From Methylosinus sp. H3A (lineage in GTDB: Bacteria > Pseudomonadota > Alphaproteobacteria > Rhizobiales > Beijerinckiaceae), in the NCBI RefSeq assembly GCF_015709455.1, contig NZ_JADNQW010000005.1, positions 1,488,001 to 1,552,000 on the forward strand: a DNA stretch of 64,000 bases, read 5' to 3'. The notes beneath the pieces are model-generated. The model ran no database searches, had not been told where the DNA came from, and saw only the letters and a program-made list of their open reading frames with translations. Shown piece after piece: positions 1 to 64,000 of this stretch; the first letter of the stretch is position 1; every line of letters begins with the position of its first letter. Both the position numbers and the translations under genes were made by a program.

Positions 1-3
1 ACG

Positions 4-78
4 GGTGAGGGCCCGCGCCGAAGCCCTCATTCGCCGCGCATTCGCGTGGCGCCTTCTCCCGCAGGCGGGAGAAGGGGA
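4..78. repeat. Dispersed extragenic palindromic repeat (copy 1)
   Basis: This non-coding stretch downstream of ccmF contains GGTGAGGGC, CCCTCAT and an inverted pair CCTTCTCCCGC / GCGGGAGAAGG. The same building blocks recur at about 38762-38881, 42866-42892, 47172-47308 and 59424-59480. It looks like a family of extragenic repeats that fold into GC-rich hairpins. Lying just beyond the ccmF stop, it may also help end transcription or protect the 3' end of the mRNA. Confidence 0.6.
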
Positions 79-105
79 GAACGGCGAGTTGACGCAACAT
101 TCCCA

Positions 106-2064
106 TCATTCCGCCGCCTGCGCTTGCGCCGCCGCGCGGGCGCGGGAGGCGACGCCGATGCGCAGACGCCGATCCGCCAGCGAGAGGCCGCCGCCGAGCG
201 CCATCACCACGGCGCCGAGCCAGATCAGCAGCACCAGCGGCTTGTAATAGAGCCGCGCATCCAGCGTTCCGTCCTCATGCTGCTCGCCGAGCGCCGCATA
301 GACCTGTCCGAAGCCGAGCGTGACGATGCCCGCCTCGGTGCGCGCCATGCGCCGCGCTTGATAGAAGCGCTTCGCCGGCTCTATGCGCGCGATCGTCTCG
401 GCGCCTTTGCGCAGCGCCATCACCGCATAGGTCTCCGTGTAATTGGGGCCGGCGCGCGAGGCGATGTCCTCGATCGCGATCTGGTAAGGCCCGACCTCAT
501 AGGCGACGCCGGGTTTCATGGCGACGATCTGCTCGACGCCCCAGCCCGTCGCGGCGAGGCCGAGCAGGGTGAGCCCCATGCCGGCATGGGCGACGGCGGT
601 TCCCCAGGCCGAGAGCGGCAGGCCGCGCAAACGCGCGAGCGCATTGCCGAGCGTCGCGCGCTGCGCGATGTCGGTGAAGGCGCCGATGACGAGATAGACG
701 GCGAGACCGGCCGAGACCACAGAGAGGACGGGCGCGCCATAGAGCGCGCCGAAACCCGCCAGCGCGACGACGCCGGCCGCGAAAGCTGCGCGCAGGCGTT
801 GCAGCGCGCCGACGAGATCGCCGCGCTTCCAGGCGAGCATCTGGCCGATCGGCATCAGCAGAATGAGCGGCAAAGCGAACGGAATCAGGACGATATTGTA
901 AAACGGCGCGCCGACTGAGATTTTTAGACCCATCGCGTCTGTCGCCAGCGGATAGAGCGTGCCGAAAACGACGACGAAGCAGACCACCGTCAGCAGCAGA
1001 TTATTGACGACCAGCGCGCCCTCGCGCGAGATCGGCGCGAAGAGCCCGCCCGTCGGCAATGCGCTCGCGCGCAAGGCGAACAGCGCCAGCGCGCCGCCGA
1101 TGAAGAAAACGAGAATGGCGAGAATGAACACGCCGCGCTCGGGATCGCTGGCGAAAGCATGCACGGAGGTGAGCACGCCCGATCGCACCAGGAAGGTGCC
1201 GAGCAGGGACAGCGAGAAGGCGAGAATGGACAGAAAGATCGTCCAGACTTTGAGCGCTTCGCGCTTCTCCATCACAGCGGCGCAATGCAGCAGCGCCGTG
1301 CCGGCGAGCCAGGGCATCAGCGACGCGTTCTCGACCGGATCCCAGAACCAGAAGCCGCCCCAGCCGAGCGTGTAATAGGCCCAATAGGAGCCCATCGCGA
1401 TGCCGAGCGTGAGGAAGATCCAGGCGGCGAGCGTCCACGGCCGCACGAAGCGCGCCCAGGCGGCGTCGATGCGTCCGCCGATCAGCGCCGCCGCAGCGAA
1501 GGAGAAGACGATCGAGAAGCCGACATAGCCGAGATAGAGCAGCGGCGGATGAATGGCGAGGCCGGGGTCTTGCAGAATGGGATTGAGGTCGCGGCCTTGC
1601 CACGGCGGATCGGCGACGCGCGCGAAAGGATTGGACGTCAGCAGGATGAAGGCCAGAAAGGCCGCGCCCATCAGCCCCTGCACGGCGAGCGTGTCGGCGC
1701 GCAGCAGATCCGGCATGGCGCGCGAGAGCAGGGCGATGGCCGCGCCGCAAGCGGCCAGAACCAGCACCCACAGCAGCATGGAGCCTTCGTGATTGCCCCA
1801 GACGCCGGAGATTTTATAGATCATCGGCTTCAGCGAATGCGAATTCTCGATCACATTGACGAGCGAGAAATCCGAGACGACATGCGCGTAAGTGAGCGCG
1901 CCATAGGCGAAGGCGACGAGAAGGAATTGCGCGACCGCCACGGGGCGGGCGACGCGCATCAGCGAAACATCGCGCAGACGCGCGCCGGCGAAGGGAAGAA
2001 TCGCCTGCGCCAGCGCCAGGGCCAGAGCCAGGACGAGCGCGAAATGGCCGGTCTCGACGATCAT
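106..2064 (-). CDS. ccmF: Cytochrome c-type biogenesis protein CcmF (haem lyase subunit)
   Basis: CcmF is the large membrane subunit of the System I cytochrome c maturation haem lyase. It takes haem from holo-CcmE and attaches it to CxxCH motifs of apocytochromes in the periplasm. The 652-residue product is multi-spanning and carries the tryptophan-rich WWD-type segment ([19 protein letters not shown], about residues 233-251). I chose the ATG at 2064, which overlaps the ccmE stop by four bases (ATGA), over an upstream in-frame start that would run into ccmE. It is the last gene of ccmI-ccmE-ccmF. CcmH/CcmL is not visible here and may lie before the window. Confidence 0.96.
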
Positions 2065-2513
2065 TTCTTGGCCTCTCCTCCTGCGCCCTGCCACACGCCT
2101 TGCTTCTTCAGCGCATCGGCGACCTCGCGCGGCATGTAGCGTTCGTCGTGCTTGGCCAGCACGCTGTCGGCGCGGAAGGCGCCGTCGGCGCCGAGCGTTC
2201 CGTCGACGACGACGCCCTGACCCTCGCGGAAGAGATCGGGCAGCAGGCCCTTGTAGCTCACGCGCAGATCGGCGGTCTTGTCGGTGACGGTGAAGGCGAC
2301 ATTGCGATCCTCGCCGCGCGCGACCGTGCCTTCTTTCACCAGGCCGCCGATGCGCAGCCTGGCTCCCGGCGAGACATGCTTTTGCGCGAGCTCGGCGGGC
2401 GAATAGAAAAACACGATATTGTCGCGCAGCGCGAACAGCACGAGGCCGACGGCCGCCGCCAGAACCGCGAGCGCGCCGGAGATGAGCGCGAGCCTCTTGC
2501 CCTTGCGAGTCAT
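2061..2513 (-). CDS. ccmE: Cytochrome c maturation haem chaperone CcmE
   Basis: CcmE is a membrane-anchored periplasmic haem chaperone that binds haem covalently and hands it to CcmF. The 150-residue protein has one N-terminal membrane helix (about residues 9-28), then an OB-fold domain, and the haem-binding signature KHDERYMP with His122 and Tyr126. Length is normal for the family. The ATG at 2513 lies four bases after the ccmI stop, and its own stop overlaps the ccmF start, so the three genes are one transcription unit and probably translationally coupled. Confidence 0.97.
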
Positions 2514-2517
2514 TCCG

Positions 2518-3624
2518 TCATCCTCCTACGCCCAGTTCATGCGCCAGAGCGTCGACGCGGGCGAGCCCGTCCTTGTCCTGCTGCAGCGCCTTGCGGGCGC
2601 CGTCCAGCGCGGTCTTCGCTTTTTCGGTCTCGGCCAGCACGCTATAGGCGCGGATGAGCCGCAGCCAGCCATCGACATCCGCGCCATCCTGCTCGAGCTT
2701 GCCGCGCAGCCGCTCGACCATGGAGCGAATGGCGTCCAGCCGCGGGCCCTCGGGCATTGCGGCGATCTTCGCGCCTTCCTCGCTCGCTTGCGGCGCCTCG
2801 GCCGCCGGCGCGCCGCGCAATTGCGCGAGCAGCGCCTCGACGCGCGGGCGCCATGCTGCGTCGGCGGCTCCGTCGGCGAGCAGCTCGGACCAGACATTGT
2901 CGGCCTTTTCGCGCTCGCCGTTCTGCGCCGCCTCGAGGCCGATGTAGAAGCGCGCCATGGCGGATTTCGGGTCGAGCGCCAGCGCCGCCTCGAATGATTG
3001 TATGGCCTCGGGCGTCACGCGGCCTTGCGAGGCGAGCACGCGCGCTTCGCCCAGCGCATTGTGGCGATGCGGCGTCGGCCCCAGCAGGCGCAGCGCCTTT
3101 TCAAAGGCGGCCGCGGCATCGGCGGCGCGGCCGTTGCGCAGATAGAATGGCGCGATCACCTCATAGCCGCGCCCATCCTCCGGATGCTCGGCGAGATGCG
3201 CCTCTATCCGCGCCACCGCGCTCGCAATGTCGCTATGGCCGGGCTTGGCCTCGAGCCGCGCCTCGAGTGAGGCGTCGGCCAACTCCGGACGGCCGAGCTT
3301 TCCGTAGAGCAGCAGAGCGATGGCGGGGATCAGCAGGATCGCGCCGGCCGCCGCGACCAGCGCATTGCGGCGGGAGGAGGAGGCCGCGCTCGTGGCCGCG
3401 CCACGGGCGCGCAGCAGGCGGCGGGCGGCTTCCGTTCGCGCGGTCTCGGCGTCCGTCGCGGCGAGGCGCCCCTCGGCGCTCTCGCGGTCGATCTCGGTGA
3501 TCTGCTCCTCGAAAAAGGCGATGTCGGAGGCCGAGGCGTCGCCGGCGTCGCTTTTGCGCGCGAGCGGCCACAATACGCTCATCACTGCGGCGCCGGTCAG
3601 GAGAGCGAAGAGGAGCCAGATCAT
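2518..3624 (-). CDS. ccmI: Cytochrome c biogenesis protein CcmI (CycH)
   Basis: CcmI is the apocytochrome-binding chaperone that delivers c-type apocytochromes to the haem lyase. The start is set at the ATG at 3624 (MIWLLFALL...), because the frame upstream of it is low-complexity Arg/Ser-rich and overlaps the photolyase. From this start the product is 368 residues: two membrane helices (residues 1-20 and about 105-125) flanking a charged cytoplasmic loop typical of CcmI, then a periplasmic TPR-like alanine-rich region. First gene of ccmI-ccmE-ccmF. Needed here by the c-type cytochromes at 17.6 and 20.1 kb. Confidence 0.9.
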
Positions 3625-3697
3625 GGCCCGGCTGTTTAGAGGGAATCCGACCCAGAGGGAAGGGAGATAGAAATTCCCGGCTGCGCGAACGGGCGCC

Positions 3698-5134
3698 TCA
3701 GACGCGGATCGTCGCGAAAGCCGCGAGCGCGCGCTGGCGCGCCGCCGCGTGATCGACGATCGGGCGCGGATAGGTCTCGCCGAGCACGACGCCCGCTTCG
3801 CGGAGCGCGCGTTCGGGCGCGGCCCAGGGCTTGTGAATGTATTTGGCGTCGAGGCGCGCGAGCGCCGGGACGAAGCGGCGCACGAAGGCTCCTTCGGCGT
3901 CGAATTTCTCACCCTGCAGCACCGGATTGAAGATGCGGAAATAAGGCGCGGCGTCGGCTCCGCAGCCGGCCACCCACTGCCAATTGCCGGAGTTATTCGC
4001 GAGATCGGCGTCGACCAGCGTGTCCCAGAACCAGCGTTCGCCTTCGCGCCAGGGCAGCAGCAGATGCTTCACCAGAAAAGAGGCCGCGACCATGCGCAGG
4101 CGATTATGCATGAAGCCCGTGCGCCAGAGCTGGCGCATGGCGGCGTCGACCAGCGGATAGCCGGTCTCGCCCTTTTGCCAGGCGGCGAGAGCGCGTGCGT
4201 CGCTCGCCCAGGGAAAGCGCGCGAAGGCGGGATCGAGCGGCGCGTCCGGCATTTCGGGATGGGCGGCGAGCAAATGGTGGCAAAATTCCCGCCAGCCGAG
4301 CTCGCGTAGAAAGGCCCGGCGCCCCTCCTCGGGCGCGGCGGCGGCCGCGCGCCAGATTTGCAACGGCGAAATCTCGCCCCAGTGGAGATGAGGCGAGAGG
4401 CGCGAGGCGCCGTCCTCGGCCGGAAAATCCCGCAGGCGGTCGTAGGCATCGACTCCGTCCGCCAGGAAATCCTCGAGCCGCCGTTGCGCCGCCGCTTCGC
4501 CCGGCCGCCAGCTCTCGCGCAGGCCCGCGGCCCAATCGGGCGCCTTCGGCTGGAGGCGCCGATCCTCGAGCCGCTCGCTCGCCGGAGCGGGGCCGGCGCG
4601 CAGGCGTTTTGGCGCGGGCAGGCGTTTGGGCGCGGGCAGGACCGGGGCAGGCTGCAGCCTTTCCGTGAGCGCGCGCCAAAAGGGCGTGAAGACGCGGAAG
4701 GGCCGTCCCTCGGCGTTGCGGACCGAACCCGGCTCGGCGAGCAGCGCGCCGGCGAAGCTCTGCGCCGTGACGCCGCGCTCGCGCAGCGCCGCTTCGATCC
4801 GTGCATCGCGCGCCATGGCCCAGGGCTCGTAGATGCGGCTCCAATAGACCGCGGAGGCGCCCGTTTCCTCGATGAGGCGCAGGAGCTCGGATGCGGCTTC
4901 CCCGCGGCGCAGCGTCAGCGGCGCGCCGAGGCGCTTCAGCTCGCCCGAGAGCGCGGAAAGGCTCTCGTGCAGCCACCAGCGCGAGGCGCCGCCGAGCCGC
5001 CAATCGCCGCCCTCGGCCGTATCGAGAATGAACAAGGGGATCAGCGGCGCGCCGGAGGCGACGGCCGCGCTCAGGGCGGGATTGTCGGCGAGCCGCAGAT
5101 CGCGCCGAAACCAGTGTATGGCCGGCGCGATCAC
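3698..5134 (-). CDS. phrB: Deoxyribodipyrimidine photo-lyase (cryptochrome/photolyase family)
   Basis: This flavoenzyme repairs cyclobutane pyrimidine dimers using light. The 478-residue product starts with the antenna domain motif IHWFRRDLRLADNPAL (residues 6-21) and carries C-terminal FAD-binding motifs, including ELGWREFCHHLL, MHNRLRM and NNSGNWQWVAGCGADAAPYF, as in class I CPD photolyases. The start is GTG at 5134, four bases after the permease stop, so the two genes are probably co-transcribed. A short in-frame duplication (PAPKRL twice) lies in the linker between antenna and catalytic domains. CPD specificity rather than 6-4 is inferred from overall similarity. Confidence 0.93.
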   Translation of the reverse strand: MIAPAIHWFRRDLRLADNPALSAAVASGAPLIPLFILDTAEGGDWRLGGASRWWLHESLSALSGELKRLGAPLTLRRGEAASELLRLIEETGASAVYWSRIYEPWAMARDARIEAALRERGVTAQSFAGALLAEPGSVRNAEGRPFRVFTPFWRALTERLQPAPVLPAPKRLPAPKRLRAGPAPASERLEDRRLQPKAPDWAAGLRESWRPGEAAAQRRLEDFLADGVDAYDRLRDFPAEDGASRLSPHLHWGEISPLQIWRAAAAAPEEGRRAFLRELGWREFCHHLLAAHPEMPDAPLDPAFARFPWASDARALAAWQKGETGYPLVDAAMRQLWRTGFMHNRLRMVAASFLVKHLLLPWREGERWFWDTLVDADLANNSGNWQWVAGCGADAAPYFRIFNPVLQGEKFDAEGAFVRRFVPALARLDAKYIHKPWAAPERALREAGVVLGETYPRPIVDHAAARQRALAAFATIRV

Positions 5135-5138
5135 GCAA

Positions 5139-6614
5139 TCACCTGCGGCGCGTGCGCAAGCTGCCGTAGAAATAGTAGAGCGCCAGGCCGGCCGCCATCC
5201 AGACGAAAAGCCGGATCCAGGTTTCGATCGGCAGTGCCGCCATCAGCGCGAGACAGGAGAAAATTCCGCAAATCGGCACCCACGGAATGCCCGGCGCGCG
5301 GAAGGGCCGATGCAGCTCGGGATTGTTGCGGCGCAAATAGAGCACCGCGCCGCAGACGAGCGCGAAAGCCGATAGAGTGCCGATCGACACCATCTCGTCG
5401 AGAATTTCGATGGGGAAGAGGCCGGCGGCGATCGCCACCAGCAGGCCGACGACGATCTGGCTGATCGCGGGCGTCTTCCAGACCGAGTGCAGCCGCGCGA
5501 AGACCGCAGGCAGCATTCCGTCGCGCGCCATGGAGTAGAAGACGCGCGTCTGGCCGAAGAGCAGCGCGAGAATGACGGTGGTGAGGCCCGCGAGCGCGCC
5601 GATCTTGACCACCCAGGCCATCCAGCCGGCGCCGGTGGCGTCCATCGCCACGGCGATCGGGTCCGGCACATTCAGCGTCGTGTAGGAGACGACGCCCGTC
5701 GCCACGCCGGCGACGCCGATGAACAGAAGCGTGCAGATGGCCAGCGAGCCGATAATGCCGATCGGCACGTCGCGCTGCGGCAGCTTGGCCTCCTGCGCCG
5801 CCGTCGAGACGGCGTCGAAGCCGATATAGGAGAAGAACACCACAGAGGCGCCGCGCAGCACGCCGCTCCAGCCGAAATGGCCGAATTCGCCGGTGTTCTC
5901 GGGCACGAAGGGCGTCCAATGCGCGGTGTCGATATAGGAGACGCCGAAAACGATGACGATCAGCACCACGCCGAGCTTCACGAAGACGATGAAATTATTG
6001 AACAGCGACGATTCGCGCGTGCCGCGCGCGAGCAGCAGAGAGAGCGCCAATATCACCAGCGCCGCCGGCAGATTGAAGAAGCCATGGCCGGCCGCGGCGC
6101 CCGCATGGCCCGGCTCGGCGAAATAGGCCGTCGTCCATTGCGGCGGCAAATCTATCCCTATTCCATGCAGCACCCGGTTGAAATAGCCGGCCCATCCGAC
6201 GGCGACAGTGGCGGCGCCGAGGCCATATTCCAGCACCAGATCCCAACCGATGATCCAGGCGAATATCTCGCCGAGCGTCGCATAAGTGTAGGTGTAGGCG
6301 CTGCCCGAGACGGGGATGAGCGCCGCGAGCTCGGAATAGCAGAGCGCGACGAAGGCGCAGGCGAGCCCGGCGAGCGCGAAGGAGATGACGACGCCGGGGC
6401 CGGCGAATTTCGCCGCCACCGTGCCGGTGAGCACGAAAATGCCGGCGCCGATGATGCCGCCTATGCCGAGCGCGGTGAGCGAGACGGGCCCGAGCGCGCG
6501 CGCGAAATTGCCGCCTTCCGCGAGATGATTTTCGGCGAGAATTTCGTCTACGCTCTTGCGGGCGAAAAAATTGCGCGTCGGCGCGGATGCGCCGGTCGTC
6601 GTGTCTTGCTCCAC
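5139..6614 (-). CDS. APC-superfamily amino-acid permease (cationic amino-acid transporter type)
   Basis: An inner-membrane amino-acid/proton symporter of the APC superfamily, CAT branch. The 491-residue protein has about 12 hydrophobic helices and the first-helix signature GIGGIIGAGIFVLTG (about residues 51-65). The start is a GTG at 6614 (MEQDTTTG...). The N-terminal pre-helix segment (RKSVDEILAENH) is usual for YfnA/YhdG-like members. Substrate cannot be told from sequence; arginine/lysine or neutral amino acids are possible. It precedes phrB on the same strand by four bases. Confidence 0.88.
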   Translation of the reverse strand: MEQDTTTGASAPTRNFFARKSVDEILAENHLAEGGNFARALGPVSLTALGIGGIIGAGIFVLTGTVAAKFAGPGVVISFALAGLACAFVALCYSELAALIPVSGSAYTYTYATLGEIFAWIIGWDLVLEYGLGAATVAVGWAGYFNRVLHGIGIDLPPQWTTAYFAEPGHAGAAAGHGFFNLPAALVILALSLLLARGTRESSLFNNFIVFVKLGVVLIVIVFGVSYIDTAHWTPFVPENTGEFGHFGWSGVLRGASVVFFSYIGFDAVSTAAQEAKLPQRDVPIGIIGSLAICTLLFIGVAGVATGVVSYTTLNVPDPIAVAMDATGAGWMAWVVKIGALAGLTTVILALLFGQTRVFYSMARDGMLPAVFARLHSVWKTPAISQIVVGLLVAIAAGLFPIEILDEMVSIGTLSAFALVCGAVLYLRRNNPELHRPFRAPGIPWVPICGIFSCLALMAALPIETWIRLFVWMAAGLALYYFYGSLRTRRR

Positions 6615-6923
6615 GAGGAGACCCCTTCTCAGCGAATGGCGTTTGCGCGAAAGCGCGCCGCCCCTGATCGGGGCGGGATTATGGTTGCGCTGTGAAGAGG
6701 ATACAAGAGGCGCAGGCTCGGGCGGGCGTCATCGTGGGTGTCGTCCCGGGCGTTGTCGCATTTCCGACGCGCGTCTCGCGTCGAAGGCGTGGGCGAAACC
6801 GCCCGCGCGGCGGAATCCCGCAGTTCCGCGCATAAAAATCGGGGTTTTCGCACGGGCGGCTCGGTTGTTGCAGGACTTCGCTCGATTTCCCCGGCGCCTG
6901 GCCGGGCCAGCTGGAGCGGCGCG
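6615..6923. other. Divergent intergenic region (permease / LLM oxidoreductase)
   Basis: About 310 bases between two divergent genes. No convincing gene is present. The open frames that cross it are extensions of the LLM gene or low-complexity shadows. It must hold both promoters, but I cannot point to a good -35/-10 pair. A GGAG at 6912-6915 is the ribosome-binding site of the rightward gene. Confidence 0.6.
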
Positions 6924-7892
6924 ATGAATCCGCGTTTTGGTTACCTGTGCCTGTTCGACAATCCGACCTTGGAGGCGGCCCGCGCATTGACGCGCCAGCT
7001 CATATTGGTGCGCGAAGCCGAGCGCATGCGCTTCGACGACATCTGGTTCGGCGAACGTCATTTCGACGATCATTTTCCGAGCGGCGCCTGCTCGGTCATG
7101 CTCGGCTATGCGGCCGGCGTCACCATGCGGGCGCGCATCGGCTCGGCGTCCTTTCTGCCGGCGCTGCGCGATCCCATCCAGCTCGCGGAAGATGTCGCCA
7201 GCATCGATCTCTTGACCAAGGGCCGGTTCAGCTTCGGCGTCGCCAGCGGCGCCGATTTTCCCAAGCAGACGGTCAATTTCGGCGTCGCGCCCGAGGAGGC
7301 CAACGAGCGCGGCCTGGAGGCGCTGGAGCTCGTCGAGCGCCTGCTGTTGGAGAGCGAGGTCACGCATAAGGGCAAATATTTCCAGGTGGAGAAGCTGAGC
7401 CTCTCACCACGGCCGGAGCAGAAAATTCCGACCTGGATCGCGACGACGGAAGAGAGCACGATCCGCTTGGCTGCGCGCAAGGGCTATGGGCTCATGGCTT
7501 CGGCGACCTGCACGAATGACGAGCTGCATCGCATTCTCGGCGTTTATCGCGACGAGGCTCCCGGCGCCGATCCGCGCCTGGTGCTGGCGCGATTTGGTTT
7601 TGCGACGCAGGAGCGCGACGAGGCCGTGTCGATCGCGACGCCCTACCTCGAGGATTATTGCGCCAAGGCCAATGCTGCGCGCCCAGAGGGCGAAGCGCTC
7701 GATCCGCAGGCGCTTTTATCCATGTCGCTGGTCGGCAGCTTCAAGGAGGTCGCGGATCGGGTGAACAGTCTGAACGAGGAGTTCGGCGTGCATGGCATAG
7801 CGATGGCGCCCACCACCTCGCAATTCGACACGGTGAAACGCTGCCTCGCGGCTTTCGTCGACGAGATACGTCTGCGTCTGCCGGTGGATTGA
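6924..7892 (+). CDS. LLM-class flavin-dependent oxidoreductase (luciferase-like monooxygenase)
   Basis: A bacterial-luciferase-like TIM-barrel flavoprotein of 322 residues. The start is the ATG at 6924 (MNPRFGYLCLFDNP), with GGAG nine bases upstream; an in-frame start at 6738 adds a non-conserved arginine-rich leader. Family signs are the early strand-helix segment DDIWFGERHFDDHF and the barrel motif RFSFGVASGADFPK. Such enzymes use FMNH2 (or F420H2) and O2 to oxidise aldehydes, organosulfur or nitrogenous compounds; the substrate here is unknown. Organosulfur use would fit the sulfur theme downstream, but that is speculation. Confidence 0.85.
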   Translation: MNPRFGYLCLFDNPTLEAARALTRQLILVREAERMRFDDIWFGERHFDDHFPSGACSVMLGYAAGVTMRARIGSASFLPALRDPIQLAEDVASIDLLTKGRFSFGVASGADFPKQTVNFGVAPEEANERGLEALELVERLLLESEVTHKGKYFQVEKLSLSPRPEQKIPTWIATTEESTIRLAARKGYGLMASATCTNDELHRILGVYRDEAPGADPRLVLARFGFATQERDEAVSIATPYLEDYCAKANAARPEGEALDPQALLSMSLVGSFKEVADRVNSLNEEFGVHGIAMAPTTSQFDTVKRCLAAFVDEIRLRLPVD

Positions 7893-7896
7893 GCAG

Positions 7897-7928
7897 GAGA
7901 GCCGCTCGGACGAGCGGCTCTCGTTTTA
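7897..7928 (+). terminator. Rho-independent terminator of the LLM gene
   Basis: Perfect 11-bp stem GAGAGCCGCTC (7897-7907) / GAGCGGCTCTC (7912-7922), a four-base loop, then GTTTTAT. It begins four bases after the stop of the rightward gene. A near-identical second hairpin lies 46 bases further on and serves the opposite strand. Confidence 0.85.
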
Positions 7929-7936
7929 TCTCACTC

Positions 7937-7968
7937 GGAAAAGAGAGCCGCTCGGATGAGCGGCTCTC
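7937..7968 (-). terminator. Rho-independent terminator of the HbpS-like gene
   Basis: Same 11-bp stem as the neighbour (7943-7953 / 7958-7968), with loop GGAT instead of GGAC. Read on the minus strand it is followed by TTTTCC, so it terminates the leftward gene that ends at 7981. Confidence 0.8.
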
Positions 7969-7980
7969 CGGTCCGTCGTT

Positions 7981-8475
7981 TTATTTGAGCTGGTCGGCGA
8001 CTTTCTCGATGCCGGCCTTGGCGCAGGCTTCGTCCTTGTCGCCGCCCGGCGCGCCGGAGACGCCGACGCCGCCGACGACCACATCGCCGACCTTGATCGG
8101 CAGAGCGCCCTGCGCCGCGATCACATTGGCGAGATGCACGGCGCTGAGCGTCGGATTGTCCTTCACCCGCTGCGCGAATTCGCCCGACGGCGTGCGGAAG
8201 GTGCGCGAGGTGTAGGCCTTGCGGTGACTGTTCTCGAAAGTATGCGGCGAGGAGCCGTCGCCGCGAATGGCGACGAGGATCTGGCCCTCATTGCCGACGA
8301 CGGTCACCGAAATGCGATAGCCCTGCTGAAAACACACGTCATAGGCGGTCTGCGCGATGGCGAGCGCGACCGGCGTGGACAGGATTTTTTGCGTGACGAG
8401 CTCGGCATGGGCCGGAGCCAGTGTCGCGGCGAGGACGCCGGCGGCGACCATGGAAGCGAGAATTTTCGGCGGCAT
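7981..8475 (-). CDS. Secreted haem-binding protein of the HbpS/GlcG (DUF336) family
   Basis: A small exported protein of 164 residues. The ATG at 8475 (MPPKILASMVAAGVLAATLAPAHA) gives a clean signal peptide cleaved after AHA; a start 12 codons upstream would spoil it. The mature part matches the DUF336 fold: the AQTAYDVCFQQGYRISVTVV segment, the FENSHRKAYTSRTF helix, and the glycine-rich strand KVGDVVVGGVGVSGAPGGDKDEACAKAG. Members bind haem or small cofactors and some are redox sensors. Monocistronic, with its own terminator. A palindrome lies in its 5' leader. Confidence 0.85.
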   Translation of the reverse strand: MPPKILASMVAAGVLAATLAPAHAELVTQKILSTPVALAIAQTAYDVCFQQGYRISVTVVGNEGQILVAIRGDGSSPHTFENSHRKAYTSRTFRTPSGEFAQRVKDNPTLSAVHLANVIAAQGALPIKVGDVVVGGVGVSGAPGGDKDEACAKAGIEKVADQLK

Positions 8476-8509
8476 AGTCTCTCCAGGGAAGGCAAAATTC
8501 TGGCGGACC

Positions 8510-8523
8510 ATCCCGAACGGGAT
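8510..8523. promoter_or_regulatory. Palindrome in the leader of the HbpS-like gene
   Basis: ATCCCG-AA-CGGGAT is a perfect inverted repeat about 35 bases upstream of the leftward start codon. It could be an operator or an mRNA hairpin in the leader. No cognate regulator can be named. Confidence 0.35.
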
Positions 8524-8720
8524 GATAAATCGATCAATGTTATAGAATTAATTAGTAGTCAAGCGCTGCGCTCGAGTATGAAGCGCGGACGAATTCCGTC
8601 GCATCGGCGAGGCGGAGCGCATGAACTTTTCTCCAGAAAGACAATAAAAAGAACGAAAAATCCGGAGTGTGGCGAATAGGTCGCGTCTCGCGAGGAAACG
8701 TCGGGAGCCCGTCATAATTC

Positions 8721-8749
8721 TTGACCGAGGGCGATGCGGCAGATTAAAA
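8721..8749 (+). promoter_or_regulatory. Sigma-70-type promoter of the XRE/cupin gene
   Basis: TTGACC (8721-8726) and TTAAAA (8744-8749) are separated by exactly 17 bases, and the start codon lies 25 bases further on, giving a short leader. This is one of the best promoter matches in the window. Confidence 0.6.
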
Positions 8750-8774
8750 AATATTTAGAAAATAGGACTTGTCG

Positions 8775-9410
8775 ATGAGTAGATCCAGACGATCGTCCGG
8801 CGCGGAGCCGCCCAGCAATGACGCCGAAAGTTCGGAGCGCCTCGCCGAAACAGTCGCGCGGCGGCTCGAGCGATTGATCACGCGCAAGGGCCGCACGCTG
8901 GAGCGCGTCGCCGAGCTGAGCGGCGTCGACATAGAGGATTTGCGGTCGATCGTCGCGGGATCGAAGGCGCCGACGATCGCGCATCTGTGGCGTGTCGCCA
9001 ATGCGATCGGCGTTCCCTTCGGAAGCCTCGTCGCCTCGCAGGAGCGCAGCGGCGTGCTCGTCATGCGCAAGACCAGTCCGCGGGTGATCGGCTCGCAGGA
9101 CGGCAATTTCCTCTCCCGTCCTCTGTTTCCCTATGACAGCGCGAGATCGGTCGAATTCTACGAGGTCACCATCGCGCCGCTGCATATCGAGCGCGCCGAA
9201 GCGCATGCGCCGGGCGCGAAGGAGACGCTGGTCGTCTCGCAGGGCGAGGTCGAGATCGTCGCGGGACGGGAGCCGCCGGTGAGGCTCGAGGCCGGCGACG
9301 CCGTCGACTTCCTCGCCGATGTGCCGCACAGCTACCGCAATCTCGGCGAGGCGCCGGCGACGTTCTTCCTCGTCATCTCTTATGCCGGCGTAGAGACGGG
9401 CGAGAGCTGA
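8775..9410 (+). CDS. XRE-family transcriptional regulator with C-terminal cupin domain
   Basis: A 211-residue DNA-binding protein with an HTH_3 domain at about residues 23-85 (RLITRKGRTLERVAELSG, then VDIEDLRSIVAGSKAPTIAHLWRVANAIGV) and a cupin sensor domain at about residues 140-205 (HAPGAKETLVVSQGEVEIV..GDAVDFLADVPHSYRN). The family pairs a repressor/activator domain with small-molecule sensing, often of amino acids or sulfur compounds. I use ATG 8775; a TTG two codons upstream is the alternative. It is 253 bases upstream of the encapsulin gene on the same strand and may regulate it, but I see no direct proof. Confidence 0.88.
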   Translation: MSRSRRSSGAEPPSNDAESSERLAETVARRLERLITRKGRTLERVAELSGVDIEDLRSIVAGSKAPTIAHLWRVANAIGVPFGSLVASQERSGVLVMRKTSPRVIGSQDGNFLSRPLFPYDSARSVEFYEVTIAPLHIERAEAHAPGAKETLVVSQGEVEIVAGREPPVRLEAGDAVDFLADVPHSYRNLGEAPATFFLVISYAGVETGES

Positions 9411-9440
9411 TCTGCGAGAACACCACACAGCATATGGTTC

Positions 9441-9448
9441 TTGTAGAC
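9441..9448 (+). promoter_or_regulatory. TTGTAGAC motif upstream of the encapsulin gene (candidate Rrf2 half-site)
   Basis: The octamer TTGTAGAC lies in the AT-rich region before the shell gene, next to a possible -10 box TATAGT (9450-9455). The same octamer forms the right arm of the palindrome in front of the rrf2 gene (12951-12958) and occurs upstream of the 13.7-kb operon (13544-13551). Confidence 0.45.
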
Positions 9449-9488
9449 GTATAGTAAGTGAATAAATAAACGCATGTATTTGAAAGTA

Positions 9489-9502
9489 GTAGAATTTTCT
9501 AC
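9489..9502. promoter_or_regulatory. Palindrome GTAGAATTTTCTAC in the encapsulin upstream region
   Basis: A perfect 14-base palindrome (GTAGAAT/ATTCTAC as arms read on the two strands) in an otherwise AT-rich stretch. Its halves resemble those of the rrf2 operator but in the opposite order (GTAGA..TCTAC against TCTAC..GTAGA). It is a plausible binding site for a second regulator, such as the upstream XRE/cupin protein. Confidence 0.4.
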
Positions 9503-9663
9503 ATTTAATACTATTGATTTCCTGGGGGGCGGTCTGTAGTTATTGCTCGCGGTTCGGATTCGTCCGCCGCGCTTTTTTCGATGACGGCCGACGTTCATCG
9601 GCGTCGCGTGGCGAGAGCTTCGCGGACGCCGGGCGTTTCGTTCAACCGCCCGAGGAATAACCC

Positions 9664-10611
9664 ATGACCACCGAACCCGAAGTCCGGCGGACGCTGAGCG
9701 AATCTGCGGCTCGCCAGCTCGCCAATGCGACCAAGACCAGAGCGCAGTGGTCGGGCATCACGCCGCGCTGGCTCGTGTCCTTTCTGCCCTGGACGCCCGT
9801 CGAGGCCGGCATCTACCGGCTGAACCGCGTCAAGGAGGAGGGCGCCCTCACCGACGCCGACGTGACTTGCAGCCCGGCCCGCGACCGCGACGCCGATCTG
9901 CCGGAGACCTTCGTCGATTACGAGGATCATCCGCGCGAATATTCGATGAATGCGGTCACGACCGTGCTCGACGTCCAGACCCGCGTCTCCGATCTCTACA
10001 GCCATCCTTACGATCAGATCCAGGAGCAGGTCCGCCTGCTCACGGAGAAGGTCAAGGAGAAGCAGGAGAGCGAGCTCATCAACAACGCCGAATACGGCCT
10101 GCTCGCCAACGCCCATCCGTCCATGAAGATCAGGACGCGGACGGGCGCGCCGACGCCGGACGATCTCGACGAGCTCATCGCCAAGGTCTGGAAGGAGCCG
10201 GCTTTCTTCCTCGCGCATCCGCGCGCCATCGCGGCCTTCGGGCGCGAATGCACCCGTCGCGGCGTGCCGCCGCCGACGGTCACTCTGTTCGGCTCGCCCT
10301 TCATCACCTGGCGCGGCCTGCCGCTGGTGCCCAGCGACAAGCTGTTCATCGACGAGAACGGCAAGACCAATATTCTGCTGCTGCGCACGGGCGAGAAGAA
10401 GCAGGGCGTGATCGGCCTGTTCCAGCCGGGCATTCCCGGTGAGGTGGCGCCGAGCCTTTCGGTGCGCTTCATGGGCATCAACCGCAAGGCCATCGCCTCC
10501 TATCTCATCTCGCTCTATTGCTCGGCCGCCGTGCTGACGCATGACGCGCTCGGCGTGCTCGAGGGCGTCGATGTGGGCAAGTTCCACGATTACGGCGACA
10601 AATACGTCTGA
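9664..10611 (+). CDS. Family 2A encapsulin nanocompartment shell protein (SrpI/MmpI-like)
   Basis: This is an HK97-fold shell protein that self-assembles into a closed protein cage. The 315-residue sequence has the family hallmarks near the N-terminus: SESAARQLANATKTRAQW, then ITPRWLVSFLPWTPVEAGIYRLNR (about residues 13-54), and the conserved core around DLYSHPYDQIQEQVRLLTE and IKTRTG-like loop (here MKIRTRTGAPTPDDLD). No cyclic-nucleotide-binding insert is present, so it is type 2A rather than 2B. GAGGA precedes the ATG at a good distance. The next gene encodes the matching cysteine desulfurase cargo, which is the known partner of 2A shells. Family members are linked to sulfur starvation and elemental sulfur storage. 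Confidence 0.93.
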   Translation: MTTEPEVRRTLSESAARQLANATKTRAQWSGITPRWLVSFLPWTPVEAGIYRLNRVKEEGALTDADVTCSPARDRDADLPETFVDYEDHPREYSMNAVTTVLDVQTRVSDLYSHPYDQIQEQVRLLTEKVKEKQESELINNAEYGLLANAHPSMKIRTRTGAPTPDDLDELIAKVWKEPAFFLAHPRAIAAFGRECTRRGVPPPTVTLFGSPFITWRGLPLVPSDKLFIDENGKTNILLLRTGEKKQGVIGLFQPGIPGEVAPSLSVRFMGINRKAIASYLISLYCSAAVLTHDALGVLEGVDVGKFHDYGDKYV

Positions 10612-10631
10612 TCCTTCGGCCCAGAGCCGCT

Positions 10632-10667
10632 CGCGCCGGCGGAGATTCGCCGCCGGCGCGCCTTTTC
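10632..10667 (+). terminator. Terminator-like hairpin between encapsulin shell and cargo genes
   Basis: Perfect 11-bp stem CGCGCCGGCGG (10632-10642) / CCGCCGGCGCG (10650-10660), loop of seven bases, then CCTTTTCT. It lies inside the 81-base gap between the shell and cargo genes. As there is no clear new promoter before the cargo gene, partial termination here would give more shell than cargo mRNA, as a nanocompartment with a many-subunit shell requires. Confidence 0.7.
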
Positions 10668-10692
10668 TAAAAATATGTGAGAGAGAGCGATC

Positions 10693-12888
10693 ATGTCATC
10701 TGCGCCCTCCAATTCCGCGGCCTTCGGCGCAACCGCGCCGGACGCGCCCTCCGAGGAGACGCTGACGCGCCATGCGGCGCCGGCCTTTCCCGATCCGGCC
10801 ATGATCGCGCGCCTCGCCAACGCTTTTTTCCAGGCCTCGCCGCAGGCTTCCGCCAATGACTCGCCGGCGACGCTCTCTCCCGGCGCGCCCATCGTGCCGC
10901 CGACGCAGCCCGAGCCGCCCGCGCCCTCCGTCGTCACCAGCGTCGCGCCCTATGCGCCCGCGCGCCCGCCCTTGGGGCCGCCAGACGTTCCGCCGACGAC
11001 GATTCCCTCCATCGCGCCGACTCCCAATCTCTCGGCTCCGTCGGCGCCCGTCGGCCTGCAGCCGGCGGTTCCGCCCTATGGACTCTCGGATGTTCCGCAG
11101 CCGGGCGCCTCGGCCGGCGCTTTCGACCCCGGCAGCCCTGCCGCGGCGGCGATCGATTATTCCGCCATTCCCAATTCGCTGGCGCAATATGGCGGCGCCG
11201 CGCCCGTGCAGGCGCCGGCGCCCTATGGCGGCTATGATGCGGACGCCGTTCCGGGCGGCGTGAAGGCCGCGCCGGTCGACAATCTCTATTTCCTGCGCGA
11301 GCGCGCGGCGCCGGGCTCGGTTCCGTCCGACCCGTCGCTCTCGCTCGTCGATCGCTATGACATCGACGCCGCGCCGCAGACAACGGCGGCCGCGCCCGAG
11401 AGCTTCGCCTATTCCGGCCCCTCGGAAGCCGATCCGCATCGGCTCTCCGACGCTCTCGCGCTGGGGACGCCCAATGTCGCCCTGCCGGAAATCTCCGGCC
11501 AGGAGCGCAGCTTCGCGCCCGGCGCAGCCGGTCCCGCGGCGACGGATTCGCTCTATTTCCTCGACCGCGCCGGCGCCGTCCCCGCCGCGCCTTCGGCGGC
11601 TCCGCAAGAGCCGCAGGGTTTTGCGCCCCAGCTCGCCGCCAGCGCGCCGGCGAGCAGAGCCGCCTTCGACCCTTATGCGGTGAAGCGCGACTTCCCCATT
11701 CTGCAACAGCAGGTGCATGGCAAGCCGCTGATCTGGCTTGACAATGCGGCCACGACGCAAAAGCCGCAGGCCGTCATCGACCGTCTCGCGCATTTCTACG
11801 AATATGAGAACTCCAACATCCATCGCGCCGCCCATGCGCTGGCGGCGCGCTCGACCGACGCCTATGAGGCCGCGCGCGAAAAAGTTCGCCGCTTCCTGAA
11901 GGCGCCGTCGATCAAGGACATCATCTTCGTGCGCGGCGCGACCGAGGCGATCAATCTCGTCGCCCAGGCCTGGGGCCGCCGCAATGTGCAGGCCGGCGAC
12001 GAGATCATCGTCTCTTGGTTGGAGCACCATGCCAATATCGTGCCCTGGCAGCAGCTCTGCGCCGAGAAGGGCGCGCGGTTGCGCGTCGCGCCGGTGGACG
12101 ATCGCGGCCAGATCATCCTCGAGGAATATGAGAAGCTGCTGAATCCCAAGACGCGAATCGTCTCGGTGACGCAGGTCTCCAATGCGCTCGGCACGGTGAC
12201 GCCGGTGCGCGAGATCACGGCGATGGCGCATCGCCATGGCGCGCGCGTGCTGATCGACGGCGCGCAATCGGTCTCGCATATGCCGGTCGACGTTCAGTCG
12301 ATCGACTGCGACTTCTTCGTCTTTTCCGGCCATAAAGTCTTCGGCCCGACGGGAATCGGCGTCGTCTATGGCAAGGACGAGGTTCTCGCCGACATGCCGC
12401 CCTGGCAGGGCGGCGGCAATATGATCGCCGACGTCACCTTCGAGAAGACGATCTATCAAGGCCCGCCCGAGCGCTTCGAGGCCGGCACGGGAAACATCGC
12501 TGACGCCGTCGGCCTCGGCGCCGCGCTCGATTACGTCGAGTCGATCGGCATGGAGGTGATCGCCCGTTACGAGCACGATCTCCTCCTCTACGCCACCGAG
12601 AAGATGCGGATCGTGCCGGGCCTCACCTTCATCGGCACGGCGGCGGAGAAGGCGAGCGTGCTCTCCTTCGTGCTCGACGGCCATCGCACCGAGGATGTCG
12701 GCAAGGCGCTGGACCGCGAGGGCATAGCCGTGCGCGCCGGCCATCATTGCGCGCAGCCGATTTTGCGCCGCTTCGGCCTCGAGGCGACCGTGCGGCCGTC
12801 GCTCGCCTTCTATAATACATGCGCCGATGTCGATGCGCTGGTCGCCGCGCTCTTGCGCCTGCAGAGCGGACGCGCCGGCTTTTTCTGA
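10693..12888 (+). CDS. Encapsulated SufS-like cysteine desulfurase with N-terminal cargo-loading region
   Basis: PLP enzyme that takes sulfur from L-cysteine as a persulfide, giving alanine. The 731 residues split in two. Residues 1-325 are Pro/Ala-rich and probably disordered, with a short amphipathic helix (residues 32-47) and two copies of a D-x-L-Y-F-L-x-R motif (196-203 and 285-292). Residues 326-731 are a complete group II (SufS-type) desulfurase: LDNAATTQKP (349-358), the PLP-lysine in SGHKVFGPTG (Lys548), and the catalytic cysteine in RAGHHCAQP (Cys686). The long N-terminal extension is the hallmark of Family 2A encapsulin cargo. Directly follows the shell gene. Confidence 0.94.
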   Translation: MSSAPSNSAAFGATAPDAPSEETLTRHAAPAFPDPAMIARLANAFFQASPQASANDSPATLSPGAPIVPPTQPEPPAPSVVTSVAPYAPARPPLGPPDVPPTTIPSIAPTPNLSAPSAPVGLQPAVPPYGLSDVPQPGASAGAFDPGSPAAAAIDYSAIPNSLAQYGGAAPVQAPAPYGGYDADAVPGGVKAAPVDNLYFLRERAAPGSVPSDPSLSLVDRYDIDAAPQTTAAAPESFAYSGPSEADPHRLSDALALGTPNVALPEISGQERSFAPGAAGPAATDSLYFLDRAGAVPAAPSAAPQEPQGFAPQLAASAPASRAAFDPYAVKRDFPILQQQVHGKPLIWLDNAATTQKPQAVIDRLAHFYEYENSNIHRAAHALAARSTDAYEAAREKVRRFLKAPSIKDIIFVRGATEAINLVAQAWGRRNVQAGDEIIVSWLEHHANIVPWQQLCAEKGARLRVAPVDDRGQIILEEYEKLLNPKTRIVSVTQVSNALGTVTPVREITAMAHRHGARVLIDGAQSVSHMPVDVQSIDCDFFVFSGHKVFGPTGIGVVYGKDEVLADMPPWQGGGNMIADVTFEKTIYQGPPERFEAGTGNIADAVGLGAALDYVESIGMEVIARYEHDLLLYATEKMRIVPGLTFIGTAAEKASVLSFVLDGHRTEDVGKALDREGIAVRAGHHCAQPILRRFGLEATVRPSLAFYNTCADVDALVAALLRLQSGRAGFF

Positions 12889-12914
12889 GAGCTGGATAAA
12901 CTCCACCGTCTTTA

Positions 12915-12943
12915 TTGACTTCCCGCGCCGCCGCCAATAGTCT
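12915..12943 (+). promoter_or_regulatory. Promoter of the rrf2-family gene
   Basis: TTGACT (12915-12920) and TAGTCT (12938-12943) are spaced 17 bases apart, with the start codon 27 bases downstream. The -10 box overlaps the left arm of the palindromic operator, a repressor-type layout. Confidence 0.6.
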
Positions 12944-12958
12944 ACCGTTTTTGTAGAC
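12940..12958. promoter_or_regulatory. Palindromic operator (GTCTAC-N7-GTAGAC)
   Basis: Perfect 6-bp inverted repeat with a seven-base spacer, overlapping the -10 region and the expected start of transcription of the rrf2 gene. Rrf2-type repressors bind palindromes of about this size, often autoregulating. The right half TTGTAGAC recurs at two other promoters in the locus. Confidence 0.65.
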
Positions 12959-12969
12959 GGGGTGGCGCG

Positions 12970-13413
12970 GTGCTGACGAAGAAGGGCAAATACGGCATCA
13001 AAGCCATGACCTATCTGGCGCGATTCGAGCCGGGCCGCACCGTGCCGGTCCAGGAGATCGCGACCACACAGCGCATACCGAAGAAATTTCTCGATGCGAT
13101 TCTCTGCGAATTGCGCAATCTCGGCTATGTGAGCTCGAAAATGGGCAAGGGCGGCGGCTATACGCTCGCCCGCCCCGCCGAGACGATCTCCGTCGGCAAT
13201 ATCATTCGCGCGCTCGACGGTCCGTTGGCGCCGCTCCCTTGCGCCAGCAAGACGCGCTATCAGCCCTGCGACGATTGCGTCGACGTGGAAAAATGCGCCG
13301 TGCGTCTCGTGATGCAGGATGCGCAGCGCGCGCTGTCGGGCGTCCTCGACAATTGCTCGCTCGCCCATGTGCGCGATCTCGCCGAGCAAGTCGCGCTCTG
13401 CTACGAAATTTGA
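12970..13413 (+). CDS. Rrf2-family transcriptional regulator with a four-cysteine cluster
   Basis: A 147-residue winged-helix regulator of the Rrf2 family (IscR, CymR, NsrR, RirA). The N-terminus MLTKKGKYGIKAMTYLAR and the wing MGKGGGYTLARPAETISVGNIIRALDGPLAPLPCAS are typical. The start is GTG at 12970. The C-terminal half has Cys91, Cys100, Cys103 and Cys109 (C-x8-C-x2-C-x5-C), suited to hold an Fe-S cluster or act as a thiol switch, so it may sense iron-sulfur or cysteine status. It has its own promoter with a palindromic operator, so autoregulation is likely. It follows the cysteine desulfurase by 81 bases. Confidence 0.92.
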   Translation: MLTKKGKYGIKAMTYLARFEPGRTVPVQEIATTQRIPKKFLDAILCELRNLGYVSSKMGKGGGYTLARPAETISVGNIIRALDGPLAPLPCASKTRYQPCDDCVDVEKCAVRLVMQDAQRALSGVLDNCSLAHVRDLAEQVALCYEI

Positions 13414-13493
13414 CGTCTCTCACGCCGCGCATTTCCGCGTAAGGCGTCGCGCCGCGCGCATTTTGCTGCGCTTACCGCGCGGAGTTCGCATCG

Positions 13494-13522
13494 CCGCCGG
13501 CAGCGGCGGACGCGGCTTTTTT
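13494..13522 (+). terminator. Probable terminator after the rrf2 gene
   Basis: A 6-bp stem CCGCCG / CGGCGG (13494-13499 / 13504-13509) with a four-base loop, followed after seven bases by TTTTTT (13517-13522). The stem is short and not adjacent to the U-run, so confidence is limited, but the position just before the next promoter makes sense. Confidence 0.4.
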
Positions 13523-13533
13523 CCGGCGATAAG

Positions 13534-13565
13534 TTGATCTTCTTTGTAGACTTAATCAATATAGT
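13534..13565 (+). promoter_or_regulatory. Promoter region with TTTGTAGAC motif before the periplasmic redox operon
   Basis: TTGATC (13534-13539) could be a -35 box; TCAATA (13556-13561, spacer 16) or TATAGT (13560-13565, spacer 20) could be the -10. Between them lies TTTGTAGAC (13543-13551), shared with the rrf2 operator. TTGAT (13534-13538) and ATCAA (13555-13559) form an inverted pair around it. The leader to the first start codon is about 120 bases. Confidence 0.45.
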
Positions 13566-13686
13566 CGCTTAAAGTCCCCCTAGAGCCACGAAGATGCGTG
13601 CGCGCTATGCGCGTCGTCGGACGCGGTCGCTTCTCGTAAGCATATGACGCCGATAGGCAATACAGAGAAAAAACGAGGTTGCGGGC

Positions 13687-16017
13687 ATGACGAAGACCTT
13701 CAAAAGATCCGTGATCGCAATGATGTTGAGCGCCTCCGCGGCGGCTCTCGCGATCGCCGAAGAACAAAAGGCGCCGACCGCCGCTGTCGAATCGCCGCGC
13801 GCGAGCAAGCCGCACTGGGCGTGGCAGCCGGTCTATCAGCCCTTCGCGCCCGCTGTGCAGAAGAAGGATTGGTCGCATTCGTCCTTCGACGCTTTCGTGC
13901 TGTCGAAGATCGAGGCGCGCGGGCTGGCTCCCTCGCCGGAAGCCGATCGCGCCACTTTCATCCGCCGCGCGACGCTGGACGCCTGGGGTCTCATTCCCAC
14001 TCCCGACGAGGTCGCCGCCTTCGAGGGCGATCGAAGCCCGGATGCTTATGAGAAGCTCATCGATCGTCTGCTCGCCTCGCCGCGCTACGGCGAGCGTCAG
14101 GCGCGCTTTTGGCTCGATCTCGCGCGCTACGCCGACAGCACCGGCTTCCAGAACGACAATACGCGGCCGAACATGTTCCGGTATCGCGATTACGTGATCA
14201 AGTCGTTCAGCGAGGACAAGCCCTATTCCCAGTTCATCCGCGAGCAGCTCGCGGCGGACGAGATCGCGCCGGGCAATCAGGATCTGCTGGTCGCGACCGG
14301 CTTCCTCGCCGGCTATCCGGACAACAGCAACTCGCGCGATCTGGTGCAGCGCAAATATCAGATCACGACGGATATGGTCGACACTGTCGGCCAGGCGGTC
14401 CTCGGCACGACGGTCGGCTGCGCGCGCTGCCACAATCACAAGACCGATAAATTCACGCAGAAGGACTATTTCTCGCTGCAGGCCTTCTTCGCCAACACCG
14501 CCTTCGACGAGAAGGCGCCCGCCAAGAAGGGCGAAGTCGAGGCCAATTTCGAGAAAGACCAGGCCGCCTATAACGAGGCGACCAAGGCGATTCGCGTGCG
14601 ACAGAAGGAGATCGTCGACTCGGTCCGCGAGGCGGCGCTCAAATATCACAAAGAGCGCTATCTGACCGATAGCCGCGATTCGATCTTCAAGCCGAAGGAT
14701 CAGTGGAACGCGCTGGACCGCTGGGTCAATCACCGGCTCGTGGCCGTGACCGACGACAATGCGCTCGCCGCCTTCCTGCGCTACGCCGCCGACGACAAGA
14801 GCGCGCCGGAGCACAGCGAAGAGATCGTCAAAAAGGCGGAGGAGTATCAAAAGCTCACCCAGGAGCTCCGCAAGTTCCAGGCGCAGCGCCCGAGCAAAGG
14901 CTCGCTGACCTTCACCGCCGCCACCGAGCTCGGCCATAGCGACGCGCCGCCCACGCATATTCTCTTCGTCGGCAATCACGAGAAGCCGCTCGACGAAGTG
15001 CAGCCCGCCTTCCCGGAGGGTCTGACGAGCGAGCTTCCCGACATCAAGCCGACGGCGACCTCCTCCGGCCGCCGCACGGCGCTCGCCGACTGGCTGGTGA
15101 GCGAGAAGAATCCGCTCACCGCGCGCGTCTTCGTCAACCGCGTGTGGAACCAATATTTCGGCAAGGGTATCGTCGGCACGGTCAGCGATTTCGGCAAGGC
15201 CGGCGACAAGCCGACCAATCAGGAGCTGCTCGACCATCTCGCCTTCACTTTCGTGAAGGACGGCTGGAGCGTGAAGAATCTGCATCGTTCCGTTCTGCTC
15301 TCGGCGACCTATCGCCAGTCGTCCGATTATCGGGAGGATGTCGCCAAGGCCGATCCGGAGAACAAGCTGCTCGCCGTCTTCCCGCGCAAGCGTCTCGAGG
15401 CGGAGGAGATTCGCGATTCGATCCTGGTCGCGTCCGGCAAGCTGAACGAGCATATCGGCGGGCCGAGCGTGTTTCCTCCCATTCCCGCAAATCTCATCGG
15501 CGGCGGCAATTTCAACACCGATCCGGCCTGGACGACGTCGAAGGATCCGCAGGACTATACACGCCGCAGCCTCTACATCTTCACGCGGCGCAGCCTGCCC
15601 TATCCGCTGCTCGAAACTTTCGACATGGCGAATCCGCAGCAGATTCACAGCAAGCGCGATGTGACGACGACGCCGCTGCAGGCGCTGACGCTCTACAACA
15701 GCGATCTCATCTTCCAATGGTCGCAGGCGCTCGCGGGCCGCGTGATCGAGGAGGCCGGCGACAATGAAGCCGCGCAGCTCGATCGGCTCTATCTCGTGCT
15801 GTTCGGCCGCAAGCCGAGCGAGCAGGAGGTCAAGGCGCTGCACGCCTTCCTCGACCAGCATCAAAAGACGATCGCCGCCAAGGCGGAGAACGGCAAGCTC
15901 TCGATCGCCGTGCCGGTGACCGCCAAGGCGCATTTCGTCGATCCGCTGCGCGCCTCGGCCTTTGTCGATCTCGTGCATACGGTCGTGAACAGCAACGACT
16001 TCGTCTACCGCTTCTGA
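13687..16017 (+). CDS. DUF1549/DUF1553 domain-containing exported protein with a CxxCH site
   Basis: A 776-residue protein with a signal peptide (MTKTFKRSVIAMMLSASAAA..., to about residue 24). The N-terminal half is DUF1549: DWSHSSFDAFVLSKIEARGL, RRATLDAWGLIPTP, and GTTVGCARCHNHKTDKFTQKDY with a haem-type CxxCH (Cys245, Cys248, His249). The C-terminal half is DUF1553: RTALADWLVSEKNPLTARVFVNRVW and RRSLYIFTRRSLPYPLLETFDM. These domains are most abundant in Planctomycetes, and their reaction is not established. It is followed by a DUF1501 gene, its usual partner, and starts an eight-gene operon. Confidence 0.88.
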   Translation: MTKTFKRSVIAMMLSASAAALAIAEEQKAPTAAVESPRASKPHWAWQPVYQPFAPAVQKKDWSHSSFDAFVLSKIEARGLAPSPEADRATFIRRATLDAWGLIPTPDEVAAFEGDRSPDAYEKLIDRLLASPRYGERQARFWLDLARYADSTGFQNDNTRPNMFRYRDYVIKSFSEDKPYSQFIREQLAADEIAPGNQDLLVATGFLAGYPDNSNSRDLVQRKYQITTDMVDTVGQAVLGTTVGCARCHNHKTDKFTQKDYFSLQAFFANTAFDEKAPAKKGEVEANFEKDQAAYNEATKAIRVRQKEIVDSVREAALKYHKERYLTDSRDSIFKPKDQWNALDRWVNHRLVAVTDDNALAAFLRYAADDKSAPEHSEEIVKKAEEYQKLTQELRKFQAQRPSKGSLTFTAATELGHSDAPPTHILFVGNHEKPLDEVQPAFPEGLTSELPDIKPTATSSGRRTALADWLVSEKNPLTARVFVNRVWNQYFGKGIVGTVSDFGKAGDKPTNQELLDHLAFTFVKDGWSVKNLHRSVLLSATYRQSSDYREDVAKADPENKLLAVFPRKRLEAEEIRDSILVASGKLNEHIGGPSVFPPIPANLIGGGNFNTDPAWTTSKDPQDYTRRSLYIFTRRSLPYPLLETFDMANPQQIHSKRDVTTTPLQALTLYNSDLIFQWSQALAGRVIEEAGDNEAAQLDRLYLVLFGRKPSEQEVKALHAFLDQHQKTIAAKAENGKLSIAVPVTAKAHFVDPLRASAFVDLVHTVVNSNDFVYRF

Positions 16018-16044
16018 ACAATCTGAACCGAGGGGAGCAGGCAT

Positions 16045-17502
16045 ATGCTCATCAAGACATCGCGTCGCGAATGGCTGCGTAGCGCGGCCTATGGAGTGGG
16101 TGGTTTCGCCGTCGGCGGCATGATGCCGGGCGGCGGCTGGTTCGGCGCGCCGCAGGCCAACGCCGCGGCCTTCGTCGATCCTCTGGCGGCCAAGCAGCCG
16201 CATTTTCCGGCCAAGGTGAAATCGGTTATCTGGATACATTTGGACGGCGCGCCGAGCACGCTGGATCTCTACGATCACAAGCCCGAGCTCGAGCGTCTCG
16301 CCGGCCAGGACATTCCCGGCTCCTTCCTCGAGGGCATCAAGACCTCGACGCAGGGCGGCGTCGGCAAGCTCTTCGTCTCGAACAAGCGCAGTTGGAAGCA
16401 GTATGGCCAGAGCGGCGCCTGGTTCTCCGATCTGCTGCCCAATCTCGCGCAGCAAGCCGACAAGCTGACCTTCGTCAAATCGAGCGTCACCGTCGGCGCC
16501 ACGCACGACATCTCGATTTTGAAGCTCAACACCGGCGATCTCAGCCCCGGTCGCCCGTCGCTCGGCGCCTGGGTCGCCTATGCGCTCGGCTCGGCCAATC
16601 CCGATCTGCCGCCCTATGTCGTGCTCTATGGCGGCCAGCGCGAGCCGCGCGCGGGCTCGGTCAATTGGAGCTCGGGCTTCCTGCCGGCGGTCTATCAGGG
16701 CACGGCGTTCCGTCCCGGCGCGCAGCCGATCCTGCATCAGGCGCCGCCGGAACTGGTCGGCCTGCAGCAGCAGCGCGAGAGCCTCGATCTGTTGCATCAG
16801 CTCAACGATATCCGCTCCAATACTCGGCCCGAGGACAGCGAACTCGCGGCGCGCACCAATTCCTATGATCTCGCCTATCGCATGGAGGCGACCGCGCCAG
16901 AGGCCGTCGATCTGTCGAAGGAGACCGAGGCGACCAAGGCGCTCTACGGCCTCGACGACGAAGCGACGCGCGACATGGGCACGGTGCTGCTGCGCGCTCG
17001 CCGCCTCGTCGAGCGCAATGTGCGCTTCGTGCATGTGGTGACGGGACCGATCGCGGGCCTCGGCCAGGGCGACGACGCCAGCTGGGACGCGCACCGTCAG
17101 CTCGAGCGCAATCACAGCGCCCATGCGCGCGCGATCGACAAGCCGGTCGCCGGCCTGCTCGCCGATCTCCAGTCGCGCGGCCTTCTCGACGACACGCTCA
17201 TCGTGTGGGCGTCGGAATTCGGCCGCACGCCTTACGGCCAGAGCGGCGACGGTCGCGACCATAACCCCTGGGGCTATACGCAATGGCTCGCCGGCGGCGG
17301 CCTCAAGCACGGCCTCACCTATGGCCGCACCGACGAGATCGGCCTCAAGACCGTCGAGAATCCGGTCGACACCTATGACCTGCACGCGACCGTGCTCCAG
17401 CTCCTCGGCCTCGATCACCTCAAGACGATCTATCTGCGCGCCGGCCGCGCCGAGCGTCCGACGGTCGTCTATGGCAAGGTCGTGAACGACATTCTCGCCT
17501 GA
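16045..17502 (+). CDS. DUF1501 (sulfatase/alkaline-phosphatase-fold) exported protein
   Basis: A 485-residue protein with a Tat-type signal (TSRREWLRSAAYGVGGFAVGG), so it is probably exported folded, perhaps with a metal. The DUF1501 signature is clear: VIWIHLDGAPSTLDLYD near the N-terminus, THDISILKLNTG, and the C-terminal block WDAHRQLERNHSAHARAIDK ... VWASEFGRTP ... GRDHNPWGYTQWLAGGG. The fold is related to sulfatases and phosphopentomutases, but no substrate is established. It follows the DUF1549/DUF1553 gene by 27 bases, a pairing seen repeatedly in Planctomycetes and some Proteobacteria. Confidence 0.88.
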   Translation: MLIKTSRREWLRSAAYGVGGFAVGGMMPGGGWFGAPQANAAAFVDPLAAKQPHFPAKVKSVIWIHLDGAPSTLDLYDHKPELERLAGQDIPGSFLEGIKTSTQGGVGKLFVSNKRSWKQYGQSGAWFSDLLPNLAQQADKLTFVKSSVTVGATHDISILKLNTGDLSPGRPSLGAWVAYALGSANPDLPPYVVLYGGQREPRAGSVNWSSGFLPAVYQGTAFRPGAQPILHQAPPELVGLQQQRESLDLLHQLNDIRSNTRPEDSELAARTNSYDLAYRMEATAPEAVDLSKETEATKALYGLDDEATRDMGTVLLRARRLVERNVRFVHVVTGPIAGLGQGDDASWDAHRQLERNHSAHARAIDKPVAGLLADLQSRGLLDDTLIVWASEFGRTPYGQSGDGRDHNPWGYTQWLAGGGLKHGLTYGRTDEIGLKTVENPVDTYDLHATVLQLLGLDHLKTIYLRAGRAERPTVVYGKVVNDILA

Positions 17503-17508
17503 CGAAAA

Positions 17509-17576
17509 CGCCGGAGCCTCGCAGCTCCGGCGCAAAACGCGAAAACGAGCTCGCGGCGCGGAGGACGCGCCGCGAG
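17509..17576 (+). terminator. Two strong hairpins between the DUF1501 and cytochrome c genes
   Basis: Stem 1: CGCCGGAGC (17509-17517) / GCTCCGGCG (17524-17532). Stem 2: CTCGCGGCGCG (17550-17560) / CGCGCCGCGAG (17566-17576). Neither has a real U-run. They fill the only long gap inside the operon and may attenuate or protect mRNA rather than terminate fully. Confidence 0.45.
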
Positions 17577-17640
17577 AACGGCGGACTGCGCCCGCCGAAT
17601 GCACATTCGAAACCTCGAGCAGGATTGCAAGACAAGCGTC

Positions 17641-18054
17641 ATGAGCCGCACGCCCGCATATCGAAATTTCTTCACGCGTTCCGCCCTATGCGCCGTCCTG
17701 CTCGCCACTCCGGCGCTGGCCGCGCTGGACCTGCGCGATTACGACGACGATCTGATGCGCGATCTCGAAAAGACGATCAAATATTTCGAGCCGGACATCA
17801 CCGCGCAAAACTCGCAGGCCGCCAAGGAGGATGCGGAAATTCTGCTCGACGGCTTCCGTTATACGGAGGACTATTTCGCCAAGAGAGGCAAGGATGACGC
17901 CGTGGCGATCTCCCGCGACGGCTCGCGCCTCATCACCGACGTCGTTCAGAAAGTCGAAAAAGGCGAGTTCGACGCCGCGGCCGCCTCCGCGCGCGAGGCG
18001 ACGCAAGTCTGTAAAACCTGCCACGAGATCTACAAGCCCCGCCTCGCACGCTGA
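17641..18054 (+). CDS. Small periplasmic c-type cytochrome (cytochrome c'-like helix bundle)
   Basis: From the ATG at 17641 (MSRTPAYRNFFTRSALCAVLLATPALA) this is a 137-residue exported protein with a signal peptide ending around Ala28. The mature part is helical and the only haem motif, CKTCH (Cys124-His128), lies at the C-terminus, as in cytochrome c' and cytochrome b562-like bundles. An in-frame ATG at 17599 would extend it without a good signal. It probably carries electrons for the neighbouring periplasmic proteins. Haem attachment would use the Ccm system encoded at the left end. Confidence 0.8.
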   Translation: MSRTPAYRNFFTRSALCAVLLATPALAALDLRDYDDDLMRDLEKTIKYFEPDITAQNSQAAKEDAEILLDGFRYTEDYFAKRGKDDAVAISRDGSRLITDVVQKVEKGEFDAAAASAREATQVCKTCHEIYKPRLAR

Positions 18055-18071
18055 CCCCGAGGATACGAACG

Positions 18072-18962
18072 ATGACGCGTAAGACCGCAAACGAGTTCCC
18101 GCCCGGAATATTGAAGCTCTTCGATCTCTTCGTGCATGGCGACATCGACCGGCGCGGTTTCATCGACGGCGCCAAGAAATTCGCTGTCGGCGCCGCCGCG
18201 GCGACGGCCTTCCTCGAGGAGCTGCTGCCGCGCTTCGCCGAGGCGGAGGTGGTGAAGAAGGACGATCCGCGCATCGCCGGCAAGACGCTCGAGGTTCCCT
18301 CGCTCGACGGCAATGGAACGGTGAAGGGCTATTTCGTCCATCCCGCCAAGGTGGAAGGCAAATTGCCGACCGTGCTGGTCATTCACGAGAACCGTGGCCT
18401 CAATCCGCATATCGAAGATGTGGCCCGCCGTCTCGCCCTGGCCAATTTCGTCGTCTTCGCGCCGGACGCTCTGGCGCCGCTCGGCGGCTATCCCGGCGAC
18501 GAGGACAAGGCGCGCGAGCTTTTCCCCAAGCTCGATCAAGCCAAGACGCGCAATGATTTCATCGCCGCCTATGGCGCGCTGAAAACCTGCCCGATCGGCA
18601 ATGGCAAGGTCGGCGCGGTCGGCTTCTGCTATGGCGGCGGCGTGGTGAATTTCCTCGCCACCAAGCTCCCCGATCTCGCCGCTGGCGTTCCCTTCTATGG
18701 GGCGCAGCCGCCGGCCGAGGAGGTCGCAAAGATCAAAGCGTCGCTGCTCATCCAATACGCCGGCGTCGACGATCGCATCAACGCCGGCTGGCCGGCCTTT
18801 GAGGCGGCGCTGAAAGCGGCGCATGTCGATTATCAGGCCTTCGTCTATCCGGGCGTGCAGCACGGCTTCAACAATGACACGACGCCGCGTTTCGACGCCG
18901 CGGCCGCCGAGCTCGCCTGGGCGCGCACCGTCGACTTCTTCAACGCGCGTCTGCGCGCCTGA
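18072..18962 (+). CDS. Dienelactone hydrolase family protein, probably Tat-exported
   Basis: A 296-residue alpha/beta-hydrolase. The N-terminus DIDRRGFIDGAKKFAVGAAAATAF resembles a Tat signal preceded by a short cytoplasmic extension. The catalytic residues of dienelactone hydrolase are in place: Cys186 in GFCYGGG, Asp233 or Asp234 in YAGVDDRINAGW, His264 in PGVQHGFNND, and Glu106 in HENRG. Family members open lactone or ester rings. In this operon it suggests an organic ester or lactone as periplasmic substrate, which is an inference. 17 bases after the cytochrome gene. Confidence 0.88.
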   Translation: MTRKTANEFPPGILKLFDLFVHGDIDRRGFIDGAKKFAVGAAAATAFLEELLPRFAEAEVVKKDDPRIAGKTLEVPSLDGNGTVKGYFVHPAKVEGKLPTVLVIHENRGLNPHIEDVARRLALANFVVFAPDALAPLGGYPGDEDKARELFPKLDQAKTRNDFIAAYGALKTCPIGNGKVGAVGFCYGGGVVNFLATKLPDLAAGVPFYGAQPPAEEVAKIKASLLIQYAGVDDRINAGWPAFEAALKAAHVDYQAFVYPGVQHGFNNDTTPRFDAAAAELAWARTVDFFNARLRA

Positions 18963-18981
18963 GAACGGATAAGGAAAAGCC

Positions 18982-19542
18982 ATGAAAGTCTCGACGCTCT
19001 TCCTCGGCCTTGCGCTCGGCGCCGCCTCGACGGCGCTGTTCGCCGCCGGCGCTACGGCGCAGCAGGCCGCCGCGCCGGCCGCCCCTGCGGCGGCGCCCGT
19101 CACGCCGGCCAACGACCCGGCCTATACTTACAAAACCCTGCGCCTCAATCGCGCCGCCTTCGACGCGCTTCTGGCGAAGCCCGAAGATCTTCTGATTCTC
19201 GACATTCGCCGGCCAGACGAACTGACCAAGAATGGCGGCTTCCCAGTCTATCTGAGCATTCAGACGAAAGAGGTTCAGAAATCTCTCTCCTACATCCCGC
19301 GTGACCGGCTCATCGTCACAGTGTCCAATCGCGCGCATCGCGCCGGCGCGGTGGGCGATATTCTCGCAGGCCTCGGCTATCATGTCGTCGGCGCGATCGG
19401 CGTCCTCGATTATCAGGACGAAGGCGGAATTCTGACGAAGCTCGCGCCGCCGGCTCCTGCCGCCGCCGCGGCGAACAACGCTCCGACGTCCGGCGCTCCG
19501 GCTCCCGCCGCGGCCGTCGCGACGACCAATGGCGCGAAGTGA
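18982..19542 (+). CDS. Exported rhodanese-like protein lacking the catalytic cysteine
   Basis: A 186-residue protein with a signal peptide (to about Ala26), an Ala/Pro-rich linker, one rhodanese-like domain (about residues 55-150) and a low-complexity Ala/Pro tail. The domain keeps the early motif LLILDIRRPDEL and the late segment LGYHVVGAIGVLDYQDEGG, but the active loop reads VTVSNRAHRAG: serine 115 stands where sulfurtransferases have cysteine. It is therefore probably a binding or scaffold domain and not an active sulfurtransferase. Nineteen bases after the DLH gene and seven before the peroxiredoxin gene. Confidence 0.8.
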   Translation: MKVSTLFLGLALGAASTALFAAGATAQQAAAPAAPAAAPVTPANDPAYTYKTLRLNRAAFDALLAKPEDLLILDIRRPDELTKNGGFPVYLSIQTKEVQKSLSYIPRDRLIVTVSNRAHRAGAVGDILAGLGYHVVGAIGVLDYQDEGGILTKLAPPAPAAAAANNAPTSGAPAPAAAVATTNGAK

Positions 19543-19549
19543 GGCGAAC

Positions 19550-20113
19550 ATGCGTAAAGCTGCAATTCTCTCTGCTCTCTTGGCCGTTTTCGCGGCCGCT
19601 CCCGCCTCCGCGGCGTTGAAGACGGGCGCCGAGGCGCCCGATTTCAGCGCCCCCGCCGCGATCGGCGGAAAGGACTTCGTCTTCTCTCTGGCCGATGCGC
19701 TGAAGAAAGGGCCCGTCGTCCTCTACTTCTACCCCAAGTCCTTCACGCGCGGCTGCACCATAGAGGCGCATGAGTTCGCTGAGAATTACGATAATTTCTC
19801 CGCGGCCGGCGCCTCGCTGATCGGCGTCTCCGCCGATACGATCGAGACGCAGCGCGATTTCTCGACGAAGGAGTGTCGCGACAAATTCCCGGTGGCGGCG
19901 GACGCGAATCTCTCCGTCATCAACGCCTATGACGCCAAGCGCGATCGCCCGACGCAGAATGGCGACACCGTGTCGGACCGCGTCTCCTATGTGGTGACGC
20001 CGGACGGCAAAATCGGCTTGACCTATGTGAGCTCCGACCCGATCAAGCATGTCTCCGAGACGCTCCAATTCGTGCGGCAGTGGCAGGAGAGCCACAAGCC
20101 GGGGAAGATTTGA
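19550..20113 (+). CDS. Exported peroxiredoxin (AhpC/TSA, BCP-like)
   Basis: The ATG at 19550 (MRKAAILSALLAVFAAAPASA) gives a 187-residue protein with a signal peptide. The thioredoxin-fold peroxiredoxin core follows, with the peroxidatic cysteine Cys69 in FYPKSFTRGCT and a candidate resolving cysteine Cys109 in STKECRDKF, 40 residues on. It should reduce peroxides in the periplasm, using an unknown thiol donor. Its presence suggests that the operon's chemistry makes or meets H2O2 or organic peroxides. Seven bases after the rhodanese-like gene. Confidence 0.88.
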   Translation: MRKAAILSALLAVFAAAPASAALKTGAEAPDFSAPAAIGGKDFVFSLADALKKGPVVLYFYPKSFTRGCTIEAHEFAENYDNFSAAGASLIGVSADTIETQRDFSTKECRDKFPVAADANLSVINAYDAKRDRPTQNGDTVSDRVSYVVTPDGKIGLTYVSSDPIKHVSETLQFVRQWQESHKPGKI

Positions 20114-20148
20114 GCATCGCGTTCAACCTCAGCAATAAAGGGACCATT

Positions 20149-20643
20149 ATGAGTCTGTATTCGAAGCGCGCGCGCGCCCTTCTTTTCGGCGGAGCGCTCG
20201 CCGCGAGCTGCGTCGCCCTGGCCTCCGCCTATGCGCAGGCGCCGGGCCCCTCCCCGGCGAAAATCGCGGTCGAGAACCGCCGGGCGGAGTTCGTGCTCAT
20301 CGGCAATTTCTTCCGCTGGTTCGGCGCCGTCGCCAGGGGCAACGCCCCTTATGACGAGGCCGAGGCGACGAAGCGCGCCGCGCGCATCGCCTATCTCGCG
20401 GGCCTGCTGGACGAATCCTTCCCCGATATCTCCAATGTCGGCGAGCCGGACAGCAAGGCCAAGCCCGAAATCTGGAAAGAGAAGGCGGAGTTCGACAAGA
20501 AGCTCGTCAAATTCAAGGAAGACGCCCGCCTCTTCGCCGAGGCGATCGGGAAAGAGAAGAGCGCGACCGAGGGCTTCAAGACGGCGGTCGCGAATCTCGG
20601 CCAGGATTGCAAGGGCTGCCACGACTCTTACAAGGCGAAGTGA
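20149..20643 (+). CDS. Cytochrome c'-like periplasmic protein
   Basis: From the ATG at 20149 (MSLYSKRARALLFGGALAAS...) it is 164 residues, with a signal peptide cleaved near AYAQA. The mature protein is helical and ends in DCKGCHDSYKAK, so the single CxxCH (Cys154-His158) is at the extreme C-terminus as in cytochrome c'. Such proteins carry electrons or bind NO/CO. A frame opening at 20080 overlaps the peroxiredoxin gene and was rejected. It resembles the 17.6-kb cytochrome only in layout. Confidence 0.82.
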   Translation: MSLYSKRARALLFGGALAASCVALASAYAQAPGPSPAKIAVENRRAEFVLIGNFFRWFGAVARGNAPYDEAEATKRAARIAYLAGLLDESFPDISNVGEPDSKAKPEIWKEKAEFDKKLVKFKEDARLFAEAIGKEKSATEGFKTAVANLGQDCKGCHDSYKAK

Positions 20644-20664
20644 CGCCGGACGACGAGACGAACG

Positions 20665-21408
20665 ATGACGGTGATCGACAGGCCCCCCGAAACAAAGGCG
20701 GCGGCCGCGCAATCGAAAGACAGACGTCTGGTCTGGGATCTGCCGGTGCGGCTGTTCCATTGGTCGCTCGTCGTCTCGTTCATCGGCGCCTATGTGACCA
20801 ACAGGCTCGGCGTCGCCTGGTTCGACTGGCATGTCCGGTTCGGCTACGCCGTGCTCACACTCGTCGTTTTCCGCGTGCTATGGGGCCTGTTCGGCGCCAA
20901 GCACGCGCGTTTCGCGAGCTTTTTGCGGCATCCGCGCGAGGCGTCGCTCTATGCGCGGCGTCTTCTGCGCGGAGAGGCCCCTTTCTATGCCGGGCATAAT
21001 CCGCTCGGCGCGCTCATGGTCGTCGCCCTGCTCCTCGGCCTTTTGACGCAGGCGACGATGGGGCTGTTCTCGAATGATGAAATCTTCAATTTCGGGCCCT
21101 TTGCGGGGGCGGTGAGCAAGGAGACGAGCCTCCTGCTCACCTCGCTGCACAAGCGGGGGTTCTATGTGCTGGCGGCCGCCGTTTTCATTCACGTCGCCGC
21201 GGTGATCGCCTATGTGGTCGTGAAGCGCGAAAATCTCGTGCGCGCGATGGTCACCGGATATAAGCGCGCCGAGGCCGTCCATCCCGAGGACGAGATCACG
21301 ACGTCGCGTCTGCCGCTCGCGGCGACCTTGCTGCTCGTCGTCGCCATAGCGCTCGTCGCTTTGACCTCAATCGCTCCGGTGGCCAGCGCCGGCGGCGACG
21401 CATTTTGA
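20665..21408 (+). CDS. Cytochrome b561-type (Ni-hydrogenase b-subunit-like) membrane protein
   Basis: A 247-residue di-haem b-type membrane protein. It opens with VWDLPVRLFHWSLVVSFIGAYVTNR (His ligand region), then four main hydrophobic helices, a second histidine in WHVRFGYAVL and another in FIHVAAVIAYVVVKRENLVRAMVTG, the usual helix pattern. A further C-terminal hydrophobic stretch follows. It would link periplasmic cytochromes to the quinone pool. It is the last gene of the eight-gene operon, 21 bases after the cytochrome c' gene, and no terminator is obvious after it. Confidence 0.87.
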   Translation: MTVIDRPPETKAAAAQSKDRRLVWDLPVRLFHWSLVVSFIGAYVTNRLGVAWFDWHVRFGYAVLTLVVFRVLWGLFGAKHARFASFLRHPREASLYARRLLRGEAPFYAGHNPLGALMVVALLLGLLTQATMGLFSNDEIFNFGPFAGAVSKETSLLLTSLHKRGFYVLAAAVFIHVAAVIAYVVVKRENLVRAMVTGYKRAEAVHPEDEITTSRLPLAATLLLVVAIALVALTSIAPVASAGGDAF

Positions 21409-21506
21409 GGAGGCGCGCCGGTTCGCCGAGCTTGAGGGCGGCAGCCGGCTGGGCTACTTAAGAGCCATATTGCGCATTCGATCGTCTCCGCGCGTCGAGG
21501 CTCCTC

Positions 21507-22088
21507 ATGGCTCGCTCTATCGCACCGGCTATTTTCTTCCTTTTCACGCAGATTTCCGTCGTTTATGCGGTCGACCGGCCGAGCGCCCCCGCGGTCCGCG
21601 CGGCGGCGCCCGCCAAGCCGGCGGCCGCGCCTCCCTCGGGCGACGCCCCGCGCGTGTTCGGCGATTGGCAGCTGCGTTGCCTCGCCGGGAGCGCGCCACA
21701 ACCGGCGCGTCGCAACTGCGAAATTCTGCAATCCGTCCTCGTCAAGGACAAGAGTTCGACGATCGCCGAGATCGCCTTCGGCAAGCCCGACGCCAACGAC
21801 TCGATGGCGATGACGATCGTCGTGCCGGTCAATGTCGCTTTTCAGGCTGGTCCGCGCGTGACGACGAGCGACGTGGACACGCAACCCCTCGATCTCGTCT
21901 GGCGGCGTTGCGCCTCAGCCGGATGTTTCGCCAGCGCGGCCCTCGGCGACCAGACGCTCGCCCGTTGGCGCGCCTATGACGGCCTGGCGCGGATTGTTTT
22001 CAAAAGTGCGGCCGGTCAGGACGCCGTGCTGCCGGTGTCCTTCCGCGGGCTGGCGCAGGCGCTCGACGCGCTCGGGCGCGAGCGTTGA
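21507..22088 (+). CDS. Invasion-associated locus B (IalB) family protein
   Basis: A 193-residue exported protein with a short signal peptide (MARSIAPAIFFLFTQISVVYA), a Pro/Ala linker, then the IalB domain: RVFGDWQLRCLAGSAPQPARRNCEILQSV, VNVAFQAGPRV, LDLVWRRCASAGCFASAALGD. The paired cysteines are typical. IalB-like proteins are common in alphaproteobacterial periplasms, and their role outside Bartonella invasion is not known. It lies 98 bases after the cytochrome b gene and may be a separate unit. Confidence 0.85.
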   Translation: MARSIAPAIFFLFTQISVVYAVDRPSAPAVRAAAPAKPAAAPPSGDAPRVFGDWQLRCLAGSAPQPARRNCEILQSVLVKDKSSTIAEIAFGKPDANDSMAMTIVVPVNVAFQAGPRVTTSDVDTQPLDLVWRRCASAGCFASAALGDQTLARWRAYDGLARIVFKSAAGQDAVLPVSFRGLAQALDALGRER

Positions 22089-22093
22089 CGATA

Positions 22094-22111
22094 TGTGGCA
22101 ATATTGCCACA
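22094..22111. promoter_or_regulatory. 18-bp perfect palindrome TGTGGCAATATTGCCACA
   Basis: It starts six bases after the ialB-like stop and lies 245 bases upstream of the autotransporter gene. There is no U-run after it, so an operator is likelier than a terminator. The symmetry and the AT centre suit a dimeric regulator. Confidence 0.45.
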
Positions 22112-22356
22112 GAGGCGGAAAATCGCGAATACGAGACAAGAACGAGAAACACAGAGAAATACTTAAACAATTCACTTAGCGTGAGTTTCGCCCTCGCGCG
22201 AGGGGCTCGCCGCTCGCCGCGCCGGCAGCTGTGACCTTGCTGCACTCCCCAATCGAAAATAGAAATGACAGAAGTAGAGAAATACGCGAGTCGGCCCCGA
22301 GCCGGCCCTCGACGTGATTTTGTCGTTTGAAATTTGACGAGTTCTGGAGACTATGA

Positions 22357-25300
22357 ATGATCCGTTCGTCCGATCGTCGCAACAATAGCGTCCCCACCCC
22401 GAGCTGTTCGCATTTTCTGACGAATGACGGTCATAGACGTGGCCTTCTTCTCGGCGTCTCGGCGATCAGCATCGCTCTTTCGGTCGGCCTGTCGCAGCCT
22501 GTGCTGGCGCAGCAGGCGGGCGGAGTCGGCGGCGGGCCGGGCGGCGGAGCGGGCGGAACGACGACGGACGCGGTCGGGACGGTCGGCGGCAATGCGAGCG
22601 CCGGACTCGGCGGCGGCGGCGGCGGCGGCCTTGGTTCGGCGGGCGGCGCGGGCGGCGGCGGCGTGGCCGCGGGCGGCGCGGGCGGCAATTCCGGGTTCGG
22701 CACTGATACTGCGGGAACTGCCGGAACGAACGGAGCCGCAAATCAGGGCGGCGGCGGTGGCGGCGGCGCCTTCACGGTCACCAATACATTCAACGTCTTC
22801 GCTCCCTTTGCGGGTAAGGCGGGCGGGGCCGGCGGCGCGGGCGGGGCGGGAGCCGGCTCGGGCGGCGGCGGCGGCGCAGGCGGCGGGCTGGCGCTCAAAT
22901 CCCTCCCGGCTGGCGGAGCCAGCACTGTCAGCGCGGGCGGCGCGGCCACCGGCGGCGCGGGCGGCGCGGGCGGCTCCGCCACTGCGGTCAGCGGCAATGG
23001 CGGCGCGGGCGGCGACGGCGGCGCCGGCTTGTTCACCACAGCCGCGGCGGGCGGCGGCGGCGCGAACAGCACCCTCACGGTCCAGGGTTCGATCACCGGC
23101 GGCGCGGGCGGCGCCGGCGGCAATGGCGGCACGGGATTCGGAGTCGGCGGCGCCGGCGGCAATGGCGGCGCGGGCTTCGCCGGCTCTAAATTCACGATCG
23201 ACAACTCCGGCGTGATCCAGGGCGGCGCGGGCGGCCTCGGCGGCGTTGGCGCTGGCGGGGCCGGCGTGAATGGCGCGGGCGGCGCCGGTATCCTCGGCAG
23301 CGATCTCACCATCAAGAACTCCGGCCAGATCATCGGGACCGGCGGGGCCAACGCCCTCACCCTCGCGGGCGGCGCTAATACTCTGACGACGACAGGCGCA
23401 GGCAAGCTGACCGGAAATATCGGCCTCGGCGGCGGCTTGTTGACCTTCGACCAGAACACGCCCGGCGCGGGCAATTCGGTCTCCTACGCCAACAACATCA
23501 CCGGCGCGGGCGCGATCACGGTCGACGCCGGCGTGAATTCGGTCACTCTTTCCGGCGCCAACAGCTATACGGGCGGCGCCACCATCAAGAGCGGCGCGCT
23601 GACGATCGGCTCCGTCGGGGCCATTGGCGCGGGCGACGTCAAATTCGTCGCGGGCGGCGCGACCGCCCCGATTCTCGACTCGACGGTCACCACGACTCTG
23701 ACCAATACGGTAAGCGTCGCGTCGGGCGTCTCCGCCACGATCGGCGCCGGCGCCGGAACCACTCTGACCATCGCCTCCGGCGTCAACTTCACCGGCGGCG
23801 CGGGAACGACGCTGCGTTTCGGATCGGCGACCGACGCGGGCGTGGTCGTTCTGGCGCCGGGCTCTGGGGTCATCAGCAACGCCGGCGCGCTGTCCGTGGA
23901 CGGCGGGACTCTGTCGCTGGGCAACCAGGCTTCCGCCATCGTCGTCGGCGCGCATCAGGGCGGCCTCAATGTCGGCAAGGATGCGGCGACCGCCGCGACG
24001 CTGGACGCCAATGGCCAGTCCTTCACCGCCAACAATCTGACCGGCTCGTCGAAAGGCGTCATCACCAACAGCGGCGCCGCCGCCACGGTCACGACCCGCA
24101 ACACTGTCGACACGGTCTATTCCGGCGTCATCAAGGACGGCGCCGGCAAGCTCTCGCTCGATGTGCAGGGGTCGGGCGGCACGACGCTGACGCTCGCCGG
24201 GCAGAACACTTATAGCGGAACGACCAATATTGCGGCCGGTCAGACGTTGAAGGCCGGCGCAGCCAATGTTTTCAGCCAGGCGAGCGAGACGACCATCAAG
24301 GGAACGCTGGACCTCGGCGGGGCCGCGCAGAACATCGACACCGTCAATCTCGCCAATGGCGCGATCCGTAGCGGCACGCTCACCAGCGTGAATGGCGTCT
24401 CCTCCATCGGCGGCGTGGTCCAGGACATAGGCGGCGGCGCCGGGCTGACCACGACCGCCGGCCTCACCAGCCTGAGGGGATCCAACGCCTACACGGGCGC
24501 GACGACGGTCAAGGATGGCAGCACGCTGCGGGTCGAGAGCGTCAACGGCTATAGTTTCGCGAGCGCGCTCGATGTCCGCGGCGGGGGCGTGTTCGACCTC
24601 GGCGGCTTCGGCGCCAAGATCGGGGCGCTCTCCGGCGCAGGCGTCATCACGAGCGGCGCGGCGGCGACGCTGAATCTCGCTCTTACCGGCGACGCCACAT
24701 GGGCCGGCGCAATTCAGGGCCCGATTTCGACGCAGATTTCCGGCGGCAAGACGCTGACTCTCACCGGCCAGAACATCTATTCGGGAACGACGCAGATCGC
24801 CGCCGCGACGGTCGTCGTGGGCGCCGGCGGCGCGATCGGCTCCGCCGCCAATAATGCGGGCGCGATCAATATAGACGCGGCCGGAGCGCTGACCATAAAG
24901 TCGGGCGGCTCCGTCAACACGGGCGCCAATAATCTCACCAACTTCGGCGCGGTCACCGTCGAAAAGGGCGGCCAGCTGACCGACGACCTCGTCAATTTCG
25001 GTACGGTGAACAACGCCGGCTTGGTGACGGCCAATCTCCAGAACAATGCGCCGGGCGTGGTGACCAATCAGGGCCCGGCCGGCGTCTGGCAGGGCAATGT
25101 CGTCGCCAATAGCGGCGCGATCGTCAATCAGGCGGGCGCCAATTGGATCGGCAATGTCAACGCCAACGCCGTCGGCGGGATCATCACCAATAAGGGCGTC
25201 TGGACCGGGAACGCCGCCAATAGCGGCGGAACGATCGACAACCAGAATAATTGGAACGGCAATGTCGTCAATGTCGCCGGCGTCGTCAGCAACAGCGGAA

Positions 25301-28300
25301 CGATCACCGGAACGGCGACGAACTCAGGAACCTTCAATAATCTCGCGGGTGGAGTCGTATCCGGCCTCTTCACCCAAGCGGCCGGAACGACGACCAACAA
25401 CGGCAGTCTCAACGGCGGAGTCCTGGTCACCGGCGGCTCGCTGACAAACAATGCCGCGAAGAATATCGTCGGAGCCGTCAATATCACCGGCGGTCAGCTC
25501 GACAACGCCGGCAATATTGCCGGGACGGTCAACAACGCCGCCATCTTCAACAATAATAACGGCGGCGTTGTCGGCGGCGGCTTGAACAATACGGCCGGCG
25601 TCGCGACGAACGCCGCCGGCGCGACGATCAACGGCGGCGCCGTCATCATCGGCGGAACCTTCACGACGCTCGGCGTGGTCAATGGCGGCGTGACCAACTC
25701 CGCGACGACGAATGCGCAAGGGACGATCACCGGCGTCGTGAACAACAATGCGGCCGGCGCCGTGTTCAATGTCACCGGCAATCTGACGGCCGACAGCGTG
25801 CAGAATGCGGCCAATGCGACCATCTACGTCAAGTCCGGAACCTTCTCCGGCAATGGCGCCAATAATCTGACGGTCGCGAACAAGGGCGTCATCAATGTGG
25901 AATCCACGGCGACGCTGACCGCGCTCGGCGGCGTCACCAATTTCGCGGGCGGCGTCATCACCGTTTTCGCGGGCGGCGCGGTCAACGATCAGCTGGTGAA
26001 CAATGGCGTCGTGAACAATGCCGGCTCCTATAAGGGCGACGTCGTCAACAGCGGCGCCGGGGCGACGATCACCAATACGGGCGTGTGGACGGGCGATGTG
26101 CTGTCCAACACCCTCGGAGCTGTGATCGACAATCAGAGCCTCTGGGCCGGCGCCGTGAACAACGGGGCCACCGGCACGTTCAAGAATTCGACGGCGACAT
26201 CGAAGCTGACCAAGCTTCTCACGACGGCGGGGACGGCGACCAACGCCGGCACGCTGGACGGCGGCGCGCTGGTCACGGGCGGGACGCTGACAACGACGGG
26301 CACGATCAATAATGGTCTGACCAACGCCGGCGCGGTGAACGCTTCCGGCGCCATCAATGGCGTGATCGACAATTCGGGCCAGTTCACGGTGACGGGCGCG
26401 CTCACCAATGACGGCTCGACTTTCAACAATAAGACGAAAGGCGTGCTCGCCGTCGGGACGAACTCGTTCACCGGCATCGGGACGCTGAACAATGCGGCGA
26501 CGGTCACTGTCGACGCGGGCGGAACGCTGACCGCCAATGTGATCGCCCAGACCGCCGGGACGCTGACCAACGCCGGCGCCCTCACCGGCACGACGTCGAT
26601 CGTCGTCAGCGGCGGAACGCTGACCAATCTGGCCGGCGGCACGGTGACCACCGCCGCTCTGTCGACCAAGGTCGGCGGCGCGATCGACAATAGCGGAACA
26701 TTGAATTCGACCGCGACGGTCCAAAACCAAGGCGTCTTCACGCAGAGCAAGACGGGCTCGTTGACGGGCGGGTTGAACAATGACGGCGGAACCGTCAAGG
26801 CGGCGGGCTCCATCGCCAATGGCGTGACCAACACCGGCTCCTTCACGGTGACGGGCGGCGCGCTCGACAATAAAGCCGGCAATTTCGACAATCAGGGCGC
26901 CGGAACGCTGGTTGTTTCGGGCGGCGACTACACGAATATCGGCACGCTGACCAATAGCTCGACGTCGGCGAATGGCGTCCTCATCACCCTGAACAATAAG
27001 GTGTCGGCGACGAATGTGGTCAACAGCGCGGGTTCGGCGATCGTGAACGCCGGCACGCTCGCCTCGACCGGGGCCGCGATCGACAACAAGGGGACGCTGA
27101 CGAGCACCGGAGCGATCACTGGCGGTCTCACCAACGCCGCCAGCGGCACGGTCAACGCCGCGGGCGCGATCTCGGGAACGGTGACGAACTCGGGCGCCTT
27201 CACAGTGACGGGCAATCTGCTCGGCAATGGCGGCAATTTCGACAATAAGGCTGGAACGCTCGCCGTCGCCGGCGGCGACTACACCAATATCGGAGCGCTG
27301 ACCAACTCGGCGCAAGTGTCGACCCTCGCGACCCGCACGCTGTCGGCGGCGAGTGTGACGAACAACGCCGGCGCGACGATCGTGAACGCCGGCACGCTCG
27401 CTTCGACGACCCAAGTCGTGAACAAAGGGACGTTGACGACGACGGGGGCGCTGACTGGCGGCCTGGCCAATTCCGCGACAGCCAATGTCTCGGGCGCGAT
27501 CGCTGGCTCCATCATCAACTCGGGCGCCTTCACGGTGACGGGGAACCTCGCCGGCAATCTCGGAAAGTTCGACAATAGCGGCGCGCTCGCCGTCTCGGGC
27601 GGCAATTATATCGACGTCGGAGCCCTGACGAATGCTTCTGCGGCGACGATCTCGGTTTCAGCGGGCAAGACCTTGGCCGCGACGAGCATCGGCAATAGTG
27701 GGACGATCACCAGCTTCGGCACGATCAAGACGAACACAGGCCTGAGCAATTCCGGGACGGTGAACGCGACCGGCGCGATCAATGGCGCCATTGTCAACAA
27801 TGGCGGCGCCATCGACAAGAACCACAATTTCCTGCAGGCGGGCGGAACGTTCACGCTCACCGGCGCGCTGAGCAGCGATGGGAGCTTCACCAACAACGGT
27901 CCGGCTCTCAACGGAGCGACCGAGACTTACGCGCTCATCGGCGGCGACAGATTCGCCGCCGATGGCAACAACAACCAGTCGGCCGGACAGCTCGTGCTCG
28001 GATCGAACACCTTCACGGTTCCGAGCGTCACCAACGCCGGCGGCGTCATCACGTCGGTCAATGGCGCGATCACTGGCAATCTGACGAATGCCGGCCTCAT
28101 CGATCTGAGACTGGGCGGCCTCACGCCGAATGGCGATACGCGGCTCCTGAACACGCTCCATGTGTCGGGAACCTATGATGCGACTGCCGGCAGCGTGATG
28201 AACGTCGTGGCGGCGTTCACCGACTACGGTGGGCAGCGCGCCGGTGAGTTGCTCGTCGACGGCAAGGGAAGCGGAGCGACCTCCGTGGCCGTTGCGCCGA

Positions 28301-29451
28301 GCGCCGGGACGGCCTATTTCGCGAGCCCGATCCTGATCGCCCGCACGCAGGTAGGATCGACGTCGACATTCAATCTCGCAAATCCCGGCGCCCTCAACAG
28401 CGGCCTGGTGAGCTTCAACCTGCAGGAGCTCAACCCGGGGCAGTGGTATCTCGTGCCGAGCCTCGACACCGGAGCATTGTCCGCGGTCGGCGGCAGCGTC
28501 GCCTCGGCGATCAGCTCGGCGACCACCGGCTTCTTCCAGAGCGCCTCGGCCTTCGTGCAATCGCGGCCGGACGCTAAGCCGAACAGCATTGATTTCGGAG
28601 TGTGGACGCGCGCCGCCGTCGGCCGTAACGATCTCCAGAGCTCCTCCAGCGCGCCGGCGGCCTCTGGCGCCCAGACGCTCACCAATGAGAAGACGCGCAC
28701 GCTCTACAGCGGCTATCAGGTCGGCCTCGACGCCTCGCTCTCCAATATCGAGAACACGCAGATCAATCTCCACGCCGGCGTCATGGCGGGCCAGTATTTG
28801 TCGAACTCCTATGATCTGCTCGGCTCCGGCACGAGGACGCGCTTCGACGTGCCCTTCGTCGGCGTCTACGGGGTCGCGACCGGCTTCGGCTTCTTCGCCG
28901 ACATCCAGTTCCGTCATGATTTCTGGAGCGCCAACATCACCAATTACCGCGCCGGCCTCAACGAAACTCCGCTCGAGGGACGCGGCTGGGCCGGCTCGGC
29001 GTCGCTCGGCTATCATTGGGCGCTGCCTAACGACTGGTTCATCGAGCCCTCCGCCGCGATCAATGTCACCAGCGCCGACTTCGACCGGCTGCAGGTGGCG
29101 GCGGGTTCGTCGCCGGCCTATCTCGCGCTCGACACGGTGCGCTCGACGCTCGGCCGCGTCGGCCTGCGGGCGGGCACGTCTTTCGTTCTCGGCGAGAAAT
29201 ACGCCTTCCAGCCCTTCGCCTCGGTCAGCGGCTGGAACGAGTTCGAGACCAATCTGAAGGAAAGCTTCCAGCAGAACACTACCTATGTGCCGATCACCGT
29301 GTCGCGTTCCGGCGCTTTCGTGCAATTCGGCCTCGGCGTCTCGGCGCAGATCATCGACACCGGCTGGGTCGGCTTCCTGCGCGGCGACTATCGCACCGGC
29401 GAGAAGCTGACCGGCGCGGCGCTCAATGGCGGCGTGTCCTATCGCTTCTGA
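22357..29451 (+). CDS. Giant autotransporter with Gly-rich N-terminus and repeated passenger
   Basis: A 2364-residue type V secreted adhesin-like protein. An extended signal sequence (residues 1-51, cleaved near VLAQ) is followed by a very glycine-rich GGAGG-type stretch (about residues 55-320), autotransporter-associated beta-strand repeats (for example SYTGGATIKSGALTIG and TYSGTTNIAAGQTL, about residues 400-860), and a long Asn/Thr/Gly beta-helix region with 110-residue repeats. The C-terminal beta-barrel (about residues 2090-2364) begins near FGVWTRAAVGRND and ends GGVSYRF with the terminal aromatic residue needed for outer-membrane assembly. Frame intact over 7 kb. Confidence 0.93.
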   Translation: MIRSSDRRNNSVPTPSCSHFLTNDGHRRGLLLGVSAISIALSVGLSQPVLAQQAGGVGGGPGGGAGGTTTDAVGTVGGNASAGLGGGGGGGLGSAGGAGGGGVAAGGAGGNSGFGTDTAGTAGTNGAANQGGGGGGGAFTVTNTFNVFAPFAGKAGGAGGAGGAGAGSGGGGGAGGGLALKSLPAGGASTVSAGGAATGGAGGAGGSATAVSGNGGAGGDGGAGLFTTAAAGGGGANSTLTVQGSITGGAGGAGGNGGTGFGVGGAGGNGGAGFAGSKFTIDNSGVIQGGAGGLGGVGAGGAGVNGAGGAGILGSDLTIKNSGQIIGTGGANALTLAGGANTLTTTGAGKLTGNIGLGGGLLTFDQNTPGAGNSVSYANNITGAGAITVDAGVNSVTLSGANSYTGGATIKSGALTIGSVGAIGAGDVKFVAGGATAPILDSTVTTTLTNTVSVASGVSATIGAGAGTTLTIASGVNFTGGAGTTLRFGSATDAGVVVLAPGSGVISNAGALSVDGGTLSLGNQASAIVVGAHQGGLNVGKDAATAATLDANGQSFTANNLTGSSKGVITNSGAAATVTTRNTVDTVYSGVIKDGAGKLSLDVQGSGGTTLTLAGQNTYSGTTNIAAGQTLKAGAANVFSQASETTIKGTLDLGGAAQNIDTVNLANGAIRSGTLTSVNGVSSIGGVVQDIGGGAGLTTTAGLTSLRGSNAYTGATTVKDGSTLRVESVNGYSFASALDVRGGGVFDLGGFGAKIGALSGAGVITSGAAATLNLALTGDATWAGAIQGPISTQISGGKTLTLTGQNIYSGTTQIAAATVVVGAGGAIGSAANNAGAINIDAAGALTIKSGGSVNTGANNLTNFGAVTVEKGGQLTDDLVNFGTVNNAGLVTANLQNNAPGVVTNQGPAGVWQGNVVANSGAIVNQAGANWIGNVNANAVGGIITNKGVWTGNAANSGGTIDNQNNWNGNVVNVAGVVSNSGTITGTATNSGTFNNLAGGVVSGLFTQAAGTTTNNGSLNGGVLVTGGSLTNNAAKNIVGAVNITGGQLDNAGNIAGTVNNAAIFNNNNGGVVGGGLNNTAGVATNAAGATINGGAVIIGGTFTTLGVVNGGVTNSATTNAQGTITGVVNNNAAGAVFNVTGNLTADSVQNAANATIYVKSGTFSGNGANNLTVANKGVINVESTATLTALGGVTNFAGGVITVFAGGAVNDQLVNNGVVNNAGSYKGDVVNSGAGATITNTGVWTGDVLSNTLGAVIDNQSLWAGAVNNGATGTFKNSTATSKLTKLLTTAGTATNAGTLDGGALVTGGTLTTTGTINNGLTNAGAVNASGAINGVIDNSGQFTVTGALTNDGSTFNNKTKGVLAVGTNSFTGIGTLNNAATVTVDAGGTLTANVIAQTAGTLTNAGALTGTTSIVVSGGTLTNLAGGTVTTAALSTKVGGAIDNSGTLNSTATVQNQGVFTQSKTGSLTGGLNNDGGTVKAAGSIANGVTNTGSFTVTGGALDNKAGNFDNQGAGTLVVSGGDYTNIGTLTNSSTSANGVLITLNNKVSATNVVNSAGSAIVNAGTLASTGAAIDNKGTLTSTGAITGGLTNAASGTVNAAGAISGTVTNSGAFTVTGNLLGNGGNFDNKAGTLAVAGGDYTNIGALTNSAQVSTLATRTLSAASVTNNAGATIVNAGTLASTTQVVNKGTLTTTGALTGGLANSATANVSGAIAGSIINSGAFTVTGNLAGNLGKFDNSGALAVSGGNYIDVGALTNASAATISVSAGKTLAATSIGNSGTITSFGTIKTNTGLSNSGTVNATGAINGAIVNNGGAIDKNHNFLQAGGTFTLTGALSSDGSFTNNGPALNGATETYALIGGDRFAADGNNNQSAGQLVLGSNTFTVPSVTNAGGVITSVNGAITGNLTNAGLIDLRLGGLTPNGDTRLLNTLHVSGTYDATAGSVMNVVAAFTDYGGQRAGELLVDGKGSGATSVAVAPSAGTAYFASPILIARTQVGSTSTFNLANPGALNSGLVSFNLQELNPGQWYLVPSLDTGALSAVGGSVASAISSATTGFFQSASAFVQSRPDAKPNSIDFGVWTRAAVGRNDLQSSSSAPAASGAQTLTNEKTRTLYSGYQVGLDASLSNIENTQINLHAGVMAGQYLSNSYDLLGSGTRTRFDVPFVGVYGVATGFGFFADIQFRHDFWSANITNYRAGLNETPLEGRGWAGSASLGYHWALPNDWFIEPSAAINVTSADFDRLQVAAGSSPAYLALDTVRSTLGRVGLRAGTSFVLGEKYAFQPFASVSGWNEFETNLKESFQQNTTYVPITVSRSGAFVQFGLGVSAQIIDTGWVGFLRGDYRTGEKLTGAALNGGVSYRF
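26838..27625 (+). repeat. Tandem ~340-bp repeats within the autotransporter passenger
   Basis: The protein block FTVTG-...-FDN-...-YTNIG-LTNS-...-IVNAGTLAST-...-GAI recurs, with FTVTG at about nucleotides 26844, 27199 and 27531. Copies are about 355 and 332 bases apart and diverged. Such repeats can vary the length of the fibre by recombination. Confidence 0.65.
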
Positions 29452-29470
29452 CCGGCGTCGCCGGTCCTTC

Positions 29471-29496
29471 GAGGCGGAAGAAAAATCTTCCGCCTC
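29471..29496 (+). terminator. Hairpin after the autotransporter gene
   Basis: Perfect 11-bp stem GAGGCGGAAGA (29471-29481) / TCTTCCGCCTC (29486-29496) with an AAAA loop, 20 bases after the stop codon. No U-run follows, so it may act as a 3' stabiliser or weak terminator. Confidence 0.5.
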
Positions 29497-29523
29497 TCGA
29501 CTCTCACAGTCTTCGAGCAGAGG

Positions 29524-31128
29524 GTGATCCGGCTGCGCATGATCCGAACCGACGAGAAGCCGCCGACCGAGGACTTGGAGCAGCTCATCGCGCGCATGGC
29601 GCTGAAATATGATCTGCTTCCCTATACCTCCAATCCTTTCCCGCAGACGCAGCCGGGCCGGCTCGGGGCCATCGCCACATTGTCGGGGCTGGAGGTCGCG
29701 CCACTCGCGACGGCGCGGGTGCTGGAGCTCGGCTGCGCAGCCGGCGGCAATCTCATTCCGCTCGCCGCGCGATTCGCCGGGGCGCGATTCGTCGGCGTCG
29801 ATCTCTCGCGCACACAGGTCGCGGCGGGCCGCGCCCGCATCGCCCGTCTCGGCCTCTCCAATATCGAAATCCTCTGCCGCAGCTTCACCGAGCTCGACGC
29901 GACCGACGGCGAGTTCGACTATATCGTGTGTCACGGCGTCTATAGCTGGGCGCCCGCCCCGGTGCGCGAGGCGATCCTGCGCATCTGTCGCGAGCGCCTG
30001 TCGCCGCTCGGCGTCGCCTATGTCAGCTATAATGTGCTGCCCGGCTGGCGCATGATGCAGGGCCTGCGCGACAGCCTGCTGCTGCATGTGGCCGAAACGC
30101 AGGACATGCGCCAACGCGTGGCGCAAGCGCGCGCGCTGCTCGAGACGCTCGCCGCCGCGAGCCCGGAAGGCAGCCTGCACAAGCAGGCGCTGACCGCTTG
30201 GAAAGAGCGTTTTTCGCAATTTTCAGACGATTATATCGCGCATGAATTTCTGGAGGAGGTCAACGACCCCTGCCTGTTCCGCGATTTCGTCGCCGCGGCA
30301 GAAGGCGCGGGCCTCGCCTTTCTCGCAGAGGCGGAGCTGCCGTCGATGATTCTCGAGAATTATCCGCCGCAGACAGCCGAAGAGGCGCGCAGGCTCGGCG
30401 GCGGCCAGCTGCTCGCCGTCGAGCAATATCTCGACCTGCTGACGGGCCGGACCTTCCGCCAGAGCCTGCTGATCGCGCGCGAGCGATTCGATCGCGTGCG
30501 CCGCGACATCGCCCCGGACGCGATGGAAGGACTCGCGTTTCTGACCGCCGGCGATTTGAGGATCGAGCGGGAAGGGGAGGGCGGCCGCGTCATCGACGCC
30601 GCCGGGCGCTTCCTTTCGACGACCTCGCCGGCGGTGCTCGATTGCCTCGAGCGATTGCTCGCCCGCTTTCCGGCGCCTTCCGTCCTCGACGACCTTCTGC
30701 CCGTGGAGGCCGAGGACGCCGCCGAGCGACGAGCGCTGGCGCGCGACGCATTGCTGAAAATGACGCTCATCGGCATGGCTGCCGTCACGATCGACGCCGT
30801 CGGCGCGTCGCCGGAGCCTGGCCCGCATGCGAAGAGCTGGGTCGTCGCCGCGGACGACGCCGCGCGGGGCGAGAATTTCACCACCAATCTCCGGCATGAG
30901 CGCGTCGCCCTCGGCCCCGTCGCTCAGGCGCTCTTGCCGAAGATCGACGGCGTCGCCACGGCGACCGATCTCGCAGCCCATCTCGTGCGCCTCGGCAAGG
31001 ACGGGCGTTTGACCTTCGCTCGGGACGGCTCGCCGGTCGCCGACGACGAGGCGATGCTGCGGATCGCCGAAGAACAGACCGCGATTTGCCTGCAATTATT
31101 GGCGAAAAACGCGCTTTTGACTGCCTGA
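29524..31128 (+). CDS. Class I SAM-dependent methyltransferase with regulatory domain
   Basis: A 534-residue protein. The N-terminal third is a Rossmann methyltransferase: motif I VLELGCAAGGNLIPLA (about residues 66-81), motif II VGVDLS, and FDYIVCHGVYSWAP. The middle part (about residues 215-320, SDDYIAHEFLEEVNDPCLFRDFV) matches the methyltransferase regulatory domain found in protein-lysine methyltransferases of surface proteins. The rest is a helical C-terminal domain. GTG 29524 is the first start; ATG 29539 is equally possible. Being directly downstream of a giant autotransporter, it may methylate that protein, which is an inference from position. Confidence 0.83.
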   Translation: MIRLRMIRTDEKPPTEDLEQLIARMALKYDLLPYTSNPFPQTQPGRLGAIATLSGLEVAPLATARVLELGCAAGGNLIPLAARFAGARFVGVDLSRTQVAAGRARIARLGLSNIEILCRSFTELDATDGEFDYIVCHGVYSWAPAPVREAILRICRERLSPLGVAYVSYNVLPGWRMMQGLRDSLLLHVAETQDMRQRVAQARALLETLAAASPEGSLHKQALTAWKERFSQFSDDYIAHEFLEEVNDPCLFRDFVAAAEGAGLAFLAEAELPSMILENYPPQTAEEARRLGGGQLLAVEQYLDLLTGRTFRQSLLIARERFDRVRRDIAPDAMEGLAFLTAGDLRIEREGEGGRVIDAAGRFLSTTSPAVLDCLERLLARFPAPSVLDDLLPVEAEDAAERRALARDALLKMTLIGMAAVTIDAVGASPEPGPHAKSWVVAADDAARGENFTTNLRHERVALGPVAQALLPKIDGVATATDLAAHLVRLGKDGRLTFARDGSPVADDEAMLRIAEEQTAICLQLLAKNALLTA

Positions 31129-31252
31129 GCCGCATTTTCGAAACGGGCGAGACCGGCTGCGCCATGGCTCGTTCGGCGCGAGCTTCACCAGGCGGCGGCC
31201 TCGCAACCGGGCGGTTTGCTTTCGGCTCCCGGTTACGCCAATCTCGCGCCCC

Positions 31253-32650
31253 ATGGATCGCAAATGCGACAAGCGGCGGGCGCTTCTCACCGGCCTCCTG
31301 ATCTTCGCTCTCTGCGCGCCGGCGCGCGCGGAGGACGACGGCCCGCGCGTGTCGATCATCCGCGACGCGGAGATCGAGCAATTATTGCGCGATTATACCG
31401 CGCCCGTGTTCAAGGCGGCGGGTATCCATAGCGGCGCGGCCAAGATCATTCTGGTCGGCGACCGCTCCTTCAACGCTTTCGTCGCCGATGGGCAGAAGAT
31501 CTTCGTCAATACGGGCGCGTTGATGGAGGCGAAGACGCCGAACGAGATCATCGGCGTTCTCGCGCATGAGACCGGCCATATCGCCGGAGGGCATTTGGCG
31601 CGCGGACGCCAGGAGCTCGCCAAGGCGACGATCCTCTCCGTCGCCGGAATGCTGGCGAGCGCCGGGGCCATGGTCGCGGCGCGCGGCGCCTTCAATCGCC
31701 GTGACGGCCAGGTGGGCATGGATTCGGCCGGCGCGGCGGGCATATTGCTCGGGCCCCAGGAGGCGGTGAAGCGCTCGCTTCTCGCCTATCAGCGCGGCGA
31801 GGAGCAGGCCGCCGACCGCATGGCGGTGCGCTTCCTCACCGCGACGCAGCAATCCGCCAAAGGAATGCTGGAGGTGTTCAACCGCTTCGCCAGCGAATCC
31901 TTGTTCAAGACGACGGCGATCGACCCTTATCTGCAGTCGCATCCTCTGCCCAATGAGCGCATCTCCAATCTCGATCAGGCGGCCAAGCAATCGCCCTATT
32001 TCGAGGCCCCGGACTCGCCCGCGCTGCAGGCGCGCCACGATCTGATGCGCGCAAAGCTCATCGGCTTCATGGGCGCCTCGGGCGAGGCGGCGAGGCGTTA
32101 TCCGATCTCCGACCTCTCGCTGCCGGCGCGCTATGCGCGCGTCATCGCCGACAATCGTTTCGGCCGGCTCGAAGACGCGCTGCGCGGCGCCGATGCGCTC
32201 ACCGCCGCCGATCCGAAGAATCCTTACTTTTGGGAGCTGAAGGGGCAGATTTTGCTCGAGGCCGGCCGCGCCAATCAGGCGATCGCGCCTCTGCGCAAGG
32301 CCGCGGCCATCGCCGGGCCCGGCGCGACGCCGATCCGCGTGCTGCTCGGCCATGCGCTGCTCTCGGCCGACGATCCCAAGCTGCTCGACGAGGCGGTGAG
32401 CGTGCTTGCCAACGCTACCCAGCGCGACGAGGACAGCGCGGACGCCTGGGAGTTTCTTTCCATGGCCTATTTTCGCAAGGGCGAGAACGCCAAGGCGCAG
32501 CTCGCGGCGGCGGAAGGCCTGTTCATCGCCGGCAAATATGTGGAGGCGCGCACCCAGGCGACGCGCGCCCAGGCGCAGTTCAAGGAAGGCACGCAAGGCT
32601 GGCTGAAGGCGGACGATATTCTGACCTATCGGCCGCCGGGGAGCGAGTGA
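31253..32650 (+). CDS. Periplasmic M48-family zinc metalloprotease with TPR-like C-terminus (BepA-like)
   Basis: A 465-residue exported protease. A signal peptide (MDRKCDKRRALLTGLLIFALCAPARA) precedes the M48 domain with zinc motif HETGH (His105, Glu106, His109) in EIIGVLAHETGHIAGGHLARG; the third ligand is probably Glu184 in RGEEQAADRMA. The C-terminal half is TPR-like (AEGLFIAGKYVEARTQATRAQ and similar). BepA-type proteases control the quality of outer-membrane protein assembly, which is relevant with a giant autotransporter nearby. Length is normal. Confidence 0.92.
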   Translation: MDRKCDKRRALLTGLLIFALCAPARAEDDGPRVSIIRDAEIEQLLRDYTAPVFKAAGIHSGAAKIILVGDRSFNAFVADGQKIFVNTGALMEAKTPNEIIGVLAHETGHIAGGHLARGRQELAKATILSVAGMLASAGAMVAARGAFNRRDGQVGMDSAGAAGILLGPQEAVKRSLLAYQRGEEQAADRMAVRFLTATQQSAKGMLEVFNRFASESLFKTTAIDPYLQSHPLPNERISNLDQAAKQSPYFEAPDSPALQARHDLMRAKLIGFMGASGEAARRYPISDLSLPARYARVIADNRFGRLEDALRGADALTAADPKNPYFWELKGQILLEAGRANQAIAPLRKAAAIAGPGATPIRVLLGHALLSADDPKLLDEAVSVLANATQRDEDSADAWEFLSMAYFRKGENAKAQLAAAEGLFIAGKYVEARTQATRAQAQFKEGTQGWLKADDILTYRPPGSE

Positions 32651-32656
32651 GGCCCT

Positions 32657-32757
32657 AGAGTCCTTTCCGTGTTTCATCGAAACACGGAAAGACTCCAGGC
32701 TTTTGTCTTGACGCGTTTCCAACGCCGAAACGGTGTCCACTTCGGCTGGAAACGCCC
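32657..32757. repeat. Extragenic palindromic repeat element
   Basis: Two palindromic parts. First, CTTTCCGTGTTTC (32663-32675) and GAAACACGGAAAG (32679-32691), flanked by GAGTC/GACTC. Second, GCGTTTCCA ... TGGAAACGC around an inner GCCGAA/TTCGGC pair. This type of two-part palindrome recurs in many Hyphomicrobiales genomes. It lies between two convergent genes and may terminate both. Confidence 0.6.
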
Positions 32758-32772
32758 TACGTCCCGCGCGCC

Positions 32773-33693
32773 CTACGTCCCGCGGAGGAACTCTCCGACG
32801 AGCGATGCGATCGGAGCCGGCGCGTCCTCGAGCGAATAGTGTCCGATGCCCGCGAGCCGATGGATCGGCGCCGACGGCCACAGATCGGTGAAAAGCGGCA
32901 GGAAATGTTCGGCCCTCAGCGTGCGGTCGGCCTCTCCCCAGATCGCCAGCGCCGGCAGGGCGCGGATCGCGCGCAGAGCGGCGGCGTCGGGAGCCTCGAA
33001 GCGATGCGCGCCGATGGCGACGCCCTTCGCCCAGCCGATCGCGCCGAGGCAATCCACGGGGCGCGTGAAATGCGACGCGTAGGCCGAGAGCCATATGTCG
33101 TCGATGAGCGCATTGTTCTCGAATCCGTTCAGCTTCAGCACGCTCAGAATGTTGAAGCCGAGCTCGCCGAGGACGGTCTCGAGACGTCCTTCCTTCTGGG
33201 CGTTCGAGACCCATTGGAACCAGGGCGCTTCGGCGAAATTCGCCGTCAGCCGCGCGAGAAGATCGGTTTGACCGAAGGGCGTCGGACCGTTGATCGAGAT
33301 CAGTCTGCGAATGCGGTCCGGGCGCCGCGCCGCGAGGCCCATGCCGACCGGGCCGCCGAAATCATGCATCACGAGCGTGATATCGCGCAGATCGAGCGCG
33401 GAAACGAAGCTATCGAGATTGTCGATGTGATCCTGCAGCCAATAGCTGCGGTCGGGCGGCGTCGCGCTCTTGCCGAACCCCATGTGGTCCGGAACGACGA
33501 CGCGATGCGTTCCGGCGAGCGCAACCGCCAGATGTCGATACAAATAGCCCCAGGTCGGTTCGCCGTGCAGACAGAGAACGACGTCGCCGTCGCGAAATCC
33601 CTCGTCGACGTAGTGCATGAGGAATCCAGGGGCGTCGGTGAAATGCGGCGCGAAGGGGAAGCTGCCGCCGAAACTTTCATCGGCTCGAATCAT
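32773..33693 (-). CDS. Alpha/beta hydrolase similar to haloalkane dehalogenases
   Basis: A 306-residue alpha/beta hydrolase without signal peptide. It has the oxyanion motif HGEPTWGYLYR (residues 43-53), as in DhlA-type dehalogenases, and an aspartate nucleophile in VMHDFGGPVG (Asp111) rather than serine. The acid is probably Asp in GEADRTL and the base His in GIGHYSLED. The residue after the nucleophile is Phe112; known haloalkane dehalogenases have Trp there to hold the halide, so true dehalogenase activity is uncertain. Hydrolysis of another C-X or ester bond is possible. Confidence 0.8.
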   Translation of the reverse strand: MIRADESFGGSFPFAPHFTDAPGFLMHYVDEGFRDGDVVLCLHGEPTWGYLYRHLAVALAGTHRVVVPDHMGFGKSATPPDRSYWLQDHIDNLDSFVSALDLRDITLVMHDFGGPVGMGLAARRPDRIRRLISINGPTPFGQTDLLARLTANFAEAPWFQWVSNAQKEGRLETVLGELGFNILSVLKLNGFENNALIDDIWLSAYASHFTRPVDCLGAIGWAKGVAIGAHRFEAPDAAALRAIRALPALAIWGEADRTLRAEHFLPLFTDLWPSAPIHRLAGIGHYSLEDAPAPIASLVGEFLRGT

Positions 33694-33746
33694 CTCGAAT
33701 GCTCCTCGGCGGCTTCTTCGACATTCCGTGCCCCGCGTCTCCGCCG

Positions 33747-34394
33747 CTAACCAGCCTCATGCGCCAGCGCGCGCCGATAAGAGGCGTAGATGTCGTCGCG
33801 TTCCGGCAGCGCGCCGGTCTCGAGGCGATCGATCCACTCGGCCGTCTCGAGGACCGCCGCGAACCGCGACTGCAGCACGACGTTCACGACGCGATGGATG
33901 TCCGAGGCGGAGGCGTAGCCGGCGCTGTTGAGATAGGGGATCGATCCTGCGGCGTCGGACAGAAACTCGACCGCAAAGCCCATATGCACGGCGTGGATAA
34001 TGGTCGAGAGCACGCAATTATGAGTCATGTAGCCTGCGACCGCGACCGTATCGACGGCGGCTGCGCGCAGCCATTCCTCGAGGTCGGTTCCGGCGAAGGC
34101 GCTCGGCAGCGTCTTTTCGACCCGATGGTCGCGCGGCCGCTTCGCGATTTCGGGATGCAGTTCGGCGCCCTGGCCGCCTTTGGCGAAGACCGGGCTGTCC
34201 TGCGGCGCGAGTTGCTCGACGACGACGATTCCGACGCCCGCGGTCGCCGCCGCATCCATCGCGCGCGCCACATTCGCGAGGCTGTCGCGAATGGGTGGAT
34301 GCCGGATCGCCAGAGCGCCGCCGTCATAATCGTTCTGCGCGTCGACGACGATGAGCGCGCGGCGAGGCGGCGAACCGATGGAAATCGAAGTCAT
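33747..34394 (-). CDS. Isochorismatase-like cysteine hydrolase
   Basis: From the ATG at 34394 (MTSISIGSPPRRALIVVDAQNDY) it is 215 residues. Family marks are the strand ALIVVDAQNDY with the catalytic Asp, a lysine in RVEKTLPSAFAGTDLEEWL, and VAGYMTHNCVLSTIIHAVHMGF with the nucleophilic cysteine in THNCV. This family includes nicotinamidases, biuret and other amidohydrolases and isochorismatases; the substrate is not clear. It is divergent from a GlxA-type AraC regulator, a common arrangement in which the regulator controls the hydrolase. Confidence 0.87.
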   Translation of the reverse strand: MTSISIGSPPRRALIVVDAQNDYDGGALAIRHPPIRDSLANVARAMDAAATAGVGIVVVEQLAPQDSPVFAKGGQGAELHPEIAKRPRDHRVEKTLPSAFAGTDLEEWLRAAAVDTVAVAGYMTHNCVLSTIIHAVHMGFAVEFLSDAAGSIPYLNSAGYASASDIHRVVNVVLQSRFAAVLETAEWIDRLETGALPERDDIYASYRRALAHEAG

Positions 34395-34542
34395 GGCGCT
34401 TTCCTTCCGAAGTCTCGCCTTCCGAAGTCTCGCGAAGTGCGGATGGATCGAAGGATAAGCCCCGCGGCGGTTCCCGAAACTGGCCCGATTGACAATATTC
34501 GAAACAATCAGGACATTCCGGCTCGTCTTCCCCGGAAAGAGC

Positions 34543-35553
34543 ATGGCCGATCCGATCGTCGCCGTCGTCGCCTATGACGGCATCAGCCTCTTCCACCTCT
34601 CTGCGCCGTGCCTGATCTTCGGCGAGGATCAGACGCAGCTCGGTCTGCCGCGCTTCGACTTTCGGGTCTGCGCGCTGGAGGACGGCGCCATGCGAACCGA
34701 CGCGGGACTGACTCTGACCACGCCGCACCGGCTCTCCGGCCTCGACGACGCGGACATCGTCGTGGTTCCGAGCTGGAAGGAGCTCGACAAACCGCCGCCG
34801 GCGGCGCTCGTGGAGGCGTTGCGGCTGTCGCATGCGCGCGGCGCATTGCTGGTCGGACTCTGCCTCGGCGCCTTCGCCTTGGCGGCGACCGGAGTGCTGG
34901 CGGGGCGGCGGGCGACGACGCATTGGGCCTATGCCGACAAGCTGCGCGCGCTGTACCCGGATATCGCCGTCGAGCCCGAGGTGCTCTATATCGACAATGG
35001 CGATGTCGTCACATCCGCCGGTGTGGCCGCGGGGCTCGACTGCTGTCTCCATATCGTCCGCGCCCGCTACGGCGCCGACGCCGCGCTGCGTCTCGCGAGG
35101 CGCATCGTGCTTTCTCCGCACCGGCAGGGCGGTCAGGCGCAGTTCATCGAACGCCCCGTCGCGAAGACGCCGAAGGCCGACCGTTTCGCGCGCGCGCTCG
35201 ACAGGGTTCGCGCCACGCTCGACGAGCCCCACAGCCTGGACCGCGTGGCGGAGGCGGCGGGCTTGACCCGGCGGACTTTCACACGCCGCTTCCAGAAGAC
35301 GATTGGAGCGAGCTTCGGCGAGTGGCTCGTGGATCGACGGCTCGAGGAGGCGCAACGTCTGCTCGAATCGACCGACGACTCGATCGACTCGATCGCCTTT
35401 CGAACCGGCTTCGGCACGGCTGCGTCTTTGCGCCGGCGTTTCGCCGAGCGGCTCGAGATCGCGCCGACACAGTATCGGCGCGCCTTTTCCAAACGGGCGG
35501 AACCGGTCCGGACGGCCGGAACGCCCGGCTCGCGCAATCGAACCAGCGGTTAG
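34543..35553 (+). CDS. GlxA-family AraC-type transcriptional regulator (DJ-1/PfpI domain)
   Basis: A 336-residue regulator from the ATG at 34543 (MADPIVAVVAYDGISLFHLS). The N-terminal DJ-1/PfpI-like domain (to about residue 185) has the nucleophile-elbow-like segment LLVGLCLGAFALAATGVLAGRRATTHW. The C-terminal AraC domain has two helix-turn-helices: HSLDRVAEAAGLTRRTFTRRF and SIDSIAFRTGFGTAASLRRRFAE. Divergent from the isochorismatase-like gene, with 148 bases between. A 12-base sequence AATATTCGAAAC occurs in that gap (34494-34505) and again just after the gene (35554-35565). Confidence 0.9.
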   Translation: MADPIVAVVAYDGISLFHLSAPCLIFGEDQTQLGLPRFDFRVCALEDGAMRTDAGLTLTTPHRLSGLDDADIVVVPSWKELDKPPPAALVEALRLSHARGALLVGLCLGAFALAATGVLAGRRATTHWAYADKLRALYPDIAVEPEVLYIDNGDVVTSAGVAAGLDCCLHIVRARYGADAALRLARRIVLSPHRQGGQAQFIERPVAKTPKADRFARALDRVRATLDEPHSLDRVAEAAGLTRRTFTRRFQKTIGASFGEWLVDRRLEEAQRLLESTDDSIDSIAFRTGFGTAASLRRRFAERLEIAPTQYRRAFSKRAEPVRTAGTPGSRNRTSG

Positions 35554-35635
35554 AATATTCGAAACGCGGCGCCCTCGTCGTGCTAAATGCGGCTGGGCGC
35601 GCACCGCCGCCGAACCATAGAGAAGCCGCACGAAA

Positions 35636-36640
35636 TTGCCTGCCTCACTCCCTCTCGCCCTCACCCAAGGCGATCCGTCCGGGATCGGCCCCGAGCTCAC
35701 GCTGAAGGCCTGGATCGCGCGGCGCGCGCGGGCGCTGCCGCCGTTCTTCGTGCTCGCCGATCCGGCGCAGCTCGCCCGCACTGCGGCCGCGCTCGGGCTC
35801 GAGATCGCGCTGCGGGAGGTCGCGCCGCAGGAGGCGCGCGCGGTCTTCGACACGGCTCTGCCGGTCGTCCCGCATGGGTTTTCGGTTTGCGGCGCCCCGG
35901 GCGCGGCAGACCCCGCCGACGCCGTGGCGACGATCCGCTCCATCGAGCGGGCCGTCGAGCTCGTGGTCGGCGGCGAAGCGCGCGCTCTCGTCACCAATCC
36001 GATCGCCAAAAATGTGCTCTACGCCGCGGGTTTCGCGCATCCCGGCCATACGGAATTTCTCGCGGCGCTGGCCGAGCGGCGGTTCGGCCGCAGCTTCCGC
36101 CCGGTGATGATGCTCTATGCGGAGGAGCTCGCCGTCGTTCCGGCGACCATCCATGTCGCGCTCGCCGAGGTTCCGCGCCTGCTCACCCGCGCGCTGCTGG
36201 TGGAGACGGGCGAGATCGTCGCCGCCGATCTTACGTCCCGCTTCGGCCTCGCTTCGCCGCGGCTCGCCTTCGCCGGGCTCAATCCGCACGCCGGCGAGAG
36301 CGGCGCCATGGGGCGCGAGGAGATCGAGGTCATCGCTCCCGCCGTCGCCGAGCTGCGCGCGCGGGGAATAGACGCCAGCGGCCCGCATCCGGCAGACACC
36401 ATGTTCCACGCCGCCGCCCGCGCGCGCTATGACGTCGCCATCTGCCCCACGCACGACCAGGCGTTGATCCCGATCAAGACCTTGGCCTTCGACCGCGGCG
36501 TCAATGTCACTTTGGGCCTGCCCTTCGTGCGCACATCGCCGGACCACGGCACCGCCTTCGACATAGCCGGCAAGGGAATCGCCGAGGCGACGAGCCTCAT
36601 AGAGGCGATCCGCCTCGCCGACCGCATGACGACGCGATGA
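35636..36640 (+). CDS. pdxA: 4-hydroxythreonine-4-phosphate dehydrogenase
   Basis: PdxA oxidises 4-phosphohydroxy-L-threonine in the DXP-dependent pathway of vitamin B6 (PLP) synthesis. The 334-residue protein opens with [20 protein letters not shown] and has the conserved metal histidines in HPGHTEF, the segment [15 protein letters not shown], and HPADTMFH ... [14 protein letters not shown] ... [14 protein letters not shown]. The start is TTG at 35636, the only in-frame start before the conserved sequence. It overlaps rsmA by four bases (ATGA), the common pdxA-rsmA pairing. Its PLP product serves the cysteine desulfurase at 10.7 kb among others. Confidence 0.95.
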
Positions 36641-37500
36641 TCGACGATCTGCCGCCTTTGCGCGAGGTGGTCGCGCGCCACGGGCTGATGGCCAGCAAGG
36701 CGCTCGGCCAGAATTTTCTCTTCGATCTCAATCTCACGGCCCGCATCGCCCGCGCCGCCGGCCCGCTCGAGGGCGCGAGCGTGGTCGAGATCGGGCCGGG
36801 GCCGGGCGGCCTCACCAGGGCGCTGCTCGCCGGGGGCGCCTCCCGCGTCGTCGCCGTCGAGCGCGACGCGCGCTGCATTCCGGCGCTGCGCGAGATCGAG
36901 GCGCGATATCCCGATCGCCTCGTCATCGTGGAGGGCGACGCGCTCGCGGCCGATCCGGCCGAGCTCGTAAGGCTGCATGGCCTCGGCGGCCCGGCCCGCA
37001 TCTGCGCCAATCTTCCCTATAATATCGCCACGGAGCTGCTCTGCCGCTGGATCGAGGCGGAGCCCTGGCCCTCCCTCTTCGATCGCTATGTGCTGATGTT
37101 CCAGCGCGAGGTCGCCGAGCGCATCGTCGCGACGCCGGCGCAGCGCGCCGATTATGGACGGCTCGCCGTGCTCTGCGGCTGGCGGACGCGCGCGCGCATT
37201 TTGTTCGATCTATCGCCCGCGGCTTTCACGCCGCCGCCCAAGGTCACCTCCTCGGTGGTGGAGCTCGTTCCCAACCCTTCGCCGCTCCCCTGCGATCCCA
37301 AGCTCTTGTCGCAGGTGGCGCGCGCCGCTTTCGGCCAGCGGCGCAAAATGCTGCGTCAGAGCCTGAAGGCCCTGCCCGTTCCGGGCCTCGACGTCGCCGA
37401 GCTGCTCGCCGCCGCCGGCATAGAGGAGACGCGTCGCGCCGAGGAGATCGACATCGGCGGATTCGTCGCATTGGCGCAGGCTCTGGCCGTTCTATCTTGA
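36637..37500 (+). CDS. rsmA: 16S rRNA (adenine1518/1519-N6) dimethyltransferase RsmA (KsgA)
   Basis: RsmA dimethylates two adjacent adenines in the 3' hairpin of 16S rRNA, late in small-subunit assembly. The 287-residue product has [18 protein letters not shown], the SAM-binding [16 protein letters not shown] (about residues 49-64), [14 protein letters not shown] (motif IV NLPY), and the C-terminal [13 protein letters not shown]. Length is normal. Translationally coupled to pdxA by an ATGA overlap. Confidence 0.97.
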
Positions 37501-37532
37501 GTCCGCGGCGCCTTTGTTCAGGAGCGGCAGGA

Positions 37533-37772
37533 ATGGCGAAATTCTATTTTGCGGCGGTGGAGACCGAGGAAGGCCTCCGCGCCGAGCTCAAGATCGCAAC
37601 CCCCTATTCGCTCGCCGCGGATGTGTTCGATCCGAGCGAGAACTTCGCCGACTACGAGGCCAAGCTCGACGGCGCGCTGCGCGAATTGGAGCGCACCCGC
37701 GACGAGGCCCGCGCCTGGTTCGCCAAGCACGGTGGCGGGAAGGATGCGGGCGGGGCGGCCGCGTCGCGCTGA
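37533..37772 (+). CDS. Small hypothetical protein (79 aa)
   Basis: The ATG at 37533 (MAKFYFAAVETEEGLRAELKIATPYSLAADVFDP) follows a good GGAG site 11 bases upstream. The product is soluble, acidic, with a helical C-terminal half (YEAKLDGALRELERTRDEARAWFAKHGGG) and a Gly/Ala tail. I do not recognise a family. It starts 33 bases after rsmA on the same strand, so it may be co-transcribed. Confidence 0.55.
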   Translation: MAKFYFAAVETEEGLRAELKIATPYSLAADVFDPSENFADYEAKLDGALRELERTRDEARAWFAKHGGGKDAGGAAASR

Positions 37773-37815
37773 CCGACGGCCGACAAGGGGCCGCCCACAC
37801 CGGGCCGAATTTTTG

Positions 37816-37845
37816 CTTGGCGGCCCCGCCGGACTCGACTATAAC
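37816..37845 (+). promoter_or_regulatory. Promoter of secE-nusG with shared upstream element
   Basis: CTTGGC (37816-37821) and TATAAC (37840-37845) are 18 bases apart. Immediately upstream lies GGCCGAATTTTTG, nearly identical to GGCCAAATTTTTG in front of CTTGGC at 41401 before rplJ. The AT-rich element would act like an UP element of a strong growth-linked promoter. Confidence 0.5.
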
Positions 37846-37963
37846 GCCTGGATGCGTGGCGCGTGGCCTGGGGCCCCGCGCCGCGACTGTTTTGTGGCGC
37901 GTCTCGACGAGTCCCCGAGGCCGCGCTCTTCGGCTCGGTGAAAACCTCACGGTTCGGTGAAGA

Positions 37964-38155
37964 ATGGCCAATCCGTTTCAGTTTCTGCAGGACGTGCGCT
38001 CGGAAGCGACCAAGGTCGTTTGGCCGACGCGCCGCGAGACCTTGATCACCTCCGGGCTGGTGGTGCTCATGGTGCTCGCCGCGAGTCTGTTCTTCGTCGT
38101 CGTGGATCAGGGGCTGCGCCTCGCTGTCGGCATGCTGCTGAAAATCGGCCAGTAA
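37964..38155 (+). CDS. secE: Preprotein translocase subunit SecE
   Basis: SecE is the essential small clamp subunit of the SecYEG channel. The 63-residue protein has the conserved cytoplasmic amphipathic segment FLQDVRSEATKVVWPTRRET (residues 7-26) and one membrane helix (about residues 30-52), the short single-helix form usual in alphaproteobacteria. It is followed by nusG, the standard order. Confidence 0.97.
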   Translation: MANPFQFLQDVRSEATKVVWPTRRETLITSGLVVLMVLAASLFFVVVDQGLRLAVGMLLKIGQ

Positions 38156-38217
38156 GGCCGGAGAGAAGCGCCGGCGCGCCGATCGTCGAGAGCGAAAATT
38201 TTGGAGCTTGTCGCGCC

Positions 38218-38748
38218 GTGAGCATGCGCTGGTATATCGTCCACGCCTATTCGAACTTCGAGAAGAAGGTCGCCGAATCCATTCGCGAGCAGGCGGCGCA
38301 GCGGAATCTCGCCGATCAGTTCGAGGAGATTCTCGTGCCGACGGAGCAGGTGGTCGAAGTGCGCCGCGGCCGCAAGGTGAGCTCGGAGCGCAAATTTTTC
38401 CCCGGCTATGTGCTGGTGAAATGCGACCTTTCCGACCAGGTCTTCTCGCTCATCAAGAACACGCCGAAAGTGACCGGCTTTCTCGGCGCCGACAATAAGC
38501 CGATGCCGATCAGCGAGGCGGAGGCGATGCGTATCAAGGGCCAGGTGGCCGAGGGCGTCGAGCGCCCCAAGCCCTCGATCTCCTTCGAGATCGGCGAGAC
38601 GGTGCGCGTGGCCGATGGTCCCTTCGCCTCCTTCAACGGCGTGGTGGAAGAAGTCGACGACGCCCGCTCGCGGCTCAAAGTGGCCGTGTCCATCTTCGGC
38701 CGGCCGACGCCTGTGGAGCTGGAATTCGCGCAGGTGGAGAAGGTTTGA
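38218..38748 (+). CDS. nusG: Transcription termination/antitermination protein NusG
   Basis: NusG binds RNA polymerase, links it to Rho or the ribosome, and modulates pausing. The N-terminal NGN domain has RWYIVHAYSNFEKKVAESIRE and FFPGYVLVKC; the C-terminal KOW domain has FEIGETVRVADGPFASFNGVVEEVD. I use GTG 38218 (MSMRWYIV, 176 residues); ATG 38224 two codons on is also possible. It follows secE by 62 bases. Confidence 0.96.
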   Translation: MSMRWYIVHAYSNFEKKVAESIREQAAQRNLADQFEEILVPTEQVVEVRRGRKVSSERKFFPGYVLVKCDLSDQVFSLIKNTPKVTGFLGADNKPMPISEAEAMRIKGQVAEGVERPKPSISFEIGETVRVADGPFASFNGVVEEVDDARSRLKVAVSIFGRPTPVELEFAQVEKV

Positions 38749-38761
38749 CGTTTCTGGAATT

Positions 38762-38881
38762 CCCTCTCCCGCTCGCGGGAGAGGGTGGCCCGGCGCAAGC
38801 CGGGTCGGGTGAGGGCGCTTCGATGACCCTCATCCGTCACGCATTTGCGTGACGCCTTCTCTCGCTTGGCGCGAGAAGGGA
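38762..38881. repeat. Dispersed extragenic palindromic repeat (copy 2)
   Basis: Between nusG and rplK. It contains CCCTCTCCCGC / GCGGGAGAGGG, GGCCCGGC / GCCGGGTC, then GTCACGC / GCGTGAC and CCTTCTCTCGC / GCGAGAAGG. It is the most complete copy of the family in the window. In this position it may separate or tune expression of nusG and the ribosomal genes. Confidence 0.65.
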
Positions 38882-38999
38882 AAAGCCGTGGCGGACGCGC
38901 CCCCGACGCCAGGGGGAGACCGTGTCGGACCACGAACTGCAACCCGGCGGCCCCGGACGCGGAAGCGTCTTCGGGATCGCCTATCGTTGGAGATGAGAA

Positions 39000-39428
39000 A
39001 TGGCGAAGAAAATCGCCGGCTACATCAAGCTGCAAGTGCCGGCGGGCGCGGCCAATCCCTCGCCGCCCATCGGTCCCGCGCTCGGTCAGCGCGGCCTCAA
39101 CATCATGGAATTCTGCAAGGCCTTCAACGCCAAGACGGCGCAGATGGAGAAGGGGACGCCGATCCCCGTCATCATCACGGCCTTTCAGGACCGCTCCTTC
39201 ACCTTCGAGCTGAAGCAGCCGCCGGTGTCCTTCTTCCTCAAGCAGGCGGCGGGCGTCAAATCGGGCTCGAAGACGACCGGGCGCGGCTTCGTCGGCCAGG
39301 TCACGCGGGCGCAGATCCGCGAGATCGCCGCGAAGAAGATCCAGGATCTCAACACGACGTCGATCGACGCGGCCGCGGCGATGATCGAGGGCTCCGCCCG
39401 TTCCATCGGCCTCGAAGTGGTGGGGTGA
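39000..39428 (+). CDS. rplK: 50S ribosomal protein L11
   Basis: L11 forms the GTPase-associated centre of the 50S subunit with 23S rRNA. The 142-residue product has the canonical [33 protein letters not shown]-terminal domain and the rRNA-binding C-terminal domain ([23 protein letters not shown]). Normal length. Four bases separate it from rplA. Confidence 0.98.
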
Positions 39429-39432
39429 GACC

Positions 39433-40137
<705 letters not shown>

Positions 40138-40143
40138 TCGAAG

Positions 40144-40168
40144 CGGCGGCCCATGGCCGCCGTTCTCC
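40144..40168 (+). terminator. Hairpin after rplA
   Basis: Perfect 8-bp stem CGGCGGCC (40144-40151) / GGCCGCCG (40155-40162) with a three-base loop, followed by TTCTCC. The U-tract is poor, but it lies seven bases after the rplA stop, before a convergent gene, so a terminator role is plausible. Confidence 0.45.
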
Positions 40169-40183
40169 GCTATTCGCGCAAGA

Positions 40184-40828
40184 TCATCGACGCGAGGGGT
40201 CGTCTTCTCGCGTCGAACTATTCGGGGTCGCGTCCCACTCGTACGCAGCGTCGCCCTCATAGACCGTGAAACGCGGCCGCCTCGGCAGATCCCGCGTCGG
40301 CGTCCCCGGGGGAATCGGCAACATCAGAGCCGTATCCTCTCCGAGCACGCGCAGCGACACGATGCTCAGCGCCTCGACCGGAGTCCGCCCGAGCCATAAC
40401 GGCCGCTCTCCCGGCGCCAGAGAGCCCAGCACGCGGGCGTGCGTCTTCCCGAAAAACCGGACCGGCAGGAGCAGGAGCTCGAAATCCGCGATTTCGATCC
40501 CGCCGACCAGATAGCCCTTCGCGCCGGCGACGACCGGCGTCGCGTCGTCGGTGACGATGCGCAGGATCGTTCTCACATCCTCGCGACCGGCCTCGCTCCA
40601 AATTCCGAGGAATGATCGGCTCGGTCGCTCCGGCGGCCAAAAAGCGCCGACGCGCGCGCCGCAGAGCTTGGCCGGAACGAAATAGCTCAGCTCCGTTTCG
40701 ATGACGAAAGCATCGGAAAGGGTCCGAAACGTGTTGGCCAGATCCATCTCATGGCAGTCGGGGGCCGCACGTTCGCCTTTGAAGCCCCTCCAATAATCGA
40801 ACAATATTCTATTGGCTGGATGTCTCAT
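40184..40828 (-). CDS. PAS_5 (DUF1488-adjacent alphaproteobacterial PAS) family protein
   Basis: From the ATG at 40828 (MRHPANRILFDYWRGFKGERAAP) it is 214 residues. The opening R-x-L-x-x-YW-x2-x-K/R-G segment and the segments HEMDLANTFRTLSDAFVIE and IEIADFELLLLPVRF match the PAS_5-type single-domain proteins that are numerous in alphaproteobacteria; their signals and partners are unknown. No output domain is present. It is transcribed against rplA and splits the usual rplKA-rplJL cluster. The family call is from pattern memory, not a search. Confidence 0.6.
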   Translation of the reverse strand: MRHPANRILFDYWRGFKGERAAPDCHEMDLANTFRTLSDAFVIETELSYFVPAKLCGARVGAFWPPERPSRSFLGIWSEAGREDVRTILRIVTDDATPVVAGAKGYLVGGIEIADFELLLLPVRFFGKTHARVLGSLAPGERPLWLGRTPVEALSIVSLRVLGEDTALMLPIPPGTPTRDLPRRPRFTVYEGDAAYEWDATPNSSTREDDPSRR

Positions 40829-41145
40829 GCCGCCTCCCGCCTCCGAGCGACGCTCCCGGCCCGTTCGAGTCACGGCCGAGGCGGTGATTCCTGGTCGCGG
40901 CGCATGGCTGTCCGCAACTAACCGTCCGCATGACGGTCAATCTTCTGAGAATCGAAAGATATCGAATAGATACGTTCGAACTGCCGTTCCCCGGGTGAAC
41001 ATCCGGGTCGACGAGTTACGACAATGCGAGTGATCGAACGCCTATTTTAATCAAATAGTCACCCAGGACGTTTTAAGGTAAACAGACCGTGTTTTTTCCG
41101 TTATGATCCCGGCCTCGAATGACCATCTGATTTTCGGGATAAAAA
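40829..41145. other. Gene-free region upstream of the PAS-type gene
   Basis: About 320 bases with more A/T than its surroundings. It must contain the promoter of the leftward PAS-type gene. A small hairpin CCCGG / CCGGG is visible near 40988-41006. I see no tRNA, no convincing reading frame and no repeat copy. Confidence 0.55.
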
Positions 41146-41427
41146 ATGTTCGATGAAGCAGACGCCGAACGGCGCGCGAATGATCGGGAGATCGATGGGC
41201 GCGGCGCCCGTCTTGAGCTCCTGTCTCAGGGAATTTGTGCGGCTCTGGGTCATTCCATCATCGCTCTCGTCATCGCTTTCGGTTTCGTGAAAATCGCTTA
41301 TGTCGAAGCTCGAGCTATCATCTGGGCGAGTCGCGGCTTTTTCAGGGCTGGAGCCGAGGCTTGGCGAAAGCCTGGAGCGGAGGCGGGGGCCAAATTTTTG
41401 CTTGGCAAACGCATTAGCCCCCTTTAA
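41146..41427 (+). CDS. Possible small membrane protein (93 aa)
   Basis: An ATG-initiated frame with one hydrophobic helix (about residues 31-53, [23 protein letters not shown]) after a charged N-terminus, and a Lys/Arg-rich tail. No family recognised. The 3' end overlaps the putative rplJ promoter element, and codon quality is not clearly that of a gene, so this may be chance. Confidence 0.3.
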
Positions 41428-41429
41428 TA
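41401..41429 (+). promoter_or_regulatory. Promoter of rplJ-rplL(-rpoBC) with shared upstream element
   Basis: CTTGGC (41401-41406) and TTAATA (41424-41429) are 17 bases apart, preceded by GGCCAAATTTTTG. The same upstream element and -35 occur before secE (37803-37821). Confidence 0.5.
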
Positions 41430-41899
41430 AGGCCATTCCGGGGTCGGTCAGCGTTCGCGACCCCCTTTTCAGATATCAGCTTCCGTCGAACTCGATCCCC
41501 GATGTGGGAAAGGGCGAGGCGGTGGATAGGCCGGCGGATCCGGGGGGAGATTCCTCGCGTCCCGTCCGGCCATGTCCTGTCCGAGACTGCCGGCGCCGAT
41601 CCGAGGGTCAAACCGAGGATGGCTCAATCGGCTCGCTGGACGGCGGAGTCCTCCGCCCCCGACGAGCGGCCTGCATAGACGGGGAAGACCGGAATTGTAG
41701 GGCCGGCGCGGCGCTTTTCAAAGCTCGCGCGCGGTCTTTCGAATTTGGTTGGCGCCCCTCTGATCCGAGGCGAGGCCGTTTTTCGGCCCAAACGCCGAGG
41801 GGACAGGATCTACGGCGCCGTCGTTTTCGCCGCTCCCCGTGGCGATACGGCGGCTGGTCGCAACCGGCGGGGTTCGCCCCGCTCGAGGAGAGAGCAACC
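41430..41899 (+). other. Long rplJ leader region
   Basis: About 470 bases between the candidate promoter and rplJ. No gene is evident; the open frames are GC-rich shadows or upstream extensions of rplJ. The part nearest rplJ (about 41700-41890) is rich in short inverted repeats, for example GAGGCGAGGCCG...CGGCC and GGCGGGG/CCCCGC. In many bacteria L10 binds such a leader to repress rplJL; that is the likely use here, but I cannot identify the exact fold. Confidence 0.4.
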
Positions 41900-42421
41900 G
41901 TGGACAGAGCGGAGAAAGCCCAAGCCGTCGCGGCGTTGAACGAGGTCTTTGCGAAGACCCCGGTCGTCGTCGTGGCGCAATACTCCGGCCTGACCGTCGC
42001 CCAGATGCAGAAGCTGCGCAAGCACGCTCGTGAATCTGGCGCGTCCGTTCAGGTCGCCAAGAACCGCCTCGCCAAAATCGCTCTCGACGGCACGAGCGTC
42101 GCCTCTATCGGCTCCCTTCTGAAGGGACCGACCCTGATCGCCTATTCGGACGATCCGGTGGCGGCGCCGAAGGTCGCTGCAGCCTTCGCCAAGGATCACG
42201 ACAAATTCGTCATCCTGGGCGGCGCGCTCGGCGCCCAAGCGCTCGACCCGGACGGTGTGAAGTCGCTCGCGACTCTCCCGTCGCTCGACGAGCTGCGCGC
42301 GAAGATCGTGGGCCTTATCCAGGCGCCCGCGACGAAGCTCGCGCAGCTCACGACCGCTCCGGCTGGAAAGCTGGCGCGCGTGGTCCAGGCCTATGCCGAC
42401 AAAGACGCGAACGCGGCCTGA
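41900..42421 (+). CDS. rplJ: 50S ribosomal protein L10
   Basis: L10 is the base of the ribosomal stalk and holds L7/L12 dimers. The start is GTG at 41900 ([17 protein letters not shown]), ten bases after GAGGAG; this gives 173 residues, the usual size. The frame continues open upstream but without similarity. Conserved parts are [30 protein letters not shown] and the C-terminal L12-binding helix ([16 protein letters not shown]). Confidence 0.96.
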
Positions 42422-42475
42422 TAGGCGGCTCGTATCCAACCAACCGAGAACCAAATTCGAAGGACCGAAAACATC

Positions 42476-42853
42476 ATGGCTAATCTCGAAAAGATCGTCG
42501 AAGACCTGTCGAGCCTGACCGTGCTCGAGGCCGCCGAGCTGGCGAAGCTGCTCGAGGAGAAGTGGGGCGTCTCGGCCGCCGCGGCCGTCGCCGTCGCCGC
42601 CGCTCCGGGCGCTGGCGCCGCCGCCGCCCCGGTCGAGGAGCAGACCGAGTTCAGCGTGATTCTGGCCGCCGCCGGCGACAAGAAGATCGAGGTCATCAAG
42701 GAGGTCCGCGCGATCACCGGCCTCGGCCTCAAGGAGGCCAAGGATCTGGTCGAAGGCGCTCCCAAGCCCGTCAAGGAAGGCGCTTCCAAGGACGAGGCCG
42801 AGAAGATCAAGGCCGCCCTCGAGAAGGTCGGCGCCAAGGTCGAGCTCAAGTAA
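42476..42853 (+). CDS. rplL: 50S ribosomal protein L7/L12
   Basis: L7/L12 forms the flexible stalk that recruits translation GTPases. The 125-residue product has the N-terminal dimer helix pair ([27 protein letters not shown]), an Ala/Gly/Pro hinge (about residues 36-54), and the C-terminal domain [20 protein letters not shown] ... [20 protein letters not shown]. Follows rplJ by 54 bases. Confidence 0.98.
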
Positions 42854-42865
42854 GACGAGAAACAT

Positions 42866-42969
42866 CCCTCTCCCGCGTCCCGCGGGAGAGGGCTTTCGGC
42901 GCGTTGACGCGAGGAGCGGACGGCGAATAGCGAATAGCGAATCGAGAGAAGACGTCATTCGCTATTCGC
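42866..42969 (+). repeat. Two hairpins between rplL and rpoB
   Basis: Hairpin A: CCCTCTCCCGCG (42866-42877) / CGCGGGAGAGGG (42881-42892), a short copy of the dispersed repeat family. Hairpin B: GCGAATAGCGAAT (42930-42942) / ATTCGCTATTCGC (42957-42969), 13 bp with a 14-base loop; a second overlapping left arm starts at 42923. In E. coli this gap holds an attenuator and an RNase III site that lower rpoBC relative to rplL; these hairpins could do the same. Confidence 0.6.
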
Positions 42970-43012
42970 AACTCGCTGTTCGCTTTCATTACGAAGAGGA
43001 TCGAGAGGCGAC

Positions 43013-47161
<4,149 letters not shown>

Positions 47162-47171
47162 TCCACTGACT

Positions 47172-47308
47172 CCTTCTCCCGCCCGGCGGGAGAAGGTGGC
47201 CCCGCGAAGCGGGGTCGGATGAGGGCCGCCGCGGATCGCGCGAGCCCTTGGAGCCCTCACCCGACCCGACTGACGTCGGGCCACCCTCTCCCACAAGTGG
47301 GAGAGGGG
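47172..47308. repeat. Dispersed extragenic palindromic repeat (copy 3)
   Basis: Between rpoB and rpoC. It holds CCTTCTCCCGCC / GGCGGGAGAAGG, GGCCCCGC / GCGGGGTC, and an inverted second half ending ACCCTCTCCCAC / GTGGGAGAGGG. It enlarges the rpoB-rpoC gap to 232 bases; rpoC must be expressed with rpoB, so the element is tolerated inside the transcript. Confidence 0.65.
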
Positions 47309-47393
47309 ATGCGCACATAAGATTTATGGACGTAGCGGAGAGACATAGCGAGGCGAGCGCGCTTCCTCCGTCCTGCGTCTCTAGGAGAAGACC

Positions 47394-51584
<4,191 letters not shown>

Positions 51585-51606
51585 GGCGGCGAATAGAGAA
51601 ACGAAG

Positions 51607-51637
51607 AAAAGGCCGCCCAGCGATGGGCGGCCTTTTT
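51607..51637 (+). terminator. Rho-independent terminator of the rpoBC operon (bidirectional)
   Basis: Perfect stem GGCCGCCCA (51611-51619) / TGGGCGGCC (51624-51632), four-base loop, flanked by AAAA upstream and TTTTT downstream, so it can also end transcripts of the converging gene at 51682. Confidence 0.9.
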
Positions 51638-51681
51638 CGTTGCGATCACCTTTGGGCGCCAGCAGGAGGGCAGGCGCGTGA

Positions 51682-52536
51682 TTACCGCTTTTTCTTGCCG
51701 CCGGTCTCGGCCGTCTTTTTGAAGCCCGTCGCGAGCTGCGTGCCGAGCGCGAGCGCACGCGCTTCCGTCACACGCAGCGCGCAATAGCCGAAATCCGCCT
51801 CCTGGATATAGGAGCGGCAGATCTCCTCGCGGCGCGCCGAAAATCCGGCCTGTTCGCGCACCAATTCCTTGCGCTGCGCCTTGTCGGATTTGATCCGGTC
51901 ATACAGCGCCTTGAAGTCGTTGCGCACGGTCTGGTCGATGCGCGCGCGCATCGTCAGCATGTCCTCGGCCCGCTTTGGATCGAAATCGCCGGCGCCCATG
52001 CCCCAGAGCCCATTGGGATCGGCGCGGCAATCGGCCTGCTTCAATTCGCAGGCTCTGCCTTCGGAGCTGACGAGAATCGCGCCGTCGAGCGCGTCGAAGC
52101 CGAAGGGGCAGGCGGGAAACTCCACCTCATAGCGCTGCAGTCCGCTCACCGTCTGTCGCGGCGTGAGCCTCAATGGCTCGGAGACCTCGATGCGGCAGGT
52201 CTCGCCGGAGCGGGTCAGCCGATCGCCGACGAGCGAGAGCCGGGCGACCTCGAGCGCGCCGCCGCGGCGCTGCAATTCGATCGAGCCGCGCGCTTCGCCG
52301 TCCTGATAGAGGACGCGTCCGAGGATCGACTCTTCGCTCGGCAGCTTCGGGGCGACGGGCGCGACGGCGGCGCGTGGCCTGGGCTTGGGCGCATCGGCCG
52401 GCGCCGCGACGGAGCCCTCCGGCGCAGGCGCGACAGCGCCCGGCAGCGCCATCTGTGCGACGGCGCCGGTCGGGGCGGCGAGAGCCAAAAAAAGCGCCGC
52501 GCCGGACAGAATCGCGCGGAAGGACACATTGGACAT
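51682..52536 (-). CDS. Exported hypothetical protein with six conserved-looking cysteines
   Basis: From the ATG at 52536 (MSNVSFRAILSGAALFLALAAPTGAVAQ) it is 284 residues; a TTG four codons upstream is less likely. A signal peptide is followed by a Pro/Ala linker (to about residue 66), a beta-rich domain with paired cysteines (GETCRIEVSEPLRLTPRQ; EFPACPFGFDALDG; ACELKQADCRADPNGLWG), and a helical, charged C-terminal part with REEICRSYIQEADFGYCALRVTEAR. The latter recalls LprI-type lysozyme-inhibitor repeats, but I would not assign that. Periplasmic, probably disulfide-bonded. Confidence 0.7.
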   Translation of the reverse strand: MSNVSFRAILSGAALFLALAAPTGAVAQMALPGAVAPAPEGSVAAPADAPKPRPRAAVAPVAPKLPSEESILGRVLYQDGEARGSIELQRRGGALEVARLSLVGDRLTRSGETCRIEVSEPLRLTPRQTVSGLQRYEVEFPACPFGFDALDGAILVSSEGRACELKQADCRADPNGLWGMGAGDFDPKRAEDMLTMRARIDQTVRNDFKALYDRIKSDKAQRKELVREQAGFSARREEICRSYIQEADFGYCALRVTEARALALGTQLATGFKKTAETGGKKKR

Positions 52537-52604
52537 GAAAGACAACAAAGACTGAAAGACGCGGCCCCGGCAAGTGCGGATCGAGGCCCCGTCAGGTCGG
52601 CGCG

Positions 52605-53132
52605 TCAGCGCGGCGCCAGCACCATGATCATTTGGCGGCCTTCCATCGAAGGCTCCAACTCGACCTTGGCGATCGTCGCCGTCTCCAATTTGACGCGGGA
52701 CATCAAGCGGTAGCCGATATCCTGGTGGGCGATCTCACGGCCGCGAAAACGCAATGTGACTTTGACCTTGTCGCCCTCTTCGAAGAAGCGCTGCACGGCC
52801 TTCATCTTCACGTCATAGTCGTGCTCGTCGATGCCGGGGCGGAGCTTGATCTCCTTGACCTCGACGATCTTCTGCTTCTTGCGGGCCTCGGCGGCCTTCT
52901 TCTGCTCGAGAAATCGAAATCTTCCGTAATCGAGGATTTTGCAGACCGGCGGCTCGGAGTTGGGCGCGATCTCGACGAGATCGAGCGAAGCCGTCTCCGC
53001 CAGCGAGAGGGCGTCGAGCAAGGCGACCACGCCGTGGTTCTTGCCTTCCGAGTCGATCAGTTGCACCTCGCGCGCGCGAATCTCCCGGTTGATGCGCGGA
53101 CCCTCCTTCTGTGGGGCCGCGGTGCTCTTCAT
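52605..53132 (-). CDS. infC: Translation initiation factor IF-3
   Basis: IF-3 keeps ribosomal subunits apart and checks the start codon and initiator tRNA. The 175-residue product has [47 protein letters not shown], the Lys-rich linker ([12 protein letters not shown]), and the C-terminal [17 protein letters not shown]. It starts with ATG at 53132, not the AUU used for autoregulation in enterobacteria. rpmI-rplT do not follow; that split is common in alphaproteobacteria. Confidence 0.97.
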
Positions 53133-53346
53133 TGGACGGCGAATGGATGTTCTCCCTTCAGGATGAAACCGATCGTCTGCCGACCGAGCCGATTCGCGAG
53201 AGAAAGCGGCAAAAGCCCCCGCTTCCCCCGGAACGACCCGGCGGATGGCCGACGTCGAAAGAATCTCACTCTCTTCGACGAAGTCAACCGTCGATATGGA
53301 ACTATTCGCGGCGAAGTGGTCGAATTCCTCCGTTCAACCGCAATCG

Positions 53347-53574
53347 TCAACCGCAATCGGCGAAGGCGGGACAGGATGCGCCGCAGCCTCCCGCTCCGCC
53401 CATGGCGGCGCAGGACGCCTCCGCTTCGCCGCCGCTCGCGGGCTTGGCGATGAGCGAGAGCTGGCGCGTCAATTCGACGCTTCCGCAGGCGGGACAAGCG
53501 GGAATGTCGTCCGAGCGCACCAAGGTCTCGAATCCATTGTCGCAGGAATTGCAGCTATAGGCGTAGATCGGCAT
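53347..53574 (-). CDS. FmdB-type zinc-ribbon protein
   Basis: A 75-residue protein with the FmdB/CxxC_CxxC_SSSS zinc ribbon MPIYAYSCNSCDNGFETLV ... DIPACPACGSVELTRQLS (Cys8, Cys11, Cys27, Cys30), followed by a Gly/Ala/Cys-rich tail (CAAMGGAGGCGASCPAFADCG) with further cysteines. Thought to be regulatory or metal-handling; function not established. Confidence 0.87.
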   Translation of the reverse strand: MPIYAYSCNSCDNGFETLVRSDDIPACPACGSVELTRQLSLIAKPASGGEAEASCAAMGGAGGCGASCPAFADCG

Positions 53575-53652
53575 CGAAATCCTCGTTACCGGGAAGAGCT
53601 CCTCGCGATTACATGCGCCCGAGGCCGCGCCATTGCAAGCCGGGGCTCGTGC

Positions 53653-54276
53653 TCACTCGGCGCCGCGGGCCAGGCGCAGTGCATAGGCGCGGACATCCTT
53701 CGGCCATTCCGCCATTTGCGATTCGAATCGCGCATCGTCTCCGGCGAAGAGCGCGCGCAGAGCCTCCTCGTAACCCGGAAGATTTCCCGAGACGGCCGCT
53801 AAAAATCGATAGGCGGCCTCCCGCGCCATGCGCAGGCGGCTCTCCGCCCCGCCTTCTCGGCGCGCGGCGTCCACCAGCCGCCGCAGAGCCGCCGAAGCGC
53901 CGCCCGGCTGCGCGCCGAGCCAGTCCCAATGGCGCGGCAGCAAGGTGATCTCGCGCGCGACGACGCCCAGTCGCGGCCGCCCGCGTCCGCGCGCGCCCTC
54001 CTCTGCGCCCTCCTGCTCCGTCGCCCCGCTTCGCGCCCGGCCGCTGGCGGCGGGGGGCGCCGAAGCGAGCCTCGCGATGATCTCCGCTTTTGCGCCGCGC
54101 AGATCGAGATCGACGACCTCGCCGGTCGCATCGTCGAAAGTGAGAATATAGCCGTCGGCGGCGTCGGCGTTCTTGACCGCAAGAGCGACTTCGACCAGCG
54201 GACCGGCGGCCAGCATGCGGCCGTCGGCGAAAGCGGCGCAGGGCCGCGACAAGCGGGAGAGCGTTTCGTTTTCCAT
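53653..54276 (-). CDS. DUF2239 family protein
   Basis: From the ATG at 54276 (MENETLSRLSRPCAAFADGRML) it is 207 residues. It has the DUF2239 core GRPRLGVVAREITLLPRHWDWLGAQPGGASAALRRLVDAAR (about residues 95-135) and a strand-rich N-terminal part (TFDDATGEVVDLDLRG). No function has been established for this family. The segment around KPRLG/LLPRHW..L recalls ribbon-helix-helix/ParD-like DNA-binding modules, which is a guess. Single-gene unit. Confidence 0.82.
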   Translation of the reverse strand: MENETLSRLSRPCAAFADGRMLAAGPLVEVALAVKNADAADGYILTFDDATGEVVDLDLRGAKAEIIARLASAPPAASGRARSGATEQEGAEEGARGRGRPRLGVVAREITLLPRHWDWLGAQPGGASAALRRLVDAARREGGAESRLRMAREAAYRFLAAVSGNLPGYEEALRALFAGDDARFESQMAEWPKDVRAYALRLARGAE

Positions 54277-54411
54277 GGGGAATTTATACCCGTTATAAAA
54301 TGCAAGAGTCAATAATACCCGGAATAAATAATCAGCGCGGGCGGCAGGCGTCCGCGCCCCTATCTGTCACGGGGCGCGGCTCCTTCCGGGGTCGCGACGG
54401 AGATCGCTCGC

Positions 54412-55614
54412 ATGATCCGTCGCTTTGGCTTCTGCCTTTTTGTGTGTTCGACGCTGATTCTCGGTTCGACGCCGAGCCTCACGGCGCGCGCGGAGCCTTC
54501 GGCGGAGGCCGAAGCGAAACGCATAGAGGCGGATTTGCGCAGCATCCGGCTGCCGGAGGGCTTTTTCATCTCGCTCTATGCTCTGGTTCCGCATGCGCGC
54601 ACGCTCGCCGTCGGCCGGCGTGGCGAAGCGATCTTCGTCGGCACGGATGCGAGCCGCATTCTTGTGCTGACGCCGGGCGGCGAGCGCGCCGCTTCCGTCG
54701 ATATTTTCGCGCCGGACGCCCCTTTCGTCATTCCGCACGGCCTCTGCTTCGACGCGGAGGGAACATTGTTCGTCGTCGAGCAGAATCGCATTTCGAGCTT
54801 CGCCGAGGCCGAAAAGGACTGGCGCCGGCTCGTTTGGAAGGATGCACGCAATCTCGCGCCGCAGGGCGGGCTCGTCCCCGCAGCCGAGCAGAGCGCCAAT
54901 CACACGACGCGCGTCTGTCGCGTTGGGCCGGACGGCAAGCTCTATGTCGCGCTCGGCCAGCCCTATAATGTCACCCCGCGCGAAAAGCTCGAGCTCTATG
55001 ACCGTATCGGGATGGGAGGACTCATCCGCATGAATCGCGACGGCTCCGGTCGCGAGGTTTTTGCGCGCGGCATTCGCAATTCAGTGGGGCTCGACTTCGA
55101 CCCGGGAGACGACGCCCTCTGGTTCACGGACAATCAGGTCGATCGCATGGGCGACGACGCGCCGCCGGGCGAATTGAACCGCGCGCTGCGGCCGGGGCTG
55201 CATTTCGGCTTCCCCTGGTATGGCGGCGGCCATGTGCGCACTTACGAATATTCGCGCGACGAGCCGCCGCCGAATGTCGTCTTTCCGCAGGTGGAGGAGG
55301 CGCCGCACGCCGCCGATCTCGGTATGGTCTTCTACCGGGGCGCGGCTTTCCCGCCCTATTACCGCGGCGGGATTTTCTCCGCCCAGCATGGCTCCTGGGA
55401 TCGCACCATGCCGATCGGCGCGCGGGTGATGTTCACCCGCGTCGGCCCGGAGGGAAAGCGCGGCGTCAGCGAGCCCTTCGCGGAGGGGTGGAACACCGGC
55501 GATCCGCAATATCTCGGTCGCCCCGTGGATGTGGCGGAACTGCCGGACGGCTCGCTGCTGGTGACGGACGACCAGAATGGGGCGGTGTATCGGATCGGCT
55601 ATAAGGCGCCGTGA
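54412..55614 (+). CDS. Periplasmic PQQ-dependent sugar (aldose/sorbosone) dehydrogenase
   Basis: A 400-residue exported beta-propeller dehydrogenase. A signal peptide (to about Ala27) is followed by the soluble PQQ-sugar dehydrogenase pattern: RIYVALG-like KLYVALGQPYNV, GGLIRMNRDGSGREVFARGIRNSVGLDFDP, LWFTDNQVDRMGDDAPPGELN, FGFPWYGGG, and GIFSAQHGSWDR, which supply PQQ and calcium ligands in the family. No haem motif is fused. Oxidises an aldose or similar alcohol and passes electrons to an unknown acceptor. No PQQ synthesis genes are in the window. Confidence 0.88.
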   Translation: MIRRFGFCLFVCSTLILGSTPSLTARAEPSAEAEAKRIEADLRSIRLPEGFFISLYALVPHARTLAVGRRGEAIFVGTDASRILVLTPGGERAASVDIFAPDAPFVIPHGLCFDAEGTLFVVEQNRISSFAEAEKDWRRLVWKDARNLAPQGGLVPAAEQSANHTTRVCRVGPDGKLYVALGQPYNVTPREKLELYDRIGMGGLIRMNRDGSGREVFARGIRNSVGLDFDPGDDALWFTDNQVDRMGDDAPPGELNRALRPGLHFGFPWYGGGHVRTYEYSRDEPPPNVVFPQVEEAPHAADLGMVFYRGAAFPPYYRGGIFSAQHGSWDRTMPIGARVMFTRVGPEGKRGVSEPFAEGWNTGDPQYLGRPVDVAELPDGSLLVTDDQNGAVYRIGYKAP

Positions 55615-55696
55615 CGCCGCCCAATGCGATTATGTATTGACATTGTCCCTACTCGCGCTTTTGTTTATCGATCACAACCCCCTGGAGGAGAGGCGC

Positions 55697-56008
55697 ATGG
55701 CGACCGATGCGTCGAAACGACGATCCGCTGCGCCGGCCCGAGAGCGGCATGACTCCACAGTGAATGTGCGCATGTCGACGACGACGCGGAATTTGATCGA
55801 CACGGCAGCGTCGCTCATCGGCAAGACGCGCAGTGAATTCATCACGGAAAGCGCTCGCCGGCACGCCGTCGACATATTGCTCGACCAGCGCCTGTTTCTG
55901 CTGAACGCGAAAGACTTCGCGGAATTCGAGGCGGCGCTGGATCGGCCGCCGCCGCCCAATGACGAGCTCAGAGCACTGCTGAAGAAGAAGCCTCTATGGG
56001 AGAGGTAG
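55697..56008 (+). CDS. DUF1778 (TacA-like) antitoxin
   Basis: The ATG at 55697 follows GGAGGAGAGG. The 103-residue product has a ribbon-helix-helix domain (STVNVRMSTTTRNLIDTAASLIGKTRSEFITESARRHAVDIL) and a C-terminal toxin-wrapping tail (FAEFEAALDRPPPPNDELRALLKK). It overlaps the GNAT toxin gene by 13 bases, the classical TA arrangement. The complex should repress its own promoter; TTGACA at 55637-55642 is a candidate -35 box. Confidence 0.92.
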   Translation: MATDASKRRSAAPARERHDSTVNVRMSTTTRNLIDTAASLIGKTRSEFITESARRHAVDILLDQRLFLLNAKDFAEFEAALDRPPPPNDELRALLKKKPLWER

Positions 56009-56511
56009 AACGCGGGGCGATATTTCACCCGCCCACGCGGCTCGACCCGACGAAGCATGATTGTCGCAGCTTCGACTGCGGCAAGCCTCAGTTGAACGAC
56101 TGGTTGAAGCAGCATGCGGCCGCGAGCGAAGGACGCAGCGCGAGAACCTATGTCGCCTGCGTGGGCGACAAGGTCATAGGCTATTACTGCATCGCCGCGG
56201 GATCGATCGAGCGCGAGGCGATTCCCTCCAAGGTCAAGAAACATGGTTTGCCCAATCCGATCCCGGTGAGTATCATCGGCAGGTTGGCGCGGGATGTCGG
56301 CTACGCCGGCAAGGGACTGGGCGCGGATTTGCTCGCCGATGCGCTGAAGAGAATTCTCTCTGCGTCCGAGACGATCGGAGTGAGGGGCGTGATCGTTCAT
56401 GCGCTCGATGCGGAATCGGTCCCTTTCTACGTGAGAAACGGATTTCTTCCCTGCAAGTTCGGCGATCGAACGTTTTTTATGCCGATCGAAACGATCGAGA
56501 GCGCGATCTAA
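55996..56511 (+). CDS. GNAT-family acetyltransferase toxin (TacT-like)
   Basis: A 171-residue GNAT fold protein. It has the TacT-type N-terminus LDPTKHDCRSFDCGKPQLNDWLKQHAA, the acetyl-CoA-binding loop GRLARDVGYAGKGLGADLL (about residues 95-113), and Tyr145 in SVPFYVRNGF, the position of the catalytic tyrosine. Such toxins acetylate the amino acid on charged tRNAs and block translation. The antitoxin overlaps upstream. Intact, so the pair is probably functional. Confidence 0.92.
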   Translation: MGEVERGAIFHPPTRLDPTKHDCRSFDCGKPQLNDWLKQHAAASEGRSARTYVACVGDKVIGYYCIAAGSIEREAIPSKVKKHGLPNPIPVSIIGRLARDVGYAGKGLGADLLADALKRILSASETIGVRGVIVHALDAESVPFYVRNGFLPCKFGDRTFFMPIETIESAI

Positions 56512-57659
56512 ATCCCACTCAACGCCTTGCCGTCATGCCCCGTCACGCGCACATCCAGCATCCGCCCCGCCTCCGCGTCGGGCGTGCGCAGCGGCGTGAA
56601 ATCTTCGGCGCGGGCCATGCCGCCTTTTTCGGTCAGCACGCGCAAAGTCTTGCCGATCTGCACGCCCAGATGGCGCGTGAGCGCCGCCTCTCCGGCCGCG
56701 CGCAGGCGGGCGGCGCGTTCTTTCACCAATGCGCCATTCACCTGCGGCATCAGCGCCGCCGGCGTTCCGGGACGCTGCGAATAGGGGAAGACATGCAGAT
56801 GCGTCAGCCCGCATTCTTCGACGAGATCGAGCGTGCGGGCGAACATCTCCTCGGTCTCGGTGGGAAAGCCGACGATGAAATCGGCGCCGAAGACGATTCC
56901 CGGCCGCGCCGCGCGCAGCTCCGCGCAAAAGCGAATCGCGTCCTCGCGCGAATGGCGGCGCTTCATGCGCTTCAGGATCAGATCGTCGCCCGATTGCAGC
57001 GAGAGATGCAGATGCGGCATGAGGCGCGGCTCCGCGCCCATGCAGTCCAACAGCTCGGCGTCGGCTTCTATGCAGTCGATGGAGGAGAGCCGCAGGCGCT
57101 CGAGCTCCGGCAGCTCGCGTAGCGCGGCGCGCACGAGTCCGCCGAGCGAGGCGCCCTGCGCAGCGTAGCTCGTCAGATCGACGCCGGTCAACACGATCTC
57201 GCGCTTGCCGCTTTCGACGAGCCGCCGCGCCTCGGCGAGAATCTCCGCCGCCGCGATGGAGCGCGACGGTCCGCGGCCGAAGGGGATGACGCAGAAAGTG
57301 CAGCGATGGTCGCAGCCGTTCTGCACGGCGAGAAAAGCCCGCGTCTGCCCCTCGGCGGCGCTCTCGGCGCGCGCCTCGTGAGGCTCGGCGAGAACGCGGG
57401 CGACGCCGTCCATGGCGGCGAAGCTCTGGGGATCTATGCGCGCCGCGCAGCCGGCGACGACGATCTCGGCCGCGGGGCGCTCGCGGGCGAGGCGCCGGAT
57501 CGTCTGCCGCGCCTGGCGCGTCGCCTCCGCCGTCACGGCGCAAGTGTTGACGATGACGCGCTCGTGTTGCGCGCCGGCGCGCGCCTCGCGCAGCAGCCGC
57601 TCCGAATCGACGTAATTGAGACGGCAGCCGAAAGTGACGATGTCGACCGCCGCGCTCAC
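56508..57659 (-). CDS. mtaB: tRNA t6A37 methylthiotransferase MtaB
   Basis: MtaB is a radical-SAM enzyme that adds a methylthio group to t6A37 in ANN-decoding tRNAs. The 383-residue product has the UPF0004 cysteines (Cys12, Cys40, Cys71), the radical-SAM motif GCDHRCTFC (Cys116, Cys120, Cys123), and a C-terminal TRAM-like part. GTG start at 57659. Its stop lies just inside the toxin gene's end on the other strand, and its start overlaps dapF by four bases. It needs Fe-S clusters, hence sulfur from cysteine desulfurases. Confidence 0.93.
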
Positions 57660-58534
57660 GCGCCTTGCTCGTCGAAGACGCGCGCCTCGAGCCTTGTTTC
57701 GAATTCGAGCTCGACGTCGCCGGTCATCAGCACATGATCGTCCGGCCCCCAGGCGATGACGAGATCGCCGCCCGGCAGACGCACGCGCGCCTCCCGCGCG
57801 GAGAGGCCGGCGCGCGCCGCCGCCACCAGCACGGCGCAGGCGGCCGAGCCGCAGGCGCGCGTCTCGCCCGTGCCGCGTTCCCAGACGCGCAGCAGGATAT
57901 CATCCGCCGCCACGACTTTGGCGAAGGAGATATTGGCGCGCTCGGGGAAGAGCGGGTGATGCTCGAGCTGCGGCCCGAGCGTCGCGAGATCGACGGCCGA
58001 CGGGTCATCGACGAAGAAGACCGCATGGGGATTGCCCATATTGGCGGCCGAAAAGACAGTGGGCGCCCCCTGGACGGCAGGCGCAAGCGGCACATTTGAG
58101 GTGTCGGGCGCCGCGGCGGCGAGCGGGATCTCCCGCCAGCCGAGCCGCGGGCGGCCCATATCGACGGTAAAGCGCGTCTCGCCCTTGCGCCATGTCCGCA
58201 CGGGGCCGGCGTCGGTCTCCAGCGTCAGCGCGTCGCCCTCGCCCGCGCGGCCGAGTATATAGGCGACGCAGCGCGTGCCATTGCCGCAGGCGGAAGAGAG
58301 CGAGCCGTCGGTGTTGTAGATACGCATGAAGGCGTCGGCGCCGGTCTGGCGCGGCTCATGCAGGACCATGAGCTGGTCGAAGCGCAGGCCCGGCGCCCTC
58401 GCTATGGCGCGCGCCTCCGCGGGCGCGACCGTGAGGTCGGCGCCGCGCAAGTCGAGCACGAGAATTTCATTGCCGATCCCGTTCATGCGATAGATCGGGC
58501 GGCCGGCGAGCGGGCTGGTCATCATGCCGTTCAT
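57656..58534 (-). CDS. dapF: Diaminopimelate epimerase
   Basis: DapF interconverts LL- and meso-diaminopimelate for lysine and peptidoglycan synthesis. The 292-residue product has FRMNG-like [16 protein letters not shown] and the two catalytic cysteines: Cys83 in [13 protein letters not shown] and Cys228 in [13 protein letters not shown]. Normal length. Overlaps mtaB by four bases, the usual dapF-mtaB order of alphaproteobacteria. Confidence 0.97.
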
Positions 58535-58610
58535 TTCCTGTTACAGGCGTATATAGAGAATCGAATCGCGACGCTATGGCCGGCGCGCGCGCTTTCTGAA
58601 GGACGAGACC

Positions 58611-59363
58611 ATGAGCAATTCGAACGGTGAGGGCTTCACGCAGAAATTGAAGCGAGCCTGGCCCTTTGTGGCCGCTCTGGCCGTCCTCGCCGTCGCGGCG
58701 GGCGCCTTTTTCGGCGCGACATCGGCCCCGCCTTCATCCGATCCCGCCGCCCCGCCGCCGCACGCGCAGGCTGCGGCGGAAGCGCCGAAGCCGGCGCCCG
58801 CCGCGCCGGCCTCTCCGGACAGCCCGGTCGCTCCCAAGCCGACGCTCGATCTCAACGAGCCGCCGGCCGACGCGCAAGCGGAGGCGCAGGCCGAGGCCAT
58901 CGCCGGCCAGGCGAGCGAGATCATTGCGCGCCCGGTCGCCAAATTGCGTGGCCAGGGCACTTGGGCGGATGGGCTCAAGACGCTCTCCGACGCCATCGCC
59001 AATGTGCGGATCGCCGCCTCCAAGGCCGGCCTCACCGTGGATGGGCGTCCGCTCGTCGCCTTCACCGAGACGGATGACAATGGGTTTCACTTCGAGGCGA
59101 TGCTGCCGCTCGCCAAGGCGCCAGAGGGCAAGGCCAAGCTCGACCACGGCGTCGAAATCGGCGCCTCGCCCGCCGGCAAGGCGCTGAAATTCCAGCACCG
59201 TGGCCCCTATGAGGAGATCGACTCGACCTATGAGGCGATCACCGCCTTCCTCGACGAGAAGGGTCTCGACACGAAGAATCTGTTCGTCGAGGAATATCTC
59301 ACCGATCTGAAGACCAGCGACGACGATGGGCTGCAAGTGGATATTTATGTGTTCTTGAAGTGA
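58611..59363 (+). CDS. Membrane-anchored GyrI-like (AraC effector-binding) domain protein
   Basis: A 250-residue protein with an N-terminal membrane anchor (WPFVAALAVLAVAAGAFFGA, about residues 17-36), a Pro/Ala linker, and a GyrI-like small-molecule-binding domain (about residues 100-250) with GRPLVAFTETDDNGFHFEAMLPL, HRGPYEEIDSTYEAITAFLDE and LQVDIYVFLK. Probably faces the periplasm; ligand unknown. Confidence 0.8.
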   Translation: MSNSNGEGFTQKLKRAWPFVAALAVLAVAAGAFFGATSAPPSSDPAAPPPHAQAAAEAPKPAPAAPASPDSPVAPKPTLDLNEPPADAQAEAQAEAIAGQASEIIARPVAKLRGQGTWADGLKTLSDAIANVRIAASKAGLTVDGRPLVAFTETDDNGFHFEAMLPLAKAPEGKAKLDHGVEIGASPAGKALKFQHRGPYEEIDSTYEAITAFLDEKGLDTKNLFVEEYLTDLKTSDDDGLQVDIYVFLK

Positions 59364-59423
59364 GGGTCATGCGCGGCGCATGAGCGTGACATTCGCCATC
59401 TGCCGCGGCCGTCGATGAAATCG

Positions 59424-59480
59424 TGAGGGCGTCCCCCCTCGCCGACCCCTCCCCCACCTTCCGCGGGAGAGGGGGCTTTC
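59424..59480. repeat. Dispersed extragenic palindromic repeat (copy 4, partial)
   Basis: GTGAGGGCG and CCCCTCCCCCACCTTCCGCGGGAG are recognisable parts of the repeat family, lying between two convergent genes, where it could serve as a terminator region. Confidence 0.5.
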
Positions 59481-59546
59481 CCTTTTCGCTTCGGGAAGGC
59501 GCGCGTCGAATTTCTGCTGTGCGGATCACCGCGAGGCGGCGCCGTT

Positions 59547-59774
59547 TTATCGACTATCCTTCGTGTCTTTGTCCGGGCGATATTCGAGAATGTCGCCCGG
59601 CTGGCAGTCGAGAACCTCGCAGATCTTCTCCAGCGTATCGAAGCGAATGCCCTTCACCTTGCCGGATTTCAGCAGGCTGACATTCTGCTCGGCGATGCCG
59701 ATGCGTTGTGCGAGGTCGCGCGAGCGCATCTTGCGCCGCGCGAGCATCACGTCGAGATTGACGATGATCGCCAT
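59547..59774 (-). CDS. XRE/Cro-CI-type small regulator (YozG-like)
   Basis: A 75-residue HTH_3/HTH_26 protein: MAIIVNLDVMLARRKMRSRD, LAQRIGIAEQNVSLLKSGKVKGIRFDTLEKICEVLDCQPGDILEY. This size and sequence are typical of the YozG class, usually encoded next to a DUF2975 membrane protein, as here (six bases apart). Together they may form a membrane-linked regulatory pair. Confidence 0.9.
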   Translation of the reverse strand: MAIIVNLDVMLARRKMRSRDLAQRIGIAEQNVSLLKSGKVKGIRFDTLEKICEVLDCQPGDILEYRPDKDTKDSR

Positions 59775-59780
59775 GCCCGC

Positions 59781-60344
59781 TCACACGAATTGCGCGTTTT
59801 CGCCGGCGATCTCGGCGGCCGTCTTGAAGATATGCGCTATCGCGATCAGCATCAGCAGGAAGATGACGTTCAGCAGATCCTCGAGCCTGATGTAGCCGTG
59901 ATGGTTCTGCTCGGCGGGGAGATGCGAGGCGATCGCGAGAATGACCGCCGAGCGCATCGCCACATCCAGAACAATGGTTACAAGGCCGATGACGCCCGCG
60001 CGCCGCAACCATAGCGCCGCCTCGGCGGAGAAGACGCCGCCCTGCAGATAGAGGCTGAATACGCGCCACAGGCAAAAGCAGATGACGGCGGTGAAGACCC
60101 AGACGACGAGGCTCAGCGCCATCGCCGCCGCATATTGGCCTTGCGATGCGCCCGACACGTCGATCTGCAGCAACTCGCGAAAATGGCGCTCGACCTTTCC
60201 GCTATCGGCCCAGAAGATCAAAATCACGAGGAGGTCCGCCACGGCGAAGAAAATGACGAGCGCGCGGATCGTCTGGCAGATCCAACCGATGCGTTCTCGC
60301 AGAGCCGAGAGGCGCGGATCCTGAAAAGCGGCGATGTCGGTCAT
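59781..60344 (-). CDS. DUF2975 membrane protein
   Basis: From the ATG at 60344 (MTDIAAFQDPRLSALRERIGWICQTIR) it is 187 residues with four hydrophobic helices (about residues 23-45, 70-95, 115-140, 150-172). The segment LWRVFSLYLQGGVFSAEAALWLRRAGVI is typical of DUF2975. Function unknown; pairs with the downstream XRE gene. A start nine bases upstream (MDCMTD) is possible. Confidence 0.85.
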   Translation of the reverse strand: MTDIAAFQDPRLSALRERIGWICQTIRALVIFFAVADLLVILIFWADSGKVERHFRELLQIDVSGASQGQYAAAMALSLVVWVFTAVICFCLWRVFSLYLQGGVFSAEAALWLRRAGVIGLVTIVLDVAMRSAVILAIASHLPAEQNHHGYIRLEDLLNVIFLLMLIAIAHIFKTAAEIAGENAQFV

Positions 60345-60400
60345 GCAATCCATCCTTTTCGGTGATGCGCGGCGACGCCGAGCCTGCGCGATGCAAACCA

Positions 60401-60428
60401 TTTGACACATATTAATTTTAATGTCAAA
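60401..60428. promoter_or_regulatory. Inverted repeat TTTGACA-N14-TGTCAAA
   Basis: A perfect 7-bp inverted repeat in the AT-rich divergent gap between the DUF2975/XRE genes and the lipoprotein gene. Each arm can also be read as a -35 box (TTGACA), but no -10 box lies at the right distance, so I prefer an operator, probably for the XRE protein. Confidence 0.45.
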
Positions 60429-60462
60429 CATGAAAATATCATCGGATTTTCGGAGCTCGTCC

Positions 60463-61101
60463 ATGACACCCCGGCTCGCGCCTCTCACGGTCGCCCTCGC
60501 TCTCGCTCTCGCCCTCTCCGCCTGCAATGGCGTGTCGCTCTCCACGCAATGGAAGCTTCGGTCCTATAGCCTTTCGACGGCGGATGTCTCGCCGCTGCGT
60601 ATCGCTCTGCGCGCGCCCGATTGGCTGGAGCCGACGCCGGTCGGCGCGCGCGTCGTCGCGACCTATTGGCGCGATGGCGAGGAGGAGGCGAAGCATGTTC
60701 TGACCATCCGCCTCGTCGCCGCCGCGCATGAGGAGGATCGTCACGCCCTCGCCGGGCTGGACGCGGCCGCGGCCGGAAATCTCGCGATCTTCGAAGCCGA
60801 CCGCCGCGATCTCGCCGCCATCCGCGCCGCGCAGGAGGAGGGAAATCGCTGGCGCGAGAGCGGCGCGAAATCGCATGGCTCTCTCGATATCGAGGGCGGC
60901 TTGTTCTGCCGCCACGCCGATATCCCCAAGGGGCCGCTGCTCGTCGACGTCTATGTGCATACGGATGACGCGCTCGGCTGGCTGCCCCTGCTGCTCGGCC
61001 ATGACGCTCATTCGCCCGGCGCGGACGAGAAAAAGCTCGACGATTTCATGCCGCCCTGCGCCGCCGCGCCGGCGAAACTCTCGGCAAAAGCGCGCAAATA
61101 A
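60463..61101 (+). CDS. Hypothetical lipoprotein
   Basis: The ATG at 60463 (MTPRLAPLTVALALALALSACNG) gives a classic lipoprotein signal with lipobox LSAC; frames opening at 60421 place the hydrophobic part too far in. The mature 192 residues are mixed alpha/beta, with DWLEPTPVGARVVATYWRDGEEEAKHVLTIRLVAA and a late CRHADIPKGPLLVDVYVHTDDALGWLPLL. No family recognised. Divergent from the DUF2975 gene. Confidence 0.7.
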   Translation: MTPRLAPLTVALALALALSACNGVSLSTQWKLRSYSLSTADVSPLRIALRAPDWLEPTPVGARVVATYWRDGEEEAKHVLTIRLVAAAHEEDRHALAGLDAAAAGNLAIFEADRRDLAAIRAAQEEGNRWRESGAKSHGSLDIEGGLFCRHADIPKGPLLVDVYVHTDDALGWLPLLLGHDAHSPGADEKKLDDFMPPCAAAPAKLSAKARK

Positions 61102-61305
61102 CCCGAAGACTTCGCTGTCCCGGGCGGACCGGGCGACGGGTGGGAGCCAGCGCGAGGGGGCCGCCCGCCGCCCGCTGGAGTGGGAGGCCGCTCGGCGGCT
61201 CGCCCGATTGCCCGGCGCCGCTGTCCGATCTCGCTGGCGCTGCCCCCCCGCGATCCGATATGATCCGCGCACACTGCCCACGGGCAGGGCTGGATAACCA
61301 AGTCA

Positions 61306-62007
61306 ATGAGCGGCGACGAACTTTCCGTCGGCTTCGAAATCTTCGAGATCATCTGGATCGATCTGCTTCTCTCCGGCGACAATGCGATCCTCATCGCGCT
61401 CGCCTGTCACAAGCTCCCGAAACAGCAACGACGATGGGGCATTTTGCTCGGCGCGGCCGGCGGCGTCCTATTGCGTATCGCCTTCGCCTTCGTCGTCATT
61501 CAGCTGATGTCCATTCCGGCGCTCAAAGCGGTCGGCGGGCTTTTGCTGCTCGGCGTCGCGACCAAGCTTTTGATCGACGAGACAGAGCATCACGTCGACG
61601 CGAAAGAGGATCTGTGGGGCGCGGTGGCGGCCATCGTCATGGCCGATGCGGTGATGTCGCTCGACAATGTCATCGCTATCGCCGGCGCCGCGCGCGGCTC
61701 CATGCCGCTCATCATTTTCGGTCTCGCGGTCTCGGTGCCGATCGTCGTCTTCGGCGCGGGATTGCTGATGCAGGCGCTGTCGCGCTTCCCGATTCTGATC
61801 TGGGCGGGCGCGGGCCTGCTCGGCTGGATTTCGGGCGAGCTCATCGCCGGCGATCCGATCTGGCAAAAGTTCGGCTGGGTCGCGCCCGAGCATTTCGAGC
61901 TCGCGGCCTCTGTCGCAGGCGCGGTTCTGGTGCTCGCGGCCGGCGGGATCGCGTCGAAGCTCGAGGAGCGCGCCGAGGCGCGGCGCAAGGCCCAGAGCGG
62001 AGACTGA
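61306..62007 (+). CDS. TerC-family integral membrane protein (YjbE type)
   Basis: A 233-residue, about seven-helix protein with the TerC motifs IDLLLSGDNAILIALAC (residues 18-34) and ADAVMSLDNVIAIAGAA (about residues 113-129). Members of this group are implicated in metal (manganese or calcium) export and metalation of exported enzymes. I looked for a yybP-ykoY manganese riboswitch in the leader and did not see one. Four bases from the next gene. Confidence 0.9.
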   Translation: MSGDELSVGFEIFEIIWIDLLLSGDNAILIALACHKLPKQQRRWGILLGAAGGVLLRIAFAFVVIQLMSIPALKAVGGLLLLGVATKLLIDETEHHVDAKEDLWGAVAAIVMADAVMSLDNVIAIAGAARGSMPLIIFGLAVSVPIVVFGAGLLMQALSRFPILIWAGAGLLGWISGELIAGDPIWQKFGWVAPEHFELAASVAGAVLVLAAGGIASKLEERAEARRKAQSGD

Positions 62008-62011
62008 TCGC

Positions 62012-62851
62012 ATGGCGCTCGCGCTGCTGAAATGGGCGCTGCTCGTCGTCGTCGCGACCTATTTCGTCGCGGCGGCGGGGCTCGGCCTGTTTCAGCGGCG
62101 CCTGCAATATCTGCCGGATACGCGCAATGTCTCGCCGCGCGAGGCGGGCCTCGAGGGCGTCGAGGAGCTGAGGCTCGCGACCTCCGACGGCGAGACGATC
62201 GTCGCCTGGCATGCGCCGCCGCGCGCCGGCCGGCCGGTGCTGCTCTATTTCCACGGCAACGCCGGCGCGCTCGTCGACCGAGTCGCGCGCTTCCGCAATT
62301 TCATGGCCGAGGGCTATGGTTTCCTCGCCATCGCCTATCGCGGCTATGGCGGCTCCAGCGGGGCGCCGACGCAAGAGGGCCTCTTGCATGACGCCGAGGC
62401 CGCCTATGCCGCCGCCCGCGAGCGCGGCTATGCGCCCGCTCGCATCGCCCTCGTCGGCGAATCGCTCGGCTCCGGCGTCGCCACCCAGCTCGCCGCGCGG
62501 CGGGAGGCGGCGGCGCTGGTGCTCGATTCGCCCTTCTCCTCGGCGGCGGATGTCGCCGAGACGCGCTACGGCTTTCTGCCCGTGCGTTGGATCATGCTGG
62601 ATCAGTTCCGCTCCGACCTCGCCATTCGCGACGTTCGCATGCCGGTGCTGATCGTCCATGGCGACAAGGACGGGGTGGTGCCGATCGCGCTCGGGCGCCG
62701 GCTCTTCGAGCTCGCCAATGAGCCGAAGACATTCGTCCTCGTGCCCGGCGGCCAGCATCTCGTCATCGGATTGGTGGATGTGTTTCCGCGCGTCGCGCGC
62801 TGGGTCGACGTCGCGCTCTCCACGCCGGGCCGGCTGGAGGCGAGCGACTGA
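62012..62851 (+). CDS. Membrane-anchored alpha/beta hydrolase (BEM46/ABHD13-like)
   Basis: A 279-residue hydrolase. An N-terminal hydrophobic helix (about residues 5-24) is followed by LQYLPDTRNVSP, the oxyanion motif YFHGNAGALVDRVARF, and the nucleophile serine in LVGESLGSGVATQLA. The Asp is in HGDKDGVVP and the His in GGQHLV. Probably an esterase/thioesterase or lipase at the membrane. Co-transcribed with terC. Confidence 0.87.
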   Translation: MALALLKWALLVVVATYFVAAAGLGLFQRRLQYLPDTRNVSPREAGLEGVEELRLATSDGETIVAWHAPPRAGRPVLLYFHGNAGALVDRVARFRNFMAEGYGFLAIAYRGYGGSSGAPTQEGLLHDAEAAYAAARERGYAPARIALVGESLGSGVATQLAARREAAALVLDSPFSSAADVAETRYGFLPVRWIMLDQFRSDLAIRDVRMPVLIVHGDKDGVVPIALGRRLFELANEPKTFVLVPGGQHLVIGLVDVFPRVARWVDVALSTPGRLEASD

Positions 62852-62860
62852 GCGCGTCGC

Positions 62861-63736
62861 TCAGCCGCGCGAGGCGCCTTGTCTCGCGATCGGCTGCTGC
62901 GGATCGAGCGCGAGAGCGCGCTGGTAGGATTCGGCCGCCTTTTGGCGATTGCCCTTGCGCTCATAGGCGAGGCCGAGCCAGGCCCAGGCCGGCGCGCTCT
63001 TATTGTCGACATTGAGCGCCGCGTTGAAATCCTCGATCGCCTTGTCGTAATTGCCGAGCGTCACCAGGCTCTCGCCGCGCGCCTGATAGGGCGCCGCCGC
63101 GAAGGGGTCGCGGTCGATGGCGTTGTCGAAATCGGTGACGGCGCGTTGATTGTCGCCGCGCTTTTGATGGATCAGCCCACGCGCGTGAAAAGCCTGGGCG
63201 CTCTCGGGATTGAGCTTGATCGCCGAATCGAGGTCGGCGAGCGCCTGATCGAGATTGCCCTGCGCGCGCAAGAGATTGGCGCGGCCGATATAGGCCGGCG
63301 CATGATTGGGATTGACGTCGATGGCGCGGTCGAAGTCGAGCCGCGCCTGATCGTTGCGGCCCGTCTGGCGGAAGGCCAGCGCGCGATTGGTGAAGGCGGC
63401 GGCGTTATTGGGCTCGATCTTGATCGCCTGCGAGAAATCGGTGATCGCCTCCTGGAACTGGCCGATCTTGGCCAGCGCTACGCCGCGCGTGTTGAACGCC
63501 TCGGCGCTCGGATTGCGGCGGACGACGTCGGAGAGCGAATCGATATTGGCGGAGGCGGCGCGGGGATCGGCGGCGTCCGTCTCGGCGAAGCCTCTTCCCG
63601 GCGGACGCAGCATGCCGGCGGTCTCACAGCCCGCGAGCGCGAGCAGGGTCAGCGCCGCAGCGCCCGCGCGCAGAGACGCGCGGCGGAAAAATGCGGGGGA
63701 CGTCCGGCGAACCGCCGAGCCGAGCGGCAATTCCAT
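62861..63736 (-). CDS. TPR-repeat lipoprotein
   Basis: A 291-residue protein with a lipobox (LALAGCETAG, Cys37) after a rather long leader, then about six tetratricopeptide repeats (for example AEAFNTRGVALAKIGQFQEA, APAYIGRANLLRAQGNLDQA, APAWAWLGLAYERKGNRQKA). Likely NlpI-like scaffold in the cell envelope. It converges on the hydrolase gene with 9 bases between stops. Confidence 0.88.
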   Translation of the reverse strand: MELPLGSAVRRTSPAFFRRASLRAGAAALTLLALAGCETAGMLRPPGRGFAETDAADPRAASANIDSLSDVVRRNPSAEAFNTRGVALAKIGQFQEAITDFSQAIKIEPNNAAAFTNRALAFRQTGRNDQARLDFDRAIDVNPNHAPAYIGRANLLRAQGNLDQALADLDSAIKLNPESAQAFHARGLIHQKRGDNQRAVTDFDNAIDRDPFAAAPYQARGESLVTLGNYDKAIEDFNAALNVDNKSAPAWAWLGLAYERKGNRQKAAESYQRALALDPQQPIARQGASRG

Positions 63737-63844
63737 TCCGTCCGACCTCCTCGAACAAAGTCCTGAAAGCGCGGAAAGCGCGATGACGATGATCTAAACC
63801 GGGCAATTCGGCGAGAATTCGACCGCGCGCCCGCTTTTCGCCGC

Positions 63845-64000
63845 TCAGCGGCCGCCGACGGCGGGCTTCGGCTTCATCGGCAGCAGGCCTTCGCGCTGCA
63901 GCTTCTTGCGGGCGAGCTTGCGCGCGCGGCGCACGGCCTCGGCCTTCTCGCGGGCCCGCTTCTCCGAGGGCTTCTCGTAATGGCCGCGGAGCTTCATCTC
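63845..64000 (-). CDS. rpsU: 30S ribosomal protein S21 (C-terminal part, cut by window end)
   Basis: Read on the minus strand, the last 156 bases encode [20 protein letters not shown], then [20 protein letters not shown], and a Pro/Lys tail ending in a stop. This is the C-terminal 51 residues of S21, a small basic protein near the anti-Shine-Dalgarno region of the 30S subunit. The 5' part lies outside the window. Confidence 0.95.

Follow-up and report, generated by a model that had tools for sequence, protein, structure and literature searches.

The window considered here, a 64-kb stretch of DNA, carries on its forward strand two consecutive genes separated by 81 bases, whose coordinates in the list of open reading frames are exactly those reported in a first-pass annotation of the same DNA: a shell gene at 9664-10611, encoding 315 amino acids, and a cargo gene at 10693-12888, encoding 731 amino acids. 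Directly downstream of the cargo gene, on the same strand, lies the gene of an Rrf2-family transcriptional regulator of 147 amino acids (12970-13413), beyond which PSCyt2/DUF1501 genes are found. The proposal that the host is an alphaproteobacterium holds, and a more precise placement as a Methylosinus-like methanotroph can be given, the shell protein being 97% identical to those of two named Methylosinus. Among the matches listed, 536 of 597 pattern-matched stretches of GTDB contigs encode a relative, and the observation is therefore not a matter of chance. A search of the genome with the PF04454 profile found no classical Family 1 encapsulin, and the window contains no match to Rfam RNA elements at gathering thresholds.

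The shell protein is a member of the Family 2A encapsulins. In particular, it matches the encap_f2a model NF041162 with 518 bits (cut-off 380) in one continuous alignment spanning the whole profile (1-295 of 295), and the SrpI-like model PF19307 with 353 bits. Solved relatives retrieved from the PDB are 8t6r, 6x8m (SrpI), 9ksl, 8wol and 8won, all with E <= 2.3e-119; as to the HK97 fold, the sequence matches solved Family 2A shells at E 1e-134. With the MmpI (major membrane protein I) encapsulins 8t6r, 9ksl, 8wol and 8won the similarity, which concerns the shell only, reaches 401-451 bits and extends over nearly the whole chain. The complete shell protein of 315 residues described in the first-pass annotation, probably of HK97 type, is borne out. 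The HK97 part of the related Family 2B model NF041163 is also matched above its cut-off (433.5 bits against 400), with a best stretch limited to profile positions 208-449 of 450 and a score below the 518 bits of the 2A model. Unlike Family 2B shells, moreover, the protein has no cNMP-binding domain in its E-loop, since a chain of 315 residues leaves no room for such an insertion.

The cargo gene encodes a SufS-type cysteine desulfurase preceded by a long N-terminal targeting region (residues 1-324). Specifically, the protein scores 892 bits against NF041166, the model dedicated to encapsulated desulfurases (cut-off 800), and 568 bits against the SufS model TIGR01979 across residues 329-723. 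In the alignment, the complete SufS catalytic set has its counterparts in His446 (EHHAN), Lys548 (FSGHK), Cys686 (RAGHHCAQP) and Arg701, which presumably play the catalytic roles of the matching positions in SufS. No Pfam match with E <= 0.01 was obtained before residue 347, the best PDB matches begin at residue 318, and the catalytic domain starts at about residue 325. The region upstream is composed of 22.5% Ala, 18.2% Pro and 10.2% Ser, with no Cys, and is therefore judged to be disordered, on composition only. It also contains the loading-motif matches RLANAFF at residue 40, YFLRE at 199 and YFLDR at 288, whose fuller contexts (IARLANAFF, NLYFLRE and SLYFLDR) resemble the published LARLANEFFS and YYFLDG-like motifs. 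The enzyme with complete catalytic residues and its N-terminus of about 325 residues, both anticipated from the first reading of this DNA, are confirmed. The assignment of the pair to Family 2A, likewise anticipated, finds support in family models, solved SrpI and MmpI relatives and loading motifs, both proteins lying above the curated cut-offs of the profile search that the annotation had recommended.

These matches also bear on another reading of the shell gene, in which the HK97 capsid gene of a phage, or what is left of a prophage, would have been mistaken for an encapsulin. Encapsulin shells and phage HK97 capsids have a common ancestry, and beyond this kinship there is one match to the phi X174 lysis protein model, which scores 18 bits where 103 are required. 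The encapsulin family model, by contrast, is passed by a wide margin and is accompanied by a dedicated cargo model, and none of the scanned neighbours is a phage gene. A phage capsid is consequently vanishingly improbable and was ruled out by the family-specific shell and cargo models.

The closest well-described counterpart is the SrpI-CyD system of Synechococcus elongatus PCC 7942 (PMC8049743; PDB 6x8m/6x8t). The two systems have in common the shell family, the adjacent SufS-type desulfurase and a targeting region at the cargo N-terminus in which LARLANEFFS- and YYFLDG-like motifs occur, and the N-terminus measures 324 residues in the Methylosinus cargo against 225 in the cyanobacterial one. 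Unlike SrpI-CyD, the Methylosinus system resides in an alphaproteobacterial methanotroph, carries two YFL-type motifs and is linked to an Rrf2 regulator. Shell and cargo form a system of known kind and a routine addition to Family 2A, of which 1281 desulfurase-type operons had been counted by 2021.

By analogy with these systems, the shell protein would assemble into an icosahedral cage and capture the cargo through its long, low-complexity N-terminus, as shown for SrpI/CyD in Synechococcus. The caged enzyme would then remove sulfur from cysteine, forming an enzyme-bound persulfide, and the sulfur would be released or kept inside the cage rather than handed to the housekeeping machinery; a separate SufS-type gene is present elsewhere in the genome (C5:3742588). 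The predicted cage may store elemental sulfur, a function carried over from other species and ascribed to cysteine desulfurase encapsulin cargos in a later paper (PMC12407261), which speaks against a different destination of the sulfur. According to this other possibility, which we regard as rather unlikely, the caged desulfurase supplies a dedicated acceptor, rhodanese- or SufE-like, for cofactor or Fe-S synthesis instead of storing elemental sulfur. Rhodaneses are indeed among the partners enriched in Family 2A operons, and a relative of one rhodanese occurs in 12 of 80 related loci; the whole window, however, contains no relative of that rhodanese at 1e-5.

The other frequent partner, the serine acetyltransferase gene cysE, is a neighbour of the shell in 63 of the 80 related loci. 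Here, neither of these enriched (and dispensable) operon partners accompanies the pair: tblastn searches with a cut-off of 1e-5 and a single query per gene, except two for cysE, detected no relative of cysE, cysK or rhodanese in the whole window. The nearest cysE of the shell-neighbour type lies at C5:4328771, 2.8 Mb from the shell.

The operon is followed by the Rrf2 gene, which went unnoticed in the first-pass annotation, as did the operator-like sites described below and the lack of cysE and cysK, the usual companions of such shells. The Rrf2 product scores 131.5 bits against PF02082 and 114.5 bits against the superfamily model TIGR00738 (cut-off 73.3), and its PDB relatives include IscR and CymR (4hf0-4hf2, 3t8r and 2y75; 53-55 bits), with which it has the winged-helix family in common. 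Unlike IscR and CymR, the local protein falls below the equivalog cut-offs (72.7 of 207.55 bits for IscR, 70.8 of 195 for CymR) and displays the cysteine spacing C-x8-C-x2-C-x5-C. The four cysteines are kept in all 22 aligned rows, corresponding to 21 records.

Candidate operators for such a regulator are found at both promoters. The window was scanned with a matrix that combines the sites upstream of Rrf2 in six loci of relatives, the genome under study being excluded. The best place in the window (28.8 bits) is the forward-strand site TCTACCGTTTTTGTAGACGG in the Rrf2 promoter (12941-12960), with the inverted repeat GTCTAC-N7-GTAGAC (12940-12958) and overlapping a putative -10 box (12938-12943); a similar site occupies this position in 7 of 7 loci. 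The second-best (17.0 bits) is CATATGGTTCTTGTAGACGT, upstream of the shell gene (9431-9450, forward strand), whose core TAGACGTATA does not vary among all 7 Methylosinus-type loci. The third (16.2 bits) is again in the Rrf2 promoter (12902-12921, forward strand), overlapping a putative -35 box, TTGACT (12915-12920); the next place in the window scores 13.5 bits. When each of the six other loci was left out of the matrix in turn, the Rrf2 promoter held the best copy in all 6, as it does in the window, and the shell site ranked second in the six loci (tied in L115). The putative shell promoter, with a -35-like TTGAAA and an AT-rich -10 region recognised by eye (9480-9509, forward strand), is largely conserved as a block across 7 loci and includes the near-palindrome GTAGTAGAATTTTCTAC (9486-9502). 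A further, weak site with one mismatch to the pattern lies on the forward strand upstream of the PSCyt2/DUF1501 genes (13534-13552); that pattern was drawn with the site in view, and the site is outside the ten best places of the unbiased matrix. A conserved leader block near 9577-9604 was considered as an upstream open reading frame and rejected, its frame not being kept between relatives by eye.

Outside the operon, a similar site lies directly upstream of the genome's own cysE (16.5 and 15.5 bits in separate scans), and in 7 of 7 loci of the genus, with cysE at least 82% identical, the cysE-upstream site is the top match of the locus. It was also found upstream of cysE in G042, a genome with no encapsulin, and was not found at the cysE genes of G152 and G146, nor at those of the second encapsulin loci of G149 and G150. 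The exact sequence GTYYTTRTAGACG occurs seven times in the genome under study, twice in the shell and Rrf2 promoters and five times within predicted genes. Motif matches outside the window at C5:1115245, C5:3264010, C5:694865, C5:2753950 and C5:3492105 were dropped because they fall within genes called by a simple predictor based on composition.

The controls give a mixed picture. In counts that leave out L093, with its shell cut by a contig end, and L211, identical to L036, the median of the best shell-upstream score is 20.2 in 10 Rrf2-bearing loci against 6.6 in 76 loci devoid of Rrf2; one Rrf2-bearing locus, L038, has a poor shell site of 6.0 bits. In loci with no local Rrf2, depending on the threshold, 1-4 of 300 column-permuted matrices perform as well upstream of 51 shells, and 0-8 of 300 upstream of 44 cysE genes. 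In the 51 shell leaders the real matrix finds 7, 3 and 2 sites at 14, 16 and 18 bits, against 3, 2 and 1 for the reversed matrix. Comparing the region upstream of the shell with that upstream of Rrf2, locus by locus, is by itself not convincing: the shared site comes first in only 4 of 10 loci, and in the window 10 of 60 shuffles match equally well. With up to 2-3 mismatches allowed, the genome-wide counts of the motifs exceed those of reversed controls barely or not at all (51 against 46, and 30 against 52), and, because the pattern behind the second count was drawn after several sites were known, its genome-wide ranking is not independent evidence.

Taken as sequence evidence, these data make it highly probable that the locus is a Family 2A operon caging a desulfurase, followed by an Rrf2 gene whose product is predicted to control itself and the shell-cargo genes through a site common to cysE. 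The regulator with four conserved cysteines is predicted to bind TCTAYNGTTTTTRTAGACG-like sites, to act on its own promoter and on that of shell and cargo, and to share its site with cysE; cage production would thereby be tied to cysteine or Fe-S status. We thus predict, mixed controls included, that the compartment belongs to a cysteine- or Fe-S-responsive regulon. For the more specific proposal, that Methylosinus-type loci possess a dedicated, autoregulated four-Cys Rrf2 sensor of Fe-S or thiols over the encapsulin, and that cysE left the operon and stayed in the regulon, the chances appear about even.

Another protein may bind these sites besides, or instead of, the local Rrf2, because the cysE site is present in the encapsulin-free G042 and a paralogue, located at C5:4158218 in this genome, is encoded in 10 of 10 genomes of the genus. 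Pushed further, the same observations, together with the enrichment of sites in loci with no local Rrf2, would favour a real Family 2A encapsulin next to an unrelated Rrf2 gene, the promoter sites being due to chance or to the paralogue, which would run a general cysteine regulon. We hold this to be possible at best, given that Rrf2 adjoins the shell in all 8 encapsulin-bearing genomes among the 10 of the genus, even though the PSCyt2/DUF1501 genes were not found in loci L116 and L260, and that the top copy of the site is in the Rrf2 gene's own promoter in the window and all left-out loci.

To our knowledge, a signal that switches on Family 2A sulfur compartments has been described mainly as the sulfate-starvation response of one cyanobacterium. 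Among listed papers on encapsulins with Rrf2 or with methanotrophs, none appeared on a dedicated transcriptional switch for such a compartment, which the autoregulated Rrf2 sensor, if true, would represent; a search for Rrf2 with cysteine and serine acetyltransferase in Alphaproteobacteria likewise found no report. With a regulator gene linked to the operon and a defined candidate site, experiments can directly address whether the signal is cysteine, O-acetylserine, sulfide or Fe-S status, in methane oxidisers of a genus for which named isolates exist. The site common to cysE suggests that the underlying theme is the supply of cysteine. No sulfur theme emerges among the neighbours of the Rrf2 paralogues, which are a protein-L-isoaspartate methyltransferase-like gene (below cut-off), TolC, an Lrp-like gene and thiD.

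The shell gene (9664-10611, 315 aa) and the gene of its cargo (10693-12888, 731 aa) lie on the forward strand at exactly the positions proposed in the first-pass annotation, whose assignment of the former to encapsulin Family 2A is confirmed by profile NF041162: the protein reaches 518 bits (cut-off 380), covers the whole profile and is its single match in the host genome. In addition, it scores 353 bits against Pfam PF19307, and a PDB sequence search matches it to the known shell structures of SrpI and MmpI with E-values down to 1.4e-134. The Family 2B model is also exceeded (433.5 bits, cut-off 400), with a best stretch spanning only positions 208-449 of 450. The cargo, proposed to be a SufS-type cysteine desulfurase, reaches 892 bits (cut-off 800) with NF041166, a profile specific to encapsulated desulfurase cargo, and 568 bits with the SufS model. 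As had been claimed, the residues which we take to be catalytic in this type of enzyme, His446, Lys548, Cys686 and Arg701, are kept in alignment with E. coli SufS structures. The suggested N-terminal extension of about 325 residues also holds: residues 1-324 give no Pfam match at E <= 0.01, are rich in Ala, Pro and Ser and contain no cysteine, and the best PDB matches to the cargo start at residue 318. The cargo-loading motifs published for Synechococcus, LARLANEFFS and YYFLDG (PMC8049743), have counterparts in the cargo, namely IARLANAFF (RLANAFF from residue 40) for the first and two stretches, NLYFLRE (YFLRE at 199) and SLYFLDR (YFLDR at 288), for the second. Since the genome holds a separate SufS-type gene (C5:3742588 on the host contig; 599 bits to the cargo profile, under its cut-off), the encapsulated desulfurase represents an additional enzyme.

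Family 2A operons with desulfurase cargo have already been counted (1281, of which 813 in Proteobacteria; Nat Commun 2021, PMC8346489), and therefore the system belongs to a known kind. By analogy with Synechococcus, where desulfurase activity is about sevenfold higher once encapsulated (PMC8049743), the two proteins may assemble a loaded cage. Sulfur storage, stated for cysteine desulfurase cargo systems in one sentence of PMC12407261, might likewise apply here by analogy with other species; a literature search by title found no paper on sulfur storage inside a Family 2A cage. Similarly, searching by title, with most subscription journals outside coverage, we found no report of an Rrf2-type regulator for encapsulins or of encapsulins in methanotrophs.

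Among the matches listed, the closest named shells are those of Methylosinus sp. Ce-a6 and Sm6 (97% identity). Of 149 genomes sampled from the GTDB family, 33 encode a shell over the cut-off; in eight of these (G005, G008, G047, G049, G082, G083, G130 and G147) the match falls in two pieces within a 471-523 aa frame, the pattern anticipated for Family 2B shells with a cNMP domain. Within the genus, a 2A shell is found in 8 of 10 genomes, with a second one in G149 and G150 that is accompanied by cysK-cysE and lacks both Rrf2 and its site. The shells of these second shell-cargo pairs (L258 and L259) are 87-88% identical to that of the window.

Among the best 80 related loci of those listed, tblastn at 1e-12 detects a relative of the serine acetyltransferase gene cysE in 63 (53 by clustering) and a gene resembling cysteine synthase in 21. 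Neither has a tblastn match in the entire window, the nearest cysE being 2.8 Mb off on the same contig (C5:4328771, 62% identity to the encapsulin-linked type). In their place, an Rrf2-family regulator (12970-13413, 147 aa) comes after the cargo. Such a gene occurs, besides the window, in five of the best 80 loci (two Methylosinus, one Methylocystis, one Methylocystaceae MAG and one Hyphomicrobiales MAG) and adjoins a shell in all eight encapsulin genomes of the genus. The co-occurrence of cysK, cysE, shell, cargo and Rrf2 in L038 (Hyphomicrobiales MAG) and in the Methylocystis locus L040 suggests that the window cluster had cysK and cysE and lost both.

The regulator exceeds the superfamily cut-off, stays under the IscR and CymR equivalog cut-offs, and has IscR, CymR and NsrR among its solved relatives (PDB search). 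A C-x8-C-x2-C-x5-C pattern is kept in all 22 aligned rows, paralogues included (L045 and L155 are one record), which argues for a putative Fe-S or thiol sensor. The genome also encodes two paralogues, C5:4158218 (66% identity) and C5:410148 (55%), the former with the same four cysteines, related upstream sites and relatives in the other genus genomes.

Upstream alignment of seven Methylosinus-type loci reveals two conserved blocks, one resembling TTCTTRTAGACGTATA ahead of the shell and one resembling TCTAYNGTTTTTRTAGACG ahead of Rrf2. To avoid circularity, a matrix was derived from the Rrf2-upstream sites of six other loci and used to scan both strands of the window. The top three places are 12941..12960 (28.8 bits), 9431..9450 before the shell (17.0) and 12902..12921 in the Rrf2 promoter (16.2), followed by a fourth at 13.5. 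In leave-one-out scans of the six loci the shell site ranks second each time, tying in L115 with the second Rrf2 site. When random sequence is given the dinucleotide composition of the AT-rich intergenic stretches, it yields about 11 scores of at least 17 per Mb and strand, so that about 0.006 would be expected in the 253-base shell leader. The median best shell-upstream score is 20.2 in 10 Rrf2-bearing loci versus 6.6 in 76 without Rrf2 (L093, with a cut shell, and L211, a copy of L036, left out); among the ten, scores run from 17.0 to 24.6 in the seven Methylosinus-type loci and are 15.1 in L040, 13.9 in L045 and only 6.0 in L038. At the shell promoter, control could run in either direction, because the 9431 site is located 5' of the inferred -35 and a second near-palindrome falls inside the promoter. 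Rrf2 would bind these operator-like sites and, as the two in its own promoter overlap the by-eye -35 and -10 there, would repress its own gene, with cysteine or Fe-S status as the possible signal.

Across 10 genus genomes there are 40 copies of the exact 13-mer GTYYTTRTAGACG, versus 16 of the reversed pattern. Its seven host-genome occurrences comprise the shell and Rrf2 promoters and five positions inside predicted genes, and it is found once each in G042 and G105, both devoid of encapsulin. When 2-3 mismatches are allowed, there is no clear excess over the reversed control (51 vs 46, 30 vs 52). Sites were also found before cysE. Specifically, in L204, a host locus chosen for its cysE independently of the motif, the best site is directly upstream of that gene (16.5 bits with the six-locus matrix, 15.5 with a seven-site matrix). 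Where cysE is at least 82% identical, the counterpart is the top match in 7/7 genus loci (13.7-17.9 bits), including G042, which lacks encapsulin; scans before cysE of G152, G146 and the second loci of G149 and G150 found no such site. Loci without a local Rrf2 (shell identity at least 78%; the species in these sets are related to one another) were compared with 300 column-permuted matrices and a reversed matrix: 7 of 51 shell leaders score at least 14, versus a permuted mean of 1.0 (equalled by 1/300) and 3 for the reversed matrix, and 3 of 44 cysE leaders at least 18, versus 0.04 (0/300) and 0, two of these three being from Labrys and the third, L039, a site already counted for its shell.

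Before the shell, a leader block (TTCGATGACGGCC-GACGTT..TC, 9577-9604) is near-invariant in seven loci and, by eye, could form a small hairpin; it has no Rfam match, and the frame of its internal ATG is not kept among the seven. Directly 3' of Rrf2, PSCyt2/PSD1 (DUF1549/DUF1553) and DUF1501 genes (13687-17502), a pair typical of Planctomycetes, are associated with a weak operator-like site and stay beside Rrf2 in six of seven Methylosinus-type loci. Between these and a 2364-aa ORF with no Pfam match at E <= 0.001 (22357-29451), a same-strand run (17599-22088) encodes a 151-aa protein with CKTCH, a dienelactone hydrolase-like protein, a 186-aa ORF with no Pfam match, AhpC/TSA, cytochrome c', cytochrome b561 and an IalB-like protein.
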